Assembly (NCBI RefSeq): GCF_003600835.1 | Contig: NZ_NQYC01000001.1 | Coordinates: 744,001-808,000 of the forward strand | DNA: 64,000 bases | From: Bacillus sp. PK3_68 | Lineage (GTDB): Bacteria > Bacillota > Bacilli > Bacillales > Domibacillaceae | Direction: 5' to 3' | Shown: positions 1 to 64,000 of the stretch, one piece after another | Numbering within the stretch: the stretch's first letter is position 1 | Layout: each line of letters begins with the position of its first letter | Position numbers and translations under genes: made by a program | The notes under the pieces: model-generated | Databases searched by the model: none | What the model saw: the letters and a program-made list of their open reading frames with translations, nothing else | What the model was told of the DNA's origin: nothing

Positions 1-1505
1 TCGGCACTTGCTTTTAGGATATCGGTATCTGATGCTTTGGCGATATATTTTTCTCCTCTGAACTCCACTTGAATTTTCACTTTTCCTAATGCTTCTTTGC
101 CTCTTGAAATGCTCTTTATATCATATTGAATTAGCTTAATATCTAAATCACATATATTGCTGATTGCAGAATATAGTGCATCAATTGGGCCGGAACCTAC
201 GGCACTGCCTTTTATTGTTTGATTCGCTTTCTTCAACTCTACACTGGCGGATGGGAAATTGGTATTACTGATGACCTGCAGATCCATTAGCTCATAGAAA
301 TTGTCGCTATATGGATGGATTTCCTGACTGTTATATTTTTTATAACAGTTTTCAATAATCACATATAAGTCATGATTATACACCTCTTTTTTAACATCAG
401 CTAACTCAAGGAAAGCGGCAAAGATTTCTTCAAATTTCACATCGGTAAACTGATGGATGCCCAATTTTTCAATTGCCGTTTTCACAGCATGCCGACCAGA
501 ACGAGCGGTTAATACAAGCTCCATGTCATCTAACCCCACTGCAACCGGATTGATGATTTCGTAAGTATCTCTTGACTTGATTAAACCATCCTGATGGATG
601 CCTGAAGAATGAGCAAAAGCATTCTCTCCTGTAATCGCTTTATTTACTTGTACATCGAGCCCCATAAATCCACTTACCATTCTTGAAGTATTCATTATCT
701 CTTTTGTATTAATGTTCGTGTGGACTCGATAAACTTCCGCACGTGTGTTTATCGCCATTATCACCTCTTCCAATGCTGCATTTCCTGCACGCTCTCCAAT
801 TCCATTGATCGTACATTCCACTTTATCCGCCCCATTTTTGATTGCCGCTAACGTATTGGCAGTAGCCATTCCAAGATCATTATGGCAATGGACACTTAAA
901 AGTGTTCGGTCATTTAAATTTTTCAAGCGATCATTTAATTTGTATATTAATTCACCAAACTCTTCCGGCTCTGCAAAGCCAACCGTGTCAGGCACATTAA
1001 TCATTGTGGCTCCTGCTTTTACAACAGCTTCTATCGTTGCCCACAAATATTCAAAATCTGAGCGTGACGCGTCTTCTGTAGAGTACTGGACATTCGGAAG
1101 AAGTGTTTTGGCGTATTTGACAGCATCCACCCCCATGTCCAAAATTTGACTTTTCGACTTGCCAAACTTCTTATCTAAGTGAACATCTGATGTGCCTAAC
1201 ACGATATGGATAAGCGGGCTTTCCGCATATTTCACACTATTATATACCGCATCAATATCAGACTGTACGGCTCTTGCTAATGCTGTAATCATTACCTCAT
1301 CTGTGTTTCCTACCTTCATGGCAATTTCTTTCACGGCATTAAAATCGCCAGCCGATGAAGAAGGAAATCCCGCTTCAATGATGTCTACCTGGAGGTTTTT
1401 TAATTGCTTGGCAACTTCCAGTTTTTCGTATAAATTTAATTTTGCGCCCGGAACTTGTTCTCCGTCTCTTAAAGTCGTATCAAATACCCAAATTTTCCTT
1501 GTCAT
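1..1505 (-). CDS. leuA: 2-isopropylmalate synthase (C-terminus cut by window edge)
   Basis: Condenses acetyl-CoA with 2-oxoisovalerate, the first committed step of leucine synthesis in the cytoplasm. The start is the ATG at 1505-1503 with an AAAGGAGTG ribosome site upstream. The N-terminus has the HMGL-like signature [10 protein letters not shown] (about residues 8-17); the metal-binding HCHND motif and the ERAGN segment follow, and the C-terminal part resembles the leucine-sensing LeuA dimer domain. About 501 codons are visible; bacterial LeuA is usually 510-520 residues, so only the last residues are missing. It is preceded by a leucine T-box, which predicts induction on leucine starvation. 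The other leu genes would lie outside the window. Confidence 0.95.
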
Positions 1506-1535
1506 GTAAAAAACACTCCTTTAACATCATTAATT

Positions 1536-1815
1536 TATAAAAAAAGCCTCGTCTCTATAAAATATAGAGACGAGGCTTTGCTCGCGGTACCACTCTAATT
1601 GGTTAATCAAACTACATTAACCCTCTCATTTTCGATGGCCATCACCACCTATCTGCATAACGGGAGAAATCCGGCACCCCCTACTTACTTCGTGTGTTCA
1701 GGGAGCAGCTCTTGGATGAGTTCAAAGGCCATAACTGTCGATTTTCACCAACCATCGACTCTCTGAAAAGATTATAAACCTCCTACTATTTCCAATCTTC
1801 GCTTTTTCATTATGT
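1536..1815 (-). promoter_or_regulatory. Leucine-specific T-box riboswitch leader of leuA
   Basis: On the minus strand the T-box core (AGAGTGGTACCGCG, complement of about 1582-1595) lies just before a 17-bp terminator stem (1543-1559 with 1563-1579) that ends in a run of T. Upstream is a Stem I-like region with GAACTCATCC; the CTC at 1720-1718 is the probable Leu specifier. Known T-box logic: uncharged tRNA-Leu stabilises the antiterminator and lets leuA be transcribed. The outer boundary near 1815 is approximate. Confidence 0.9.
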
Positions 1816-2025
1816 AATTATATGCCATACTATATGAGTGAACTCTAGTTGTCAATATAAAATTAACTGAATAGTTATATTATTCCTGCGATCATTTCAA
1901 CTGTTTCCTTTTTTTACGTAAAATAGGCCTGTTCTGTTAGATGCTTTACACTGCGCCATATCCCATCACATCCCAAAAACCAGCAGCCAGGCATTCCTAT
2001 TTACTTTATTGATTAAACTGAGCGT

Positions 2026-2844
2026 TTATTCGTTAATATTTTTGAACTCTTTCATCGTTTCACTAATTTTCAATTGAGTCTCCGTTACTAAGCTTTGCAA
2101 GTTCTCTGTGATGTCACTTACCTTCACCACTTCTTGGGTTATATTCTCAACGTTATTATTCACTTTAACGATAGCATCTGAAACATTTCCTGCTAATTTT
2201 CGAACTTCATCAGCTACCACTTTAAAACCTTTTCCGTGCTCACCAGCACGTGCTGCCTCTATAGCAGCATTTAAAGCTAACATGTTCGTCTGTGAGGAAA
2301 TATTCTTGATTGTTTTAGATAGCTCACTGATCAATGTAGTTTGTTCTTTTAATGACTGAAGAGCTTGCATATTTTCTTTAGACTTTGCAACAACCAAATC
2401 GCCAAGTTCTGTGGACACATTGTTTAACTTAGAAACTACACTCTCTGTTTTAATTTCTCGCTCTGTAATATCAGTAGCAATTTTAAGAACAGCGTCTACC
2501 CTCCGCTCTTCATTTAAGATGGGGATGTAGGTAGCTTCTAGCCAAATGAGTTTTCCATTTTTCCCTACTCTCTGTATCTTTTCTTGAAACTTCTTTCCAG
2601 CCCGTAAATTATTCCACAGTTCAACATACTCTTCGCTTTCTCTAAATTCCGCCGTACAAAATTGTTTATGCATCATATGACCTAATTCATTCACATCATA
2701 GTCTAATACCTGCGCAAAATTCTTATTTGCCCATATCACTTTGCCATTAATATCAAACTCTATCATGGCAAGATTCGTTTCAAGTGATGATAGCACAGCC
2801 GCTGAATCCAATACTTGTGTGCTTTTATTTATTGTAGTACTCAT
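2026..2844 (-). CDS. Soluble PAS-domain methyl-accepting chemotaxis protein
   Basis: A 272-residue cytoplasmic chemoreceptor without membrane segments. A PAS fold spans about residues 20-128 (it ends in the PAC-like [10 protein letters not shown]). It is followed by a short MCP signalling hairpin whose conserved tip, with [17 protein letters not shown], is at about 188-204. The length is about half that of a transmembrane receptor, like small soluble receptors such as YfmS of Bacillus subtilis. It probably senses an intracellular ligand or redox state and signals to CheA; a haem or flavin cannot be told from the sequence. The ribosome site AGAGGGGG precedes the ATG. It stands alone, facing leuA across about 500 bp. 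Confidence 0.88.
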
Positions 2845-3173
2845 AAAGTACCCCCTCTTTTCTTATAGTCTAGTCTTCCTAGATGCCTTGGGAATGTGTG
2901 ACAATAATACTATAATATTACTTGCAAGACAATGAAAATTAGCACTTTAAAAAAGAGGGTTGAATGGATAAGCAGAAAATTGTCTCTTATTTATGTCTAC
3001 TACTTGATAACAAGCTCTCCTAAACCCTTCTCTTCATCTATATCCCTTAAGCGCAGAACCCCTCAAACCAATAGAGCGTCCTTATAATTTGACTACTATA
3101 CCACCATTTTCGACAAATACACTTATCAAAATGACCATTATACTTTACAATCAATGGCAAGAGGTGAAATTTT
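2845..3173. other. Divergent intergenic region
   Basis: Lies between the leftward chemoreceptor gene and the rightward HTH gene and should hold both promoters. It is AT-rich. The ribosome site AAGAGGTG for the HTH gene is at its right end. I see no further gene or hairpin that I can support. Confidence 0.4.
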
Positions 3174-3377
3174 ATGAAAAGTCGTCTTAAGGAATTAAGA
3201 GCTCGGGATGGCTTGAACCAAACACAGCTCGCCAAACTGGCAAAAGTTTCTAGACAAACAATTAGTTTAATCGAACGCGAAGAGTTCATCCCTTCTCTCT
3301 TAATTGCCGTTCGTATTTCACGGATATTCCGGGAGCCTGTAGAAAATGTATTTTTCTTTGAGGAGGATGAATTATAA
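3174..3377 (+). CDS. Small XRE-family transcriptional regulator
   Basis: A 67-residue Cro/CI-type helix-turn-helix protein that is almost entirely DNA-binding domain: RLKELRARDGLNQTQLA is followed by the recognition helix region VSRQTISLIERE (about residues 25-36). It belongs to the short YozG/YgzD-like class usually paired with a membrane protein of the DUF3169 type. Here the downstream DUF3169 gene starts at the base after the stop codon, so the two form an operon. The regulator probably controls its own operon. The ribosome site AAGAGGTG precedes the ATG. Confidence 0.9.
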   Translation: MKSRLKELRARDGLNQTQLAKLAKVSRQTISLIEREEFIPSLLIAVRISRIFREPVENVFFFEEDEL

Positions 3378-4054
3378 ATGAAAATAATCAAGCAACTGTT
3401 GATCGGAGCCATAGTGGGATTTATTATAGCAATTAGCGCCCTGAACTTTTCTACCATTGATTTTTTACATTACGCAAAACCCGCCGTTATTTGCTTGTTT
3501 TCTCTAAACGTTATCCTGCTGGGATGGAGCTTGCTGTTATGCAAACAAATTAAACAGTTGCATAACACAGAGCTTACGGGTGAGGAAGAAGATGCCGCTG
3601 GGGAACTAAAATATAAAAAGTTTTCAGACTACTCCTTATTTGCTCAATCCAGTACCGTTTTATCGTTTTTAGCGTTAAGTTTCACCCTTGTTTGTAAAAT
3701 GGATATAGTCTTGGTTATCCTATCAATTATTCTGTTGATTGTCGGTTATGCGTTTACTGCCTATATGATTCAGTTAATGAAATTTGTGTATCCCGATCGT
3801 GAGATCCCCCTCTTTCTGACACGCAGTTTTCGGAAAAGCTTTTGGAAATCTCTGATGAAGGGGAAAAACATATTATTATGCATGGTTTATATAAATCGTA
3901 TAACTTATTAAGCATTGCGCTGACAGTTGCAATTGCAGCCGCTGTCATCTACTCCATGCTCTCACAGAATTCACAGTTGTTTTCCATCATCGCTATGTGT
4001 ATTGTTTTACTCTTAGTACATGGAAAATATATCTTGACTATTCGCGACAAATAA
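3378..4054 (+). pseudogene. DUF3169-family membrane protein, frameshifted
   Basis: The first frame (from ATG 3378) encodes an N-terminal hydrophobic segment, a second membrane segment at about residues 28-55, and two more near 95-135, up to YPDREIP. The family-typical continuation (LSDTQFSEKLLEISDEGEKH, then two membrane segments, ending IRDK) is in another frame and ends at 4054. The switch occurs at the C-run 3806-3810: one extra C would restore a single 225-residue reading frame. This is therefore either a recent one-base deletion or an undercalled homopolymer. Function of the family is unknown; the upstream partner is the XRE regulator. Confidence 0.8.
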
Positions 4055-4111
4055 AATTGAAAAAGGGCCTAGACTGTATCACCTTGCTCCTCTAGAGGAC
4101 GAAGTAAAAAC

Positions 4112-4146
4112 AAAGCTGGACTTCAAAATGAAGTCCAGCTTTTTAA
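4112..4146 (+). terminator. Intrinsic terminator after the XRE-DUF3169 operon
   Basis: A perfect 10-bp stem AGCTGGACTT (4114-4123) pairs with AAGTCCAGCT (4131-4140), with a 7-base loop, followed by TTTT. Confidence 0.85.
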
Positions 4147-4630
4147 TCAAGATGTAAAAGGTTTCACCTCCCCTCTTTTCAAATGAACTCAACTCCTTCT
4201 TCGACAGGGCTCCGAATGAATCATTCAATTATTAAATGGAATAGTTCTCCTTTATTCTTCTCCATAATAACGGGCCTTTGTTTTAGCCATTCATTTAGGA
4301 ACAATTTTATTAATTTTAAGTGGTTATTTTTAATCATTCCTTTTAACTGTGGAAAGGTCTCACCTGAACCTCCATCTAGCAGGTCACAGACATCCTTGTT
4401 TTTTGTATGTTTTCTTTTTAGAGAGAGACACTAACTATAATCAAGGTAGATACCCTCATTGCTTTATTCAAAATTGCTTTTGGTTAGCCGGGAACCTTCC
4501 CGGCTTCTATGGTTTCTCTTTATTTTGTAAATACATGTATAGACAATGCTTGCTCAATGTGTAATGTAAAACCAGCTGTTTGTATCTGTATTCAATTCAA
4601 CATCCTATCTCAAGCTGGAGGCGATGTGGT
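4147..4630. other. Long gap before the deacetylase gene
   Basis: About 480 bp without a supported gene. Open frames here have no ribosome site and no recognisable protein character. The right end carries the TGGAGG ribosome site (4616-4621) of the deacetylase gene, and its promoter should also lie here. Confidence 0.4.
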
Positions 4631-5419
4631 TTGCTGAAATATATGGTCTTTTTTTGCACTCTTTTTATTGGTTGCTTTTCCATTGTATTGTCTGCAGATG
4701 CCCATATGAGCAGTCGTCAGGAATATGAGAAGTCAGGTCAAGCCATATGGGAAACGGCTACTAAAAAGAAAGTTGTAGCCATCACTTTTGACGATGGCCC
4801 AAGCCCAACCTACACTCCGCAAATACTGGATGTTTTGGCTAAGCATAGGGCAAAAGCCACTTTTTTTGTCACCGGGAAAAATGCAAATAAATATCCTGAT
4901 GTTTTAAAAAGAACGGTGAAAGAAGGCCATGAGGTGGGCAACCATACGTATACCCATATTTATGACAGAAGCAAGAGCGTAAAAAAGTTAAAAAGAGAGA
5001 TCGATTTAACCGCTCAAACGGTAAAAAAAATCACGGGCCAGGAAACCACACTTTATCGCCCTGTTGGAGGCATGTATAATGACTCCATCATGAACACAGC
5101 TGCTGACAAGAACCATCTTGTCGTCATGTGGTCTTGGCATCAGGATCCTAAAGATTGGCTTCGACTGCCTGCAAACAAAATTAGCAATCACGTGATTAAA
5201 CATTTGCGGTCTGGCGATATTATTCTCCTTCACGATGCTGGCGGCAATCGCACTCAAACCATTCGGGCATTAGACAAGATACTGGATTATTTAGACAAAT
5301 CCGGCTATCAATGTGTTACGGTTTCTGATTTAATATATCAATCTAAAGTGCTCGATCATGATACACTTCCTGGAGACCCCTCTGATGACTATTTCTCACA
5401 TTCACTTAAAAATAGTTAA
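4631..5419 (+). CDS. Polysaccharide deacetylase (NodB family)
   Basis: Metal-dependent carbohydrate esterase family 4 enzyme that removes acetyl groups from peptidoglycan or related polymers outside the membrane. I choose the TTG at 4631 because TGGAGG ends 9 bases upstream; the product is 262 residues. A signal peptide or anchor covers about residues 5-24. NodB motifs in order: TFDDGP (52-57), NHTYTH (104-109, two metal His), RPVGG (143-147, usually RPPYG), the WHQDPKDW segment (169-176), LLHD (199-202). All catalytic positions appear intact. It most resembles PdaA/PdaB/YlxY-type enzymes; the exact substrate cannot be assigned. It is monocistronic. Confidence 0.9.
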   Translation: MLKYMVFFCTLFIGCFSIVLSADAHMSSRQEYEKSGQAIWETATKKKVVAITFDDGPSPTYTPQILDVLAKHRAKATFFVTGKNANKYPDVLKRTVKEGHEVGNHTYTHIYDRSKSVKKLKREIDLTAQTVKKITGQETTLYRPVGGMYNDSIMNTAADKNHLVVMWSWHQDPKDWLRLPANKISNHVIKHLRSGDIILLHDAGGNRTQTIRALDKILDYLDKSGYQCVTVSDLIYQSKVLDHDTLPGDPSDDYFSHSLKNS

Positions 5420-5497
5420 AAGAACCCCATACAATCTTTCGTCAACCCCCGGGTGCCGCCAGCCATGCTCGGGGTAATAATCGTGTGTTAGAGCATA

Positions 5498-5522
5498 GAA
5501 AAAAGCACCCTAAAGGGTGCTC
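5498..5522 (-). terminator. Intrinsic terminator (leftward)
   Basis: AGCACCC and AGGGTGCT pair around a short loop (5504-5521), with a run of A at 5498-5503 that is read as T on the minus strand. It lies about 265 bp downstream of the YitT gene, with the small open frame between them. Confidence 0.7.
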
Positions 5523-5697
5523 AATGAAGGAATGTAAATATATCGATAATTTTACTATCAAATTGGACGCTCCATGCACTGTTTGTATCATTCTCCCCAG
5601 ATAATAAAATTTCCTCACCTGATAAGAAGATGATCTTTAAAACTAATGGTTTGAAATGTCCAGCGTATAGGATATTTAATTTTGAAACCTTAAACAA
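5521..5697 (-). CDS. Possible small ORF or gene remnant ending at a terminator
   Basis: On the minus strand an open frame (about 58 codons from TTG 5697; no clear ribosome site) encodes protein-like sequence such as LYAGHFKPLVLKIIFLSG and ends exactly at the stem of a terminator. Because the terminator abuts the stop codon, this could be the 3' end of a degraded gene. I do not recognise the family. Confidence 0.25.
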   Translation of the reverse strand: MFKVSKLNILYAGHFKPLVLKIIFLSGEEILLSGENDTNSAWSVQFDSKIIDIFTFLH

Positions 5698-5787
5698 CTT
5701 ATTATTAATTTGACACTTCCTATGGGGGTGACAGCTTCGCTGATTCTATCCCTTTTTAATAAAGATATTTTCGCCTGTTTTTGTTAT

Positions 5788-6627
5788 TTACACATTTGCA
5801 CTGTCCATAAATCCTTTTCCGATAACATCCCGCACATCATGGATGGCCACAAAACTTTCATCATCAATGGCTTTCACAATTTTCTTAAGCATCAGCACCT
5901 CTTGTTTATGAATAATGACATAAAGGATTTTTTTATCATCTTTCGTGTAATAGCCGTATCCTGTCAATACCGTGATGCCTCGATGTGTTTTTTGGTTAAT
6001 TTTCTCAGCAATTTCTTCATGACTCTTCGAGATGATGGTGACCGCTTTTTTGTGATTCATTCCTTCCACAATAAAGTCCATAACTTTTGTTCCGACATAA
6101 AGCATGACAATCGTGACCATCAAACGCTCTGTTCCGATGATAAAGTATGAGGAAAATACTACAATTAGGTCAAAGAACAGCAACCCGTAGCTGATACTCC
6201 ATCCGAAATATTTATTGGCAATGCGGGCAAGAATCGTGGACCCAGCTGTTGTCCCGCCTGTTCTAATCACCATCCCGATGCCGAGTCCTGCAAGAACGCC
6301 GCCAAATATCGCATTCACCAGCATATCCGATGCCTCTACCCGCCAATCATGGCTTATATGGAGAAAGAGAGAGTTAAAAATAACAGCAATAATCGTGTAA
6401 AGAACAGAGGTCTTGCTTAAAAATTTATAGCCAATCACAATTAAAAGGCTGTTTACCACGAGGGTTACAAGTCCAGGAGACCATTCGAACAAATAATAGA
6501 AGATAAGCGCAACCCCCGTTACTCCGCCTTCTCCAAGGTTAGTAGGAATGATAAGAACATTAATCGCCAAAGCAAAAATAAAGGACCCTACCATAATCGT
6601 TAAAATATCCAACAATCTTCTTTTCAC
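5788..6627 (-). CDS. YitT family membrane protein (DUF2179 C-terminal domain)
   Basis: A 279-residue protein: about five hydrophobic helices in the first 175 residues (it starts RRLLDILTIMVGSFIFALAI), then a soluble DUF2179 domain (about 195-279). The glycine-rich FGGVLAGLGIGMVIRTGGTT stretch near residues 110-127 is typical of YitT/YpjC/YqfU-type proteins. Family function is unknown; some members are discussed as transporters. The start is a GTG at 6627 with a GGTG-type ribosome site. It is monocistronic. The assignment to the family is firm, to a particular paralogue not. Confidence 0.9.
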   Translation of the reverse strand: MKRRLLDILTIMVGSFIFALAINVLIIPTNLGEGGVTGVALIFYYLFEWSPGLVTLVVNSLLIVIGYKFLSKTSVLYTIIAVIFNSLFLHISHDWRVEASDMLVNAIFGGVLAGLGIGMVIRTGGTTAGSTILARIANKYFGWSISYGLLFFDLIVVFSSYFIIGTERLMVTIVMLYVGTKVMDFIVEGMNHKKAVTIISKSHEEIAEKINQKTHRGITVLTGYGYYTKDDKKILYVIIHKQEVLMLKKIVKAIDDESFVAIHDVRDVIGKGFMDSANV

Positions 6628-7256
6628 ATTAACACCTGCTTATATATTTTTGAAAAACAAACGGGCAGCTCTTTCGTTTTTGTAATAGAAACGAATAGCG
6701 CCCGCCTGTCTCTTTTAACTATCTATTCTTATATTCCTTGTATTCACTATAAAAAATCATTAGCTGTCCTATAAACCTCCTTTACTCTCTAGGAAGGTGA
6801 AAACTTTTTATCATTATACACTTATTGACTTCTATCTTTCTGCATTTATTTATTTTTTTTATAGGGATACGGAAACGATTCTGGATGTCAGGGGCCACCA
6901 TAGGAGTAAATGCCGTGTAATCCATTTTGATCATTGCATTCAGGAAACTTTAAATCCTTGAAAATCAATAAACCTTTGCCTTCTCCATAGGAGAAGGCTT
7001 ATTAAGAAAAATAGACTGAACAGCAAAAACCGATCAGTCTGTAAGTAATTATCTGGCTCAACTAAAGCGCCCGATTCTTGAAGACCATTTCATCCTCATT
7101 CCCAAAGAAAAAGCCCACCGTCGTTCAAAAAGATTTAATGTGATTTTTTACTTCCATAAATATTTTTAAGTTGTATACAAAAATTAGGATTTAACATAAT
7201 TTCAAGCATGGCAATTATTTAAATTCGTATAAATTTGCTAAGTTAATTTTATTAAC
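6628..7256. other. Intergenic region with a possible gene fragment
   Basis: About 630 bp between two leftward genes. A small hairpin (CCTTCTCC with GGAGAAGG) is at about 6976-6996. On the plus strand, 7023-7171 reads as a stretch with protein character (LAQLKRPILEDHFILIPKEK) without a start codon or ribosome site, perhaps the 3' end of a lost gene. Nothing else is supported. Confidence 0.3.
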
Positions 7257-7889
7257 TCATTCATTTACTGAATTCATCAATTGAAAGAAGTATTCAGGTT
7301 GATGAGTCTTATGTAGGTTATACCAGGAATGTAATGTATCTGGTGCACATACATCTAGTTTTTTCAGTACTTCCATTGCGAATTCCAGAGGAGCTACTCC
7401 TGAGGCAGTAACCAAATTCTCATCGGATACCGCGGATCTTCCCTCATAAAATTTTTCTCCATTGTAATTAGGACAAACCATTTTCATATATTCCAAGTTA
7501 TTACTTGTATGCTTTCTAGAATCTAGGTATCCCATGTTTGCGAGACCCTCCGTTGCACCGCAAATGGCAGCAACAATAGTGCCGAGTTCTAAAGCTTCAC
7601 CAGTTTTTTGCAGGATAGATTGATGAAGCTCTTCTCCCCACGTGTTCCCTCCAGGTAAAATTAAAAGATCTTTCCTCTCAAGAGTACACTCATTAAGGGA
7701 AATATCTGGTTTTATGCTCAGTCCTCCCATCGTAGTAATCATTTCTTTATTCGCTCCTACTGTAACTACTTTTAAAGGCGCTACATCTTTTTTGAAATAT
7801 CTCCCTGAGTGTAGTTCGGCAATTAAATATCCGTATTCCCAGTCTGACATTGTATTGAATACATAAAGATAAACTTTTGGGGTCTGCAT
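7257..7889 (-). CDS. DJ-1/PfpI family protein
   Basis: A 210-residue member of the class I glutamine-amidotransferase-like superfamily. The nucleophile elbow AAICGAT places the reactive Cys at residue 110; the LILPGG motif (76-81) precedes it, and Glu18 (WEYG) is a candidate partner acid. Members include glyoxalases, chaperones and stress proteins; the precise role is unknown. The gene lies 72 bp downstream of the WYL-type regulator in the same direction, separated from it by a strong hairpin, so the regulator may control it. Confidence 0.88.
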   Translation of the reverse strand: MQTPKVYLYVFNTMSDWEYGYLIAELHSGRYFKKDVAPLKVVTVGANKEMITTMGGLSIKPDISLNECTLERKDLLILPGGNTWGEELHQSILQKTGEALELGTIVAAICGATEGLANMGYLDSRKHTSNNLEYMKMVCPNYNGEKFYEGRSAVSDENLVTASGVAPLEFAMEVLKKLDVCAPDTLHSWYNLHKTHQPEYFFQLMNSVNE

Positions 7890-7928
7890 CTAATAACACT
7901 CCAATCACAAGTAATATAGCTTATTATA

Positions 7929-7967
7929 AGATAACTTCCCTGACAGCTAATGTCAGGGAAGTTATCT
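7929..7967 (-). terminator. 17-bp perfect hairpin between regulator and DJ-1 gene
   Basis: AGATAACTTCCCTGACA (7929-7945) pairs perfectly with 7951-7967 around a 5-base loop. It overlaps the last codons and the stop of the regulator gene and lies about 40 bp upstream of the DJ-1 start. It could be a terminator (the flanking T-run is weak), an mRNA-processing hairpin, or an operator. Confidence 0.6.
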
Positions 7968-8927
7968 TACTTGATGAAATTTTATTAATTCCGACAGAAT
8001 GTCAATAAGCCGCTCCTTAAGGCTTATTGGCTGAATAACTTCGATAGATTGACCGTACGGTAAAAGTAAGTAAGGTACATATGTATGGAGGATATCTTTT
8101 TCAAGAAGAAATACTGCTTGATTTGAAGTTCGTTCTTGTAAATAATGTTCTAAAAACCAATGTCCGCAAACATCACTCAACGCCCTTGCCTCTCCATTTA
8201 TAACCAAAGAAATAATCTCTTTCTTATTTTCTATCGTTGGAAGAAGGTTTTTCATAAAAACGTCACGTGCGGAAAGTTCTTCTGGTCGAGTAAATTTATT
8301 TTCGGTCAACATTAGATTTTCAATCCGCTCTATTTTAAAACTACGGATGTCATTCCTAAGGTGACAAAATCCAATCACATACCACTTATTATTCCAATAA
8401 ATCATTCTGTATGGATCAACCAACCTGTACTTTGATTGCTCTTCGCCACTTCTGTTGTATAGAATTTTCACAGAGTATCCGTCAGCTACGGCCTGCTCCA
8501 AGTCCTTTAACAAAGGTTCCATAGAAAGCGAACTTAATCGACGTATTACTTCAAGACTGGTTACATGTTGGTTTATTTTTGTCTCTTGCTCTTGATTTGA
8601 ATATTTGCTTAGCTTTGAAATAGCCCTTTTTAGTGCTTCACCTCCATAATATCCGGCTTCTTCTGCAAAAATAGCAGCATGACATAGGGCGGTTTGCTCC
8701 TCAAAATCAAAAAAAAGAGGAGCTTCAAGAAAATTGTTCAATAAAGTATATCCACCGTTATGGCCTGTGTCTGAAATGATAGGTACGCCACTTGTTGAAA
8801 GTGTATCAATATAACGGTACACCGTTCTTATATTCATCTCTAGCTTTTCTGAAATTTGTTTTGCAGTAACTTTTTTACCTGAACTAAGCATCCATAGAAT
8901 TGCTAGTAGATTGTCACTTTTAGGCAT
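7962..8927 (-). CDS. WYL-domain transcriptional regulator (YafY type)
   Basis: About 321 residues. The N-terminal winged helix (about 5-60) contains VTAKQISEKLEMNIRTVYRY and GVPI, typical of HTH_11. The WYL domain is at about 140-230, with YRMIYWNNKWYVIGF and a following R-S-F-K-I-E-R-I strand. A C-terminal WCX-like region follows. I prefer the second ATG (8927), which is 6 bases from the GAGGTGG site; the first ATG abuts it. WYL proteins bind nucleic-acid-type or other small ligands; the ligand here is unknown. The probable target is its own operon with the DJ-1 gene. Confidence 0.9.
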   Translation of the reverse strand: MPKSDNLLAILWMLSSGKKVTAKQISEKLEMNIRTVYRYIDTLSTSGVPIISDTGHNGGYTLLNNFLEAPLFFDFEEQTALCHAAIFAEEAGYYGGEALKRAISKLSKYSNQEQETKINQHVTSLEVIRRLSSLSMEPLLKDLEQAVADGYSVKILYNRSGEEQSKYRLVDPYRMIYWNNKWYVIGFCHLRNDIRSFKIERIENLMLTENKFTRPEELSARDVFMKNLLPTIENKKEIISLVINGEARALSDVCGHWFLEHYLQERTSNQAVFLLEKDILHTYVPYLLLPYGQSIEVIQPISLKERLIDILSELIKFHQVR

Positions 8928-8934
8928 ATACATC

Positions 8935-9459
8935 CACCTCTATACGGAATTGATTATGTAAGTTTATGTTCGTTAATTAATAATGAGTGAGTTCCACTGT
9001 ATTTATTATTTAAATTCAACTTATTTCCTTGGATTGCTAGTATATCTTGATAGTTCAAATGGAATTCTTCACAATCCGTTTTCAAATCCATCAACCGGGT
9101 TACCCCACAACCTGGCCCTTAGCAAAGAAAGATGAATGGAGTTTTACCTTATCACAACAAAAAAGAAAAATCCTGATTTAACGCAGGATTTTTCTCAACC
9201 TTTGTTTCAAATCTCCAATGCTCAGATGGTCCAAGCGCTGCAGCAAGATGATATGTTATAGCCACTCGCTGCTTTTTATACTATTTTCTAAAATAAAGGA
9301 GGGTTCCAAACAATCAAGCAGTTGCAACCTGCCTTAAAGTTTTAGTGCCCTTGATTTTTCTGTTAGGCTGTGTATTAAGTTTTTATATTTTCCACATTAT
9401 AGATCGTTCTAGCGGAGTGAAGAAGTCGAATTTTTTCATGTGATATAGTGAATTTTTAT
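8935..9459. other. Intergenic region, regulator promoter side
   Basis: About 530 bp. It holds the promoter of the WYL regulator at the left, an open minus-strand stretch of about 45 codons (about 8955-9095) without a ribosome site, and the bidirectional terminator at 9166-9193. I see no further gene. Confidence 0.4.
9166..9193. terminator. Bidirectional terminator-like hairpin
   Basis: AAAAATCCTG (9166-9175) pairs with CAGGATTTTT (9184-9193) across an 8-base loop, with A-rich and T-rich flanks. It is suitable for stopping leftward transcripts from the SGNH gene. Confidence 0.65.
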
Positions 9460-10215
9460 TTACACGTAGGGAAACATCTTATTTAAATAGTAGTTTACAG
9501 AATAAGCGACCATGCTATGTCCTTTTGGCGTCCAATGGAAGCCTAGCAGCGGATCAACTAACCCGCTTTTTGAAATCTTTGTATCTGTCGCATTTCCAGC
9601 TTTCAATACGGCATTCGCATAGTTATCTACGAGTTGAACCTTGTGTACCTTTGCCACTTTTCGGATCACATCGTTATAGCTGTTCTCCCATTTGCGTAGG
9701 CCGCCCTTATCAGCGTATAATGCTCTCACTTTAGGATTGCTTGCTGAATGGAATTGATAATATACTCCCTCATTCACAGGCAGATTAGTCATCAATATGA
9801 CTTTAGCAGGTCTTTCTTTTAACTGTAAGACCATGCTGGCAAGATTTCTTTCAAACTGAGCCTTACTAACTTGTGGTTGTCCAGTTTTAGGGTTAATCAA
9901 TGCATCGTTTAGTCCAAACATAATTACAACAACTGCTGGATTTAGGTCTAGCACATCTTTCTTAAATCTCTTTATGGCTTGATCTGTTGTATTTCCGCTT
10001 ACGCCTTTATTGATCACACCTGCAACGTTAGGCCAGTTGCGATCAGGATAATCCGGGAACTCTTTCGGCAAATATGATCCAGACGTGTTACTGTCCCCAA
10101 AAGCAACGACTCTATCAGTTTTGATTGTAGCCGCCTCTATATTAAATGACACGCCGGAGATGAGGAGTCCGGCTGCCGCAATCCCAGATACCAACAATTT
10201 TTTAATCTTGTTCAT
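9460..10215 (-). CDS. Secreted SGNH/GDSL-type hydrolase
   Basis: A 251-residue esterase or acyl hydrolase with a signal peptide (about 1-28, ending IEAA). Block I is FGDSN with Ser42; block II is around NKGVSGN (69-75); block III is GLND with Asn103; block V is FHWTPKGH with His227. The usual Asp three residues before the catalytic His is Leu224 here; Asp221 may replace it. The start is ATG 10215, with GGGGG eight bases upstream, rather than the GTG five codons earlier. It is monocistronic. The substrate is not predictable (lipids, acetylated sugars or peptidoglycan). Confidence 0.88.
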   Translation of the reverse strand: MNKIKKLLVSGIAAAGLLISGVSFNIEAATIKTDRVVAFGDSNTSGSYLPKEFPDYPDRNWPNVAGVINKGVSGNTTDQAIKRFKKDVLDLNPAVVVIMFGLNDALINPKTGQPQVSKAQFERNLASMVLQLKERPAKVILMTNLPVNEGVYYQFHSASNPKVRALYADKGGLRKWENSYNDVIRKVAKVHKVQLVDNYANAVLKAGNATDTKISKSGLVDPLLGFHWTPKGHSMVAYSVNYYLNKMFPYV

Positions 10216-10318
10216 TTTAATAACCCCCACTCTATGTACACACTTATTATACCATTTACTTCCTTACTTGGAAGAATAAAACGGAATAGTGGAACCTCAC
10301 TTTTTTCACCGAACTACA

Positions 10319-10753
10319 ATGACTTAGAACAACCGAACTGTTCGTCAATGTCTCGCAGCGTTACTCCTCGTTTCCACTGGATGCCAAATAAATGAATCGA
10401 ACCTAGAAAAATATCCTGCTCAAAAGCACTCTAACTCGGAAAATAGGGTTACTATCAAAACTGAGAAAGCTAAGTACCCAGCTGCAGTGAAGGCGATCAC
10501 TGTCGAGATCTATAATGAAAGTGATAAAGAATACATGACAGGTGCTCACGTGTTTCTTGTAAAAAAGGTAGACGGTATATGGCGCAAGGTGCCAATGAAA
10601 GCAAAAGGCTTCACAGAGCAAGGAATGATTCATCCTCCAAATGAAGTATCATCCTTAAGCCTTAATGTTGATGATCTAAATTACGAGCTTACACCGGGTG
10701 AATACCAAGCTCTTATAGGCGCACTTGCTGCTCCATTTAAAATTGTAGAATGA
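10319..10753 (+). pseudogene. Ig-like-domain lipoprotein gene with an amber stop at codon 3
   Basis: Reading from ATG 10319 gives Met-Thr-TAG, then an uninterrupted frame to the stop at 10751-10753 (145 codons in all). After the TAG the product has a basic n-region (NNRTVRQ), a hydrophobic stretch and a lipobox-like STGC (Cys at codon 20), then an Ig-like fold segment (KAITVEIYNESDKE to KIVE). The family looks like the bacterial Ig-like (Big_14-type) lipoproteins of Bacillus, where a Lys codon (AAG to TAG) would fit codon 3. No good ribosome site precedes the ATG. Alternatives are an unseen start or internal initiation at GTG 10487, which would lack the signal. Confidence 0.6.
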
Positions 10754-10934
10754 GAAAGGAAAAGGCTTGATCTGTGACTCCATTAAAGTACTACGCCATA
10801 AAAGTACATTCATAAGTTATATGTGTATTTTATAGAAAAAGGGGTACCAAGTTATTAAGCTTTCTCATCTAATATCTAGCACTGAGCTTTCTTTATTTGG
10901 TTTGAATAAGGAAAACCCGGTGGGAGGTGATTAC

Positions 10935-11126
10935 ATGAGAAAAGTTCATGGCATAAAGAATTTAATCGCTTATTTAGAATTCGTGGATTTTCCACTTACG
11001 GAAGAACAGGTCAACGATCTATTATTAAAAAAGGAACTTCCTCACCTCAGACCTTTAAAACACCTCATTGTTTTTAATTTAGATCACATTGACTGGTGGA
11101 TCAGCCAGCAGCGATTAAAGCCATAG
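10935..11126 (+). CDS. Small excisionase/MerR-like hypothetical protein
   Basis: 63 residues from ATG 10935, preceded by GGGAGGTGATT. It is small, helical and charged, with TEEQVNDLLLKKELPHLRP followed by FNLDHIDWWISQQR, a layout reminiscent of short excisionase-type DNA-binding proteins. I cannot name the family with certainty. It is followed by a hairpin at 11137-11154. Confidence 0.6.
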   Translation: MRKVHGIKNLIAYLEFVDFPLTEEQVNDLLLKKELPHLRPLKHLIVFNLDHIDWWISQQRLKP

Positions 11127-11136
11127 ATGAATACTG

Positions 11137-11160
11137 CCCTGCTACTAAGCAGGGTATTTA
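11137..11160 (+). terminator. Weak terminator-like hairpin
   Basis: CCCTGCT (11137-11143) pairs with AGCAGGG (11148-11154), followed by TATTTAT; it lies 11 bp after the stop codon of the small gene. Confidence 0.5.
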
Positions 11161-11193
11161 TCATGAGCTGTTCATTCTCAATTTCGTGTAATT

Positions 11194-11544
11194 TTATTTG
11201 ATCCTCGCTCTACTCTCTATTTGTTTTAAGAACGCGCATACACTTATTGAAACCTTTCCTACTATCCAATTGCTGCAAGTCATTAAGCTTTCCATATTTT
11301 TTGGCCAACCATGGATCTTCGCTAGCCTTTCACAAATACGACAGATCAAAGACAACTACATAAAATGCTCCATCGTTAATAGCCGATTTCGAAATTCTGC
11401 TATAATGTCTAGTTTGATTTATACTATCCGTTCATCGCATAATGTATCGGTAAATTCTCGATTATCCATCTACATAACATCTGCATGTTGCTTCTCAAAC
11501 CAAAACAAGCAATGTCTACAACAATCATTTAAAATAAGTTGCAT
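11194..11544 (-). pseudogene. Degraded small gene with three in-frame stops
   Basis: An almost ideal ribosome site (GGAGGGGAGGGT) precedes ATG 11544. The frame then reads as convincing protein: a Cys-rich start (NDCCRHCLFWFEK), LDIIAEFRNRLLTMEHFM, and LSLICRICERLAKIHGWPK, to a stop at 11194. It is interrupted by TAG, TAA and TAG. All three could come from Gln codons by one C-to-T change. The family is not recognised. I infer a decayed gene; a sequencing explanation is unlikely because these are substitutions. Confidence 0.45.
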
Positions 11545-12196
11545 ACCCTCCCCTCCTTCGTATGTTTTATGAACTGCGTAACAGCATGTAATCTAAGCAT
11601 TTTCCGTTAAAATTTAGAAAAAGAGTGCCAGAGGATGAATGACCTTTTAGTACACTATTCGTGTGCTTTTTGTAATGTTTCACACCGCTTATGTCCACTA
11701 TTCCTCAATCTTCATGTTCAATTGCTTCCCTAGATACTTACACTTGGAACACTGCTTCATCAGTATGATCTCTGAGCGTATTTCTGATTTTCGCCCCTTC
11801 CTTTCGTCTATCCCTCTTCACGTCGTTAAACCAATCATCCCTTTACTAAAAAATAATCGCTAATTCGTCTTCGTTGTTCTGTTCAATTGATACAATCTTC
11901 ACCAATGACTCCCCAGGTCACGAAATACAAGAGAGACTAGGTTATGCCCCTAGCTTTATCTGCGCAAAATCAGGCATATAAACCCAATAAACTATCTCCC
12001 CTCTAGACCTTTTGTCGTTATTTGACGAAAAAATGATCTGGAATCCCCAATTAAGTTGTAGGAAAATGGAAGAAAGTACATTTCATCTTTTATGTGTAAA
12101 GTTTAGATAGAATTGCTAAAAAATTAGCTGGAGTGCAATAAAGATGATTGGATTTTTAAGAGGTAACTACACATGAATTAAAGGAGCCGATTTATT
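11545..12196. other. Decaying intergenic stretch
   Basis: Contains a second minus-strand fragment from ATG 11760 with a zinc-ribbon-like start (MKQCSKCKYLGKQLNMK) that stops after 20 residues, with scattered further open pieces to about 11560. No intact gene is supported. The right end holds the promoter and ribosome site of the excalibur gene. Confidence 0.4.
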
Positions 12197-12460
12197 ATGA
12201 ATCGTATTGCTACAGTAATCTTATCTTCGTCCCTAATATTAGGAGTTTCAGCCGTCACTCCTTCCACTGTGGATGCAGCGGCAAAATCTTACAAAAACTG
12301 TACGGAACTAAACAAATCCTATCAAGGTGGAGTCGCCAAAGACGCCAAGGTAAAAAATAAAGGCGGCAAAACTAAGTATAAGCCCACAGTATCTGCAGCC
12401 CTTTATAAGTCAAATTCAAAGCTTGACAGAGATAAAGATGGCATTGCTTGCGAGAGATGA
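12197..12460 (+). CDS. Secreted excalibur-domain protein
   Basis: 87 residues with a signal peptide (about 1-27, ending VDAAA). The mature part is one excalibur domain: YKNCTELNKSYQGGVAKD near the start and LDRDKDGIACER at the end, where the DxDxDG loop is the calcium-binding signature. Such domains are extracellular and often accompany nucleases, but this protein has no other domain. The AAAGGAG site precedes the ATG. It is monocistronic with its own terminator. Confidence 0.92.
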   Translation: MNRIATVILSSSLILGVSAVTPSTVDAAAKSYKNCTELNKSYQGGVAKDAKVKNKGGKTKYKPTVSAALYKSNSKLDRDKDGIACER

Positions 12461-12502
12461 GTAAACTTTAACACTATTTCCTCTGTTCTTATAATCTATA
12501 GA

Positions 12503-12550
12503 GAGGATAACAACCCGCTGAAGATCTAACTAGTCAGCGGGTTCTCTTAT
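12503..12550 (+). terminator. Intrinsic terminator of the excalibur gene
   Basis: AACCCGCTGA (12512-12521) pairs with TCAGCGGGTT (12534-12543) and is followed by CTCTTATTTTATTT. Confidence 0.85.
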
Positions 12551-12765
12551 TTTATTTGGGTAAGATTCTCTCTCAATAAAAATTCCACTGTCACATTCAC
12601 TACAAATACTGGCTGTTCCATTTAAACCAAGTGCTCTTCCATTCTTCAATTCGCCGATTTTTGTTCACTTGTTTGTTATTTTTTGTTATAGCGCATACTT
12701 TCACATATAGTATAATTTTTTACATTAAACAAACTTTTGCCACATAAAGGGGATAAGAAGTAATA

Positions 12766-13110
12766 ATGATTTCTTTTTTGCTAACTTTAAAACGATTTTT
12801 AAAAGCCCTAAAACATGCTTTTAAATTGAAGAACTTTCAAGTGCTTTTCACTTTAGTGTTGATTTTTTTACTATCGGGAACGATCTTTTATGTTAAGCAA
12901 GAAGGGTTAAGTATAATAGAAGCTCTTTATTTTTGCGTTGTGACGCTCAGTACAGTTGGCCATCCTAATTTTGAGCCTCAAACAGCGTTTGGCAAGGTGT
13001 TTACAATCGTTTATATTTTAGCTGGTACCGGTTTGTTTGTTGGGCTGATAGTGTATCTTGCCTATGCCATGATTAAACAACCGGAAGATGAAAAGCAAAC
13101 GATCAAATAA
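12766..13110 (+). CDS. NaK-like two-TM cation channel with altered filter
   Basis: 114 residues, collinear with the Bacillus cereus NaK channel: amphipathic N-terminus MISFLLTLKR, TM1 at about 25-45, pore helix IEALYFCVVT (51-60), selectivity filter, and TM2 at about 78-105. NaK has TVGDGN in the filter; this protein has T63-V-G-H66-P67-N68 (codons ACA GTT GGC CAT CCT AAT), followed by the usual F-x-PQT-x-FGK. It should form a tetrameric membrane channel for monovalent cations, but His-Pro in place of Asp-Gly is unusual and may change conductance or selectivity. It stands alone with its own terminator. Confidence 0.9.
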   Translation: MISFLLTLKRFLKALKHAFKLKNFQVLFTLVLIFLLSGTIFYVKQEGLSIIEALYFCVVTLSTVGHPNFEPQTAFGKVFTIVYILAGTGLFVGLIVYLAYAMIKQPEDEKQTIK

Positions 13111-13146
13111 CAACCACAGCAAGACAGATCGTTGTGGTTATTATCA
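13111..13146 (+). terminator. Terminator-like hairpin after the channel gene
   Basis: An AACCACA arm pairs with TGTGGTT across about 13 bases right after the channel stop codon, followed by ATTATTATC. Confidence 0.6.
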
Positions 13147-13210
13147 GTTGTGCAGGTGCTACTGCTAATCATACAGGCGCAGGAAATAAAGAAACATACA
13201 GATTCATCCG

Positions 13211-13455
13211 CTACTCTTCTTGAACAAGCTTTACCTCATCATATCCACAATTATGACAATACATTACATGGGGACAAATCTGATCTCTCGCTGTGTTCGG
13301 ATAGCCGTCCCCATCTTTACTGTTTCTTCATCGTTATAATGGCCGTATGGATCTAAAAAATCGGATACTTTGCCCGAATCATCTAATTGGGAACCGCAAT
13401 CCGGGCAATACAATTCCAATTCTTTAAATGAATTACACAACGGACACTGTTTCAT
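13211..13455 (-). pseudogene. Small zinc-ribbon protein, frameshifted
   Basis: The frame from ATG 13455 encodes MKQCPLCNSF and YCPDCGSQL (two CxxC pairs) and then DPYGHYNDEETVKM. The third cysteine pair, in DQICPHVMYCHNCGYDEV, is encoded in another frame ending at 13211. Adding one G to the four-G run (C-run 13309-13312) would give a continuous 81-residue protein. Function is unknown; the CxxC pairs suggest zinc binding. A TGATATAA-type leader without a strong ribosome site precedes the ATG. Like four other genes here it is broken by one missing homopolymer base, so it may be intact in reality. Confidence 0.75.
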
Positions 13456-13941
13456 TTATATCACCTCTTTTAGCTTCCAAATTTAGTATTCATTTTCCTC
13501 TAGATAATATGTGCAATATAAGCAAATGATAAATACAATATAGCGGATAAACTTCCGATTTATTCGTTCACTCTAGTCTTTCCTCAATCTGTTAAAGCAG
13601 TAAATCCTCTTCCGATGCATTAAAGAAACAAATGGAAGAATGTTCTTATAGGACTCTTGCTTAAAACGGTAAAACCGAGTACATAAGACTGTTTTACTCC
13701 AAAAATAAAACACCCTTTTAGGATGCTTCGTTGTTCATTTCTATTCAAATTCTCCTGTATACCCAAGTATTCAACTTCCTTTGAAGTCCTCTGTCTTTTC
13801 TTCCTTAAGCTGTTCCTATAAAACTGTGCCAGCCTCAAGTCATTTTTCTTTATTCATACTCGCTGTCTCTACCTTCAGACACTGTCCAGTTCCATTCAAT
13901 GTTTGCGTAAGTCCTTATTTTATTCCTCCGAAAAGCCCTGC
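13456..13941. other. Intergenic region
   Basis: About 485 bp between two leftward genes; AT-rich, with an open minus-strand frame (13620-13838) that has no ribosome site or family resemblance. I see no supported gene. Confidence 0.4.
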
Positions 13942-14346
13942 CTATGATAGTTCAGTCGGCTTTCCTCTGGAAAATGCGATGTATCTCGTTCCCTGGAAAG
14001 TTAGAGTTCCTATATCGCCCTCTGCCATCAGTCCATATTCCTTGCCTGGAACACGAAACTCTGATCGATCGCCACTCTCAAATTCAAATGTAACGAAGTA
14101 AGTCGTAGAGGAACTGTTAGAGTAAGTATTCTCATCATATGACTGATTATGTCTTGTAACATTTATTCGTTTAGCCTTCACGCTTGCTGGAACAGACAAA
14201 CGGGGAGAATGCTCATTTTTATTCCATTGGCTAAGCCCTCTGAATCCGTTAACTATAATGCCGATAAGAGCGACCGCAAAAATCAGCCCTATAACAACAG
14301 GAACAGCCGTGAATAACCAATCTCCATTTCCTTCAAGAGTATACAT
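13942..14346 (-). CDS. DUF2500 family membrane protein
   Basis: 134 residues: one membrane helix at about 10-33 (WLFTAVPVVIGLIFAVALIG), then a beta-rich soluble part with SSSTTYFVTFEFESGDR, FRVPGKEYGLMAEGDIG and LTFQGTRYIAF, the DUF2500 signature. Family function is unknown. The start ATG 14346 has AAGGAGG about 8 bases upstream. It stands alone. Confidence 0.88.
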   Translation of the reverse strand: MYTLEGNGDWLFTAVPVVIGLIFAVALIGIIVNGFRGLSQWNKNEHSPRLSVPASVKAKRINVTRHNQSYDENTYSNSSSTTYFVTFEFESGDRSEFRVPGKEYGLMAEGDIGTLTFQGTRYIAFSRGKPTELS

Positions 14347-14769
14347 GACACCGTCCTCCTTATTCTGTTAACACAATTATACGAAGAAATTCAAAGAAAG
14401 TTCCCCATTGTTTATAGTTTTTCTACTGGCGACGGTTAATTGTAGCAATAGCAGCAAGGATGAAAAGATCATCTTAGCAACAGGTGAATAAAGTTAATCA
14501 TCCATCATAAATAACCGGGAGGAGATTAAAGGTTGTGTCAATTAGAAAACTCGAACTTTACTTGCTAATTTATGAGCCTAGTAGCATTTCCCTTTTCCCG
14601 AGCAACTCTGTTATACTTTAACACTTCACTCTATTCACCTATAAATTTCAACCAGCCACTTCCTCTTCTTATACCTTTGTCACACCCCTAAGTCCCTATT
14701 CATTGGAGATGGAAGTACGGTTTAGTTCTCTGCAACATTCTTTCCGGAGAGGCTTCCTTTTAACATAGT
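14347..14769. other. Intergenic region
   Basis: About 420 bp without a supported gene or clear hairpin. Confidence 0.4.
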
Positions 14770-15675
14770 TTATTGATCCATTTGACTTGCTCTATATAAC
14801 ATAGACCATACTTCTTCCCTTGTCACCGGCCGTTGTGGGTAAGTACCATCGGATATGCCCTTTTCTTTAACCCACTTCTGGGCTTCTCTGAAGCGCGGGG
14901 ATGCAGCCGCATCTTTTTTGTATTCCACGTTTGGTTCCTCCTTTTCTGTATCTTTGTTATTTTCCTTTAACTCTTTCAACAGTTCCTCTATCTTAGCCAG
15001 CGTCTTTTCACCTGCGATACCATCGGCTTGGAGTCCAGTACGTCTTTGCAAAACCATCACGGCATTAGCGGTAGCGTTGTCATAAATCCCATCCACACCG
15101 CCTGTATCGTAACCAAGCTTAACAAGTTTTCCTTGCAATTCTTTTACCTTGTTGCCTCGGTCTCCTTGTTCAAGATAAGATTTTTCAGGAGGTGTGTAGC
15201 TGCCAGATGGCGGCGGCTTCTTTCCTGATCGGAGCTCTGCAAGAGATAAGCCAAATGTTAGCTGAAAATGCGGAGGATCCTTAAAACTGCGAAAATCTCC
15301 TCCCCATTCAAGTCCGAGTGATTTACCTAATTGCCCCACTTGATACCAGTCTTTTTTCCCGTCTTTATTGGTATCAACATTTTCGTTCCAATATACGGCT
15401 GTCCCATCCGACGACGCAATAACAAAATCGAAAGCCAATCCAAAGTTATGGTAAGAGTAGCCCCCCTTGGCATTTGTAACAATCTCCCCCGGTTTCTCAC
15501 GTCCTTGTGCATATAATTCATTTTGCTCAGCAATCGTTCGCAATCCTTGAGTAATAAGGATATAGATTCCTTTACTATGCGCTTGTCTAATAAGCTCCCT
15601 CGCTTTCTCTGCGAGCAACGGATGAACATCTTTCAAGCGCCGATCCGCTTTTGCTAATAGTTCATTTACGTTCAT
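14770..15675 (-). CDS. Endolysin-like L-Ala-D-Glu peptidase (M15/CwlK type)
   Basis: 301 residues from ATG 15675 (GGGAGGG 6 bases upstream); an open extension upstream lacks a ribosome site. The M15 peptidase domain (about 1-145) has the zinc motifs SYHNFGLAFDF and DPPHFQL. A linker is followed by a peptidoglycan-binding repeat (about 163-225, GDRGNKVKELQGKLVKLGYD). After a charged linker comes a short C-terminal element, EAQKWVKEKGISDGTYPQRP, typical of Bacillus phage endolysins. There is no signal peptide, as in phage lysins that need a holin; none is seen nearby. It could be a domesticated phage lysin or a non-classically exported autolysin. Confidence 0.88.
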   Translation of the reverse strand: MNVNELLAKADRRLKDVHPLLAEKARELIRQAHSKGIYILITQGLRTIAEQNELYAQGREKPGEIVTNAKGGYSYHNFGLAFDFVIASSDGTAVYWNENVDTNKDGKKDWYQVGQLGKSLGLEWGGDFRSFKDPPHFQLTFGLSLAELRSGKKPPPSGSYTPPEKSYLEQGDRGNKVKELQGKLVKLGYDTGGVDGIYDNATANAVMVLQRRTGLQADGIAGEKTLAKIEELLKELKENNKDTEKEEPNVEYKKDAAASPRFREAQKWVKEKGISDGTYPQRPVTREEVWSMLYRASQMDQ

Positions 15676-16020
15676 TTTAACCCTCCCAGTTTTAAAATTT
15701 TTCACTTCAATGAACCTTGCATGTAATATTACTATTCTTCTAGTGGACAATTCGTGTCGGCGTTTTAGCAATAACTGGAAAGGCATTTCGCTCAATTTTC
15801 TAATCAACTGAAAATGGCAGGGTGTATCGTATAATGTAGATTCTTAGACAATCACTAGATCAAAAAAGAATGATTGTCCCATCATTTATTTGATTCATTA
15901 GTGATAGAGATCCTCCCCTCTATATAACTAGGAAAAATTAGGCTTCCATACATTTGCGGGAAATCAACTTTCCCATAGCAAATACAGCCTGACTGGTGAG
16001 CTTTATCTGAAAATACTTCT
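15676..16020. other. Intergenic region upstream of the peptidase gene
   Basis: About 345 bp, presumably with the promoter of the leftward peptidase gene. No other feature is supported. Confidence 0.35.
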
Positions 16021-16218
16021 TTGTGTATGGTCGACGGCTATTCTCATTCCGGAGAGAATACTGATCTATATTATGTAAGGAAGGATATACCCACTCATTT
16101 ATTGATCATTGCTCATGATGAAAGAATGATGAATACAGGTATAAATCCTAAAACCAATAAATTTTCAACTAATGATGATATGTATTTTAACCATCCAGGA
16201 GCCAGATTAAGAAACTGA
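16021..16218 (+). CDS. Hypothetical short ORF or gene fragment
   Basis: 65 codons from TTG 16021 or 63 from ATG 16027, without a ribosome site. The sequence is protein-like (VDGYSHSGENTDLYYVRKDI; HDERMMNTGINPKTNKFSTN) and ends just before a terminator. It may be the 3' fragment of a lost gene. The family is not recognised. Confidence 0.3.
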   Translation: MCMVDGYSHSGENTDLYYVRKDIPTHLLIIAHDERMMNTGINPKTNKFSTNDDMYFNHPGARLRN

Positions 16219-16233
16219 AAAAAACATTGGCAA

Positions 16234-16266
16234 TAAAAAACCCCGCTTATAAGCGAGGTTTTTATT
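16234..16266. terminator. Terminator between convergent transcripts
   Basis: AACCCCGCTT pairs with AAGCGAGGTT (16239-16260), flanked by A-run and T-run; the one mismatch is a G-U pair in the leftward RNA, so it best serves the GGDEF gene. Confidence 0.7.
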
Positions 16267-16324
16267 TTTAAGTCTCCCAAGAGATTCCAGTCTCTTAATC
16301 GATGGTTTGTTGGCAATTATATAA

Positions 16325-16906
16325 TTATTCTTTTGGAGAATGCGGAGTAAAATAACAAAAGCAGCATTGGTGATGCATCGAAGATTTAGCTTGATAGAGA
16401 GCCAGATCGGCATATTCCAAAAGTTTATCTATATCCTGGCCTTGTTCTGGATAAAGGCTGATACCTATGCTTGCACGAATAGAAATATGACTATCCTTTA
16501 CGAGGAAGGATGTATCGAATACTGCTTTTACTTGATTCATCTTTTCTTCTAGGTGATCATCCTGTTCTATTAACAATAAAAACTCATCACCGCTTAAATG
16601 GAAGGCATCAATGCCGTACTCTGCTAGCGCTTCTAAGCGTTTAGCTGTCTCAATGAGAAACCGGTCTCCCGCCGAATGTCCAAATAGATCATTTATCCCT
16701 TTAAACTCATCAATATCAATCAAAGCGATTCCCAAGCTGTTTCCAGCTTGTTGGGCACGTTTCATATATGATTCTATTGACATATAAAACATACGACGAT
16801 TAGGCAGCTTTGTCAGCTCATGGTGTAACGCTAAATACTTCCATTTTTCCAGTTCGTCCTTCATGGATTCCTCACTTTCAACTAACTTCTTCTGCTGATT
16901 ATCCAT
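16325..16906 (-). CDS. GGDEF-domain protein (putative diguanylate cyclase)
   Basis: 193 residues, soluble: a short coiled-coil start (about 1-25) then a GGDEF domain with HELTKLPNRR (29-38), the metal residues in ALIDIDEFK (61-69), and the signature loop SGDEF (105-109) in place of GGDEF. SGDEF can be active in some enzymes. No RxxD inhibitory site is evident before the loop. With no sensor domain it may be constitutive or degenerate. The ribosome site AGAGAGGAAG precedes the ATG. It would make c-di-GMP from two GTP. Confidence 0.85.
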   Translation of the reverse strand: MDNQQKKLVESEESMKDELEKWKYLALHHELTKLPNRRMFYMSIESYMKRAQQAGNSLGIALIDIDEFKGINDLFGHSAGDRFLIETAKRLEALAEYGIDAFHLSGDEFLLLIEQDDHLEEKMNQVKAVFDTSFLVKDSHISIRASIGISLYPEQGQDIDKLLEYADLALYQAKSSMHHQCCFCYFTPHSPKE

Positions 16907-17636
16907 AGAGATCTTCCTCTCTTTGTTTCCCTGACTTATTTCATTTTATAACTCCATTCTTACACTCCTCTCTCTTTTCTCTTACAATAAACTTATCTGA
17001 AAGGAAAAAGAGAGGAATAACTATAATTTAAGCGATTTAGCAAATGGGAATCATTGATAATGTTTTCGTCAATATCGCTTTCCTTGCTATTCATCTACTA
17101 GGAATTAATGGGTTTGGTTAACCTGCACTGGTTCAGGAGGAAAAGCTTGATGTCCAAATTGTGTGTGTCACCGCTCATCAATAGTGAAATTCAGGAGTTT
17201 AACCTTGATTATCTCACGTAGCATGGAACGGCCCTCTCAAAAAATGAGCCGTCTAAAAGCCAAACTGCATCCATAAAAAAGCGATGGCTACTATATATAG
17301 TAGCCATCGCTTCATTAAGCCTCTTAATATGTATAATCGTTAGCCAGCCAGCCATGCGGCAACCAACACGGTCGATGAACAACCACCGCATTAGCCGTTC
17401 TCATGGATTTTATCGAACGTATGAACTATGAATCTTTAGCTTTGAATAGTAAGAAGTTTGATTCCTGAACTCTAAGGGCTGAGCTTTGAGCTTTGAACTT
17501 TTATCCAAGTATGCGATAGCTTCGCATGACTAAATGTTTTAGATAATCTCATTATGATAAAAGTTAGCGGCTGTAAGGTCGAAGCCGCTGGCACCTGTTC
17601 AGTTTTATTGATTTTCGGCTAACTAACCATCTCTAT
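16907..17636. other. Long intergenic region with a perfect palindrome
   Basis: About 730 bp without a supported gene. It holds the 34-bp palindrome at 17279-17312 and a short imperfect tandem repeat of GAGCTTTGA at about 17490-17503. Confidence 0.4.
17275..17312 (-). terminator. 34-bp perfect palindrome with T-run on the minus strand
   Basis: AAGCGATGGCTACTATA (17279-17295) is followed directly by its exact complement (17296-17312). Six A at 17275-17280 read as T leftward. It may terminate transcripts from the gene ending at 17637, although 320 bp away. Confidence 0.6.
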
Positions 17637-18260
17637 TTACTCAGGAATTTCAATTTCTGTCAATGTGTTGGATGTCGATAGCACAAAATCGACTTCTGTT
17701 AAATACTCATCAATCTTTTGTTCTAATCTTTCATATTCCTGTCGCAGCTTCAACGGGTCAACGATTTTCGCCTCATGTTTTTCCCGATAACTTTTGGTCA
17801 GCTCATTGCTTTCCTCTGCTTTTAATTTCGCTTCGCGACCATACAATACTTCCAATTGGCGATCTAACTGTTGTTTTACTTCATCATTGATATCTTCTAC
17901 CTGGTCGGTAACCAGTGAAAATTCTTGTTTCATTTTTCGGAGAAGCTGCTGTTCGTATTGAATAGATGTTTTCCGTTCAATAGCTTCTGCTACTGTATAC
18001 TGATTGCCCGCAATTTCAACTTGCGTCATAGCATTAGATAAAACAATCGCAGATTTAATAGCATTTCGGCGCTTAATCAAATCAAGTGTGGATTGATAAG
18101 CCGATTTGGCTTTATCTTCAAACTCTTTATTCGTAGCAAATCCGCTAACAGGCTTATTGCCCACAGCATAACTAATAAAAGGAGTTTGATTCATTGTTGT
18201 TTGAATGCGTTTATCTAACAGTTTTAGCTCTGCCAGGGCTCTCGTAATTGATATCTTCAT
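17637..18260 (-). CDS. Hypothetical coiled-coil protein, possibly phage-derived
   Basis: About 207 residues from ATG 18260 (GGAGG about 11 bases upstream). It is highly charged and helical (KISITRALAELKLLDKRIQ; RRNAIKSAIVLSNAMTQVEI; LRQEYERLEQKIDEYLTE), with no signal peptide or membrane segment. Similar sequences come to mind from structural modules of Firmicute prophages, but I cannot name the family with confidence. No other phage structural gene is next to it. Confidence 0.7.
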   Translation of the reverse strand: MKISITRALAELKLLDKRIQTTMNQTPFISYAVGNKPVSGFATNKEFEDKAKSAYQSTLDLIKRRNAIKSAIVLSNAMTQVEIAGNQYTVAEAIERKTSIQYEQQLLRKMKQEFSLVTDQVEDINDEVKQQLDRQLEVLYGREAKLKAEESNELTKSYREKHEAKIVDPLKLRQEYERLEQKIDEYLTEVDFVLSTSNTLTEIEIPE

Positions 18261-18468
18261 AGATTGAACAGCCTCCATTACTCATTCTCTTCCTAAGAAT
18301 AACATAAGCCAAGAGTTAGAAGCTCCTTAATTGATTCTATTTCTCTTTTTATTTACCAAAATAGTGCATTTCTATGTAAAGGAACTTAATCTAAAGCTTA
18401 TAAAGCGTTTATTCGATAAAAAATCTTACTAATGAAGAAGGAGTAGAGAAAAACGAATGATTCCTTTC

Positions 18469-18939
18469 CTATCTTATAGGAACATACAGGTCAACCTTGC
18501 ATTTTCCTTCTGGATCTTCCGCTGGGTTGTTTAAATTAAATTCCAGGTTATGCCTCTCATAATCTGCCTGATAGACACTTCGCGGCAGCCAATCCTCAAA
18601 CATGTATTGATACGCGGCATTCAATTTCTCGGGCGCATCACAAAATGAATATACTGCATATACCCCTCCCGCTAATTTCCTAAATTGCACTTGTTTATGT
18701 TTCTCTGTTTCAAAGTCTTGAGGAATGGTTACACACGCATCATGACGACAGCTGTGGCTCTCAACTATACTCGGATTATCTAAGGAGATTCCTATGAAAG
18801 ACTGCTTCGGCGGAAAAAGCCCATTATTCGCTGCCCAATCGATCAACTTTCCCCAGTGTTCCTGCGGTTCAAAATAACTTCCCGTACGCCTAATAAACGC
18901 CACATCAAATCCCGGTAATTCTTTAATTTTTATGTTCAT
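18469..18939 (-). CDS. GyrI-like / AraC effector-binding-domain protein
   Basis: 156 residues that form one GyrI-like fold: KIKELPGFDVAFIRRTGSY at the start, FIGISLDNP near 48, LAGGVYAVYSF near 88, and a final WLPRSVYQADYERHNLEFN with KVDLYVPIR. In E. coli the stand-alone form (SbmC/GyrI) inhibits DNA gyrase; others bind or hydrolyse small cationic compounds. No DNA-binding domain is present. It is monocistronic. Confidence 0.88.
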   Translation of the reverse strand: MNIKIKELPGFDVAFIRRTGSYFEPQEHWGKLIDWAANNGLFPPKQSFIGISLDNPSIVESHSCRHDACVTIPQDFETEKHKQVQFRKLAGGVYAVYSFCDAPEKLNAAYQYMFEDWLPRSVYQADYERHNLEFNLNNPAEDPEGKCKVDLYVPIR

Positions 18940-19191
18940 TTTTCTCTCCGATCAAACTAGAATAGGTAAATAAGTTCATTCTCTATATATTCCTCGCTTT
19001 ATTTATGAATCCTTTATTTTCCTATTTACCTTTTTTGTTATTAGACAATTCAGTTTTTTTCTTTGAAACGATTATCTCTTATGGTAAAATTTCGGAATAA
19101 AGGTGTGATCAATAAATCCTGCTAAATGACTAGGTAGAGTGAACAGGTACCTCACATCTGTATTTACGGTTTAACTATAGGAGGCTATATA

Positions 19192-20226
19192 ATGATAGAT
19201 TTGCGCAGTGATACGGTAACAAAACCAAGCGAAAAAATGAGAAAAGCCATGTATGAAGCCGAGATAGGAGATGACGTCTACGGCGAGGATCCAACAGTCA
19301 ATAAATTAGAAGAGCTTGCTGCGGAGATGCTTGGAAAAGAAGCGGCTTTATTTGTCACAAGTGGCACGCAGGGAAATCAAATTGCCGGCTTGGTACATTG
19401 TAAGCCTGGAGAAGAAGTGATATTAGAAGCTCAATCACACATATTCCTCTACGAAGCCGCTGCCATGTCAGCATTTGCTGGTGTGCAAACCAAAACATTA
19501 GTTGGGGAACGTGGAGCTATGAAGCCAAGTGATGTGAAAGCAGCTATCCGAGAGGACGATATCCACCAACCCGAAACAGGACTGATTTGTATAGAAAACA
19601 CACACAACAAAGCTGGTGGGGCTGTTGTTCCGCTTAAAATCATGGAAGAAATCTATCAAATTGCCCAAAGAAACGGCGTGCCTGTTCACTTAGATGGTGC
19701 CAGATTGTTTAATGCTTCCGTTGCTTCCGGAATTCCAGCAAAAGAATTTGCTAAACACACCGATACAGTCCAATTTTGCTTATCTAAAGGATTAGGCGCA
19801 CCAGTTGGTTCAATTATTGCTGGTTCCTCTCGTTTCATCTCCAAAGCACGGAAGTGGCGCAAGCGCTTAGGCGGCGGTCTCCGGCAGGCTGGAGTTCTGG
19901 CTGCACCTGGTATGATCGCCCTTCAAGAAAACATCGAGCGCCTTCATGAAGACCATGAAAATGCCAGGCATCTTGCTGAAGGTCTTCATAGTATTGAAGG
20001 AATCACACTAGAAAACAAGGTCGAAACGAATATTGTGCTAGTTAATATTGCTCGTTCTAACCAAACAACAGAGATCTTCTTAAATGAATTAAAAAGGAAT
20101 GGCGTCTTGGCTGGAGAGTTCGGCCCCCATTTGATTAGATTTGTGACGAACAATGGTGTTACCAGAACAGATATTGATAAGGCATTATTGACTATCCAAA
20201 GAACAGTAAATGTTCAACCTATTTAA
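19192..20226 (+). CDS. Low-specificity L-threonine aldolase
   Basis: 344-residue PLP enzyme of fold type I that cleaves threonine or allo-threonine to glycine and acetaldehyde. It starts MIDLRSDTVTKPSEKMRKAM, as is typical. The substrate and PLP region TSGTQGNQIA is at 57-66, the PLP Asp is in HLDGARLFNA (167-176), and the Schiff-base lysine is K199 in FCLSKGLGAPVGS. All key residues are present. The ribosome site TAGGAGG lies 9 bases from the ATG. It is monocistronic with a strong terminator. Confidence 0.95.
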   Translation: MIDLRSDTVTKPSEKMRKAMYEAEIGDDVYGEDPTVNKLEELAAEMLGKEAALFVTSGTQGNQIAGLVHCKPGEEVILEAQSHIFLYEAAAMSAFAGVQTKTLVGERGAMKPSDVKAAIREDDIHQPETGLICIENTHNKAGGAVVPLKIMEEIYQIAQRNGVPVHLDGARLFNASVASGIPAKEFAKHTDTVQFCLSKGLGAPVGSIIAGSSRFISKARKWRKRLGGGLRQAGVLAAPGMIALQENIERLHEDHENARHLAEGLHSIEGITLENKVETNIVLVNIARSNQTTEIFLNELKRNGVLAGEFGPHLIRFVTNNGVTRTDIDKALLTIQRTVNVQPI

Positions 20227-20283
20227 TGATTGCAGAGAGAGGTCTATTATTTTCTTTGATTGAAAGCTTGATCATTCATGCTA

Positions 20284-20327
20284 AAGCAACCAACAGTTCG
20301 CCCAAACTGTTGGTTGCTTCTTTTTCT
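20284..20327 (+). terminator. Intrinsic terminator of the threonine aldolase gene
   Basis: A 15-bp perfect stem AAGCAACCAACAGTT (20284-20298) with 20305-20319, followed by CTTTTTCTCTT. It may also act on the leftward aldehyde dehydrogenase transcript. Confidence 0.9.
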
Positions 20328-20360
20328 CTTAAAATTGTACGTATCGGTTGAGAATTTTAA

Positions 20361-21833
20361 TTATTCCCCGATCTCAATTACACAAGCTTTTTCACGCGAA
20401 TACTCAAGAATCGAATCTGTGCCATATCCGCTTTCTTTAAAACCGCCAAACGGCAGGTCGGCTCCTACTCTTGAATAAGTGTTTACCCATACATTTCCGG
20501 ATTCTATTTTCCGAATCATCCGATGGGCAAGATTAAGATTCCTTGTCCACACTCCCGCCCCTAGGCCAAAGCAGGTATCATTTGCTATTGCCGCAGCCTC
20601 TTCTTCTGTTTCAAAAGGCATAACAACCGCTACCGGACCGAAAATTTCCTCTTGGCAGATACGCAACGAGTTACTGTTCACTTTAAACAAAGTAGGTTCC
20701 ACCCAGTAACCGCCGGAGAGCTCAGGCTTGTCTGGAAGAATAGTCTCCCCTCCATGGCGACCGCCACAAACTATTTCCCCCCCTTCTTCTAATCCCAGCT
20801 CGATATAAGAACGGATTTTTTCGTATTGATCCAGGCTTGAAAGAGGACCCATTGTATTTTTCAGATCCATGGGGTCACCTACGCTTATCGTACTTTTAAT
20901 TCTTTCCGCTATTCGATTGATCATTTCATTGAATATAGAACGTTGAATGAGAATTCTTGAGCCAGCTGTGCATCTTTGTCCAGCGTTACTCGTGTAGATG
21001 CCATGAATGACTCCATCGACCGCTTTATCAAGATCCGCGTCTTCAAACACAATATTCGGTGATTTCCCGCCTAATTCAAAAATAGCTGGTTTGGGATGTG
21101 GGGCACTTGCACGAAGGATGGCACCAGCAGTTGTCCCGGAGCCTGTCATGCTTACTTTGTTCACCCCACGATTAGCTACTAAAGCATCCCCTATGTCTCT
21201 CCCCAATCCGGAAATAACATTAAGCACACCCGGAGGAAGAATTTTACCCAGCAATTCACCATACCGCAATGAGGAAACAGAAGCCTGCTGAGACGGTTTA
21301 ATAATGACCGTATTGCCCGCAGCGAGAGCATAAGCGGCTTTTATTGTGAATGTAAAAAGCGGCGCATTCCATGGCAGGATTCCTACTACAACTCCAAATG
21401 GTTCTCTCAAGGTATATCCGATGCTAGTTGGTCCCATTTGAACCGTTTTTCCCTGGCTACCATCTTTGCAAGCTCCTGCCGCGTCATACCAGACTGATTT
21501 GATAGCTTCAGCTAGATAAGGTGCGACGGCGATCACTTCTCCGTTATCTCTAGTCTCCAGCGTTGTTAATTCTTCATCATGCAACGAAATAGAATCGCCG
21601 ATACGTCTTAAATAACCTGAACGTTCTTCAGCAGAAAGTGCCGACCAGGCAGGAAAGGCTTGACGTGCTGCTGCAACAACGGTTTCTACATCCTCTTGTT
21701 GGCTTAATGGAATCTTAGCCCAAGCTTCTCCTGTAGAAGGTTCAATACTATCCATTGTATTTCCAGAAGAGGCTGACATTAACTGGCCATTGATAAAGTT
21801 CTGGTACTGCTTTAATTCTTGCTTTGTCGTCAA
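20361..21833 (-). CDS. NAD(P)-dependent aldehyde dehydrogenase
   Basis: 490 residues with full ALDH signatures: IIKPSQQA (177-184), the GSGTTAG cofactor loop (231-237), catalytic Glu253 in FELGGKSP and nucleophile Cys288 in NAGQRCTAGSR. It starts at TTG 21833 with AAGGTGGG upstream. It is the last gene of the leftward acyl-CoA cluster, 98 bp after fadF. If the thiolase-fold protein upstream is a retro-aldolase, this enzyme could oxidise the released aldehyde; that is inference. Confidence 0.92.
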   Translation of the reverse strand: MTTKQELKQYQNFINGQLMSASSGNTMDSIEPSTGEAWAKIPLSQQEDVETVVAAARQAFPAWSALSAEERSGYLRRIGDSISLHDEELTTLETRDNGEVIAVAPYLAEAIKSVWYDAAGACKDGSQGKTVQMGPTSIGYTLREPFGVVVGILPWNAPLFTFTIKAAYALAAGNTVIIKPSQQASVSSLRYGELLGKILPPGVLNVISGLGRDIGDALVANRGVNKVSMTGSGTTAGAILRASAPHPKPAIFELGGKSPNIVFEDADLDKAVDGVIHGIYTSNAGQRCTAGSRILIQRSIFNEMINRIAERIKSTISVGDPMDLKNTMGPLSSLDQYEKIRSYIELGLEEGGEIVCGGRHGGETILPDKPELSGGYWVEPTLFKVNSNSLRICQEEIFGPVAVVMPFETEEEAAAIANDTCFGLGAGVWTRNLNLAHRMIRKIESGNVWVNTYSRVGADLPFGGFKESGYGTDSILEYSREKACVIEIGE

Positions 21834-21931
21834 TGTAATCCCACCTTTTTTAGAATATTAAACTACTTTCAACTAGCCATCTTTCACTTTCCATTTATCT
21901 TTCTATCTAACTCTCTAGTGGAATGACAAGG

Positions 21932-24022
21932 TTATGCTAGTATGGATTTTTCGAGGATTTCTACAATATCCAATGTTTGAATACTGCCCTCTTTCTCCAT
22001 CGCTTTTGTGCCGTCGCTTAACATCGTCAGGCAATACGGACATCCACTGCCTATAACACTCGGATTTACAGCCAGGGCCTGCTGTGTCCGTGCTACATTT
22101 ACCCGCTGTCCGGTATCTTCTTCCATCCACATCATGCCTCCGCCTGCCCCACAGCACATAGCTGTTTCACGATTGCGCTCCATCTCCGCAACTTTTACTC
22201 CAGGTATGCACTTCAGGATTTCTCGCGGCGGATCATAGACATTGTTATAACGGCCCAAGTAACAAGAATCGTGATAGACAACCGTTTCGTTCACTTCGTA
22301 TTTCGGAACAAGCTTGCCCTCTTTGATCAGTTTAAATAGAAGATCCGTGTGGTGATAGACTTCGACATTTTCAAGTCCAAACTCTGGATACTCATGTTTG
22401 AATATGTTGCAGGCATGCGGGTCAATGGTTACAATTTTTCTTACATTGTGCTTCTGAAATGTTTCAATGTTAGCCCTGGCCAGCTCTTGGAATAAAAATT
22501 CATTGCCAATCCGGCGGGGAGTATCTCCGGAATTTTTTTCCTTATTGCCCAAAATGGCAAATCTCACACCCGCTACATTTAGTAATTTGGCAAAGGATTG
22601 AACAATCTTTTGGCTGCGATTATCATAAGAGCCCATCGATCCCACAAAGAATAAGTATTCAAATTCTTCTCCTTTTTTCTCTAGCTCCTTAATGGTCGGC
22701 ACTTCAATATCTTCACGTCCGGCCCGCCAGTTCTCCCGTTCTTTGCGATTGATTCCCCAAGGATTGCCCTGGCGTTCAATGTTAGTAATTGCACGCTGGG
22801 CATCCGCATCCATTTTGCCTTCCGTTAATACGAGATAACGGCGAAGATCAATAATTTTATCTACATGCTCATTCATAACCGGGCACTGATCTTCACAATT
22901 TCGGCAAGTTGTACAAGCCCAGATTTCCTCCTCTGTAATCACGTCCCCGATCAGGCTTGGATTGTAATCAAGAGCGACGGCGGTTTCTTGAAGCGTAGTC
23001 ACTTTAGCCATTGCGGCGAGCTGATTTCCTTGCGTATTAGCAAAAGCAAATCCTGGTACCCATGGCGATTGAGAAGTTACTGCAGCGCCTGTGTTGGTCA
23101 GATGATCCCGCAGCTTCACGATTAGATCCATTGGTGAAAGCATCTTTCCTGTACCGGCTGCTGGACACATATTCGTACAGCGTCCGCATTCTACACAAGC
23201 ATACAAGTCAATAAGTTGATTTTGTGTGAAGTCCTGAATTCTGCCAACACCGAACGTTTCTTGTGATTCATCCTCAAAGTCAATGGCTGCCAGCTTTCCA
23301 GGCGGAGTTAACCGGCTGAAAAACACGTTGGCTGGCCCAGCGATTAAGTGAGCATGCTTAGATTGAGGAACATAGACGAGAAAAGACAATAGCGCCAGCA
23401 AATGAATCCACCAGGAAACATAAAATAGTGCCATGGCAGCGGGCTCACTCAGCCAGCTAAAAACACCAGCAACAACAGAAGCTACCGGTTCAGTTAACGG
23501 CGGCGCATGCCCGTGCCAAATGATAGCCATGCCATTGCCGAACAGAACGGAAAGCATGAGTGTCCCGATAAAAATTAACACAAGCCCGGCCTTCAACCCA
23601 CGTTTCAAACGTACGAGTTTTTCAATATACCGGCGATAGAACGCCCAGACAACAGCTATCAAAATCATTAATGTGACAGCTTCCTGAAAGAATGTAAAGA
23701 AAGGATAAACCGGACCGAGCGGAAGATGAGCACCCGGCACAAGCCCCTTTATGATAAAATCAATCGCCCCTAGTTGGACAAGGAGGAAACCATAAAACAT
23801 CATGACATGAATGATTCCGCTCTTCTTATCCTTTAATAGCTTTTTCTGGCCAAAAACGTTAATTTTCACTAAATCGAGCCGTTCTTTAAACCTGCGGTCA
23901 AACTCCTGCTTGCGGCCTAACTTGATATATTCATAACGAGTCTTCACCAGATATAGAAACAAGTAAAGGGCGTAACCTGTCACTAAAAGAAAGGCGATGG
24001 TATTGATGATTAATAGATTCAT
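21932..24022 (-). CDS. fadF: FadF-type iron-sulfur ETF:quinone oxidoreductase
   Basis: About 696 residues from ATG 24022 (AGGAA nine bases upstream). Six hydrophobic helices of a NarI-like membrane part fill about residues 1-240. Then come two 4Fe-4S motifs (CVECGRCTNMCP and CTTCRNCEDQCP) and two CCG domains, the second with CCGAGGGMMW. This is the architecture of Bacillus FadF (YwjF), thought to pass electrons from EtfAB to menaquinone. It is directly downstream of etfB-etfA, which supports that role. Some acyl-CoA pathways in Firmicutes use it in place of classical ETF-QO. Confidence 0.93.
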   Translation of the reverse strand: MNLLIINTIAFLLVTGYALYLFLYLVKTRYEYIKLGRKQEFDRRFKERLDLVKINVFGQKKLLKDKKSGIIHVMMFYGFLLVQLGAIDFIIKGLVPGAHLPLGPVYPFFTFFQEAVTLMILIAVVWAFYRRYIEKLVRLKRGLKAGLVLIFIGTLMLSVLFGNGMAIIWHGHAPPLTEPVASVVAGVFSWLSEPAAMALFYVSWWIHLLALLSFLVYVPQSKHAHLIAGPANVFFSRLTPPGKLAAIDFEDESQETFGVGRIQDFTQNQLIDLYACVECGRCTNMCPAAGTGKMLSPMDLIVKLRDHLTNTGAAVTSQSPWVPGFAFANTQGNQLAAMAKVTTLQETAVALDYNPSLIGDVITEEEIWACTTCRNCEDQCPVMNEHVDKIIDLRRYLVLTEGKMDADAQRAITNIERQGNPWGINRKERENWRAGREDIEVPTIKELEKKGEEFEYLFFVGSMGSYDNRSQKIVQSFAKLLNVAGVRFAILGNKEKNSGDTPRRIGNEFLFQELARANIETFQKHNVRKIVTIDPHACNIFKHEYPEFGLENVEVYHHTDLLFKLIKEGKLVPKYEVNETVVYHDSCYLGRYNNVYDPPREILKCIPGVKVAEMERNRETAMCCGAGGGMMWMEEDTGQRVNVARTQQALAVNPSVIGSGCPYCLTMLSDGTKAMEKEGSIQTLDIVEILEKSILA

Positions 24023-24060
24023 TATGGTCACTTCCTTTTATTGTGATAGCGCCCCTTTGC

Positions 24061-25032
24061 TTACTGCTTGACTGCAGCAAACTCTTCAATTAACATCGGA
24101 ACGACTTCAAATAGATCACCGACAATGCCGTAGTCGGCTACTTGGAAAATGCTCGCTTCCGGATCTTTATTGATCGCCACAATCACTTTTGAATTGGACA
24201 TGCCTGCCAGATGCTGAATCGCTCCAGAGATTCCGCAAGCAATATATAGATCTGGAGTTACCACCTTTCCCGTCTGACCAATTTGCAGTGAATAATCACA
24301 GTACTCGGCATCACATGCTCCACGAGAAGCACCAACCGCACCACCCAGAACCTTGGCAAGTTCTTTTAATGGTTCAAATCCCTCTTTACTTTTCACTCCG
24401 CGTCCACCAGCGACAATGACTTTTGCTTCTGAAAGGTCGACCCCTTCACTCGCTTTTCTCACCACCTCTTTGATGACGGTGCGTATCGTCTGAACCTCAA
24501 CATCTAAGGAAGAGACTTCTCCAGAACGAGACTCATCCTTTGCTAACGGTTCAATATTGTTCGGACGAAGCGTTGCAAAAACAAGGCCATCTATAATAAT
24601 TTTCTTTTCAAATGCCTTTCCCGAATAAATGGGCCGAGTGAAAACAAGCGTTCCGTCGATTTCTTCCACACCTGTGGCATCAGAAATCAAACCAGACGCA
24701 AGTTTACTGGCGATCCTTGGTGCCAAGTCTTTCCCCAGTGCGGTATGGCCAAAGATTAATCCGTCTGGATTTTCTTGGTCGATGACAGCCATTATTGCCT
24801 GGGAAAAGCCATCGGGTGTGTAGTGCTTTAATTGATCGCTTTCTACAGTTACAATCCGATCTGCACCATATTGGATAAGTTCACTTCCTAATGGCTGAAC
24901 AGCTTCACCGATCAAGATCCCTACTACTTCTCCATCCCCTGCAGCGATCTTGGCTGCATGAATCGCTTCAAATGAGACATTTCTTAAAGCTCCGTCGCGC
25001 ACTTCTCCTAATACGAGAATTTTTCTGCTCAT
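24061..25032 (-). CDS. etfA: Electron transfer flavoprotein alpha subunit
   Basis: 323 residues. N-terminal domain starts RKILVLGEVRDG; the C-terminal FAD-binding domain shows VAGGRGVKSKEGFEPL, GAVGASRGACDAEYC, QIGQTGKVVTPDLYIACGIS (each typical of EtfA), and ends with AINKDPEASIFQVADYGIVG. With EtfB it accepts electrons from the acyl-CoA dehydrogenases encoded upstream. It lies between etfB and fadF in one operon. Confidence 0.96.
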   Translation of the reverse strand: MSRKILVLGEVRDGALRNVSFEAIHAAKIAAGDGEVVGILIGEAVQPLGSELIQYGADRIVTVESDQLKHYTPDGFSQAIMAVIDQENPDGLIFGHTALGKDLAPRIASKLASGLISDATGVEEIDGTLVFTRPIYSGKAFEKKIIIDGLVFATLRPNNIEPLAKDESRSGEVSSLDVEVQTIRTVIKEVVRKASEGVDLSEAKVIVAGGRGVKSKEGFEPLKELAKVLGGAVGASRGACDAEYCDYSLQIGQTGKVVTPDLYIACGISGAIQHLAGMSNSKVIVAINKDPEASIFQVADYGIVGDLFEVVPMLIEEFAAVKQ

Positions 25033-25095
25033 CTTAAAAACCTCCTATGCCATGTTTTTTTTGATGATCTGTTTTGCCATTACAGCTTATTTTTA

Positions 25096-25869
25096 TTAAA
25101 CGACTTTCGCTTCGTTACGCAGCAGGTGAACGAGCTCAGTTACCTGCTCATTCAATTCACCGCTTAATACTTTTCCTGCCTCTTTTTTCGCCGGTAAAAA
25201 AATTTCAATGGTTTTAGTTTTCGGTTCCACGTCCTCTTCATCAAGGTCAAGATCATCCAGCTCCAATTCTTCTAATGGCTTTTTCTTTGCTTTCATAATT
25301 CCCGGTAAGGAAGGGTAACGTGGTTCATTTAAGCCTTGCTGGGCAGTGACTAGCAGCGGCAAAGAGGCTTCAATTGTTTCAGAATCACCTTCCACATCGC
25401 GAACAATCGTTACATTCTGACCATCCATCTCAAGGTCTGTAATCGTTGTTACAGCAGGGATTCCCAACATTTCTGCTACACGAGGGCCCACTTGGCCAGA
25501 GCCGCTGTCAATAGCTACATTGCCGGCGATGATTAAATCGGCCTGTTTATCTTTTAAATATTCAGCGATAATTTTAGCTGTTGTATATTGATCGCCATTT
25601 TCAACGTCATCCTCACTATTAATTAATACCGCTTTATCCGCTCCCATGGCTAAAGCCGTTCGCAGCTGCTTCTCCGCTTCCTCGCACCCGACGGAAACAA
25701 CTGTCACTTCCCCTCCTTGAACGTCACGCACTTGTATCGCTTCTTCCACCGCATACTCATCGTACGGATTAATAATAAATTCCGCTCCTTCTTCACTGAT
25801 TTCCCCGTTTGACAGATTGATTTTTTCTTCTGTATCAAATGTTCTTTTTAACAGAACATAAATATTCAT
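25096..25869 (-). CDS. etfB: Electron transfer flavoprotein beta subunit
   Basis: 257 residues, standard length. It starts MNIYVLLKRTFDTEEKI and has the AMP-binding region ADLIIAGNVAIDSGSGQVGP (about 134-153) and the dehydrogenase recognition loop LNEPRYPSLPGIMKAKKKPL (about 188-207, with the Leu that docks to acyl-CoA dehydrogenases). It is in an operon with etfA (63 bp downstream). Confidence 0.96.
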   Translation of the reverse strand: MNIYVLLKRTFDTEEKINLSNGEISEEGAEFIINPYDEYAVEEAIQVRDVQGGEVTVVSVGCEEAEKQLRTALAMGADKAVLINSEDDVENGDQYTTAKIIAEYLKDKQADLIIAGNVAIDSGSGQVGPRVAEMLGIPAVTTITDLEMDGQNVTIVRDVEGDSETIEASLPLLVTAQQGLNEPRYPSLPGIMKAKKKPLEELELDDLDLDEEDVEPKTKTIEIFLPAKKEAGKVLSGELNEQVTELVHLLRNEAKVV

Positions 25870-25930
25870 GCGAAATCCTCCTATTTCTATTTAATTTGCT
25901 GGCCTTTGATTAAATATTGGTCTTTATCCC

Positions 25931-27343
25931 TTAAATGACTTCCGTATCTTCTTTGCTTTCCGGTAATTTCTCTGTCTTCTCTTGAATCCCCGTTATTTTT
26001 TTCGGAATTAAGATCAGAAAGAGGAAGGCAGCCGCTGTAAAAACAGTTAGCAATAGGGCTGTAGACGAAAGAGCGCCTACTGAATTTCCTCCTGCTGCAA
26101 ACAACGCAAACGTAACAAGCGCGAACGACGCTCCAACGCGAGAAGCTACATTCTCAATCGTAATATAAGTAAATGACACAACCCCCAGACGAGCCTCATG
26201 TGCTTTTGATACAATGACAGATTTCACGACTGGTCCAACTGTCCCGATTGCTGTGCCGATTAAGCTCATGGACACGAATAGATAGAAAAAGGACGTGTCG
26301 ATTTTGGCGACAGTCAGCATGCCGATACCCACCACTAACAAACTAATACTCGTGCCAATTAGCACTCGTGCCGAGAGCTTGCCCATTAACCGGCCGCTCA
26401 ACAAGTTGGCCAGTGCCATCGTTAAAAAAAGAGGAAACTGCAGCAAGCCGACAACTGTTGAAGGCTTTCCTTGCACACTTTGTACAAAGAACGTTAATAG
26501 ATACATGACGCTGCTAAATGACATGTACATAATGACAGCAATAACGGACGGCACCCAGAAATTTCTCGTTTTGGCATAATCAATATCCAGCAAAGGCTTT
26601 TTTTGTCTTTTTTCAACAACGAGTAATAAAATAAAAGAAATGACAGAAATCACAAAAGCAGGCACCCACATCCACGAAGAAATGCCATAGTTGTTAATGA
26701 ACGTTGGTACGGTTAAAAGCCCTCCTAATATGAAGAAAACTAATATTACACCACCAAAGTCGAAATGTTCAGATTTTTCACCTTTTACATGGGGTACTCC
26801 GTAAGCAAACAATAAAAAGGAAATCACACCCAATGCCGCACATAGGAAGAAAATAGAAGACCAACCGAAGCGGTCAACGAATATCCCGCTTAACAGCGGA
26901 CCTGCCAAGCCGCCAATAACTGTGTAAAATCCGTAAAGCCCCATGGTTTTTCCCCGTTGCTCGTTCGTAAAATATCTCCCAACGAAGGTGACACCAGCAG
27001 GAATCACAGCGGCCCCGGAGAATCCTTTTAAAAACAACCCGGCAACCAATATCCAAAAAGTAGGAGCAGCCGCAATAAAAAGTGAACCAAGTGCCATACA
27101 GGCAGCTCCGAATAAGATGACTATTTTTTGCCCGAAGGAATCTGACATCCACCCCATGAGTGGTTGAAATCCTGTTAACCCTAGCGCAAATCCCAATTGC
27201 ATATAGACCGAATACCCTGCACCTAAACCAAAGTGTTCAAGCATTTTAGGATAGGCGGGGATATGTGTCGCTTCCGCAAAAACAACAAGAAGAATTCCAA
27301 GACACAAAAAATGAAAGGCTTTCCTCACTGATTTTTCTTCCAT
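25931..27343 (-). CDS. MFS transporter (DHA2-like, about 14 TM)
   Basis: 470 residues, highly hydrophobic with about fourteen membrane helices. The loop between helices 2 and 3 has GWMSDSFGQKIVILFGAACM (MFS signature A type), and a motif C-like GGLAGPLLSGIFVDRFGW follows at about 130-150. It probably moves the substrate or products of the degradation pathway: its position between the acyl-CoA dehydrogenases and etfB supports uptake, while DHA2 proteins are more often exporters. The ribosome site AAGGAGGAAA precedes the ATG. Confidence 0.9.
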   Translation of the reverse strand: MEEKSVRKAFHFLCLGILLVVFAEATHIPAYPKMLEHFGLGAGYSVYMQLGFALGLTGFQPLMGWMSDSFGQKIVILFGAACMALGSLFIAAAPTFWILVAGLFLKGFSGAAVIPAGVTFVGRYFTNEQRGKTMGLYGFYTVIGGLAGPLLSGIFVDRFGWSSIFFLCAALGVISFLLFAYGVPHVKGEKSEHFDFGGVILVFFILGGLLTVPTFINNYGISSWMWVPAFVISVISFILLLVVEKRQKKPLLDIDYAKTRNFWVPSVIAVIMYMSFSSVMYLLTFFVQSVQGKPSTVVGLLQFPLFLTMALANLLSGRLMGKLSARVLIGTSISLLVVGIGMLTVAKIDTSFFYLFVSMSLIGTAIGTVGPVVKSVIVSKAHEARLGVVSFTYITIENVASRVGASFALVTFALFAAGGNSVGALSSTALLLTVFTAAAFLFLILIPKKITGIQEKTEKLPESKEDTEVI

Positions 27344-27606
27344 TAGCTTTCCTCCTTGTTTTAAAAAACACTATAACAGTGTGTGCAATTGGGATAAGCG
27401 GGGGGAACAACACTCGGCCTGCTTAATATTGCAGCCAGCTATTTTACCTGTTTTGAAGCCGAAACAGCCGGCTCAGCTGCTCTCCACATATCCCATTTAC
27501 AACACATGTATTTGCGCGGGCATTTTCCATGAACAAAGATGATTGGCTGTATATGAAATTCTTTACTTTTTTCATTGCTTATAAATGGATTTTCGCCTTT
27601 TGCGTA
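27344..27606. other. Gap inside the acyl-CoA cluster
   Basis: About 260 bp between the dehydrogenase genes and the MFS gene, long for this operon. It holds an inverted repeat ACACT-N5-AGTGT at 27368-27382 just before the MFS ribosome site; it may be an operator for an internal promoter. Confidence 0.3.
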
Positions 27607-28769
27607 TTAAAATTGTTTCACCTTTTCTGGTTCACACCAGCCCAATGCAGCGGCCGCTTTTTCATAGTACGATTGTGTGCTTCCCAAGTAATTTTCATAA
27701 AAGCGTGCCCGTTTGACATAGAGGTGACAGTCAATTTCTTCGGTAAAACCGATCCCTCCATGAATCTGGATATTATTAGCGGCTGCTTTATTGTACGCTT
27801 CTGCCGCAAATAGCCGGGCACATACTATTGCCTGTACCCGATCTTCGGGCTCATTCTCCAATGCCCAGTTTGCGTAGTAAGCGAGCGAACGGGCCATCTC
27901 AAGGTCTACCTTCATGTCGACGATTTTATGCTTAATCGCTTGAAAACGGCCAATAGGCTGACCAAATTGTTCGCGGATTTTTGCATATTCTGCAGCCATC
28001 TCTACAATGGCTTCCATTCCGCCGACCATGACGGAAGCAAGAGCAGCATTAACCGCGATCACCCCCTCCTGGAGAATGTCCCATCCTTTATGAAGCGGTC
28101 CCACCATTTGCTCTTGAGGGATCTGGACATTATGGAACGTAATTTCCGCCAAATGCCGGCTGTCATCAATATTTTTTGCTTGCGTATTGCAATATTTGTT
28201 TCAGCCAAATCTACGATAACAAGCGAAATTCCTTCCTCTCCTCTTTCTCCACTTGTGCGCACAGGGAGAAATAAGCTATCCGCCAGTTCCGCGTCTGGTA
28301 CTAATGTTTTTGTCCCATTTAATCCAATGGACTCCCCCTCCAAAGAGGCCGTCATTTGAATACCAGCCGGATAGTAGCTGCCACCAGGCTCCAGCCAGGC
28401 AATCGAGAAAGTTTGATTGCCTTCTGCAATGGCTGGCAAGTACTTTTGTTTCTGGCTGTGTGAACCAAATCTTTCAAGCACAGGTACGGCAAAGCTGTTC
28501 GTCTCTAGATAAAGACCAGGCAGAACACTGCGTCCTAACTCTTCAAGTACCGGAACTAAATCGAGTGCTCCGAGCCCCATACCGCCATATTCCTCAGAGA
28601 TGTTAATGCTTGTACAGCCTAATTCGGCCAGCCCGGCAACAATCGTTTTGTAAGACTCTGTCTCCCCTTTGATAAATTCGCGAGCTGTTTTCGTGTGACC
28701 CATACTATTTAAATATTTGTTCACGTACCCGCGAAACATTTCTTGCTCTTCACTTAATGAAAAATCCAT
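27607..28769 (-). pseudogene. Acyl-CoA dehydrogenase, subunit 1 (frameshifted)
   Basis: The first part (from ATG 28769; MDFSLSEEQEMFRGYVNKYL) reads to ETNIAIRKQK, where the frame is lost. The rest (AEITFHNVQIPQEQMVGPL to the stop at 27607, with IQIHGGIGFTEEIDCHLYVK near the end) is in another frame. One extra A in the six-base A-run (T-run about 28172-28177) would give an intact 387-residue protein. It resembles the shorter partner of two-subunit acyl-CoA dehydrogenases such as ChsE1/ChsE2 and is followed 21 bp upstream by the second dehydrogenase. FAD enzyme; electrons go to EtfAB. Confidence 0.85.
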
Positions 28770-28790
28770 GCTATGCCACCTCCATTATGT

Positions 28791-29987
28791 TTAGCGTCCC
28801 AGATCCTTAGGTAAGCCGAGAATGCGCTCTCCAATCGTATTTTTCTGCACCTCGCTCGTTCCTCCTCCGATCGTCATGCCGAATGAATACAGGAAGTTAT
28901 CTTGCCAATAGGAATCTCCGAAAATCGCATCCTCTTTCCACAATACGCCCTGGTGGCCCTGTATGGAGAGTGATTGAGAGAACAGTTCTTTCGTCAATTC
29001 GCTCACTATTAACTTATCCATTGATCCCTCTGCACTCGGCTGCCCATTTTTCAATGTTTTTGTCAGGTTTCGATAATAGTTTAAGAGCGAGCCCCTGGAG
29101 CGGGTATATAAATCCACCATTGTTTTGCGGGTAAACGGGTTTTCGATCAGAGGCTGGCCGTCTTCTTGCAACTCTTTCGCCAATACGACCAAATCTTCAA
29201 ATTGCTGCTCAAGGGTGAATACCTGGGCCCCAATGCCGGATCTTTCATGCATCAACAGAGCAATCATGACTCTCCAGCCTTCATCCACTTCACCAACAAT
29301 ATCTGCATCGTAGGCAATAGCATCTTCTAAATACACCTCATTAAAATCATGCTTTCCGTCCATCTGAATAATTGGCCGCGTTTCCACCCCCTGCTGATTC
29401 ATATCTAAAAGAAAAACCGTAATCCCTTTATGTTTCTTTTCTCCCCGGCTTGTTCTGGCGAGAAGAAAACAGCGGTCAGCTAGATGTCCGAAACTCGTCC
29501 ACACCTTTTGGCCATTAATTTTCCAGCGGTTTCCGTCACGGACGGCTGATGTTTGAATAGCAGTTAAGTCTGATCCAGCATTCGGCTCCGAATAGCCCTG
29601 ACACCATACCTCTTCACCAGTCAATATCTTTTGGATGTACGCCTCCTTTTGTTCTTCCGTCCCGATTTGCATTAACGTGGGTCCTACCATATGAATGCCA
29701 ACATAATTTACGAGCGGCGGAGCCTTAACGCGTACTAGCTCCTGCTGATAAATGATCTCCTCCATTAAGCTGGCTGCTCTGCCCCCGTATTTTTCCGGCC
29801 AAGCAATGGCTGCCCAGCCACCTTCGTATAACTTTCTTTGCCAGTTTCTCAAAAACTCTGAATATTGTTCCTTGTCTTCCGGAATGTCTCTCTTTCCTTC
29901 CAACCAGCCATCGGGCAAATTGCTTTCCAGCCATGTACGAAATTCCTGGCGAAATGCTTCTTCTTTTTCTGTAAAAGAAAAATCCAT
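28791..29987 (-). CDS. Acyl-CoA dehydrogenase, subunit 2
   Basis: 398 residues. It starts MDFSFTEKEEAFRQEFRTWL and has the FAD/substrate motif WCQGYSEPNAGSDLTAIQT (about 132-150), WTSFGHLADRCFLLART, and the C-terminal FGMTIGGGTSEVQKNTIGER (about 372-391). It belongs to the FadE-like class found as heteromers with a second, HGGIGFT-type dehydrogenase, here encoded immediately downstream. It introduces the alpha-beta double bond in the CoA thioester. Confidence 0.94.
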   Translation of the reverse strand: MDFSFTEKEEAFRQEFRTWLESNLPDGWLEGKRDIPEDKEQYSEFLRNWQRKLYEGGWAAIAWPEKYGGRAASLMEEIIYQQELVRVKAPPLVNYVGIHMVGPTLMQIGTEEQKEAYIQKILTGEEVWCQGYSEPNAGSDLTAIQTSAVRDGNRWKINGQKVWTSFGHLADRCFLLARTSRGEKKHKGITVFLLDMNQQGVETRPIIQMDGKHDFNEVYLEDAIAYDADIVGEVDEGWRVMIALLMHERSGIGAQVFTLEQQFEDLVVLAKELQEDGQPLIENPFTRKTMVDLYTRSRGSLLNYYRNLTKTLKNGQPSAEGSMDKLIVSELTKELFSQSLSIQGHQGVLWKEDAIFGDSYWQDNFLYSFGMTIGGGTSEVQKNTIGERILGLPKDLGR

Positions 29988-30022
29988 TCTTTTTCTCCCC
30001 TTTCAATCAAACGATTATCGAA

Positions 30023-30439
30023 TTACGCAGGAATCCATTGTGGCAGAGCGCGTTCTTCAGTGATGTCTTGCCACGTCATTTTTACATTCATCCCGATGCT
30101 TACATCTTCCGGGCTGCAATTCAACACGTTGGCAATCAGTTTTACTTGTGGTGCTTTTTCCAGCTCTACAACAGCGATGACAAGCGGAAGGTCATCTTGA
30201 AATCCAGGCAGAAACGGCCGGTAGGAAACGATAAATGAATAGACAGTTCCATTCACTTCACTGCCGAGATTTTCCCAGCTGAGTTCTGTACTGCCGCATT
30301 TGGAGCAGGCCGGTCCAGGCGGATGTGAATAATGCTTACAATTTTCACATGTTTGGATCATCAGCTCATGACGATCGGCTGCATCCCAATATGGGTGATT
30401 ATCCTGATTTTTTAATGGTATTGGTTTTTGATAGTCCAT
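30023..30439 (-). CDS. DUF35 zinc-ribbon/OB-fold protein
   Basis: 138 residues: a zinc ribbon with Cys31, Cys34, Cys45 and Cys48, then an OB fold (VNGTVYSFIVSYRPF; LPLVIAVVELEKAPQVKLIA; IGMNVKMTWQ). DUF35 proteins partner thiolase-fold enzymes; in actinobacterial steroid degradation a DUF35 domain is needed for the Ltp2 retro-aldolase. Here the gene lies 11 bp downstream of the thiolase-fold gene, which strongly suggests a complex. Confidence 0.92.
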   Translation of the reverse strand: MDYQKPIPLKNQDNHPYWDAADRHELMIQTCENCKHYSHPPGPACSKCGSTELSWENLGSEVNGTVYSFIVSYRPFLPGFQDDLPLVIAVVELEKAPQVKLIANVLNCSPEDVSIGMNVKMTWQDITEERALPQWIPA

Positions 30440-30450
30440 AGTTTCCCCTC

Positions 30451-31614
30451 CTAGTTTCTAAGAATCATAGCACCAGCAATATCCGGACCAGCCCAGCCCG
30501 TGCAGAGACCGATTTCACAATTTTCCACTTGGCGGTCTGTTCCTTGATAGTCATGACGAATCTGGCGGACAATCTCAAGAACGTTGTTCATTCCATGTGT
30601 ATAGCCTTCTGAGAGCATGCCACCGGCTGTATTGCTTGGGAGTTTTCCGCCCATTTTCAGATTGCCTGCTGCTACAAAGTCCCCTACTTCTCCGCGCGGC
30701 GCGATGCCATAAGCCTCTAACTGCCGCAAAACAACCCAGCTGTAGCAATCGTAAATGGAAGCGACATCTAAATCTTCCGGAGAAATGCCGGCCTTTTTAT
30801 ACAATTCAGGAGCTACGTAATCGGCTGCTACTTCTGATAAGTCGGACCAGTAATGAGAGTGGGATACACATTGTCTGGCGGTTATCCCCATAATATAAAC
30901 CGGCCTTGACTGGCAATCCTTTGCTCTTTCAGCCGATGTTACGATAATGGCATTCGCTTCATCTGATTCAAGGCAAAAATCATGTTTATTGAACGGGTAG
31001 CTTAAATAAGGGGTTTCTTTATAAGCCTCCATCGTTAATGGCTTTCCATAAAAATAAGCTTTCGGATTTCGCTGGGCATGTTCGTAAAAGCTGACGCACA
31101 CGTGACCTAAATGCTCTTGTGTAAGCCCAGTTTCATGCATATGTCGAGTAGCAAAAAGCCCAAACCATTGAGCCGGCCCCCCTGCTCCGTAAGGGATGAT
31201 AAAGCTGCCGCCGTCAATAGCAGACTGCAGCATATTGATGTCCCATCCGCCGCCGCCCATTCTCACTCCCGAGCGTCCATTCATCGAACGATAAATGAGC
31301 ACCGTGTTCACCTGTCCTGTTTCAATGAGCCCAATTGCATCTGCAATTAGCATTTCCGTACTGCTGCCGCCCCCCATAATATCTTTAACGTATTTAGGAC
31401 GAACACCTAGATAAGTAGCCAATTGATGGGAAGTACAAGAGTCATTCTCACTATAGCTCATAAATCCATCGATATCCTTCGCTTCAAGTCCCGCATCCTG
31501 AATGGCCGCTCTTGCTGCATCTAGCGCCAGATGCAGCGGTGTCGTGCCAGAGTTTTTTGAACGCTCACTTTCTCCTACACCAACAATGGCATAGCGGTCT
31601 TTTATTTGTGCCAT
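30451..31614 (-). CDS. Thiolase-fold protein, probable Ltp2-like retro-aldolase
   Basis: 387 residues from ATG 31614 (GAGGGGTG upstream). The thiolase fold is clear (YAIVGVGESERSKNSGTTPL at the start; GLCTGWAGPDIAGAMILRN at the end). Where true thiolases have the nucleophile Cys in a CASG motif, this protein has GGGSSTE (81-87) with no Cys. Near the second half it has DVASIYDCYSWVVLRQLE (283-300), matching the Tyr-containing region of SCP2/Ltp2-type aldolases. I infer a CoA-ester retro-aldolase working with the DUF35 protein; a plain thiolase seems unlikely. Confidence 0.85.
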   Translation of the reverse strand: MAQIKDRYAIVGVGESERSKNSGTTPLHLALDAARAAIQDAGLEAKDIDGFMSYSENDSCTSHQLATYLGVRPKYVKDIMGGGSSTEMLIADAIGLIETGQVNTVLIYRSMNGRSGVRMGGGGWDINMLQSAIDGGSFIIPYGAGGPAQWFGLFATRHMHETGLTQEHLGHVCVSFYEHAQRNPKAYFYGKPLTMEAYKETPYLSYPFNKHDFCLESDEANAIIVTSAERAKDCQSRPVYIMGITARQCVSHSHYWSDLSEVAADYVAPELYKKAGISPEDLDVASIYDCYSWVVLRQLEAYGIAPRGEVGDFVAAGNLKMGGKLPSNTAGGMLSEGYTHGMNNVLEIVRQIRHDYQGTDRQVENCEIGLCTGWAGPDIAGAMILRN

Positions 31615-31634
31615 ACAAAACACCCCTCTTCATT

Positions 31635-32051
31635 TTAGAAAAAACGCAAAGTAGCTTGACCTGATCCAACAACTTTCCCAGGTGCTTTTTCAGCTTTAAT
31701 CTCTAGATTGACATATTGCTTTCCTTCTTCTTCATAGACACTGCGGACAACTGCCGAACAGGTAATCTCATCCCCTGGTCTTGTTATCGCTCCAAATCTC
31801 ATACGAAAGTTTGTTGATTCAGCTGTCACACCGGCTATATGCATCACATATTCGCCAAGAAACCCCATGATGAGCATGCCATGGGCAATAACGCCCGGCA
31901 TTCCGATACTTTTGGCAAATTCATCATCCGTATGCAACGGATTGAAGTCTCCTGAAGCGCCAGCATATTTAACGAGTTGCACCTTTGTAACGGCCGGTTT
32001 TGTAAGCGATTCTAATACTTGTCCTTCTTGCAATTCACTGTATGTCAGCAA
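31635..32051 (-). CDS. MaoC-fold enoyl-CoA hydratase (active subunit)
   Basis: 138-residue single hot-dog-fold protein with the full hydratase-2 motif: YAGASGDFNPLHTDDEFAKS (29-48), in which Asp35 and His40 are the catalytic pair, and IAHGML (56-61). It should hydrate the alpha-beta double bond made by the acyl-CoA dehydrogenases. It lies beside a second MaoC-fold gene lacking the His, as in ChsH1-ChsH2 hydratases. Confidence 0.92.
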   Translation of the reverse strand: MLTYSELQEGQVLESLTKPAVTKVQLVKYAGASGDFNPLHTDDEFAKSIGMPGVIAHGMLIMGFLGEYVMHIAGVTAESTNFRMRFGAITRPGDEITCSAVVRSVYEEEGKQYVNLEIKAEKAPGKVVGSGQATLRFF

Positions 32052-32098
32052 TCGCTGCTCCTCCTCTCTCTTTCCAAAAATAACTGTTATATTTTGGC

Positions 32099-32548
32099 TT
32101 ATTGAACGGTCATTTTTGAGCGGTAAATAATATTCATACGGCTAATAACTACTCTGTTTTGGTTTTCATCCTTGATTTCTGTATCAAGCACTAAACACTG
32201 CATTCGTCCGCTTCTTCCTTCCTTTTCATATAAATCAGTTACTTTCATCTGACAGGTCAGGCGGTCTCCGGGCTTGATTGGACGAGTGTAAATAAACTCC
32301 TGTTCACCGTGAAGCATTCGTTTCGGATCAAGCTCAAGATCAATGCCCTCACCTTCTGAACCAATGACAATCGGAAAGGTAGGTGGAGCAATGATTCCTC
32401 CATAAGGCGTGCCGGTTGCATACTCTTCATCCACGTATAACGGGTTTTGATCACCGATGGCCTGGGCAAATTGCCGAATATGCCTCGTGTCCACTTCAAA
32501 CGTAAATTCCGGTCCTGTTAAACCGATGATGCTTTTATCTAAATCCAT
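32099..32548 (-). CDS. MaoC-like N-terminal dehydratase domain protein (non-catalytic partner)
   Basis: 149 residues from ATG 32548 (GGAGGG eight bases upstream). FAS1-like dehydratase/MaoC_N fold: FAQAIGDQNPLYVDEEYATG (27-46). The position of the catalytic His is Tyr38 (NPLY instead of NPLH). Probably it forms a heteromer with the active subunit and shapes the acyl-binding pocket, as known for ChsH1-ChsH2. The start is 4 bases after the stop of the acyl-CoA synthetase gene. Confidence 0.88.
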   Translation of the reverse strand: MDLDKSIIGLTGPEFTFEVDTRHIRQFAQAIGDQNPLYVDEEYATGTPYGGIIAPPTFPIVIGSEGEGIDLELDPKRMLHGEQEFIYTRPIKPGDRLTCQMKVTDLYEKEGRSGRMQCLVLDTEIKDENQNRVVISRMNIIYRSKMTVQ

Positions 32549-32552
32549 TGGT

Positions 32553-34739
32553 TTACCCTCCAACCTCTGTTTTTTCAGCCATATGGCTGTTTGTCACAAT
32601 AAGCGCATCGGCTGCTTTCAAGCCATTCTCATAGACAATGAGTGGATTAATGTCTAACTCATCAATCCTGCCTTCCGAGTCAGCAATGAGTTCTGAGACT
32701 CTTAGTAACACATTGATTATGGCTTCACGATCGGCAGGTGCTTGACCACGCACTCCGGAAAGGATGGCTTTTCCTTTGATTTCCTCCACCATCTCGATAG
32801 CATCCTGCCTTGTAAGCGGAGCCACTCGGAAAGACACATCTTTGAGTGTTTCTACGAAAATTCCACCTAGACCAAACATGATGACCGGACCAAAGGCAGG
32901 GTCCTTCGTGACACCGATGATGACTTCTGTGCCTTTAGGAAGCATTTCTTGAACAGATACACCATTAATAACTGCATCCGGCTTGTACCCTTTAGCAGAT
33001 CGCAAAATATCAGCATACGCATCGATCACTTGATGGTCGTTTTGCAAATGAAGCCTGATTGCATCAGCATCTGTTTTGTGAGGAATATCTTTGGAATCTA
33101 CCTTCAGCACAACCGGATAGCCAATGCTTCTGGCACATTGAACAGCTTCCTCAGCCGTAGCTGCCAGGGCTTTTTGAGCCGTTGTAATTTGGTAAATCTC
33201 TAATATTTCGCTCGCTTCAAATTCACTTAATGTAACACCCGGCTTTAGCAAGTTCTCCAAAATACCTTTTGCCTCGCTCCCTGCTGTCTCACGCTGTTCT
33301 GCCGATTCATTCGCCTGTTTGTTACGGCGATATTTCTCACTGTAATCGACCAGCTTGGCAAGAGCTGAGACGGGATGTAAATCCCCTGTTATTACCGGTA
33401 TTCCATTTTTCTCCATTTCAGCGGCCCCTTTAGGAATAGACATTCCTTGCAGTGGAAATGTCGTAACCAAAATGAATTTATCGGAGCTTTTGCAAATCTC
33501 AATAAATTCCTGAACCAAAGGGTGATCAGCCTCCCAATGCATAGGGAACTCGGTTAAAATGATATTGTCGACTTCCGGATCTTCACTCAGTGCCCGCAAT
33601 GGTGCGATAAATAGTTCTGGATTCGTCACTGCCGCAGCAGCTGTTAAATCAATAGGGTTAGATGTACTGGCAAATGACGGAACAGCTTGTTTAATTTTTG
33701 CTTTCGTCTCGTCTTTAAGCGGAATGATTGTAAGGCCGTTCGCTTCACAACGGTCCGCTTCGTTGATCCCTCTTCCGCCGGAACTTGTAATAATGACGGT
33801 ATTGCGCCCCGTAGGTAATTTCCCCGAAAGAAACAGCTTGGAAAAAGAAATGATTTCTTCATAATCATTCGCTCTAATCATGCCTGTCTGCTTAAAGAAA
33901 GCATCATAAACCTGGTCTGAACCAGCCAGAGACCCGGTATGAGAAGCGGCCGCCCGGCTTCCTGCCGAACTTCGTCCCGTCTTCATCACGATCATAGGCT
34001 TATTGCGGTCAAGTGCTTCTTTTGCTAATCGGCGCAGCTTAGCAGGATCTTTTGCGCCTTCTAAATAGCCGCTGATCACTTTCGTATTTGGATCATGAAC
34101 CATATACTCGACGATGTCCGCAAATTCCGTTTCCATTTCATTCCCGACAGTAACAAAATAGTTAAAGCTTAAACCATGTTGGGCTGCCGCCATATAAGTA
34201 AGGACGCCAAAAGCCCCGCTCTGAGAAACATACCCAACGGCGCGATTGTCACTTAATGGATAGGCCATCACGCCAGGTGAAAAGGTACCAACGAGCCCAT
34301 TCAGTGTATTTACCATGCCTACACAGTTCGGGCCGATCAATCGAATGCCATTCTTTCTGGCAATCTCAGCAAGGAGCTCCTGCTGCTTTGCCCCCTCCTC
34401 GCCAGTTTCAGAAAAACCGGAAGCAAAGATGATGGCAGCTTTTACTTTTTTCTGCGCACACTCTTCAAGACTTTGCTGAATTTGATTCGCACTGACACAA
34501 AATATCGCTAAATCTACAGGCTTCGGTACGTCCGTAATAGACGAGTAACACGGCAATCCTTCTATTTCTGTAGACTTTGGATTGATCGGAAAAATCTCTC
34601 CGCTAAACTTTCCGTCGATTAAGGCTTTCATTTGAATGTAACCAAGCTTGTTAGGATTCTTTGATGCACCCAATACGGCAACAGAACGAGGATAAAATAA
34701 TGATTCGAGACTTCTTTCGGCAACGCTTTCATTACTCAT
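32553..34739 (-). CDS. ADP-forming acyl-CoA synthetase
   Basis: About 728 residues from ATG 34739 (GGGGTG upstream). Domains in order: CoA-binding Rossmann domain (FYPRSVAVLGASKNPNKLGY near 14-33), succinyl-CoA-ligase-like domains with the phospho-His loop ASHTGSLAGSD (about 264-274), a linker, and a C-terminal ATP-grasp domain (GYPVVLKVDSKDIPHKTDAD; ELDINPLIVYENG). It makes acyl-CoA from a carboxylate, ATP and CoA, with ADP and phosphate. As first gene of the cluster it probably activates the growth substrate. Confidence 0.93.
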   Translation of the reverse strand: MSNESVAERSLESLFYPRSVAVLGASKNPNKLGYIQMKALIDGKFSGEIFPINPKSTEIEGLPCYSSITDVPKPVDLAIFCVSANQIQQSLEECAQKKVKAAIIFASGFSETGEEGAKQQELLAEIARKNGIRLIGPNCVGMVNTLNGLVGTFSPGVMAYPLSDNRAVGYVSQSGAFGVLTYMAAAQHGLSFNYFVTVGNEMETEFADIVEYMVHDPNTKVISGYLEGAKDPAKLRRLAKEALDRNKPMIVMKTGRSSAGSRAAASHTGSLAGSDQVYDAFFKQTGMIRANDYEEIISFSKLFLSGKLPTGRNTVIITSSGGRGINEADRCEANGLTIIPLKDETKAKIKQAVPSFASTSNPIDLTAAAAVTNPELFIAPLRALSEDPEVDNIILTEFPMHWEADHPLVQEFIEICKSSDKFILVTTFPLQGMSIPKGAAEMEKNGIPVITGDLHPVSALAKLVDYSEKYRRNKQANESAEQRETAGSEAKGILENLLKPGVTLSEFEASEILEIYQITTAQKALAATAEEAVQCARSIGYPVVLKVDSKDIPHKTDADAIRLHLQNDHQVIDAYADILRSAKGYKPDAVINGVSVQEMLPKGTEVIIGVTKDPAFGPVIMFGLGGIFVETLKDVSFRVAPLTRQDAIEMVEEIKGKAILSGVRGQAPADREAIINVLLRVSELIADSEGRIDELDINPLIVYENGLKAADALIVTNSHMAEKTEVGG

Positions 34740-35069
34740 GCTTTTCACCCCGATTTAACATAATTTGAATAGATATCCATCCTTGATTGCTATCATATAA
34801 AACCCGATTTAATAATTCAGAAAAAAAAGATACTTAGATTATTTAATTATTAGGCTTTGAAGTTTTTAAAAAAATCCGTACATCCTTTGTTATATAAGAG
34901 GTAAAATAATAAAGAACAATTTTTGTGTACACGATAACCCCGACTTTATGCTTGATAACCTCGACAAATGAATAAGATAGACTTCTTGCTTTATGAGGAC
35001 CTCCGCTTTTACAAACAAAAAAGAACGGTATCTCCAATCTTCAAAATGGAGATACCGTTCTTTTGATTG
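34740..35069. other. Promoter region of the acyl-CoA cluster and terminator of the next gene
   Basis: About 330 bp, AT-rich. The left half should contain the promoter of the ten-gene leftward cluster (a TATGAT-like -10 at about 34790-34797 read leftward). The right half has the terminator at 35022-35063. No gene is supported. Confidence 0.4.
35022..35063. terminator. Bidirectional terminator
   Basis: A 15-bp perfect stem AGAACGGTATCTCCA (35022-35036) with 35047-35061, with A-run on the left and TTTT on the right. It closes the leftward 703-residue gene. Confidence 0.85.
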
Positions 35070-37181
35070 TTAATGAAATCGTTCCAGCCACTTGATCAAT
35101 CTTGCCTGAATTTTATTTGACGGAATTTTCCTTCCTCTTTCAATGCTGCTCAAATAAGAAGAAGAGATTTGAATTTCTTCCGCTGCCTCATGCAAAGATA
35201 GGTTTAATCTTTCTCTTATTTCCCTTACTCGGCTCCCCATGATTTCTGTTGATCCCTCTACGCTATAATGATCTGGCTGAGCCTTTGGTATGCTTTGTAC
35301 GGATTGATTTCTCTTAATCGGCCGATATTGTTCCTTCACATATTCAGGTGGATCGATAACAATCGTCGAATGAGCCCAAACACGGCCCCATCCTTTTTGA
35401 TCGGCAATCAACTCATTCCACTTTTCATAATGCCAGGACTGAATAAGGCCATCTTGCTGTAAGGTATCAAGTGCCTTTTCCAATCGATCTCTCGTGCGCG
35501 AAGGCATACGTTCATTAGTATTGACACTTATCGCCTCTAGTAACGTGTTGACTTTATTAGGCTGAAGAAAGTCTCCTTTTCTTGCCTGAATCCGCCAACG
35601 CCAGCTTAAATATCTGGCCAGCCGCTTTTCCCACGTTTTACGGTAAGGATCATAATGCAAAGTTTTTATAGGAAGAAGTGCTACCTGTCTTCCAGAGCCG
35701 CTTAAATACTTTGCAAATACTTGATCGACTGTATACCTTAGTTTTTTCCCGTTCATTTCCTCCGTTATCCGACAGTCTTGTCTTTCTTGATCAACAAATA
35801 AAAAGGCTCGTCCTTCGAGTTTTGTCTCTACTGGTTTTCCTTTTTCATATACTATCGCTTTATCTAGCTCAATCCATAGATTTTGGATGATTGAAAGCGA
35901 TTTCAACACTTGGCGTCGTTGCTTTAATTCATAGCCGCCCCGTCGCCCCTCCCCGCCCAACTTTGGCTTTAGGCCACGAATAGATAACAAATCATCGATC
36001 TCCACTTCAACTACATCTTTATAGTGTTTTGCTTTAGACAAGAAAATAGCACAAAGCGCATCAAATACATCTGCATCTAAGTCTGATAATCCTTCAGCTT
36101 GCTTCCACGATTCCTTAATAATGGGGTGGGTAGCGTGAAATCGATAGTGATCTTTTTTAAAGGGCTTGATTTGAAGTACGCCCGTCATGTTTCCTTTAGA
36201 AAGCGGCATGGTTGGCCAAAAGCCCTGTTCATGTAGAAAATGGTTCTTATAAAGAGCTTCCCGAACAGATTGGTAGGGGGCATTGTTCATGACAGACAAA
36301 AAATCTTTTGTAGCTAGAGTTGAGTCGTATTCAAGCGACAATGCAGAAAATGGTTGAAACAAAGCATTCTTTTTTAAATTGAACATGGCCTCAATTTCGT
36401 GCATCGTCCAATCTTCTAGATTTAACATCCTACTAATTTTCTTAATCCATTCTAACGTGTAAGTGTTCACTATACTTGTAAACCTTATAATAAATTCTTG
36501 ATCCTCAGATAAATTTTTTGATATATACTCATAAAAAAGTTCATTTAACTCTTTCCTATTTAATGCCTCTAAGCCATGAGGACCAAGAGATTGTGCCATT
36601 TCTTCAAGGACCCATTCAGTTAAATGCATTCGGCACCACCTACAAAAATTCTCCCACACTTCGTCATTCACTAAAAAAGTATCCCTTTTCAAAATATTCT
36701 CTATGTAGTGGATGGATGAGCTTTTCAACGTCTTATCATTCAAGATGGAGGATAGGGATGGGGAAAACTTTTTATATTTCATCAACAGGTGGGTAACAAT
36801 GTTATCAGCAATTTGTCTAATGAACCGGTTGCGTGCAGCCACACGCAAACTGTTAAACACTTGGGCACTCTCCCGGTAGACGCGCTCCCAAATGATAAAT
36901 GAATTAAACCCTTCATTTTCAATAAAGATCGGTAAATCGGATGCTGTCCTCTCTGATCTGCCTCCAAATCTGTGATCGAGCCCTAATCTACTATCCTGTT
37001 CATAAACACACAGAATAAGAAAATCATCTATTTTTCCTGATAATTGTTTAGAAAGGTTGTTTGTTTTTTTTACACCTTTCTGTCTCAAAACATGATCATT
37101 TTCTAACATCATTACTACCTCCCCAGACTTTAATAGAGGATATATGTCTCGATGAATGTTTTTGTTGAACTCTAGAATCAT
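35070..37181 (-). CDS. Large protein with C-terminal Cro/CI helix-turn-helix; function unknown
   Basis: 703 residues, no signal peptide or membrane segment. The last 60 residues are a typical Cro/CI domain (SRVREIRERLNLSLHEAAEE; SSSYLSSIERGRKIP). The middle (about 370-480) looks like a winged helix, with LDADVFDALCAIF, EVEIDDLLSIRGLKPK and GGYELKQRRQVLKSLSIIQN, a layout reminiscent of plasmid replication initiators. The N-terminal 350 residues are helical and unrecognised. It stands alone between two operons with its own terminator. It might be a regulator or a relic replication initiator; neither is proved. Confidence 0.75.
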   Translation of the reverse strand: MILEFNKNIHRDIYPLLKSGEVVMMLENDHVLRQKGVKKTNNLSKQLSGKIDDFLILCVYEQDSRLGLDHRFGGRSERTASDLPIFIENEGFNSFIIWERVYRESAQVFNSLRVAARNRFIRQIADNIVTHLLMKYKKFSPSLSSILNDKTLKSSSIHYIENILKRDTFLVNDEVWENFCRWCRMHLTEWVLEEMAQSLGPHGLEALNRKELNELFYEYISKNLSEDQEFIIRFTSIVNTYTLEWIKKISRMLNLEDWTMHEIEAMFNLKKNALFQPFSALSLEYDSTLATKDFLSVMNNAPYQSVREALYKNHFLHEQGFWPTMPLSKGNMTGVLQIKPFKKDHYRFHATHPIIKESWKQAEGLSDLDADVFDALCAIFLSKAKHYKDVVEVEIDDLLSIRGLKPKLGGEGRRGGYELKQRRQVLKSLSIIQNLWIELDKAIVYEKGKPVETKLEGRAFLFVDQERQDCRITEEMNGKKLRYTVDQVFAKYLSGSGRQVALLPIKTLHYDPYRKTWEKRLARYLSWRWRIQARKGDFLQPNKVNTLLEAISVNTNERMPSRTRDRLEKALDTLQQDGLIQSWHYEKWNELIADQKGWGRVWAHSTIVIDPPEYVKEQYRPIKRNQSVQSIPKAQPDHYSVEGSTEIMGSRVREIRERLNLSLHEAAEEIQISSSYLSSIERGRKIPSNKIQARLIKWLERFH

Positions 37182-37437
37182 TAGTTATCCTTAAATGTAG
37201 CAAAATTATTCTGAATATTCAATACGGCATTTTGCTATTGATTAAAGGAATATCCCTATTCTTCCCATCAATCTGCTAAGGTTGGCTGAACTTTTGTGTG
37301 CTATTGTTATTTTTGCTTTTTCAGACGCTCATTACCTGATTGTCATTGATAATTAATAAAGTTTTTATAGAAATAAACTGTATAAATGGTAAAATTTAAT
37401 AATCATCTATTAACAGTATGGAGCAGGTGTAAATGAA

Positions 37438-38106
37438 ATGAGAAACAGCCAAGTGATTGAATTAAAAAATTTCTCCATTGGCTTGCCTAAAAAATTGACG
37501 TACGGAAACGGCAAAGAAATGGAGACTGGTATTTGTAAACAAACGGTTGAAGAAGCCTTCTTAACGAAAGAAGGCTTCCGGGGCGATGGAGTAGCAGATT
37601 TAAGGTATCATGGAGGGCCCGACCGCGCCGTATGTGTATATCCGTATGAGCATTATTCACTTTGGGAAAAGGAGTTTGCAATCCCCTTGTCCCCTTCCAC
37701 TTTTGGAGAGAATTTAACAGTAACGAATATGCTGGAAAAAGACGTGTATATTGGGGACGTTTTTCGTCTAGGTGAAGCCGTCATCCAAGTAACTCAAGGC
37801 CGCATTCCGTGCAGCACGATTACAAAGAGGACTAATAATCCAGCTCTCCTAAAAAGGATGGTCCAAACAGGTTTCACGGGCTATTTGTGCCGGGTTTTAG
37901 AAGAAGGTACCGTTCGCAAAGACTCTAACATAACGCTGTTAGAATCACATCCAAAACAGGTATCCATCCTCGAAGGGAATGAAATTTACTTTCGTAAACC
38001 GAAAGATGCGGAAGGAATGAAAAAGATGCTGGCTGTTGATGAATTAGCCAATGAGTGGAAAGAGCTGCTGGAAGAGCGGTTGAATAAATTGGCTCCTCTT
38101 TTATAA
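37438..38106 (+). CDS. MOSC-domain protein (YiiM/YflK type)
   Basis: 222 residues. The MOSC core includes GDGVADLRYHGGPDRAVCVY (about 49-68), FGENLTV (about 90-96) and the Cys in VTQGRIPCSTI (about 118-128), followed by a C-terminal 3-alpha region. MOSC proteins of this type bind molybdenum cofactor and reduce N-hydroxylated compounds. The start ATG 37438 follows a GGAGCAGGTG sequence. It is monocistronic, with a strong terminator 55 bp downstream. Confidence 0.92.
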   Translation: MRNSQVIELKNFSIGLPKKLTYGNGKEMETGICKQTVEEAFLTKEGFRGDGVADLRYHGGPDRAVCVYPYEHYSLWEKEFAIPLSPSTFGENLTVTNMLEKDVYIGDVFRLGEAVIQVTQGRIPCSTITKRTNNPALLKRMVQTGFTGYLCRVLEEGTVRKDSNITLLESHPKQVSILEGNEIYFRKPKDAEGMKKMLAVDELANEWKELLEERLNKLAPLL

Positions 38107-38162
38107 GTCCTTTCAAGTAATTTATTAATATGGGCTCCCCTAGCAAGAAAAAGAACAGCAAT

Positions 38163-38195
38163 AAAAAGGCCTGCTCACCAAGAGCAGGCCTTTTT
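38163..38195 (+). terminator. Intrinsic terminator of the MOSC gene
   Basis: A 14-bp perfect stem AAAAAGGCCTGCTC (38163-38176) with 38182-38195, ending in TTTTT; symmetric, so it may also stop leftward transcripts. Confidence 0.88.
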
Positions 38196-38336
38196 CAAGA
38201 ATCCATTTAGAATTTCAGCGATTTTATATCCTAAATCAACCTAGCTGCGGCAACGAATATAAAATAGAATCTAATGGAACTGTCAAGTGTGCCAATCCTT
38301 CTATTGTATTTTCCCTTCCTCTCTATTTAGGAAAAC

Positions 38337-38478
38337 TCACTTTTCTACTATAAACGTGCGTAACTGCGCCTTTGTACCAGGTATCTCTTTCATGAGTATT
38401 TCAAAGAGATTTTTCTCTAGGACAACAATGTTTGCAAGTTTCCCTGCTTTCAATGCTCTTAATGCTCCGTTCTCTTAA
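38337..38478 (-). pseudogene. Remnant of the C-terminus of a YtcJ-like amidohydrolase
   Basis: Leftward frame of about 46 codons: ALKAGKLANIVVLEKNLFEI matches GTLESGKLADIVVLEKNLFD of the full-length gene at 40282-41913, and the nucleotide similarity continues over about 130 bp. There is no start, no ribosome site and no N-terminal 90 percent of the gene. The tail beyond the match has diverged (TKAQLRTFIVEK). It marks an extra, now lost copy of this amidohydrolase family next to the island. Confidence 0.75.
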
Positions 38479-38498
38479 CGACCGGCTTTATTTCAACC

Positions 38499-40247
38499 TT
38501 ACAGTTTAAATCGATGAATAGCTTTCTGTAACTCCTGAGCGATATGGGCCAGGCTTTCAGAAGAGCTGGATATTTCATTCATCGAGACAAACTGATCCTT
38601 TGTGATAAATACTACATGTTCAGAGTTTACTGTAGCGCTCTTAGCGACTTTTGATATCTCTTCTATTAAGCCTGTTACTTGTTTAGATCTGGCAGACACT
38701 TCTTTTGATGAGGCTGAAACGTCCTGTATCTGTTTTACGACATATTCAATATTTTCTAATATACGCTGGAAGGATCGGTCTGCTTCCTCTACAACAGTCA
38801 AACCTGAACGTACTTCTTCTTCTCCTGTTTCCATTGCCATTATCGCTTCTTGTGTATCTTCTTGAATGCCCCTAATTAGCCCGGCAATTTTATCTATTGA
38901 TTGCCTTGACTGATCGGCTAGCTTTCGGACTTCATTGGAAACTACTGCAAAGCCTTTACCATGTTCTCCAGCACGTGCTGCTTCAACAGCGGCATTAAGA
39001 GATAACAAATTCGTTTGGTCTGCAATATTTGTAATGACATCTAATATTTGAACAATCTCCTTCGAATGTTCACCTAATCGTTCAACAACTTTGGCAGTTC
39101 CTTCAACTGAATGATTAATTGAACTCATTTGCGAAAGAACCTTATTTATCGCTTCTTTCCCTTGTTGTGCCTCTTTCAATGCTCCCATCGATATATCTGA
39201 AACAAAAGAAGCAGATTTTGCAATTTGCTGAACCTCCAATGACATTTCTTCTATCGCTTGAAATCCTTCTTCTGAAGCGTTTAATTGCTTGCTAGAGCCG
39301 GTGGCAACTTCTTCAATTGCTTGCTCAATTTGCTGATTCATATGTGTTGATTGTTCGGCACTTGCATACAACTGCTCCGAAGAAGCGGCAATGTGCTCAG
39401 ATGTAAAAGTGACCTTTTGAATGATCTCTTTTAATTGATAGACCATATGGTGAAATGATTGACTTAATTGGCCAATCTCATCTCTGCGTTTCACCGGCAA
39501 GCCTGCGATATATTTATTAGCGCCCCTCAAATCGCCTTCCGCTACATGCTCTGCCGTGTATTTCACGATATTAAGTGGTTTCAACGCGTTCATAATAAAT
39601 ACATATAAAATGATCACAGCGATAACCATAAAAATAATTGTAGTCACCAGAAAGGTCGGTAAACTTTCCAATACTACTTTATCTGTTATTGAGCCTACTT
39701 TCTCCGCATTAATATCAACACCTAAAATACCGATTACTTTTCCTGTTTTATCTTCTATCGGCGCAAAAGCTGATAAAAACTCGCCATATTTAGGATCATT
39801 TACGATTTCAGTGCTTGCCGTTTCTCCTTTAAGTACCGGCTCAATAGACTTGTAAGTCGTGGCATTAGTTGTCTCACCTATTGTTGATGCAGTCTTGGCG
39901 GATTCTCCGATTATTAGAATCTCAATCTCTTTTGTATCTGTTACACCAAGTGTATATACATATAATGCTCCTGTTTTTACTCTAAAATCATTCAGTTGCT
40001 GTCTCAATTCCCAATATACTTTATTTTTTTTCTGATTTTGTAAGAATTGTTTATAAGTTTCAGGATTTATATGGCTAACAATCGTTTCGGCTGTGTCTAT
40101 ACTAACATTTGAGATAGCACGCTCTGCCGCCTCTTGAGCAGTATGATATATCATACTCCCACTTACAACTGTTAAGATAACAATAATAATTGCAGCAATA
40201 TTAGCTATCTTTATGCCTAATCCACCTAATCTGCCTTTCATACCCAT
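38499..40247 (-). CDS. Transmembrane methyl-accepting chemotaxis protein
   Basis: 582 residues: TM1 at about 13-35, an extracellular sensor of about 160 residues resembling a single Cache fold (FLSAFAPIEDKTGKVIGILG near 157-176), TM2 at about 195-220, a HAMP domain (about 220-275) and a long MCP signalling domain with the tip [19 protein letters not shown] (about 408-426). It sits 34 bp downstream of the amidohydrolase gene in the same direction, so it may be transcribed with the catabolic operon and steer cells to its substrate. Confidence 0.93.
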   Translation of the reverse strand: MGMKGRLGGLGIKIANIAAIIIVILTVVSGSMIYHTAQEAAERAISNVSIDTAETIVSHINPETYKQFLQNQKKNKVYWELRQQLNDFRVKTGALYVYTLGVTDTKEIEILIIGESAKTASTIGETTNATTYKSIEPVLKGETASTEIVNDPKYGEFLSAFAPIEDKTGKVIGILGVDINAEKVGSITDKVVLESLPTFLVTTIIFMVIAVIILYVFIMNALKPLNIVKYTAEHVAEGDLRGANKYIAGLPVKRRDEIGQLSQSFHHMVYQLKEIIQKVTFTSEHIAASSEQLYASAEQSTHMNQQIEQAIEEVATGSSKQLNASEEGFQAIEEMSLEVQQIAKSASFVSDISMGALKEAQQGKEAINKVLSQMSSINHSVEGTAKVVERLGEHSKEIVQILDVITNIADQTNLLSLNAAVEAARAGEHGKGFAVVSNEVRKLADQSRQSIDKIAGLIRGIQEDTQEAIMAMETGEEEVRSGLTVVEEADRSFQRILENIEYVVKQIQDVSASSKEVSARSKQVTGLIEEISKVAKSATVNSEHVVFITKDQFVSMNEISSSSESLAHIAQELQKAIHRFKL

Positions 40248-40281
40248 CTGCTTGTCCCCTAAATTGGAAATTTGAGCTATC

Positions 40282-41913
40282 TTACTTTTCTATTAATGAA
40301 TCGGTATGATCGAAAACAACCTTTCCATCAACAATTGTTACCTGCACTTTCGTATCCGGTATGTCTTCAGTGGGTATGTCAAAAAGATTTTTCTCTAACA
40401 CAACAATATCCGCCAGCTTCCCTGACTCTAATGTCCCTAATTCCTGCTCTCTAAATGAGCCGTACGCAGGGCCGGCTGTGTAAGCTTTCAATGCTTCAGC
40501 AAGTGTGATGCGCTCATGCGGATGCCACACAGCTTCTCCGCTGCTGTCAATTCTCGTTACCGCACGGTAAATTTGTAAAAGCGGGTTCAAGACATCAACG
40601 GGAAAGTCTGTGCCAAACGCCAATTTCGCCCCGGCTTCTTGCAATGTCTTGATCGGAAACACATACTTTTCTCGCTCAGAACCAATTCGATCCGTGTACA
40701 CCCCCCGCTCAGACATCGCAAAGTGATCCGGCTGCATGGACGCCGTCACGCCAAGCTCTTTGAAGCGCGGGATATCATCAGGGTGAATCACTTCGACATG
40801 TTCAACCGAATGGCGCGAATCCCGCTTGCCATTTGTCTTTTGCGCTTCCTCATAGGCATCTAAAGCCAGACGAATCGCTCCATCGCCAATGGCATGAAAG
40901 CGAATGCTAAACCCTTCTTTATCCGCCTCAGCTACCCACTTTTTAATTATTTCAGGAGGGAAAGTCGCCTCGCCACTTGTATTTAGCTGATCGGCATACG
41001 GTTCTAATAAATAAGCCGTACGAGCAGTAATGACACCGTCAATAAATTGCTTCAGTCCAGACACACGAAGCTTATCTGATTGATACGTGTTCCGTAAATG
41101 CTTGGCCCGTTCTAAGTCGCCATTTAATTCAGGCCACAAATGGATACGCGCTGTTAATTCCTCTTTGTCTTCAAACTCTTTGTAAACAGCATAATCATTT
41201 AAAGCGGCCAATGATTCCGCTGCAAATAAGTCGTGAACAGCCGTGACTCCGACACTTGAAGCATGATCAAGAAAACTCGCGAACAGTTCCCGCTTTTGCT
41301 CTTTTGTAAAATCATAGGCATGGCGGATTACCGCATCCATTGCCCCTTCATATAAAAGGCCATTTGGTTCACCATTCTCATCCTTTCCAATCATACCGAA
41401 AGAGGGAGGAGCCGTGTGGCGATTAATATTGGCCATCTCTAATGCTTTCGTATTCACCCAAGCGTAATGGACCTCGGCGTGAAACATAATCGCTGGACGG
41501 TCAGGTAGGATACGATCCAGTGAATGGCGAGTCGGTAATGCCTGCGTATCCCAAAAGCCTGCATCCCACATAAATCCGATGACCCATGGGTTTTCCGGAT
41601 TGGATTCAGCGAATTCACGAATCATTTTCAGCGCCTCACCTTCCGAACGGGCCGCAAACAGATTGACACCATTGAGAGCAACAGCCCCCTGCATCATATG
41701 AAGATGGAAATCATGGAATCCCGGCATGACTAATTGGTCTTTGAATTGATAGATTTTTGTCTTCTCGCCTGTGTATTGTTTCATTTCTTCCTCAGAACCG
41801 ACCGCAATTATTTTGTTGCCTTTCATCGCAATAGAGGCAGGTTCCGGTTGATCGGAAAGCCCTGTAAATACCGCATTGCTTGAAATAATCATATCAGCTA
41901 GTTGTTGACTCAT
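40282..41913 (-). CDS. YtcJ-like amidohydrolase, copy A
   Basis: 543-residue metal-dependent hydrolase of the Amidohydro_3 class, which includes N-substituted formamide deformylase and YtcJ. It has the metal HxH in FHDFHLHMMQG (His70, His72), RFHAIGDGAIRLALDAYEEA (central metal His), SVEHVEVIHPDDIPR, and the catalytic Asp in FGTDFPVD. There is no signal peptide. It lies 37 bp downstream of the APC permease in an operon that starts with the C45 acyltransferase. Its 3' half is nearly identical to the copy at the right edge of the window. The substrate is unknown; an N-acyl or amide compound is likely. Confidence 0.92.
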   Translation of the reverse strand: MSQQLADMIISSNAVFTGLSDQPEPASIAMKGNKIIAVGSEEEMKQYTGEKTKIYQFKDQLVMPGFHDFHLHMMQGAVALNGVNLFAARSEGEALKMIREFAESNPENPWVIGFMWDAGFWDTQALPTRHSLDRILPDRPAIMFHAEVHYAWVNTKALEMANINRHTAPPSFGMIGKDENGEPNGLLYEGAMDAVIRHAYDFTKEQKRELFASFLDHASSVGVTAVHDLFAAESLAALNDYAVYKEFEDKEELTARIHLWPELNGDLERAKHLRNTYQSDKLRVSGLKQFIDGVITARTAYLLEPYADQLNTSGEATFPPEIIKKWVAEADKEGFSIRFHAIGDGAIRLALDAYEEAQKTNGKRDSRHSVEHVEVIHPDDIPRFKELGVTASMQPDHFAMSERGVYTDRIGSEREKYVFPIKTLQEAGAKLAFGTDFPVDVLNPLLQIYRAVTRIDSSGEAVWHPHERITLAEALKAYTAGPAYGSFREQELGTLESGKLADIVVLEKNLFDIPTEDIPDTKVQVTIVDGKVVFDHTDSLIEK

Positions 41914-41950
41914 TCTTCATCAATCCTCTCATTATATAATTAACCTCCTT

Positions 41951-43297
41951 TTATTGAGCTTCTTCAAAGCCAAGCTCTGGAGGCAGCTGTCGAAACATTT
42001 TTGTTAAGTTTAATAGATAAATAAATCCAATTAGAAGCCATATTCCGCCTAGTATTAGAGAATGTGTATCTAATTTTGTTATCAATAGTCCAATGAGCGC
42101 CGCCCCAATAAGCGGGATAATCAAATATTGAACCGTTCCTTTAAAAGATCTCTGTTTCTCTCGGAAGAAATAATGAGCGATAACCGAAAGATTCACAAAG
42201 AAAAAGGCAAACAACGCTCCAAAATTAATAAGTGATATGGCCGTGGTTAAATTTAAGAAAAGCGCACTTAATGCAACCGCGCCAATAATTACAATATTGA
42301 ATACTGGCGTGTGGTATTTTGGGGACAGATAACCAAAAATCTTTTTTGGCAATACATTCTCCCTTCCCATCGCATATAAAATACGAGAGGCACTCGTTCC
42401 AGAGGCAACAGCTGAAGCAAACCCAGCAGTTAGCCCTATTGCTACGAAGATACTTGTAAAAATGTTCCCGCCAACATAAATTGCAATGTCTAAATAGGCA
42501 GATTCAGGATTTTTGAAAGACTGAAAATCTGGATAAATGAGCTGTAAAAAATAAGAGCCTGAAATGAACATAAATCCGCCAATCAGCGTAATCAAATAGA
42601 TCGCCCTTGGCAATGTTTTCGTAGGATTCTTCGTTTCCTCTGATAATGTAGTCACGGCATCAAAGCCTAAAAAGCTAAAACATAGAATAGGAACGATGGA
42701 TAGAAGAGCAGGTACGCTAATTCCAGCATCATAGAATGGTAGGGTTAAAAACAATGTCCCTGCTCCTTTTCCTGAAAGGAGTCCTTTAATAGTCAAAATA
42801 AGAAACAGCACAAATACTAAAATTTGCAAGAGAAGCATGATGGTATTAAATTTTGCCGCTAATTTAATACCCAGGATGTTAACCAACGTAATAATGATAA
42901 TAAATGAAATAATCCAGACAGCCATTGGAATAGAGGGGAACAATGCTTTTAATGCTATTCCATTAAGCAGAGAACTAATCATCGGGCTAAACACATAATC
43001 AATGATGATGGTCCAGCCCACGATAAACCCCATGTGAGGGTTTATAGATTTTTGTGTAAACGTATAAGCTGCTCCTGCATTTGGGAACGCTTTCGCTAAT
43101 TGTGCATAGCTGTAAGCGGTAAATAACATGACCACTAAAGCAATCGCATAAGCGGTTGGCATCATACCGTTTGTGCTGTTTACTGCCACTCCATAAGTTG
43201 AAAACATAGTCGTTGGAGCCATAAAAGCTAAGCCAAAAAACACAACATATTTTAACGAAAGAGTTCGTTTAAGAGTGGTTGAGTTTAAATGATCCAT
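41951..43297 (-). CDS. APC-family amino acid/polyamine permease
   Basis: 448 residues from ATG 43297 (AAGGGG upstream); a longer frame to 43423 overlaps nothing functional and lacks a ribosome site. About twelve membrane helices: LSLKYVVFFGLAFMAPTTMF at the start, FVGWTIIIDYVFSPMISSLL near 105, and CFSFLGFDAVTTLSEETKNP near 210 (consensus APC element). It is placed between the acyltransferase and the amidohydrolase, so it probably imports the amine or amino-acid-like product or substrate of these enzymes. Confidence 0.92.
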   Translation of the reverse strand: MDHLNSTTLKRTLSLKYVVFFGLAFMAPTTMFSTYGVAVNSTNGMMPTAYAIALVVMLFTAYSYAQLAKAFPNAGAAYTFTQKSINPHMGFIVGWTIIIDYVFSPMISSLLNGIALKALFPSIPMAVWIISFIIIITLVNILGIKLAAKFNTIMLLLQILVFVLFLILTIKGLLSGKGAGTLFLTLPFYDAGISVPALLSIVPILCFSFLGFDAVTTLSEETKNPTKTLPRAIYLITLIGGFMFISGSYFLQLIYPDFQSFKNPESAYLDIAIYVGGNIFTSIFVAIGLTAGFASAVASGTSASRILYAMGRENVLPKKIFGYLSPKYHTPVFNIVIIGAVALSALFLNLTTAISLINFGALFAFFFVNLSVIAHYFFREKQRSFKGTVQYLIIPLIGAALIGLLITKLDTHSLILGGIWLLIGFIYLLNLTKMFRQLPPELGFEEAQ

Positions 43298-43349
43298 CCA
43301 TCCATCCCCTTGCCAATTGTTTTGGCTAATGATCGATTTATTTAATTTT

Positions 43350-44455
43350 TTATGAGTGTGTAACTGTTGGCTGTTTAAGTTCATTAACACGTTTAAATGT
43401 GTGTCTTTCAAAAGGCGTTTCACATGGTTGGCCCGGAGCTAATTCAAAGTATCCATCGGACAAATTCATAACAATTGAAAAAACAGTATCAGAAGGCAAT
43501 GGTCTTCCAGGTAAAGGGCTAAGTGTTTCTCCATGTCTACAGATAGAATCCGGATAATTGATATGATCTGACAAAAGTGACTTTATCGTTTCCACATCAA
43601 TCTTTCCATGCTCCTTTTTCAATAATTTCTCTCCCCTTCCATGGCGTAAATGAGTATCAGGGAAATTTAGTCTTGCCAAATCTTTAATTTTAATATGCTT
43701 TGGTCCGTAAAAATGATTAGAGTGAACAATAGTATCATCCGTTAGATAAATAGCATCATAGTCATCGCATGTGCTTTCGATATCTAGCGCTTCCCCTTCT
43801 TTGGTGGCGATTAAATAGTTCGCGGATGTTCCCCTTTGCAAACGGGACACTTGTCCAACCGCTTGGGAAAATAGTTGGCTATTTAAAATGCCCCGTAAAA
43901 TAACATGAACTGGCACTCCATGTGCTTGTTCAGTTGTACTTAGATAATTTAGGCATACGCCAATGCCGCTATCATTCATGCCAATCTTGCCGACAATGCC
44001 AGCTTCTGTGCACATTAACACCTTTGGGCGGTTCGGCTGAATAATTTCTACTATAATTAAACTTGGCTTAAAAGCAGCCATCCAATCCCAATTTTGTGCT
44101 AATAGTGTCTTGTTGTTTTTAGTCCCCGGAGGAACAACTGCTAATGAAGTACAACCATCAGGTGCTGACATAATTTCACTTCGTGCATTCAACGTAACAA
44201 TATCTATTAATTCAACTTTCGCCCCGTCGCTAATCCCTTTCATTTCTTCCATGATGAATGGATCATACTTCTCAATCCAAGGAATATAGGCGGCTGCTCG
44301 CTCTCTTGCTTCCTTCCAACTAGTTTTATTTGTGTCCATAAAGAGTTGTTTATAAGCCTTTAAAGCGCATTGTATTTCTCTTTCTGCTTGCTCACCAATT
44401 TGTTTGCCACATTCGTATGCAGTGCCTTCTACCCGGATTTTTTTATCGTTTGCAA
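43350..44455 (-). pseudogene. C45-family acyltransferase/amidase (frameshifted near the start)
   Basis: TTG 44455, with GGAGGG seven bases upstream, opens LQTIKK; then the frame breaks. The continuation (IRVEGTAYECGKQIGEQAER, on to the stop at 43350) is intact in another frame. One more A in the seven-base run (T-run 44438-44444) restores 368 residues. The predicted autoprocessing nucleophile Cys (about residue 102) is in SAPDGCTSLAVV, as in isopenicillin-N acyltransferase; LLAQNWDW follows. The family cleaves or transfers acyl groups on amides. First gene of the operon; probably intact in the organism. Confidence 0.85.
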
Positions 44456-44483
44456 TAGAATCCCTCCATTAGTCATTTAATGT

Positions 44484-44546
44484 TCATTAATGGTCATGTC
44501 CATAATTATAAATAAAATAGCTTAATTGTCAATATTTTTAGAAAAT
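44484..44546 (-). promoter_or_regulatory. Sigma-A promoter and shared conserved element upstream of the C45 operon
   Basis: Leftward -35 TTGACA (44532-44527) and -10 TATAAT (44510-44505) with a 16-bp spacer. Flanks TTCTAAAAATA upstream and TTATGG-CAT-ATTAAT-AACA downstream of the -10 are almost the same as in the promoter at 53595-53660. It lies about 50 bp before the TTG start. The element over and after the -10 is a likely operator, perhaps for the divergent regulator at 44687. Confidence 0.75.
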
Positions 44547-44686
44547 TAATATCTTTCTTTAAATAACGTTTTCTTTTAGAAAAAAGGCTTAAACAAATGT
44601 AAAATAGAGTAAGAATATTTTTATTCTTAGAAAAAGATCTTTCTGCTTCAAAAGACTTTTTTAATTCACTTAGAGGAGAGATTTTC

Positions 44687-45991
44687 TTGGCAATTCGTTT
44701 AGGTATTTTTGGCTCTGAAGAAGCAGTCAATAAAATTTATGCTATTGTAGAAAAGACTCCTTCTTTAAAAGGGGTTCCAATTGTTTGGGGGTTTGGCGAA
44801 GAGGAAAGCAATCCTTTGCAGCCTTATTCCGAATCAGTTGATGCTTGGCTCTTTGCTGGTGCCTTTTCCTATTCTTATGCAAAAAAATGGGGAGAGTTAA
44901 ACCAACCTACATATGTTGTAGAATACACAGGCTCTAGCCTTTATAAAACCCTTTTACAGGCCTCTTATGCTCGAGGCTTAAGAATTGATGAGCTAAGTTT
45001 GGATTCATTTGAACTGGATGATATACGAATTATACTAGAAGAAATAAATGTTGGTGAGAAGCCTTTATATGTCAAACCATTTGATGAATCACAAACTCTT
45101 AGCGACTACATGGACTTTCATTATACAAAATGGGAGGAGCAAAAAATAAAAGGGGTCATTACGTGTATTCCTCAAATTAAAAGGAAGCTCGAAAGCTTAG
45201 GTGTTCCTGTTTTTCGAGTCCTGCCTACCAAATCTGCGATTGAAAGTAAGTTAAACAGCATCGTATTAGCGTTTGAGCTACAGCGCTCGCAAAATGCCCA
45301 AATTGCCGTTCAAATGCTAGAACTTGATATTGAAAACAAACTATCGAAAGATTTGTACTCTACTGATGAACTATTGAATATTGAACTAAAAATAACAGAT
45401 AAACTGTTAAAGTATGCTAAGCGATTAAACGGTTCTTTAAAATCGGCCGGATTAGGCAAGTTCGTTATTTTTACCACGAAAGGAGTGATGGAAAGCATCA
45501 CAAACTCCTTTTGTTCCATTCCAGAAATGATAGAGCTAGATGAAATTCATCTAAAGTCCGTGACTTGCGGCATAGGAGCTGGCTATTCAGCCTACGAGGC
45601 TGAAATACACGCGGTTAATGCCCTTATTCATGCGAAGGAGTATGGAAAAGGAACATGGATGGCTCTTTTAGATAATTATGAATTTATTGGTCCACTCGGT
45701 TCACCTAATACAATGAACTACTCCTACTATTCTGAGGAATTAGAGTCCATCAGCAAAAAAACATCTTTAAGTGTTTCGACTTTAAGCAAGGTGGCCTCAT
45801 ACTTAGAGAAGAACGGGACTAATGAAGTAGCCGTAAAAGAATTAAGCCAATTTCTACAGATTATGCCTAGGAGTGCTCAAAGAATTATTACTGTACTCGA
45901 AAAATATGGCTATGCATCTGTCGTTAGACAAGAAAGCCCTCATGCAAGAGGAAGGCCTAAAAAAATATATGAAATTATTCTAAAGGATTGA
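44687..45991 (+). CDS. Putative transcriptional regulator with C-terminal winged helix
   Basis: 434 residues from TTG 44687 (GAGGAGAG upstream). The N-terminal half is a sensor-like alpha/beta region (IRLGIFGSEEAVNKIYAIVE). The middle contains VTCGIGAGYSAYEAEIHAVN (about 298-317) and GTWMALLDNYEFIGPLG, similar to nucleotide-cyclase or GTP-cyclohydrolase-III-like folds. The C-terminus (about 355-434) is a winged helix ending ARGRPKKIYEI. It is divergent from the C45-APC-amidohydrolase operon across 231 bp, the classical place for its regulator. The ligand is unknown. Confidence 0.72.
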   Translation: MAIRLGIFGSEEAVNKIYAIVEKTPSLKGVPIVWGFGEEESNPLQPYSESVDAWLFAGAFSYSYAKKWGELNQPTYVVEYTGSSLYKTLLQASYARGLRIDELSLDSFELDDIRIILEEINVGEKPLYVKPFDESQTLSDYMDFHYTKWEEQKIKGVITCIPQIKRKLESLGVPVFRVLPTKSAIESKLNSIVLAFELQRSQNAQIAVQMLELDIENKLSKDLYSTDELLNIELKITDKLLKYAKRLNGSLKSAGLGKFVIFTTKGVMESITNSFCSIPEMIELDEIHLKSVTCGIGAGYSAYEAEIHAVNALIHAKEYGKGTWMALLDNYEFIGPLGSPNTMNYSYYSEELESISKKTSLSVSTLSKVASYLEKNGTNEVAVKELSQFLQIMPRSAQRIITVLEKYGYASVVRQESPHARGRPKKIYEIILKD

Positions 45992-46165
45992 AGCAAGAAG
46001 CTGTTCGCTTTGTCTGCAAGTCATTAAAAAATAAACGGATTACAAGCATCATGTTAAATAAGTGTGTCTTTTGGTATGTCGATTTTCTCTTTAGTTGGAA
46101 CGTTCCCCATGATTCTAGTGTTGAATTACAATAAAGTTGTTTATTTTCAAACCGCCAAATACACA

Positions 46166-46195
46166 CTACCCCGTCCATTAAAATGGACGGGGTAG
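46166..46195. terminator. Hairpin between convergent genes
   Basis: A 14-bp perfect stem CTACCCCGTCCATT (46166-46179) with 46182-46195. There is no long T-run, but its location between two convergent stop codons suggests a bidirectional terminator. Confidence 0.6.
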
Positions 46196-46202
46196 AATAA
46201 AG

Positions 46203-47276
46203 TTATTTAATTTTTGTCAACTGGTTTATTACTTTTATTAACATAAATCTGACACCTTTTCTTTCATAAGAAAAGTCATTAAAAGTTCCGATTAAATAGG
46301 TATCCATCTTAGGGTGATAAAACAAATAGGCTCCTGTGGCACCTGCATGTCCCCAGATATTAAATATTTTTGGCATGAGTAGCGGAACTGTTTTAAACTG
46401 CATAATGCCATAACCATACTCAATTCCTACACCATACTTCGCTTTATCGTTCATCATTTTCTCAAGCGTTTCCTTTCTCACTAATTGATAGGATGCTAAA
46501 GCCTTCATAAATTTCAACATATCTTCTCCAGTAGATACTACTCCACCGCCTGCATAGTCGAGACCTGCGTATCCTTTGTGATTAGTTATGTTGCTTTTAT
46601 TAATATAGAAGTCTGCTAACTGTTGGGTATCTTTGTCTAATGGATTGGAGTAATGTAGCACAGATGAATTCATCATACCAAGGGGCTGATAAATATATTG
46701 TTCCATAGCTAAATGAAAAGGTATTCCTGTTATTTTTTCTATGATTAATCCTAATAGATGATAGTTTGTATCAGTATATTTAAAGCCGTTACCTGGAGGA
46801 AAATGAGGTTTTTGATGGTTTTTTGCCCAAGTAATAGCCTCTTGTGGGCTTATGGAAAGGTTTGGGTCAGCCAGAAGCTTTTCTAGTAATGGACGGAAAT
46901 TATCATACAAACCGGACGTTTGATTTAGTAGATGTTTAATTTTAATGTCATTCGTATAATCTTTACCTTTATACACATGAAGGTGTTTGACTAATTCTTG
47001 ATCTAAATATTTGGTGATGCCGTCTTCGAATGATAATTGAGCGTTTTCATATAAAATGCTAACCAAAACTGACGTGAATATTTTTCCTACGCTTGCCATA
47101 TATGCTGGCTGTTTTGGATTCATTGACCCTTCTGCGATATTTAAATGGATACCTTTCTTTTCTGAATGAACAAGTAAAAATGCACTCATCAAATTTTTGT
47201 CTTTTTGTACTTGTTTTATGAATGATTGTTCAATTGAACTGATTACTTTTTCACTTTGTTTTGCTTGCACAGGCAT
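46203..47276 (-). CDS. Beta-lactamase-family serine hydrolase
   Basis: 357 residues of the class C beta-lactamase/DD-peptidase/esterase fold. The SxxK motif is SVGK (62-65) in YMASVGKIFTSV, the YxN-like motif is in KYTDTNYHLLG (about 166-176), and an HxG motif (GHAGATGAY) replaces KTG near 300. No signal peptide, so it acts in the cytoplasm or is exported unusually. GGAGGG abuts the ATG; GTG two codons later is an alternative start. It lies between the regulator and the ABC transporter; it may be a D-aminopeptidase, esterase or amidase. Confidence 0.88.
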   Translation of the reverse strand: MPVQAKQSEKVISSIEQSFIKQVQKDKNLMSAFLLVHSEKKGIHLNIAEGSMNPKQPAYMASVGKIFTSVLVSILYENAQLSFEDGITKYLDQELVKHLHVYKGKDYTNDIKIKHLLNQTSGLYDNFRPLLEKLLADPNLSISPQEAITWAKNHQKPHFPPGNGFKYTDTNYHLLGLIIEKITGIPFHLAMEQYIYQPLGMMNSSVLHYSNPLDKDTQQLADFYINKSNITNHKGYAGLDYAGGGVVSTGEDMLKFMKALASYQLVRKETLEKMMNDKAKYGVGIEYGYGIMQFKTVPLLMPKIFNIWGHAGATGAYLFYHPKMDTYLIGTFNDFSYERKGVRFMLIKVINQLTKIK

Positions 47277-47654
47277 CCCTCCATTATTTGATATTAAATT
47301 TATTCCATTAACCTGCCTCGTACAAAAGTTTACAATCTTCAGATTAACTTTAACATAATTATAATTACTCTGTAATTTAATCTTTAAACATTGTCATTCA
47401 ACACCTAGGAAGCGATGAGAATTCGCACTTAAATCTATGCTATATAAAGAAAGCCGACTTTTCGTTCAAAGTGGAACGGAAAGTCGGCTTTCTTTTGCTC
47501 TTTTTTATAAGGACACGATTCATTCTAGATTGGCAGCGAATCCGGCTATAGCTACTTATAAATGTCTATCAATGAGATTCAGCGGTTGTTCTTGTAAAAT
47601 ATCTAGTATCACCCCAAAAGTTAATTTGACCTTTTGAAGGACTAAATCTTGGGT
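47277..47654. other. Intergenic region with the ABC-operon terminator
   Basis: About 380 bp between the leftward ABC operon and the leftward hydrolase gene. It holds the terminator at 47449-47492 and, to its left, the presumed promoter of the hydrolase gene. No gene is supported. Confidence 0.4.
47449..47492. terminator. Strong terminator at the end of the ABC operon
   Basis: A long stem GAAAGCCGACTTTTCGTTC pairs with GAACGGAAAGTCGGCTTTC with one mismatch (47449-47492); T-rich on both outer sides. Confidence 0.8.
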
Positions 47655-48659
47655 TCAGTCATGCAAATGGCAAGCGACGAAATGACCTTTAGACATTTCT
47701 TTCTTCACGGGTACTTCCTTCATGCAACGAGTTGTCGCATAGGGGCATCTCGTGTGGAAAACGCACCCAGGTGGTGGATTTAAAGGGGACGGTAGCTCTC
47801 CTTTTAATAAGATTCGTTCTCTTTTTACCTTCGGATTTGGAACCGGTGCTGCCGATAATAATGCCTGAGTATATGGATGAAGCGGCGAGGCAAATATACT
47901 ATCGACTGGTGCTTCCTCTACAATCCGCCCTAAATACATGACTCCTATACGGTCACAAATATGGCGTACAACGCTTATATCGTGGGCAATAAAGAGATAG
48001 GTCAGTTTCATTTCCTCCTGCAATTTTTGCAGCAAATTAATGATTTGTGACTGAATCGATACGTCAAGGGCAGAAACAGGTTCATCAGCGATAATAATTT
48101 TAGGATTGACGACTAATGCACGAGCCAAGCCAATTCGTTGCCTTTGTCCGCCGGAGAATTCGTGAGGATGCCGGTAATAGTGATCTACTTGTAAACCGAC
48201 TTGATTTAAGATTTCCATAACTTTTTCTGTGCGCTCTTTTTTGTTCCCAATGGAATGAATCACCAAAGGTTCTTCTAGTGTTTTTCCAATACGCTTACGT
48301 GGATTTAAGGAAGAATAAGGATCTTGAAACACCATTTGCATCTCTTGCCTCATCTGTCTAAATTCTTTTTCGCTTAGCTGAAAAATATCCTGGTTATTAT
48401 ACATCGCTTTCCCTTCGGTTGGTTCGGTCAAACGCAAGATCGTTCTTCCGGTAGTGCTTTTTCCGCATCCTGATTCACCAACCAACCCCAATGTCTCTCC
48501 TTCATATAGTTTAAAGGATACGTTATGAACAGCTTTTACTTGCTCCTTTACTCCTCCGAACCTTCCTAAGGGCCCTTTTATTGGAAAATACTTTTTTAAT
48601 CCTTGCACTTCAAGTATAGGAGGTATTTGATTTGATTGATTATGAACTTGAAATGGCAT
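47655..48659 (-). CDS. Oligopeptide/dipeptide ABC transporter ATPase (DppF/OppF type)
   Basis: 334 residues from ATG 48659 (GGAGGAGGAG upstream); a longer frame upstream overlaps the previous gene further and lacks a site. Walker [14 protein letters not shown]-loop MVFQDPYSSLNPRK, signature SGGQRQRIGLARAL, Walker B IIADEP, and the C-terminal oligopeptide-type domain with Cys residues in CVFHTRCPYATTRC (iron-sulfur-like in some homologues). It overlaps the preceding ATPase gene by 20 bp. It forms the ABC heterodimer with its partner. Confidence 0.95.
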   Translation of the reverse strand: MPFQVHNQSNQIPPILEVQGLKKYFPIKGPLGRFGGVKEQVKAVHNVSFKLYEGETLGLVGESGCGKSTTGRTILRLTEPTEGKAMYNNQDIFQLSEKEFRQMRQEMQMVFQDPYSSLNPRKRIGKTLEEPLVIHSIGNKKERTEKVMEILNQVGLQVDHYYRHPHEFSGGQRQRIGLARALVVNPKIIIADEPVSALDVSIQSQIINLLQKLQEEMKLTYLFIAHDISVVRHICDRIGVMYLGRIVEEAPVDSIFASPLHPYTQALLSAAPVPNPKVKRERILLKGELPSPLNPPPGCVFHTRCPYATTRCMKEVPVKKEMSKGHFVACHLHD

Positions 48660-49659
48660 AATTCTCCTCCTCCACTTGAGAAATTTCGCCCGCATGCCAG
48701 CATCTGACTTTCTGATTATTTTGATATAGCTTGAGTTCAGGCATTTTTTCTTTACACAATTGATCAGCATAAGGACAACGCGGGGCAAAGCGGCAGCCTT
48801 GAGGGATATTATTTAACGTAGGAACCATCCCTTTAATAACGTGCAGCTCTTGCGTGCGGTCTCCATCCAGTTGCGGAACGGATTGCATCAATCCTTTCGT
48901 ATATGGATGAAGCGGTTTGGAAAACAAACTATCGACGTCGGCTTCTTCAACAATTTGACCTAAATACATAACGATCACACGGGTACATATTTCAGCAACG
49001 ACACCAAGGTCATGTGTAATAAAAATAACGCCCATTTTAAGTTCCTTGTTTAATTGTATAATCAGATCTAAAATTTGCGCTTGAATGGTAACGTCTAAAG
49101 CCGTAGTCGGCTCATCGGCAATCAATAATTTCGGTTGACAAGCTAAAGCAAGGGCAATCATAACCCGTTGTCGCATCCCGCCTGATAATTGGTGTGGATA
49201 TTCATTTACTCGTTTTTCTGGTGCCGGAATACCTGTTAGTTTAAGCATGTCAATAGCTTTATTATAAGCTTCTTTTTTAGAGACGTTTTGATGTAGCAAG
49301 ATTGCTTCGGCAATTTGATAGCCGACAGTGTAAACCGGATTAAGGGAACTCAACGGATCTTGAAAAATCATTGCAATATCATTCCCACGGATAAGCTGCA
49401 TTTCTGTATTCGAACATTTTAATAAGTTAGCCCCTTTAAAATAAATCTCGCCTTCGTATTGGGTGGTGTATTTTTCATCAAACAGCCTTAAAATAGATTG
49501 AGAGGTAACACTTTTTCCACAACCAGACTCTCCAACTACACCAAGTATTTCACCTTCTTCAACGTGGAAGCTTATTCCGTCGACTGCCGTGACCCGCCCG
49601 CGTTCTGTATGAAAATGGGTTTTAAGTTCCTTTATGCTCAATAAATATTGTTCCGTCAT
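48640..49659 (-). CDS. Oligopeptide/dipeptide ABC transporter ATPase (DppD/OppD type)
   Basis: 339 residues. Walker [14 protein letters not shown]-loop [14 protein letters not shown], signature [15 protein letters not shown], Walker [14 protein letters not shown], and the C-terminal cysteine cluster [14 protein letters not shown]. It pairs with the downstream DppF-like ATPase to drive peptide import. It lies 51 bp downstream of the DppC-like permease gene. Confidence 0.95.
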
Positions 49660-49710
49660 GGTTATCCCCCTACCTCTATGATCTTAAAAATATCACTAAT
49701 CTGGTGCCGA

Positions 49711-50609
49711 TTATTTTTTCGCTTTGCTAACATGGGGATCTATCAAGTCACGAAGACCGTCACCAAGTAAATTTAAGCCCAAGACAGATAACATAATCAT
49801 CATTCCTGGAAAAACAGTCATCCACCATGCATTATAGATAACCACTTTGCCATCATACAAAATATTGCCCCAGCTTGGATCGGGCGCAGGAACCCCTACT
49901 CCTAAAAAGCTTAACGCTGCTTCCGTAATAATCGCTTCCGCAAAAATAAAAGTTGCTTGCACGACGAGCGGCGAGATCGTATTCGGCATGATATGCATCC
50001 ATATGATTCGAAACGCACTTGCCCCCTGGGCTTTCATTGCCTCCACATAGGTTTCCTCACGGATCACTAAGGCTGCAGAGCGAATGACACGGGCAACATA
50101 AGGGGTAAATACAATACTTAAGGCGATAATGACATTTTTAGTCATAGGGCCAAATGCTGCCATCAATGAAATCGCCAGTAAAATTGCCGGTATCGACATT
50201 AACCCATCGCAAACCCGCATCAAGATATGATCGAGAGTCCGATAATAGCTTGCATATAGACCAATAATGACACCCATAATGGAAGATAGAGCAGCAACCG
50301 AAAAACCGACCCCCATCGTAACTTGAGCTCCGTAAGCAATCCGAGACAGAATATCCCGACCGAAATTGTCAGTACCTAGAATATGCTCATTACTGGGCCC
50401 TTGCAGCCTGTTGGATACATCCATTTCATACGGATCATGAGAAACAAGTAACGGTCCCACAATAGTCACCAAAACTAAAAAAATAATAATAATGCCCCTG
50501 AGACCATCAATTTGTTTGATAAAAGCCGCCGGGCAAATAATTGCCGTTGCTGTTTCTTCAGGTCATGTTTATATCTAGATAATTCAATATGGTTTTCTAT
50601 CGCCCCCAT
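49711..50609 (-). pseudogene. ABC peptide permease DppC/OppC type (frameshifted)
   Basis: ATG 50609 (GGGAGAGG upstream) starts MGAIENHIELSRYKHDLKKQ, runs into the first membrane helix (SGALLLFF) and meets a stop. The remainder (VTIVGPLLVSHDPYEMDVSN to the stop at 49711, about five helices and the EAA loop EAMKAQGASAFRIIWMHIMP) is in another frame. One extra T in the seven-base run (A-run about 50477-50483) restores 299 residues, the normal length. It is the permease partner of the DppB-like protein and is probably functional in the organism. Confidence 0.88.
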
Positions 50610-50624
50610 AGTCCTCTCCCCCTT

Positions 50625-51575
50625 CTATCTCCGTCCTAATCGGACGCGTGGATCAATCACGCCGTATAACAAATCAATAATCAAGTTGACGAAAACATAA
50701 GTGAGAGTAACAAATAACACCACTCCTTGAATGACGGTGTAATCTCGTCTTGTTACTGAATTAATCGTAAGTTGGCCAATGCCTGGAATGTTAAAGATTG
50801 TTTCAGTAATAACAGCTCCTGCAATGAGAAAGCCGATAGATTGCCCAATAATGGTTAAAATGGGGAGAAACGCATTACGCAAAGCGTGCTTGTAAATGAC
50901 ATTGCGTTCCTTCACTCCCTTTGCACGAGCTGTTTTAATATAGTTGGTATTAAGAACTTCTAACATAGAAGATCTTGTCATTCTTGCAATGAGAGCCGCC
51001 TGTATGATCCCCAAGGAAGTAGCCGGTAAAATCAGATATTTTAAATGGTTCCATAATCCTGAACTTAAAGGCTGGTATCCAGCTACCGGCAGCCATTTTA
51101 ACCCCACTCCAAACAACAGGATAAGAAAAAGGCTAAATAAAAAAACTGGAATAGATAATCCTAATAAAGAAAGCGACATCATAGATTGGTCAATAGCCGA
51201 TCCCCGGTGTTTAGCGGCTTTAATACCGATGGGAATAGCAAGGAGCAATGCAACCAGCTCACCTAATATGGCTAGAGAGAGCGTTGGTTTCAGATGAGAT
51301 AAAATCGACTGAGTGACCGACTCATTCATAAAATAAGATGTGCCTAAATCTCCGCGGAATACTCCAGTAATCCAATGGAGGTATTGCTGGTATAGCGGAA
51401 GATTAAGACCTAGCTTTTCACGTAATTCATTTACTTGCTGCTTAGTAGCCTCCTGTCCTAATATGACAGAAGCCGGATCACCAGGAGTTAAATGAAGGAT
51501 TAAAAAGATAACGATGGAAACTACAAATAAGACTGGTATAAGTGAAACAACCCGTTTTAGCAGGTAAATATGCAA
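50625..51575 (-). CDS. ABC peptide permease DppB/OppB type
   Basis: 316 residues with about six membrane helices. It starts MHIYLLKRVVSLIPVLFVVS, followed by the family motif LTPGDPASVILGQEA, an EAA-like loop (KTARAKGVKERNVIYKHALR, about 218-237) and an end DLLYGVIDPRVRLG. Paired with the DppC-like permease 15 bp downstream. It forms half of the membrane channel. Confidence 0.95.
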   Translation of the reverse strand: MHIYLLKRVVSLIPVLFVVSIVIFLILHLTPGDPASVILGQEATKQQVNELREKLGLNLPLYQQYLHWITGVFRGDLGTSYFMNESVTQSILSHLKPTLSLAILGELVALLLAIPIGIKAAKHRGSAIDQSMMSLSLLGLSIPVFLFSLFLILLFGVGLKWLPVAGYQPLSSGLWNHLKYLILPATSLGIIQAALIARMTRSSMLEVLNTNYIKTARAKGVKERNVIYKHALRNAFLPILTIIGQSIGFLIAGAVITETIFNIPGIGQLTINSVTRRDYTVIQGVVLFVTLTYVFVNLIIDLLYGVIDPRVRLGRR

Positions 51576-51596
51576 AGGTTTCCCCCCTTGTGATTA

Positions 51597-51624
51597 TTCC
51601 CCATTGCTATATCAGCAATGGGGA
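51597..51624 (-). terminator. Hairpin between the binding-protein and permease genes
   Basis: TTCCCCATTGCT (51597-51608) pairs with AGCAATGGGGAA (51613-51624). Such hairpins after binding-protein genes usually stabilise the mRNA or cause partial termination, giving excess binding protein. Confidence 0.7.
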
Positions 51625-51672
51625 AGTTTTTATATTCAAATTCCTACTTGTTATTTGTTACATTCCATAAAA

Positions 51673-53205
51673 TCATCCGGTCTTGAAATTGATAGTTTGA
51701 AACCGTTTTGCGTAAATAATCGACTTTTTAACGTCACCGACTTTGATATCCGGCACATAATCGTAATACCACTTGAGCAATTCACCATAGTGGGCTTTCG
51801 CCTCGTCCGATGAAGGTAGACCTCTAATTTTGGAAACAAGCTCCAACATTTCCGGGCTATTCGTCCACCCTGCAAAGTCTGGTATCAAGGATAAATTTGA
51901 AGTTGGCTCAGGAATAGGAAGATCGATCACTACGTACATATCATACGCATTTGGATCTGCTGTCTTATCCAACAGGGTAGGCCAGTCATACACTTCCAGC
52001 TTTACTTTCATGCCGGTTTTTTCAAGCTGACTTTGGATTACTATCGCTGCATTATAGTGATCAATATAATCACGGGTGACCATAATTTTCACTTCCTTGC
52101 CGTTGTATCCTGCTTCTTTTAATAATTGTTTAGCTTTTTCAGGATCGTTTTGCTTGTACAAATCTTTGCCAACATCACTGGACCATTCTTTTTGCTGAGC
52201 CATCATCATGGAATGATTAACAGTAAAAAACTTTTCACTTTTAAAGCTACCTGTTAAGATTTTCTCCCGATCGAGCGCTGTAGCAACAGCTTTACGTGCG
52301 TTCTCATTAGAGAAGACTCCCTTTTTCTTATTAAAGTTCACACTAATATAACCGAAAGGATTAATAGAAGGAGCTAGATTGGAATCGTTTTCAAGCATTT
52401 TCACGTTATCTACTGGAACGGAAGAAGCAAAATCAAATTCCCCGCTTTGAATTCCAGCTACTCTTGTCGATGCATCCGGGGTAAAAATAAATTTAACCTC
52501 ATCCAGTAGAGCTTCTTTTTTACCTGCCAATCCATCAGCCTTTTCACTGCGAGATTGATAATCATCGAAACGGGAGAGGGAAACGTATTGATCATGCTTC
52601 CATTCAACAAATTTAAATGGACCTGTTCCTATAAATTCTTTCACGCCAGTAGGACTGGCCTTTTCAACGATTTCTTTAGGCATGATCGCAGCAAAAGAAG
52701 GACCTTGGAAAGACATGATACTTAATGCAGTCGACAAAGGCCTAGGCAGATTTAAAACTACGGTGTAATCATCTTTTGCTTCAAAAACAGCATCGGAAAA
52801 TTGACTTCTGCCGCCTATGCTATCCTTCCATCGATTCATGGAGGCTACAACATCATCTGCTTTCATCTCTTCACCGTTGTGAAAATGGACTCCTTTTCTT
52901 AAATGAAAAGTAATCGTTTTACCGTCATCACCTTGCTCATAAGATTCAGCTAACATCGGTTGTATGTTGTGCTTGGAATCAACAGTTAATAACGTTTCAT
53001 AAACGTTTCCCATAATATCTGCCGTAGCCTGCGCCAAACTGATTTGTGGATCTAGTGTCTGGGGTTGTGCAGAATAGGCTATTTTCAAATTTCCTCCAGC
53101 AGATGTTCCTTTTCCTCCCGTTTCAGTTTTATCAGACCCACAACCAATAAGCATAATAACGAGCAAAGCAACAAGTACTGTTTTAAAGATTTTTATCATT
53201 TCCAT
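51673..53205 (-). CDS. Peptide-binding lipoprotein of the ABC transporter (SBP family 5)
   Basis: 510 residues. The lipobox LIGC places the lipidated Cys at residue 22. Family 5 features: NLKIAYSAQPQTLDPQISLA near 40, YETLLTVDSKHNIQPMLAES, YEQGDDGKTITFHLRKGVHF and FHNGEEMKADDVVAS (about 108-122). It captures peptides or similar solutes outside the cell for the permease encoded downstream. The ribosome site GGGGGGAG precedes ATG 53205. It is first in a five-gene operon; its leader is about 400 bp long. Confidence 0.94.
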   Translation of the reverse strand: MEMIKIFKTVLVALLVIMLIGCGSDKTETGGKGTSAGGNLKIAYSAQPQTLDPQISLAQATADIMGNVYETLLTVDSKHNIQPMLAESYEQGDDGKTITFHLRKGVHFHNGEEMKADDVVASMNRWKDSIGGRSQFSDAVFEAKDDYTVVLNLPRPLSTALSIMSFQGPSFAAIMPKEIVEKASPTGVKEFIGTGPFKFVEWKHDQYVSLSRFDDYQSRSEKADGLAGKKEALLDEVKFIFTPDASTRVAGIQSGEFDFASSVPVDNVKMLENDSNLAPSINPFGYISVNFNKKKGVFSNENARKAVATALDREKILTGSFKSEKFFTVNHSMMMAQQKEWSSDVGKDLYKQNDPEKAKQLLKEAGYNGKEVKIMVTRDYIDHYNAAIVIQSQLEKTGMKVKLEVYDWPTLLDKTADPNAYDMYVVIDLPIPEPTSNLSLIPDFAGWTNSPEMLELVSKIRGLPSSDEAKAHYGELLKWYYDYVPDIKVGDVKKSIIYAKRFQTINFKTG

Positions 53206-53660
53206 TTAACTCCCCCCTTATTTTTAAAATTAGCGTTTACTTATCTCGGGATTAAAGACTAGCTATCGCCCTAGTTGGTGTTCCATACAGTGCAAATTTT
53301 CTTTGTCGATGAACACTTTTCTTATTTTCACTTGCACTATTCCTTGTCTCCTAAGAAACCATTTGATCCTAAGGATTGTCGAAATAATCTTTCTGTATAG
53401 TAAACTCCTAATCAAGTTTGCCACTATCACCTCCTATCGTTCGTAACAAGCATTGGACCAATACACGCAACTTTTTTAAAATCACATGATTAAAAATGCT
53501 CATGAATCATTTCCCCATTCGCTTTGGTCTTTCTTTGTTTATAAAAGTTCCACATCAGACGATAAAAATCGGGTTCCTCTCTTATTTGAATATTTATTGT
53601 TGATTAATAGCTATGACCATAATTATAAATCGCCCGATATATTTGTCAATATTTTTAGAA
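53206..53660. other. Long leader region of the ABC operon
   Basis: Between the binding-protein start and the sigma-A promoter at 53622-53649. It holds the 53-codon frame at 53263-53424. A second leftward stretch (about 53487-53580) encodes LMWNFYKQRKTKANGEMIHE without a good start, perhaps a gene relic. I see no recognised riboswitch. Confidence 0.4.
53263..53424 (-). CDS. Small ORF (53 aa) in the ABC-operon leader
   Basis: GTG 53424, with an excellent AGGAGGTGATA immediately upstream, opens 53 codons to TAG at 53263. The product is very basic and hydrophobic at its start (ANLIRSLLYRKIISTILRIK; then WFLRRQGIVQVKIRKVF), with no known family. It lies about 60 bp before the binding-protein gene, within the same predicted transcript. 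It may be a true small protein, a leader peptide, or a relic. Confidence 0.4.
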   Translation of the reverse strand: MANLIRSLLYRKIISTILRIKWFLRRQGIVQVKIRKVFIDKENLHCMEHQLGR

Positions 53661-53662
53661 TA
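53595..53662 (-). promoter_or_regulatory. Sigma-A promoter with shared conserved element, ABC operon
   Basis: Leftward -35 TTGACA (53649-53644) and -10 TATAAT (53627-53622), 16-bp spacer. The flanks match those of the promoter at 44484-44546: TTCTAAAAATA just upstream of the -35 and TTATGG-CAT-ATTAAT-AACA after the -10. Conservation beyond the promoter hexamers indicates a common regulator of the C45 operon and this ABC transporter. Confidence 0.72.
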
Positions 53663-53758
53663 TTTAGATACAATTTTTATTCACTGTTTTCGTGAAAAAG
53701 GTACAAATAGTAAAAGCACGTTATTCAAAACACGCTTTTTCAATCCTTAACTTTCCGT

Positions 53759-53845
53759 GAGCCTCCTCGTCGCATGCACTCCTGCGGGGTCTCACCAGGA
53801 CTCGATTTTCCCGCTGGAGTCGCCGCCTTCTGTTACAATCAACGG
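53759..53845. repeat. Dispersed intergenic repeat of Bacillus type
   Basis: GC-rich block in AT-rich surroundings containing CATGCACTCCTGCGGGGTCT and CCCGCTGGAGTCGCCGCC. I recall near-identical sequences scattered through intergenic regions of Bacillaceae genomes. Its ends ACTCCTGCGGG and CCCGCTGGAGT pair with one mismatch, so it can fold into a stem-loop. It lies just after the nitrilase-like gene (leftward) and might act as a 3' end element. Confidence 0.6.
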
Positions 53846-53944
53846 TGAAAAAACAGCATTCTGATCTAACAAAGTCATTTTATAAAAATCTGATTAAAAC
53901 TTGCTTAAAATTCTTTAACTCCATAATAATCATTAATTGTCTTC

Positions 53945-54757
53945 TTATTTAATTGCGTGAGGGCTATTAAAATAGCTGGTGTATAGCTGCCCCCTTCTAT
54001 TCGTAAGATATTTCATCGGTTGTTCTTCTCTTGTTTTATGAATATCTGATAAATCAATGGAAGCCACAATCATTTCTTCATTGTTTCCTGCTTTTGCAAT
54101 AAAATGCCCTTCTGGAGAGATAACAGCACTTTCCCCGAAAAAAAGCGTTGTTTTCTCAAGGCCTACTTTGTTAGCTGCTGCAAGAAAAAGCTGATTTTCC
54201 AACGCTCGTGCACGCAAAAAGAGCTCTTGATGCGGTTCATAAGGAACGCTGTGAGCATTTAAAACTAGGAGTAAATCAGCTCCTTCCACGGCATAAATAC
54301 GTGATACTTCCGGAAATTCAACATCGAATGTCATCATTAAAGCGATGTTCCCAAAAGAAGTATGAAAAATAGGGAACTCTTCTCCAGGTGTGAAAAATTG
54401 TTTTTCTTTATCAAACAAATGAGTTTTACGATAAACACCTTTTAGGCTCCCGTCTTTTTCGATAAATGCCGCAGAATTGTAATAGCAATTGTTCTCATAC
54501 TCAGGAAAACCGATAATGACACCAACACCTGTTTCTTTCACCTTATGTTGAATAGCTCGAATACTCGTCCCATTCACCGGCTCAGCCAGTTCTTTTACTT
54601 TATCTTGAATTAAAAACCCGGATAAAAATAATTCCGGAAACAATATATAATCAATATTTTTTTCTTTGCTTTGTTCAATCATTGATAAAACGCGGTTAAG
54701 ATTGAATGTGGTTTCAAATAAGACCCCTTTTAGTTGAGCAAGAGCAATTGTTAGCAT
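53945..54757 (-). CDS. Nitrilase-superfamily protein lacking the catalytic Cys
   Basis: 270 residues with the carbon-nitrogen hydrolase fold. Glu42 (FPELFLSGF) and Lys111 (YRKTHLFDKE) of the triad are present. At the third position, usually ICYD-x-x-FPE, the sequence is MMTFDVEFPE: Thr143 (codon ACA) replaces Cys. The protein is therefore probably not an amidase; it might bind a ligand or regulate. Its start lies one base after the stop of the sigma-54 activator gene, so the two are co-transcribed and possibly co-operate. Confidence 0.88.
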   Translation of the reverse strand: MLTIALAQLKGVLFETTFNLNRVLSMIEQSKEKNIDYILFPELFLSGFLIQDKVKELAEPVNGTSIRAIQHKVKETGVGVIIGFPEYENNCYYNSAAFIEKDGSLKGVYRKTHLFDKEKQFFTPGEEFPIFHTSFGNIALMMTFDVEFPEVSRIYAVEGADLLLVLNAHSVPYEPHQELFLRARALENQLFLAAANKVGLEKTTLFFGESAVISPEGHFIAKAGNNEEMIVASIDLSDIHKTREEQPMKYLTNRRGQLYTSYFNSPHAIK

Positions 54758-54758
54758 G

Positions 54759-56021
54759 TTATTCTTCCCTTCCCTCTTCCCGAAACCGTTTTAGTTTTTT
54801 TACTATTGTGGATTGGTCGACTCCTAATGCCTTCGCCGCTTTATACGTGCTTTGATAGAGAGTATATGCTTTCATAATGAGCTCTTTCTCTACCATTTCT
54901 TTTGCCTGCTTAAGAGGCATAAGCGTTGACTGTTCATCATTTTGTTTTGTTTTTCCAGTGAGAGATTGAAAGAACGGCGGCAAATGTTGTAGCCGAATTT
55001 CATTATCTTCTGTCGTAATAGTTAATCGTTCAATAATATTTTCTAATTCTCTTACATTTCCTGGCCATGCATAATGTGTAAAGCTCTCTTCTGCTTCCGG
55101 ATGAAATGTTTTAAAAATACCGTATTTGCTTGCTTTTTGTTTTAAAAAATGACGAGCTAAATAGATAATATCCTCTGTTCGTTCTCGTAATGGCGGGATT
55201 TCAATCGGAACCACATTAAGCCTATAATAGAGGTCCTCACGAAACTTTTTTTGCTTAACAAGCTCTAATAAATTACGATTGGTGGCTGCAATAACACGAA
55301 TATTGATGGGGATTTGTTTTACAGCACCAATAGGCCGAATACAGTGCTCTTGTAAAACCTCTAGCAGCTTTACTTGCATATTCAATGGTAATTCTCCAAT
55401 TTCATCTAAAAAAACAATTCCTTCGTTCGCTGACTCAAAGATCCCCTTTTTCCCTCCTTTTTTCCCGCCTGTGAAACTTCCATTTGTGTAACCAAACAAT
55501 TCAGCTTCCATTAGAGGTTCAGGGATGGCTCCGCAGTTGACTGACAGGAAGGGATGATTGGAACGGCTGCTATACTTGTGAATAAGTTTCGCAACCATAC
55601 TTTTCCCCACACCCGATTCTCCAAGCAGGAGAATCGTAGAGTCGACAAACGAAACTTTTTTTATTACTTCGAGTACTTCTTTCATATTAGCTGAACGAGT
55701 AATAAAAGCTGTATCAAGTTCATCATCTCTTTTTTCCCTTGTTAGATAAGGTGAACCTTCTTCTCTGGAGGAGACTGCTATAAACATTTTCGATCCTTGC
55801 TTAAAAATAATAATCCCAAGTGGTTGAATGTCTAGATGAACAAGGTCATTATCTTCCAGCGTTTTCAGCCTCTTTTCAACAATACTTTGAATAATATCAA
55901 TCATTTTTTCATCAAAAAAGCCGTAAAAAAGGTTGATTTGTGCTGAGTTAAAGATCCCTTCATTCGAAGTCCGTATGGTGTGAACTATCCATTTGTCATT
56001 TGCCTGTATATTCTTTATCAT
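54759..56021 (-). CDS. Sigma-54-dependent transcriptional activator
   Basis: About 420 residues from ATG 56021 (GGGGAG six bases upstream). An N-terminal domain of about 105 residues of unknown fold (sensor), then the AAA+ domain: Walker A GESGVGKS (134-141), the sigma-54 contact loop GSFTGG (181-186; consensus GAFTGA), Walker B FLDE (204-207), and RLNVVPIEIPPLRERTEDI. A TyrR-type helix-turn-helix ends the protein (AAKALGVDQSTIVKKLKRF). It faces the DUF3311-SSS operon, whose promoter is of sigma-54 type, and probably also controls the amidohydrolase at 58088. Confidence 0.94.
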   Translation of the reverse strand: MIKNIQANDKWIVHTIRTSNEGIFNSAQINLFYGFFDEKMIDIIQSIVEKRLKTLEDNDLVHLDIQPLGIIIFKQGSKMFIAVSSREEGSPYLTREKRDDELDTAFITRSANMKEVLEVIKKVSFVDSTILLLGESGVGKSMVAKLIHKYSSRSNHPFLSVNCGAIPEPLMEAELFGYTNGSFTGGKKGGKKGIFESANEGIVFLDEIGELPLNMQVKLLEVLQEHCIRPIGAVKQIPINIRVIAATNRNLLELVKQKKFREDLYYRLNVVPIEIPPLRERTEDIIYLARHFLKQKASKYGIFKTFHPEAEESFTHYAWPGNVRELENIIERLTITTEDNEIRLQHLPPFFQSLTGKTKQNDEQSTLMPLKQAKEMVEKELIMKAYTLYQSTYKAAKALGVDQSTIVKKLKRFREEGREE

Positions 56022-56045
56022 GGTCATCTCCCCAATTTGTAGAAT

Positions 56046-56148
56046 GATGAAAAAAAACATCTGATGCTATTTTTCATCACTCCCCTTAATTCAAGTATTA
56101 GCAAAGAAAAAAACACCTTTTTCTATAGAAGTGATGATTTTTTTCATC
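56046..56148. promoter_or_regulatory. Candidate activator-binding sites upstream of the sigma-54 promoter
   Basis: Two inverted repeats of the same half-site: GATGAAAAA (56046-56054) with TTTTTCATC (56070-56078), and GATGA-N6-TCATC (56133-56148). They lie about 50-155 bp upstream of the -24 element, the usual place of enhancers for sigma-54 activators, and next to the activator start. Confidence 0.5.
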
Positions 56149-56200
56149 GTTATTTGCTCAATTATAAGACTTTTACAAGCAATACACAAATTATTTTGAA

Positions 56201-56217
56201 TTGGCATAAGATTTGCA
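56201..56217 (+). promoter_or_regulatory. Sigma-54 promoter of the DUF3311-SSS operon
   Basis: TTGGCATAAGATTTGCA: GG of the -24 element at 56203-56204 and GC of the -12 element at 56215-56216, ten bases apart as required. It lies 79 bp before the ATG of the DUF3311 gene. Nearly the same sequence recurs at 58027-58043. Confidence 0.88.
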
Positions 56218-56295
56218 CTATTAAAGAAAACTAAAGAAAGGATGACCAGCTTGTAACAGCTAGTGAAAATGTATGGAGAAAAAAGGAGGATGAGG

Positions 56296-56514
56296 ATGAG
56301 CAGAGGAAAAGTGACATTATGTTTCTTTGTATTTAATTGGATCGTACTAAGTACATTAGTCGTTCCACCCATTTTTAAATATTTCAATCGTATAGAACCA
56401 TGGATATTTGGATTACCGTTCCTGCAATTTTGGATTATTTGCGTTTGTTTTCTTATCTCTATTTCATTAATTGTTTGGTACATCGTTGAAGATAAAAGAG
56501 GTGAACTTGATTGA
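56296..56514 (+). CDS. DUF3311 small membrane protein, symporter partner
   Basis: 72 residues from ATG 56296 (AAAGGAGG six bases upstream). Two membrane helices (VTLCFFVFNWIVLSTLVVPP at about 6-25; IICVCFLISISLIVWYIV at about 48-65). DUF3311 proteins are encoded in front of SSS-family symporters, as in YhjC-YhjB of Bacillus subtilis. It overlaps the symporter gene by four bases (TTGA), so translational coupling is likely. Its exact role is unknown; it may help assembly or stability. Confidence 0.88.
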   Translation: MSRGKVTLCFFVFNWIVLSTLVVPPIFKYFNRIEPWIFGLPFLQFWIICVCFLISISLIVWYIVEDKRGELD

Positions 56515-57992
56515 ATACACTTATTTCTGTACTAGTCATCACCATATTTTTGATTGCCAACGGTTTAATTATTAAAAAATTCCATAAAAAACAAGATAGT
56601 TTTGAAGAATACGCAGTAGGTGGCCGATCGTTTCCTTGGATTCTAAGTTTGTTTGGCTTTTTAGGTGCCTTTTATGTTGGGTCTTTATATACAGGATCCA
56701 TTGGATATTCTTCTAGTTTCGGTGTATATGCTCAATTTTCAGCTGTTTATGCTGTAGGGACAACGTTAACGATGTATATTATGGCTCGTCCTGTTTGGAA
56801 GTGGGGAAAAGAATATAATTTAGAGACGAATGCGGACTATGCTGAACTAAGGTATGATAGCAAACCGTTTGGCTTATTTATTGGAATTACAACGTTTTTA
56901 TTTTGGGTTCCATGGCTCATTATTGAAATGCAAACCCTAGGTTACCTCGTATCCGCCGCCACTTATGGAGCTGTTCCTTTTAACCTTGGTTTATTCATTA
57001 TTAGTGCCTTTGTTCTTATTTACTCCTTCCTTGGAGGCATGAGGGCAGGTACAATCGGCGATCTTTTTCAAGGGATATTTTTTACCTTTGTAGGAAGTGC
57101 AACCGTCATTTATCTCTTATACAAAGTGTATGGAGGGGTCACCCCAATGTTTGAAATGATGGCGGAGCAGCTACCTGATCATTTAATTATTAATGAGAAA
57201 TTTGGGCTTTGGGCGTGGAGTTCGGCGATCATTACAGGGACCTTTGGTGGCATGATGAATCCAGGAATCTTCAATCGTTTATACATGTCTGATAGTGTTA
57301 AATCTGCTAAGAAGGCAGCCTTGGTCGTTCCAATTATTGGATCTATCTTTGTCATTTTAGTTATGTGGCTAGCATTAGGCGGAAGTTTATTGGATGGATA
57401 TCCGAAGGATCCGCAGGAAGGTGGATTTTGGATTGCCAAAACTTATGGTGGTCCAGTTGTTTTGGGCCTAATGGGAATCTTTGCTTTATCAGCAAGTATG
57501 TCGACAATTAGCGCTATGTCTACAACCTCATCCATTATCATCGGCAAACATTTTACAAGTCAAAAATTAAGTCGCGATCAAAAGTTGAAATACTCAAAAC
57601 TTTTCACATTAGCAATTGGGTTATTATGCATGGCCATTGCGACAATGGACCTTCCCATGGTTACGACTATTACTCTCTATGTATATGAATGCCTCGTTCA
57701 AGTCGCTCCCGCTCTTTTATTAGGAATGTACTGGAAACGGGCAAATAAATATGGAGCAGCAGTTGGGACAATAACTGGTATGGTGATTGTTTTATTAAAA
57801 GAACCCTTTCCGTGGCTCATTACGTGGGCAAATGGTGTATCAGCTGGATTACTTGGATTAGCAGTAAATCTAATTCTTTTTGTTACCATATCTCTTGTTA
57901 CTCCGAAGCCTTCACATGTTAATGAACTTTTCAATGTATTAGATACACGTGCTACTATTCGAAATGGGAAGAAAACTGCTAGTGTGTCTTAA
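56511..57992 (+). CDS. Sodium/solute symporter (SSS family)
   Basis: 493 residues from TTG 56511; about 13 membrane helices. SSS features: FEEYAVGGRSFPWILSLFGF near 29-48, YIMARPVWKWGKEYN, the long WSSAIITGTFGGMMNPGIFN region (about 241-260), and ASMSTISAMSTTSSIIIGKH near 330. It imports a small solute with sodium; related proteins carry pantothenate, proline, acetate or other carboxylates, so the solute cannot be named. It is under the sigma-54 promoter at 56201, and therefore probably brings in the substrate that the neighbouring amidohydrolase and amidases process. Confidence 0.92.
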   Translation: MNTLISVLVITIFLIANGLIIKKFHKKQDSFEEYAVGGRSFPWILSLFGFLGAFYVGSLYTGSIGYSSSFGVYAQFSAVYAVGTTLTMYIMARPVWKWGKEYNLETNADYAELRYDSKPFGLFIGITTFLFWVPWLIIEMQTLGYLVSAATYGAVPFNLGLFIISAFVLIYSFLGGMRAGTIGDLFQGIFFTFVGSATVIYLLYKVYGGVTPMFEMMAEQLPDHLIINEKFGLWAWSSAIITGTFGGMMNPGIFNRLYMSDSVKSAKKAALVVPIIGSIFVILVMWLALGGSLLDGYPKDPQEGGFWIAKTYGGPVVLGLMGIFALSASMSTISAMSTTSSIIIGKHFTSQKLSRDQKLKYSKLFTLAIGLLCMAIATMDLPMVTTITLYVYECLVQVAPALLLGMYWKRANKYGAAVGTITGMVIVLLKEPFPWLITWANGVSAGLLGLAVNLILFVTISLVTPKPSHVNELFNVLDTRATIRNGKKTASVS

Positions 57993-58026
57993 AAATTGAA
58001 CTCTTGATCGTTCAGCGAATGAATAT

Positions 58027-58043
58027 TTGGCATAGGATTTGCA
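58027..58043 (+). promoter_or_regulatory. Sigma-54 promoter of amidohydrolase copy C
   Basis: TTTGGCATAGGATTTGCA-type site: GG at 58029-58030 and GC at 58041-58042, ten bases apart. It lies 45 bp before the ATG. An inverted repeat TGAAC-N8-GTTCA at about 57995-58012 is next to it. Confidence 0.88.
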
Positions 58044-58087
58044 TTATTCATTATGAAACTAAAATCTTTGAAATGGAGTGATTCAAA

Positions 58088-59716
58088 ATGTTGGTTCAAC
58101 AAAAAGCTGATGTTATTTTATCAAGCGATGCTGTTTTTACTGGGCTCACGGATCAACCTCATCCAGCGGCTATTGCCATTATCGACAACAAAATTGCTGC
58201 AATTGGCTCAAAGGAAGATATCAAATCATTCATCGGCGAACATACACAGATTCATCAATACGGCGATCAATTAATTATGCCAGGGTTCCATGATTTCCAT
58301 CTCCATATTATGATGGGAGGCCTTGCTTTAAATAGTGTAAACCTATTTAAAGCACGTTCAGAAGAAGAAACAGTACAAATGGTTGCTGATTATGCGAGGA
58401 AAAACCCAGACGACCCATGGATTATCGGGTTTAAATGGGATGCAGGCCGTTGGGACAACAATGGCTTACCCAGCCGTTCGTCATTAGATCAAGTAATTTC
58501 AGATCGACCGATTTTATTATTTTCTTTAGACAGTCATTACTCTTGGGTAAATAGTAAAGCGTTAGAGATAGCTAATATTACGAGGGATACAGGTGATCCT
58601 TCATACGGTTACATCGAAAAAGACATTCATGGCGAACCGACCGGAATCTTAGTTGAAAAAGCAACGGAATTAGTGGCTGACCATGCCTTTGACCTCTCAC
58701 GAACAGATAAGAGAAACTTGCTGCAACATTTCTTACGACACGCAGCCAGCTATGGTGTCACCTCTGTTAATAATATGTATGGTGCAAATAGCAAACTGGA
58801 TGATTTTAATATAATGAAAGAATTTGAAGAAAATGGAGAGCTGACTGCACGAATTCACTTATTCCCTGTTCTTGATGGAAGTCTCGAACAAGCGAAGCAG
58901 CTTCGCAAGCACTATGCCTCTGACAAACTGCGGGTATCCGGTTTAAAGCAATTTATAGACGGTGTTGTTTCTAACTCAACGGCTTATATGATTGAGCCCT
59001 ATTCAGATGATCCAACAATGTGTGCAAGCCCAGCGTTCCCGCCTGAAACGATTAAAGAATGGGTCGCCGCAGCGGATAAAGAAGGATTTAGCGTTCGTTT
59101 TCACGCGATTGGAGATGCTGCCATTCGTTTAGCCTTAGATGCTTATGAAGGAGCACAAAAAGCAAATGGAGTAAGAGATTCCCGTCATTCCATTGAACAC
59201 ATTGAAGTCATTCACCCTGATGATATTCCACGCTTTCACAAATTGGGAGTGATGGCATCCATGCAGCCCGGTCTTCTTGCCAATACAGAACGCAACTTGT
59301 ATGTTTCACGGATTGGAGAACAACGTTCGAAAAAGGCATTTGCCCTTCATTCATTACAAGAAGCTGGAGCGAAACTCGCCCTTTCAACAGATTTTCCGAT
59401 TGATCCTTTAAATCCAATGCACCAAATTCATAAAGCTGTTACACGGATCGACAGTAGTGGCACAAACGCTTGGAATGCTGAAGAACGCATTACCTTGTCA
59501 GACGCATTAAAAGCATATACGCATGGATCTGCTTACGGTACCTTTAGAGAACATGAATTAGGAACGCTTGAGGTCGGAAAGTTAGCCGACATTGTCGTAC
59601 TGGATCGAAATCTTTTCGAAGTGCCTGAAGAAGAAATTTTAAACACAGAAGCGATACTTACTGTAGCCGATGGAAAAGTAGTGTTCGATAAGAGCAAACA
59701 TGCACAAGAGGTATAA
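58088..59716 (+). CDS. YtcJ-like amidohydrolase, copy C
   Basis: 542 residues, same family and full length as the gene at 40282-41913 and about two-thirds identical by eye. Metal HxH in GFHDFHLHIMMGG, RFHAIGDAAIRLALDAYEGA, SIEHIEVIHPDDIPR and the Asp of STDFPIDPLNP are all present. The start is ATG 58088 (TGGAGTG upstream). Unlike copies A and B it points rightward and is directly behind its own sigma-54 promoter. The paralogues may serve different inducers or related substrates. Confidence 0.93.
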   Translation: MLVQQKADVILSSDAVFTGLTDQPHPAAIAIIDNKIAAIGSKEDIKSFIGEHTQIHQYGDQLIMPGFHDFHLHIMMGGLALNSVNLFKARSEEETVQMVADYARKNPDDPWIIGFKWDAGRWDNNGLPSRSSLDQVISDRPILLFSLDSHYSWVNSKALEIANITRDTGDPSYGYIEKDIHGEPTGILVEKATELVADHAFDLSRTDKRNLLQHFLRHAASYGVTSVNNMYGANSKLDDFNIMKEFEENGELTARIHLFPVLDGSLEQAKQLRKHYASDKLRVSGLKQFIDGVVSNSTAYMIEPYSDDPTMCASPAFPPETIKEWVAAADKEGFSVRFHAIGDAAIRLALDAYEGAQKANGVRDSRHSIEHIEVIHPDDIPRFHKLGVMASMQPGLLANTERNLYVSRIGEQRSKKAFALHSLQEAGAKLALSTDFPIDPLNPMHQIHKAVTRIDSSGTNAWNAEERITLSDALKAYTHGSAYGTFREHELGTLEVGKLADIVVLDRNLFEVPEEEILNTEAILTVADGKVVFDKSKHAQEV

Positions 59717-59937
59717 TCAGGCACTCTCATTGAATAATTCCCGAAAGTTTTTCCAGTCAAACATTAGAAAGAAATAGTTTACCAAGATAAATATTTTAAA
59801 ACGAATGATAATTTCTCATTATTATGAAGTGATTTCTTACGTAAAGTATTGGGTTTTTCCCTATCATGATGGGGCATCCATATTGAATTATTTGAATAAT
59901 AGATCAAAGAAAAGATTGATTTCAGGAGGAATAGAAG

Positions 59938-60849
59938 ATGAGCGAAAAAATAACGATTGGATTAATTCAAATAAAATGCGGGACAAACATTGAGGAAAAT
60001 GTTGAGTACTCAATGGAGAAAATTGAAGAAGCCGCACGTAGAGGGGCACAAATTATTTGCTTACAAGAACTTTTTAATGCGCAATACTTCCCTCAAACGG
60101 TGAACGTTGATCATTACAACCTTGCAGAGTCTGTAGGAAGCCCAACCCTCCAAAGGATGAGTGAACTTGCCAAAAAACTAGAGATTGTTCTTATTGTGCC
60201 ATTTTATGAGAAAGCCGGACGCGGCGTTTATTTTAATAGTGCAGCCATTTTTGATGCAGACGGTTCTTATCTTGGAACCACTCGAAAAAATCATATTCCT
60301 GATGGGCCCCAATATCATGAGAAATATTACTTTATTCCAGGGAATACAGGCTATCCAGTCTATGAAACCCGTTATGGAAAAATCGGAGTCGGAATTTGCT
60401 GGGATGAATGGTTCCCAGAGGTTGCTCGAATCTTAGCTCTGCAAGGAGCCGATATTCTATTTTACCCTTCAGCGATTGGTTCAGAACCTGATCATCCTGA
60501 ACTCTCAACTCATAGCGCTTGGGAAAAGGCAATTTCTGCCCATGGCATTTCGAACGGGGTGTTTGTAGCAGCGGTAAACCGTGTTGGGCAAGAAAAAGAT
60601 ATGAGTTTCTACGGCGGAAGTTTTGTAAGCAATCCGCTAGGAGAGATTTTACAGTCATTGGATGATAAAGAAGGAATTTTAATTCAAGAAATCGATAAAC
60701 AAGACATAGACTCCACCCGAAACTTGCTTCAGTTTTTACGTGATCGCCGGACAGATACTTATGGTCTGATATTAGAAAAAGAAGCGCTTCAAAGGGCTAA
60801 AAAGATGCCTTCTCCTGAGTCAAACAACATTCTTGTACAAACGAAGTAG
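59938..60849 (+). CDS. N-carbamoylputrescine amidase-like nitrilase
   Basis: 303 residues with an intact Glu-Lys-Cys triad: Glu44 (LQELFNAQYF), Lys117 (TTRKNHIPDG) and Cys154 (GVGICWDEWFPE). The RKNHIP-x-x-x-x-YHEKYYFIPG segment and the FYGGSFVSNPLGE end are typical of the AguB/beta-ureidopropionase branch, which releases CO2 and ammonia from N-carbamoyl amines. AGGAGGA precedes the ATG. The agmatine-deiminase-like gene follows 430 bp later, which fits a two-step agmatine-to-putrescine route, though a terminator separates the genes. Confidence 0.9.
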   Translation: MSEKITIGLIQIKCGTNIEENVEYSMEKIEEAARRGAQIICLQELFNAQYFPQTVNVDHYNLAESVGSPTLQRMSELAKKLEIVLIVPFYEKAGRGVYFNSAAIFDADGSYLGTTRKNHIPDGPQYHEKYYFIPGNTGYPVYETRYGKIGVGICWDEWFPEVARILALQGADILFYPSAIGSEPDHPELSTHSAWEKAISAHGISNGVFVAAVNRVGQEKDMSFYGGSFVSNPLGEILQSLDDKEGILIQEIDKQDIDSTRNLLQFLRDRRTDTYGLILEKEALQRAKKMPSPESNNILVQTK

Positions 60850-61279
60850 TCCGTTCCGTTTCATATCAAGTCGCCAAGAGACTTTCCCTTTGAATAAATT
60901 ATGCTCTTCCACAACTGGGCACCCTTCTTCTTCAGATTAAGAGTATCAGCATATCCAAGATTTAAATAGTAGTTTCAAGTCAGTTGTCATGTACACCAGA
61001 AACATTTAGAAAAGGCTTTAATTTGTTTTTGAATGATAAAACCATATAATGCTTTTTCATTATCATTATATGGTTTTTCTTTATTCTACTAAGTCCACTC
61101 ATTGTTAAATCCGCTATATCGAGAAAATTGCAACCCTGGAATTATCTTAAAACTCAGAACATTAATCAAGCGTATTTTTCTGTATTGAACGATAAGGAGG
61201 TGATGAAAAGAAGTCACATCCATCATCGTTAAAAGCATAAAACATTGAGAGGAAAATTATTTTATAAAGGAGAGTTTAG
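60850..61279. other. Intergenic region with terminator and leader
   Basis: About 430 bp. A terminator is at 61038-61080. Upstream of the exported enzyme a perfect AAGGAGGTGATG (about 61195-61206) opens only nine codons, with no space between site and ATG; probably not translated efficiently. Confidence 0.4.
61038..61080 (+). terminator. Intrinsic terminator after the amidase gene
   Basis: AAACCATATAATG (about 61038-61051) pairs with CATTATATGGTTT (61064-61076), followed by TTCTTTATT. Confidence 0.8.
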
Positions 61280-62584
61280 ATGAAAAAGAACTATTGGTGC
61301 AACTTTAAGATGTTTTTTGTTGTTTTAAGTGTGTTTTTGATTAGCTTCTCCTCCTCCGCTTCTGCTAATAACGGAGAAAACAATAAGCTTATAATAGGAA
61401 ATAACGGGTATTCGTTCCCTGCTGAATGGGAGAAGCAAAGTGCCGTATGGCTAGTGTGGGAATGGAATGAGTTTGGTGAGACGACTACTGATGAACAGCA
61501 TAAAGTGACCGCTCAAATCATTGAAGCCCTGCATGCTCACAATGTAAAAGTGGAACTTATCCTTAAAACAGGAGGAGATTCCAAGGAAAAGGTTTTAACC
61601 TTCTTAAGGGCTTATAATGTGGATCCTAAGAAAATTAACTTTCGAGAATATGAGAGACCCTATGCATTTATTAGAGATTTTGGGCCACTGTTTCTGAAAA
61701 ATAATGAAGGTAAAGCAATGATTGCAGACTTTGCTTTTGATTTTTATGGAACATGGGACAGAGAAACAGCACAGCCCATTGCCGATGTTCGCAAGGCAAT
61801 GGCTCAAGAGTTAAACATCCCACTATTATCATCTGACTTTGTCGCAGAAGGTGGAGGCATAGAAGTAAATGGTGAGGGGGTAATGATGACCTATAAGGAC
61901 ACAGCACTTCAGCGCAACCCTGGGAAAACTCTTCAGGAAATCGAGAAGGAATACTTGAGGGTTTATGGGCAAAAGAAGATCATTTGGCTGGAGAGAAGTC
62001 CTCTATCTGATAAATTAACGCCTGATGGAAGTCCCATTATTGATAACTTCTTTGGAAATGGGGCCAATGGTCATGTGGATGAGGTGGCTAGATTTGTTGA
62101 TCCACATACCGTTTTAGTGGCCCAAATTTCTGAGGAAGCACGCAACAGCAACAATTTAGAAAAAGAAGATTACGAAAGAATAGAAGAAGTAGTTCAGACG
62201 TTAAAACGCTCAACAGATGTAAATGGAAAGCCATTCAAGATTATTCGTGTCCCCTTTCCTGATTTAGAGCTGGTTTGGAATGAACATACTGTCCAAGAAG
62301 GAGATATCTATCCGCAATTCGGATTTAAACCTGGGGAGAAAGTGTATCAAATTCCGGCAGTAAGCTACCTGAACTTCTTAATCTCCAATGGTGTCGTCAT
62401 TTCGGCGAAGTATTGGGAACCAGGAAAGCCAGAACAGTTGAAGCAATTAGATGAACAGTCTAAAGCTATACTTCAAAGAGCATTCCCTGGTCGCGAAATT
62501 GTCCAAATCAATCCAATTGAAATCAACTGGTGGGGCGGCGGTATTCACTGTATCACTCAACAGCAACCTGTGTATACACCTTAA
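61280..62584 (+). CDS. Exported agmatine-deiminase-like enzyme (PAD_porph family)
   Basis: 434 residues with a signal peptide (about 1-30: basic start, VVLSVFLISFSSSASA). The guanidino-modifying fold follows: IRDFGPLF (Asp133), EGGGIEVNG (about 195-203), NGHVDEVARF (His), and the nucleophile Cys424 in GGGIHCITQQQ. These are the residues used to convert agmatine to N-carbamoylputrescine and ammonia, or arginine side chains to citrulline. Export is unusual for agmatine deiminase. The ribosome site AAAGGAGAG precedes the ATG. Its neighbour encodes an N-carbamoylputrescine amidase-like enzyme, which acts inside the cell. Confidence 0.9.
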   Translation: MKKNYWCNFKMFFVVLSVFLISFSSSASANNGENNKLIIGNNGYSFPAEWEKQSAVWLVWEWNEFGETTTDEQHKVTAQIIEALHAHNVKVELILKTGGDSKEKVLTFLRAYNVDPKKINFREYERPYAFIRDFGPLFLKNNEGKAMIADFAFDFYGTWDRETAQPIADVRKAMAQELNIPLLSSDFVAEGGGIEVNGEGVMMTYKDTALQRNPGKTLQEIEKEYLRVYGQKKIIWLERSPLSDKLTPDGSPIIDNFFGNGANGHVDEVARFVDPHTVLVAQISEEARNSNNLEKEDYERIEEVVQTLKRSTDVNGKPFKIIRVPFPDLELVWNEHTVQEGDIYPQFGFKPGEKVYQIPAVSYLNFLISNGVVISAKYWEPGKPEQLKQLDEQSKAILQRAFPGREIVQINPIEINWWGGGIHCITQQQPVYTP

Positions 62585-62734
62585 TAAGACTTTCTAAGCA
62601 AGAATAAAGTTATAGGGGAAAAACCATTGTTTAAATACAATTAATGATTCTGCGTGGTAGCATTCTTTCCGTTTATCAACGAAAGGGTTCGAAAGGGTCT
62701 GACTCCGACCCCCTGTTGATTGGAATGTAAAAGA

Positions 62735-62803
62735 CTGCAGGTAAACTCAAGTTTCATGGAGTTTGTCTGCAGCCTGAAAGGATTCTACAGCGTAGAATCC
62801 TTT
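62735..62803. terminator. Two hairpins between convergent genes
   Basis: First: CTGCAGGTAAACTC (62735-62748) with 62759-62772, imperfect. Second: AAAGGATTCTAC (62777-62788) with GTAGAATCCTTT (62792-62803), perfect, followed by ATTTTTA. They separate the rightward deiminase gene from the leftward amidohydrolase. Confidence 0.8.
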
Positions 62804-62816
62804 ATTTTTAACTATA

Positions 62817-64000
62817 TTAATTTCCGGTTAATGCCTTCGTATGTTCAAATACAACCTTTCCATCAACAATTGTTACCTGCACTTTCGTATCCGGTATGTC
62901 TTCGGTGGGTATGTCAAAAAGATTTTTCTCTAACACAACAATATCCGCCAGCTTCCCTGCCTCTAATGTCCCTAATTCCTGCTCTCTAAATGAGCCGTAC
63001 GCAGGGCCGGCTGTGTAAGCTTTCAATGCTTCAGCAAGTGTGATGCGCTCATGCGGATGCCACACAGCTTCTCCGCTGCTGTCAATTCTCGTTACCGCAC
63101 GGTAAATTTGTAAAAGCGGATTCAAGACATCAATGGGAAAATCCGTCCCAAACGCCAATTTCGCCCCGGCTTCTTGCAATGTCTTGATCGGAAACACATA
63201 CTTTTCTCGCTCAGAACCAATCCGATCCGTGTACACCCCCCGCTCAGACATCGCAAAGTGATCCGGCTGCATGGACGCCGTCACGCCAAGCTCTTTGAAG
63301 CGCGGGATATCATCAGGGTGAATCACTTCGACATGTTCAACCGAATGGCGCGAATCCCGCTTGCCATTTGTCTTTTGCGCTTCCTCATAGGCATCTAAAG
63401 CCAGACGGATCGCTCCATCGCCAATTGCATGAAAGCGAATGCTAAATCCTTCTTTATCCGCTTCAACCACCCATTTTTTAAACGTTTCCGGAGGGAAGGA
63501 TGCCTCTCCCCGAGTGTCGGGTTGGTCAGCATAAGGCTCAAGTAAATAAGCGGTGCGGGCGGTAATGACGCCATCAATAAATTGCTTCAGCCCCGATACA
63601 CGAAGCTTATCCGATTGATACGTCTCCCGCAGTTGTTTCACATGCTCCAAATTGCCATTTAATGCAGGCCATAAATGAATGCGGGCGGTTAATTCTCCTT
63701 TTTCTTCAAATTCTTTGAATACATCATAATCATTAAGCATTTCCAATGCCTCTATTGCAAATAAGTCGTGAACGGCAGTTATTCCTAAGCTTGCGGCATG
63801 ATTAAGGAAATTAGCGAACAGTTCCCGCTTTTGTTCTTTTGTAAAATTATAAGCATGACGGAATACTGCATCCATGGCTTTTTCGTACAACAGACCGTCG
63901 GGCTCTCCATTTTTGTCTTTGCTGATCATACCGTAAGAAGGATCCTCTGTATCTCGATTAATGTTAGCAATCTCTAAAGCTTTCGTATTCACCCATACGT
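62817..64000 (-). CDS. YtcJ-like amidohydrolase, copy B (N-terminus beyond window)
   Basis: About 394 C-terminal residues are visible; the frame runs off the right edge (it corresponds to residue about 150 onward of the paralogues). RFHAIGDGAIRLALDAYEEA, SVEHVEVIHPDDIPR and FGTDFPID are intact. The stretch 62855-63465 is about 98 percent identical by eye to 40319-40930 of copy A, in the same orientation, whereas the part further upstream is much more divergent. This patchwork suggests recent gene conversion between the copies. Confidence 0.93.
   Translation of the reverse strand, partial: VWVNTKALEIANINRDTEDPSYGMISKDKNGEPDGLLYEKAMDAVFRHAYNFTKEQKRELFANFLNHAASLGITAVHDLFAIEALEMLNDYDVFKEFEEKGELTARIHLWPALNGNLEHVKQLRETYQSDKLRVSGLKQFIDGVITARTAYLLEPYADQPDTRGEASFPPETFKKWVVEADKEGFSIRFHAIGDGAIRLALDAYEEAQKTNGKRDSRHSVEHVEVIHPDDIPRFKELGVTASMQPDHFAMSERGVYTDRIGSEREKYVFPIKTLQEAGAKLAFGTDFPIDVLNPLLQIYRAVTRIDSSGEAVWHPHERITLAEALKAYTAGPAYGSFREQELGTLEAGKLADIVVLEKNLFDIPTEDIPDTKVQVTIVDGKVVFEHTKALTGN

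Follow-up and report, generated by a model that had tools for sequence, protein, structure and literature searches.

A conserved Bacillales gene cluster encoding a candidate retro-aldolase of the Ltp2 branch in Bacillus sp. PK3_68

Gene content of the locus

The window, a stretch of 64,000 nucleotides from Bacillus sp. PK3_68, carries on its minus strand a core cluster encoding an ADP-forming acyl-CoA synthetase, two MaoC-fold proteins, a thiolase-fold protein, a DUF35 protein and two acyl-CoA dehydrogenases (Table 1). Downstream of the core on the same strand (20361-27343) lie genes for an MFS transporter, EtfB, EtfA, a FadF-like protein and an aldehyde dehydrogenase, which an earlier note on this DNA had said complete the set; EtfB, EtfA and the FadF-like protein are presumably as named, judging by their translations. 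That note's account of the genes, with their order, strand and coordinates, is confirmed; the synthetase start given there, 34739, is an internal ATG in a frame that opens with GTG at 34748.

Table 1. Features of the core cluster and its surroundings in the window.
Feature	Position	Strand	Basis or remark
Aldehyde dehydrogenase	20361..21833	-	Pfam Aldedh 485.4 bits; ELGGKS and GQRC motifs
FadF-like iron-sulfur membrane oxidoreductase	21932..24031	-	Named from translation
EtfA	24061..25032	-	Named from translation
EtfB	25096..25869	-	Named from translation
MFS transporter	25931..27343	-	Best NCBIfam EmrB/DHA2, below cut-off
Acyl-CoA dehydrogenase B, C-terminal piece, other frame	27607..28152	-	Pfam Acyl-CoA_dh_1
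Acyl-CoA dehydrogenase B, N-terminal piece	28059..28769	-	Pfam Acyl-CoA_dh_N and _M
Acyl-CoA dehydrogenase A, 398 aa, predicted catalytic subunit	28791..29987	-	Best solved chains; HERSG
Stand-alone DUF35 protein (zinc ribbon + OB fold), candidate aldolase partner	30023..30439	-	Pfam OB_ChsH2_C, zf-ChsH2
Thiolase-fold retro-aldolase candidate, 390 aa	30451..31623	-	Gly86, Tyr291-Asp-Cys293-Tyr, Tyr341
MaoC-fold subunit 2 (HadB-like), predicted catalytic enoyl-CoA hydratase	31635..32051	-	Pfam MaoC_dehydratas
MaoC-fold subunit 1 (HadA-like)	32099..32563	-	Pfam FAS1_DH_region
ADP(NDP)-forming acyl-CoA synthetase, 731 aa	32553..34748	-	Pfam ATP-grasp_5, Succ_CoA_lig, CoA_binding_2; ATG start 34739
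Terminator-like palindrome after regulator gene	35017..35064	-	Read from sequence
Linked putative regulator, 703 aa, C-terminal XRE helix-turn-helix	35070..37181	-	

The regulator gene, found in 31 of 44 related loci (within at most 10 kb on either side), is followed by a terminator-like palindrome, which makes it likely that transcription of the cluster begins separately and that the regulator is a transcription unit apart. The palindrome is absent from the list of a terminator scan whose loop limit is 8 bases; promoter and terminator scanning of the window performed at chance level (33 promoter-like sites against 33.3 expected, 19 terminator-like sites against 16.7).

Dehydrogenase A finds its best solved chains in 4x28_A (170.6 bits) and Tcur3483; we take 4x28_A to be ChsE4/FadE26. 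Its HERSG motif (HER[ST]G in 40/43 relatives) presumably marks the position of the catalytic Glu of the 4x28_A class. Dehydrogenase B matches 4l1f best (163.6 bits), followed by Tcur3481 (119.8) and 4x28_D (95 bits), and in the intact orthologue examined, that of locus L065, Leu takes the place of the YEGT Glu of 4l1f. The two thus look complementary, as the earlier note had it, and are predicted to form adjacent subunits of a ChsE-type heteromer, one of them with the catalytic Glu. The second gene, however, is not a single open frame here: it lies in two overlapping frames in this assembly, with the break near 28173-28176. It is the sole split gene among the 15 open reading frames of a relative (G003) that match the window, and an unbroken frame of at least 372 aa is present in 44/44 Bacillales loci. 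Because of this frameshift, the module in this particular strain may be impaired, a point against the pathway proposed below.

The two MaoC-fold proteins differ at the catalytic dyad. Subunit 2, whose closest solved chains are HadB and 4rv2_B, the latter carrying the name MaoC family protein, has the dyad in DFNPLH, and DxNPxH is found in 39 of 41 relatives. Subunit 1 reads DQNPLY, NPLY replacing the catalytic His of NPxH (DxNPxH in 0/44 relatives), and is probably the inert, substrate-holding partner. With the Asp/His dyad in one subunit and absent in the other, the predicted pair would be of the ChsH1-ChsH2/HadAB type.

The thiolase-fold protein and its DUF35 partner

Alignment of the thiolase-fold protein places Gly86 (numbered from the GTG start) at the nucleophile position, opposite the Cys of BbsB, Tyr291 at the His of HDxF, and Tyr341 at the His of BbsB's YGHP; SCP2-type thiolases are marked by a nucleophilic Cys together with the motifs HDCF and GHP. 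The Cys-His-Cys set is therefore not conserved, in agreement with the missing thiolase Cys reported earlier. Tyr341 also occupies the place of TcLtp2 Tyr344, the second catalytic Tyr, and both this residue and the Tyr base of the aldolases are invariant in a 34-row alignment. The motif here is YDCY rather than the YDHF of Ltp2, which acts on the C3 side chain of steroids (YDC[YF] in 56/56 rows of the group), and Tyr291 and Cys293 match the dyad Tyr302/Cys304 of Sal, the aldolase for the C5 side chain of bile acids. Met336 and Tyr341 (numbered from TAGGM at 332) stand at the columns of Sal Gln347 and Gln352, and Gln347 of CtSal has been proposed as a helper of Cys304; the Met at this place counts against the pathway that we favour below.

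Phylogenetic analysis assigns the protein to the Ltp2 region of the tree, in a 23-row clade that includes Ltp2 (bootstrap 99, SH-aLRT 94). Grouping with thiolases is rejected (AU p 0.0023), as are a strict single clade with TcLtp2 alone (AU p 0.0036) and membership in the clade of CtSal (AU p 5.75e-05). Neither a conserved Cys-His-Cys set nor clustering with thiolases, the two outcomes named in the earlier note as refuting its reading, was seen. The NCBIfam model PRK07855 (NF005892, lipid-transfer protein) scores 336.5 bits, below its curated cut-off of 469; in two Actinomadura genomes a single protein apiece reaches 705.8 and 701.1, both proteins group with TcLtp2, and from that grouping we infer that the model stands for Ltp2. 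VIA Z values for 6ok1 and the uncharacterised 4u4e differ by less than 1 and are tied, and values of about 40 to 45 are still obtained with archaeal and SCP2-type thiolases, which also weighs against the pathway favoured below; 4u4e, a Sphaerobacter thermophilus "putative thiolase", has YDSF and a His at the Tyr341 place, and falls in another clade. Three class assignments were thus ruled out: an ordinary or SCP2-type thiolase by Gly86, YDCY, Tyr341 and the tree test, strict Ltp2 by the PRK07855 cut-off and the tree test, and Sal by the tree test. We conclude that, by residues and tree position, the protein represents a clade of its own, new within the Ltp2 branch, with a Sal-like motif.

The neighbouring DUF35 protein scores 90.8 bits to ChsH2(DUF35) of 6ok1 and 75.4 to chain B of 9myr. 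It has a Cys4 zinc pattern (C-x2-C-x10-C-x2-C), kept in the 43/43 relatives examined, and does not fit the Cys3His1 pattern of Sal's partner. By gene and sequence pattern it is predicted to be the partner of an Ltp2-type aldolase, with a Cys4 zinc site.

This DUF35 match, the active/inert MaoC pair and the heteromeric-type dehydrogenase pair support the earlier comparison with the actinobacterial igr system (ChsE1-ChsE2, ChsH1-ChsH2, Ltp2). By sequence, igr and ORF40-44 of Comamonas testosteroni TA441 have the same activities as the Bacillus cluster: a heteromeric dehydrogenase, a MaoC pair with one inert half, and a thiolase-fold aldolase with DUF35, including the second catalytic Tyr in the aldolase and the Cys4 zinc pattern. 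DUF35 is a separate gene here, whereas in ChsH2 and ORF40 it forms one protein with a MaoC domain. The cluster further differs from igr in YDCY, in its separate clade, in having its own ligase, MFS transporter and aldehyde dehydrogenase, and in a genome with no KshA above cut-off. Sal-Shy of proteobacterial bile-acid degradation resembles it in YDCY, in Gly at the nucleophile place and in an aldehyde product to be removed, the Sal-Shy step being followed by Sad, an aldehyde dehydrogenase. It differs in having Gln352 and Gln347 where Tyr and Met are found here, in Cys3His1 rather than Cys4, in Shy in place of the MaoC pair, and in its rejected clade.

Conservation among Bacillales

The best 79 of 280 relatives' loci were analysed, with 1271 open reading frames clustered. 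The six core genes occur together in 44/44 Bacillales loci and in identical order in 43, far beyond chance, which bears out the gene-order check proposed earlier. In 13 of the 44, an AMP-forming ligase cluster (one member checked by Pfam) replaces the synthetase. A sister group with YDAF (34 loci, L110-L143, several on short contigs) has a DUF35 match in 27 loci, MaoC1 in two and a dehydrogenase in three, and neighbours this sparse give no substrate clue. A plasmid search with the aldolase returned 548 records, none with at least 60% identity.

A same-strand MFS gene at least 40% identical is found in 20/44 loci and the transporter type varies; EtfA and EtfB are linked to the cluster in only eight, and FadF accompanies it in two (L065 and L107). 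In 33 loci an aldehyde dehydrogenase gene follows downstream in the same orientation; by this rule it is missing in 11, one of which (L103) is a 7.6-kb contig ending there; in the window's own genus it does not adjoin the core. Its presence in 33 loci supports the earlier suggestion of an aldehyde product, although it falls short of proof. The aldehyde dehydrogenase could instead act before activation; this, the 11 loci in which it is missing and the rare linkage of Etf and FadF count against the pathway proposed below. An SDR cluster (c11) lies near the core in eight loci, making a dehydrogenation route possible in those loci.

Proposed pathway and alternatives

We consider it probable that the locus is an igr-like catabolic module in which a bulky carboxylic acid, whether alicyclic, aromatic or branched, is shortened through aldol cleavage, not thiolysis. 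By analogy with characterised relatives, the synthetase would activate the acid to acyl-CoA, and the A/B dehydrogenase heteromer would form the 2-enoyl-CoA, with EtfBA and FadF passing the electrons on to quinone. The MaoC heterodimer would hydrate this to the 3-hydroxyacyl-CoA, whose C2-C3 bond the thiolase-fold protein and DUF35 would cleave to an aldehyde and acetyl- or propionyl-CoA. Tyr291 would act as the base, the acyl-CoA enolate would be protonated by Cys293 or Tyr341, and the aldehyde dehydrogenase would turn the aldehyde into an acid that leaves or is reactivated.

Side-chain aldolases of this fold have been described from steroid-degrading actinobacteria and proteobacteria. In a full-text literature search, titles and abstract beginnings among the matches listed contained no such module in Bacillus or its kin, although PMC6678751 does mention Bacillus; review PMC8399759 has no occurrence of "Bacill", "Firmicutes", "Gram-positive" or "Lysinibacillus". 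In ibuprofen degradation, IpfE is a DUF35-type protein. According to PMC9195938, which calls IpfDE a thiolase, a retro-aldolase step with IpfD/IpfE of Rhizorhabdus wittichii frees propionyl-CoA; as the acid is not a steroid, this chemistry is not confined to steroids. The diol cleaved in that route, as described there, is made by a dioxygenase, a gene absent from the Bacillus cluster, and IpfD/E are likened by description only. A complete, conserved Bacillales version would show the chemistry to reach beyond steroids and would give work on C-C bonds a new aldolase.

More tentatively, and with the balance somewhat against it, the enzyme may be a third kind of CoA-dependent retro-aldolase, spread among Bacillales and acting on a non-steroid acid, that keeps both general acids, the Sal Cys and the second Tyr of Ltp2. 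Rolfe et al. propose that Ltp2 remodelled a Sal-like site; if our suggestion is true, the Bacillales aldolase would be a surviving intermediate of that step, and Firmicutes would have a way to degrade bulky acids by aldol cleavage. A natural active site that combines Cys and Tyr would allow a test of how the Sal and Ltp2 types of catalysis evolved from one another.

Among the alternatives to aldehyde-forming cleavage, a ketone product from a tertiary 3-hydroxyl, as in TcLtp2, with the aldehyde dehydrogenase preparing the acid from an alcohol or aldehyde before activation, is unlikely but survives best. Tyr341, the second Tyr, is the hallmark of Ltp2, whose reaction on the C3 side chain leaves a C17 ketone; the 11 loci lacking the aldehyde dehydrogenase and the eight with the SDR cluster nearby fit as well. 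However, the YDC[YF] motif belongs to Sal, whose product is an aldehyde, and the 12 clusters present in at least 11 of the 44 loci include no alcohol dehydrogenase or Baeyer-Villiger-type gene.

It is improbable that the locus is a Bacillales equivalent of the igr, cas or sal side-chain modules for steroids or bile acids, even though the closest solved relatives of the aldolase and DUF35 are steroid enzymes, as are those of dehydrogenase A if 4x28 and Tcur3483 have the steroid role that we assume. Two loci, L069 of Peribacillus butanolivorans and L071 of Bacillus sp. BA3, have a different transporter (cluster c45) at the cluster end, and the L071 protein best matches the NCBIfam model for the conjugated bile salt MFS transporter, although it scores 213.4 bits where the cut-off is 400. 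Against this, KshA_C reaches 21.6 bits in this genome, below the cut-off of 23.3, compared with about 301 in two Actinomadura genomes, and has no match in nine of the 14 genomes searched. It passes the cut-off in the Bacillales genomes of L066 and L098 (30.7 and 27.4 bits), over only 83 and 66 of 207 positions. This test covers a single ring-opening marker in 14 chosen genomes, and other ring pathways or side-chain-only attack lie beyond its reach; steroid catabolism in this strain is not supported by it. The Sal and strict Ltp2 groupings are also rejected, and the CasG steroid-24-oyl-CoA synthetase model gives the AMP ligase of L073 273.6 against a cut-off of 750. No substrate is named by any of the 12 clusters present in at least 11 loci of Bacillales; a minority of the smaller clusters were annotated.

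Slightly more improbable still is that the protein performs another reaction, be it acyl transfer, decarboxylation or a synthetic aldol addition, with PhlABC, MucABC or TbSLP as models. DUF35-thiolase-fold complexes elsewhere catalyse Friedel-Crafts acylation and ketoacyl chemistry, and PhlC, MucABC, TbSLP and the HMG-CoA-synthase complex are on record; yet the Tyr base and second Tyr are invariant, the dehydrogenases and hydratase would yield exactly a 3-hydroxyacyl-CoA, and ETF and FadF, in the window's genus, point to oxidation. Finally, an ordinary beta-oxidation operon with a merely divergent thiolase is very hard to credit despite the thiolase fold and the Pfam Thiolase_C_1 match, given Gly for the nucleophile Cys, Tyr at both His places and the rejected thiolase grouping.

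Gene organization and conservation of the cluster

The gene order proposed in the earlier note was borne out, running from an ADP-forming acyl-CoA synthetase through MaoC1, MaoC2, the thiolase-fold protein (the aldolase candidate), DUF35 and acyl-CoA dehydrogenase A to dehydrogenase B. The MFS transporter, ETF, FadF and aldehyde dehydrogenase that it had placed alongside also lie on the same strand; the EtfB, EtfA and FadF-like labels were assigned from the translated sequences. Between the synthetase and the gene upstream of it lies a terminator-like palindrome, which suggests that a transcript starts at the synthetase. The surrounding genome comprises 4.83 Mb in two contigs; judged by the thiolase-fold protein, the named relatives closest to it are Bacillus wudalianchiensis (98%) and Bacillus aerolatus (97%).

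Features of the cluster and its surroundings (window coordinates)
Feature	Position	Strand	Remarks
Amidohydrolase-like gene, amino-acid permease, AAT-type acyltransferase/amidase	40282-44339		adjoin one another
Putative regulator, 703 aa	35070-37181	-	C-terminal XRE helix-turn-helix
Core genes, synthetase to dehydrogenase B	34748-27607	-	seven genes, closely spaced
Aldolase candidate	30451-31623	-	
Dehydrogenase B, two overlapping frames	28059-28769 and 27607-28152	-	break near 28173-28176
MFS, EtfB, EtfA, FadF-like protein, aldehyde dehydrogenase	~260 bases past core, to 20361	-	in that order

Both of the claimed acyl-CoA dehydrogenase genes are present, but dehydrogenase B is frameshifted, the break being located by comparison with a related genome (G003). 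Fifteen G003 ORFs match the window with an identity of 70% or higher; 14 of them do so in a single stretch that spans 90% or more of the ORF, and dehydrogenase B is the only split gene. Intact copies exist, since an ORF from the same ORF cluster, 372 aa or longer, is present in 44/44 Bacillales loci; the split copy could be either a pseudogene or an assembly error.

A homologue scan gave 280 relatives, of which the best 79 loci were kept (44 Bacillales, the betaproteobacterial L106 and 34 others). Within these best 79, all 44 Bacillales loci contain the six core genes (MaoC1, MaoC2, aldolase, DUF35, dehydrogenases A and B). The check for kept gene order in relatives, proposed earlier, found identical core order in 43 of the 44, the exception (L079) having the MaoC pair at the opposite end. 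Accessory genes, counted at 40% identity or more on the same strand (the aldehyde dehydrogenase additionally within 8 kb), were present less uniformly: aldehyde dehydrogenase in 33/44 loci, synthetase in 29/44, MFS in 20/44 and EtfA with EtfB in 8/44. An AMP-forming ligase cluster replaces the synthetase in 13/44, and two loci, L091 and L103 (a 7.6-kb contig), have neither. The spread in the class is patchy: nine of 398 sampled genomes, window genome included, encode a protein at 73% identity or more (next match 37%), and two of three same-genus genomes have it.

L106, from Betaproteobacterium RIFCSPLOWO2_12_FULL_62_58, encodes a 59% identical aldolase and DUF35 beside an ADP-forming synthetase (38%), and no dehydrogenase match was found in its 15.5-kb locus. 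A gene in the same locus resembles that of a TctC-type binding protein. The L106 substrate may already be a hydroxy acid.

Active site and phylogeny of the aldolase candidate

A study of the side-chain aldolase CtSal reports that Tyr302 and Cys304 of its YDCY motif are essential, and that Gln352 occupies the place of Tyr344, the second catalytic residue of the steroid aldolase TcLtp2, whose motif is YDHF (PMC12329534). The window protein has YDCY plus Tyr341; it shares YDCY with CtSal but differs at Gln352, and shares the second Tyr with TcLtp2 but differs at YDHF. In a 99-row alignment, YDC[YF] with EGY occurs in 56/56 rows of the window's group (the window, 10 further loci, at least five of them duplicating loci already in the set, the 44 Bacillales loci and L106). 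In the group that comes next, at 39-44% identity and drawn from Chloroflexi, Rokubacteria, proteobacteria, Actinomadura and others, all 34 loci combine YDAF with EGY. Tyr341 thus follows the Ltp2 side of the tree, whereas the Cys is one that Sal and the SCP2 thiolases also have.

A 46-row mixture-model tree places the Bacillales group and L106 in one clade (100/100, bootstrap/SH-aLRT), whose nearest neighbor is the YDAF group (100/99); Ltp2 together with locus L155 attaches next (99/94). A second clade is made up of Sal and related proteins (100/98), and the HDCF/HDAF thiolases lie outside (100/99). A quick tree of 121 rows, built without bootstrap, gave a similar picture, with a warning of long branches. 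Clustering with ordinary thiolases, the outcome that the earlier note had set against its own reading, was not seen. AU tests rejected a shared clade for the Bacillales group and either Sal (p = 5.75e-05), the thiolases (p = 0.0023) or Ltp2 alone (p = 0.0036); these values serve as a guide because the grouping was chosen with the first tree in view and long branches are numerous.

Two loci from genomes in the window's order, L038 (G384) and L043 (G227, 41% identity), encode possible Sal-type aldolases: their thiolase-fold proteins have YDCY, carry Gln at the position of Gln352 and cluster with CtSal.

Partner proteins and predicted reaction

DUF35 best matches ChsH2(DUF35) (90.8 bits), ahead of 9myr chain B (75.4 bits), and has a Cys4 pattern, as do 43/43 relatives examined. 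MaoC2 has the Asp/His dyad (DxNPxH in 39/41 relatives), and MaoC1 relatives have DxNPxH in 0/44. Dehydrogenase A has HERSG (HER[ST]G in 40/43 relatives); its nearest solved chain, 4x28_A, is listed only as an acyl-CoA dehydrogenase, and we take it to be ChsE4/FadE26. The intact dehydrogenase B orthologue of locus L065 has Leu at the place of the 4l1f YEGT Glu, and scores higher with 4l1f (163.6 bits, best solved match) than with the steroid-type chains Tcur3481 (119.8 bits) and 4x28_D (95 bits). The separate DUF35 gene fits Horinouchi's report that separate MaoC and DUF35 proteins are both functional in C. testosteroni (PMC12502768).

The gene content fits retro-aldol cleavage: the enzymes would provide every step up to a 3-hydroxyacyl-CoA, which the aldolase candidate would then cleave, and among ORF clusters in at least 11 of the 44 loci only this protein and the aldehyde dehydrogenase would act past that point. 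The input would be an acid, given a ligase from either of two unrelated families, and the pathway oxidative, as ETF and FadF are linked in the window's genus. Dehydrogenase and hydratase both look heteromeric, which by comparison with ChsE and ChsH suggests that the acyl group is bulky.

That this group is a steroid or bile acid is improbable, although steroids are the substrates of the closest solved enzymes, and a different transporter type ends the cluster in Peribacillus butanolivorans and Bacillus sp. BA3 (L071), the best family of the L071 protein being a bile-salt transporter (213.4 bits, cut-off 400). Against it, the ring-opening marker KshA_C scored 21.6 bits in the window genome, below the 23.3 cut-off, and gave no match at all in nine of the 14 genomes searched; two Actinomadura genomes reached ~301 bits, and two other Bacillales 30.7 and 27.4 bits, above the cut-off but as partial matches. 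In a control set of 14 named genomes, the single match was in Corynebacterium glutamicum, below the cut-off. In ibuprofen degradation, an acid that is not a steroid is described as losing propionyl-CoA by a retro-aldol reaction (PMC9195938).

We conclude from sequence comparison that the cluster is an igr/Sal-like module, but its aldolase candidate forms a separate clade with a mixed site, and the gene set is its own. No such Bacillales module was described among the listed papers, screened by title and abstract start, from a collection that lacks most subscription literature.

Linked regulators and other genes

The 703-aa putative regulator is also within the fetched stretch of 31/44 Bacillales loci. 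Its model (pLDDT 75.2) shows weak likeness to replication initiators (Foldseek: RctB domains 2-3, E 6.6e-4; RepE54, E 0.018). Distant homologues occur in 27 of 72,556 plasmid records, including 9 from Peribacillus and 8 from Cytobacillus, and the 352-kb second contig of the window genome encodes another (26% identity over residues 363-618). One possibility is that a relative of plasmid initiators has here become a pathway regulator. Both regulator types were found together in 0/44 loci: the other, GAF plus PucR helix-turn-helix (L072 member checked, Pfam), occurs instead beside the cluster in 11 (L072, L073, L096-L098, L100-L103, L105 and L109).

Farther along the window, the acyltransferase/amidase (Pfam), the permease and the gene that we label amidohydrolase-like are perhaps an N-acyl amide utilization set.
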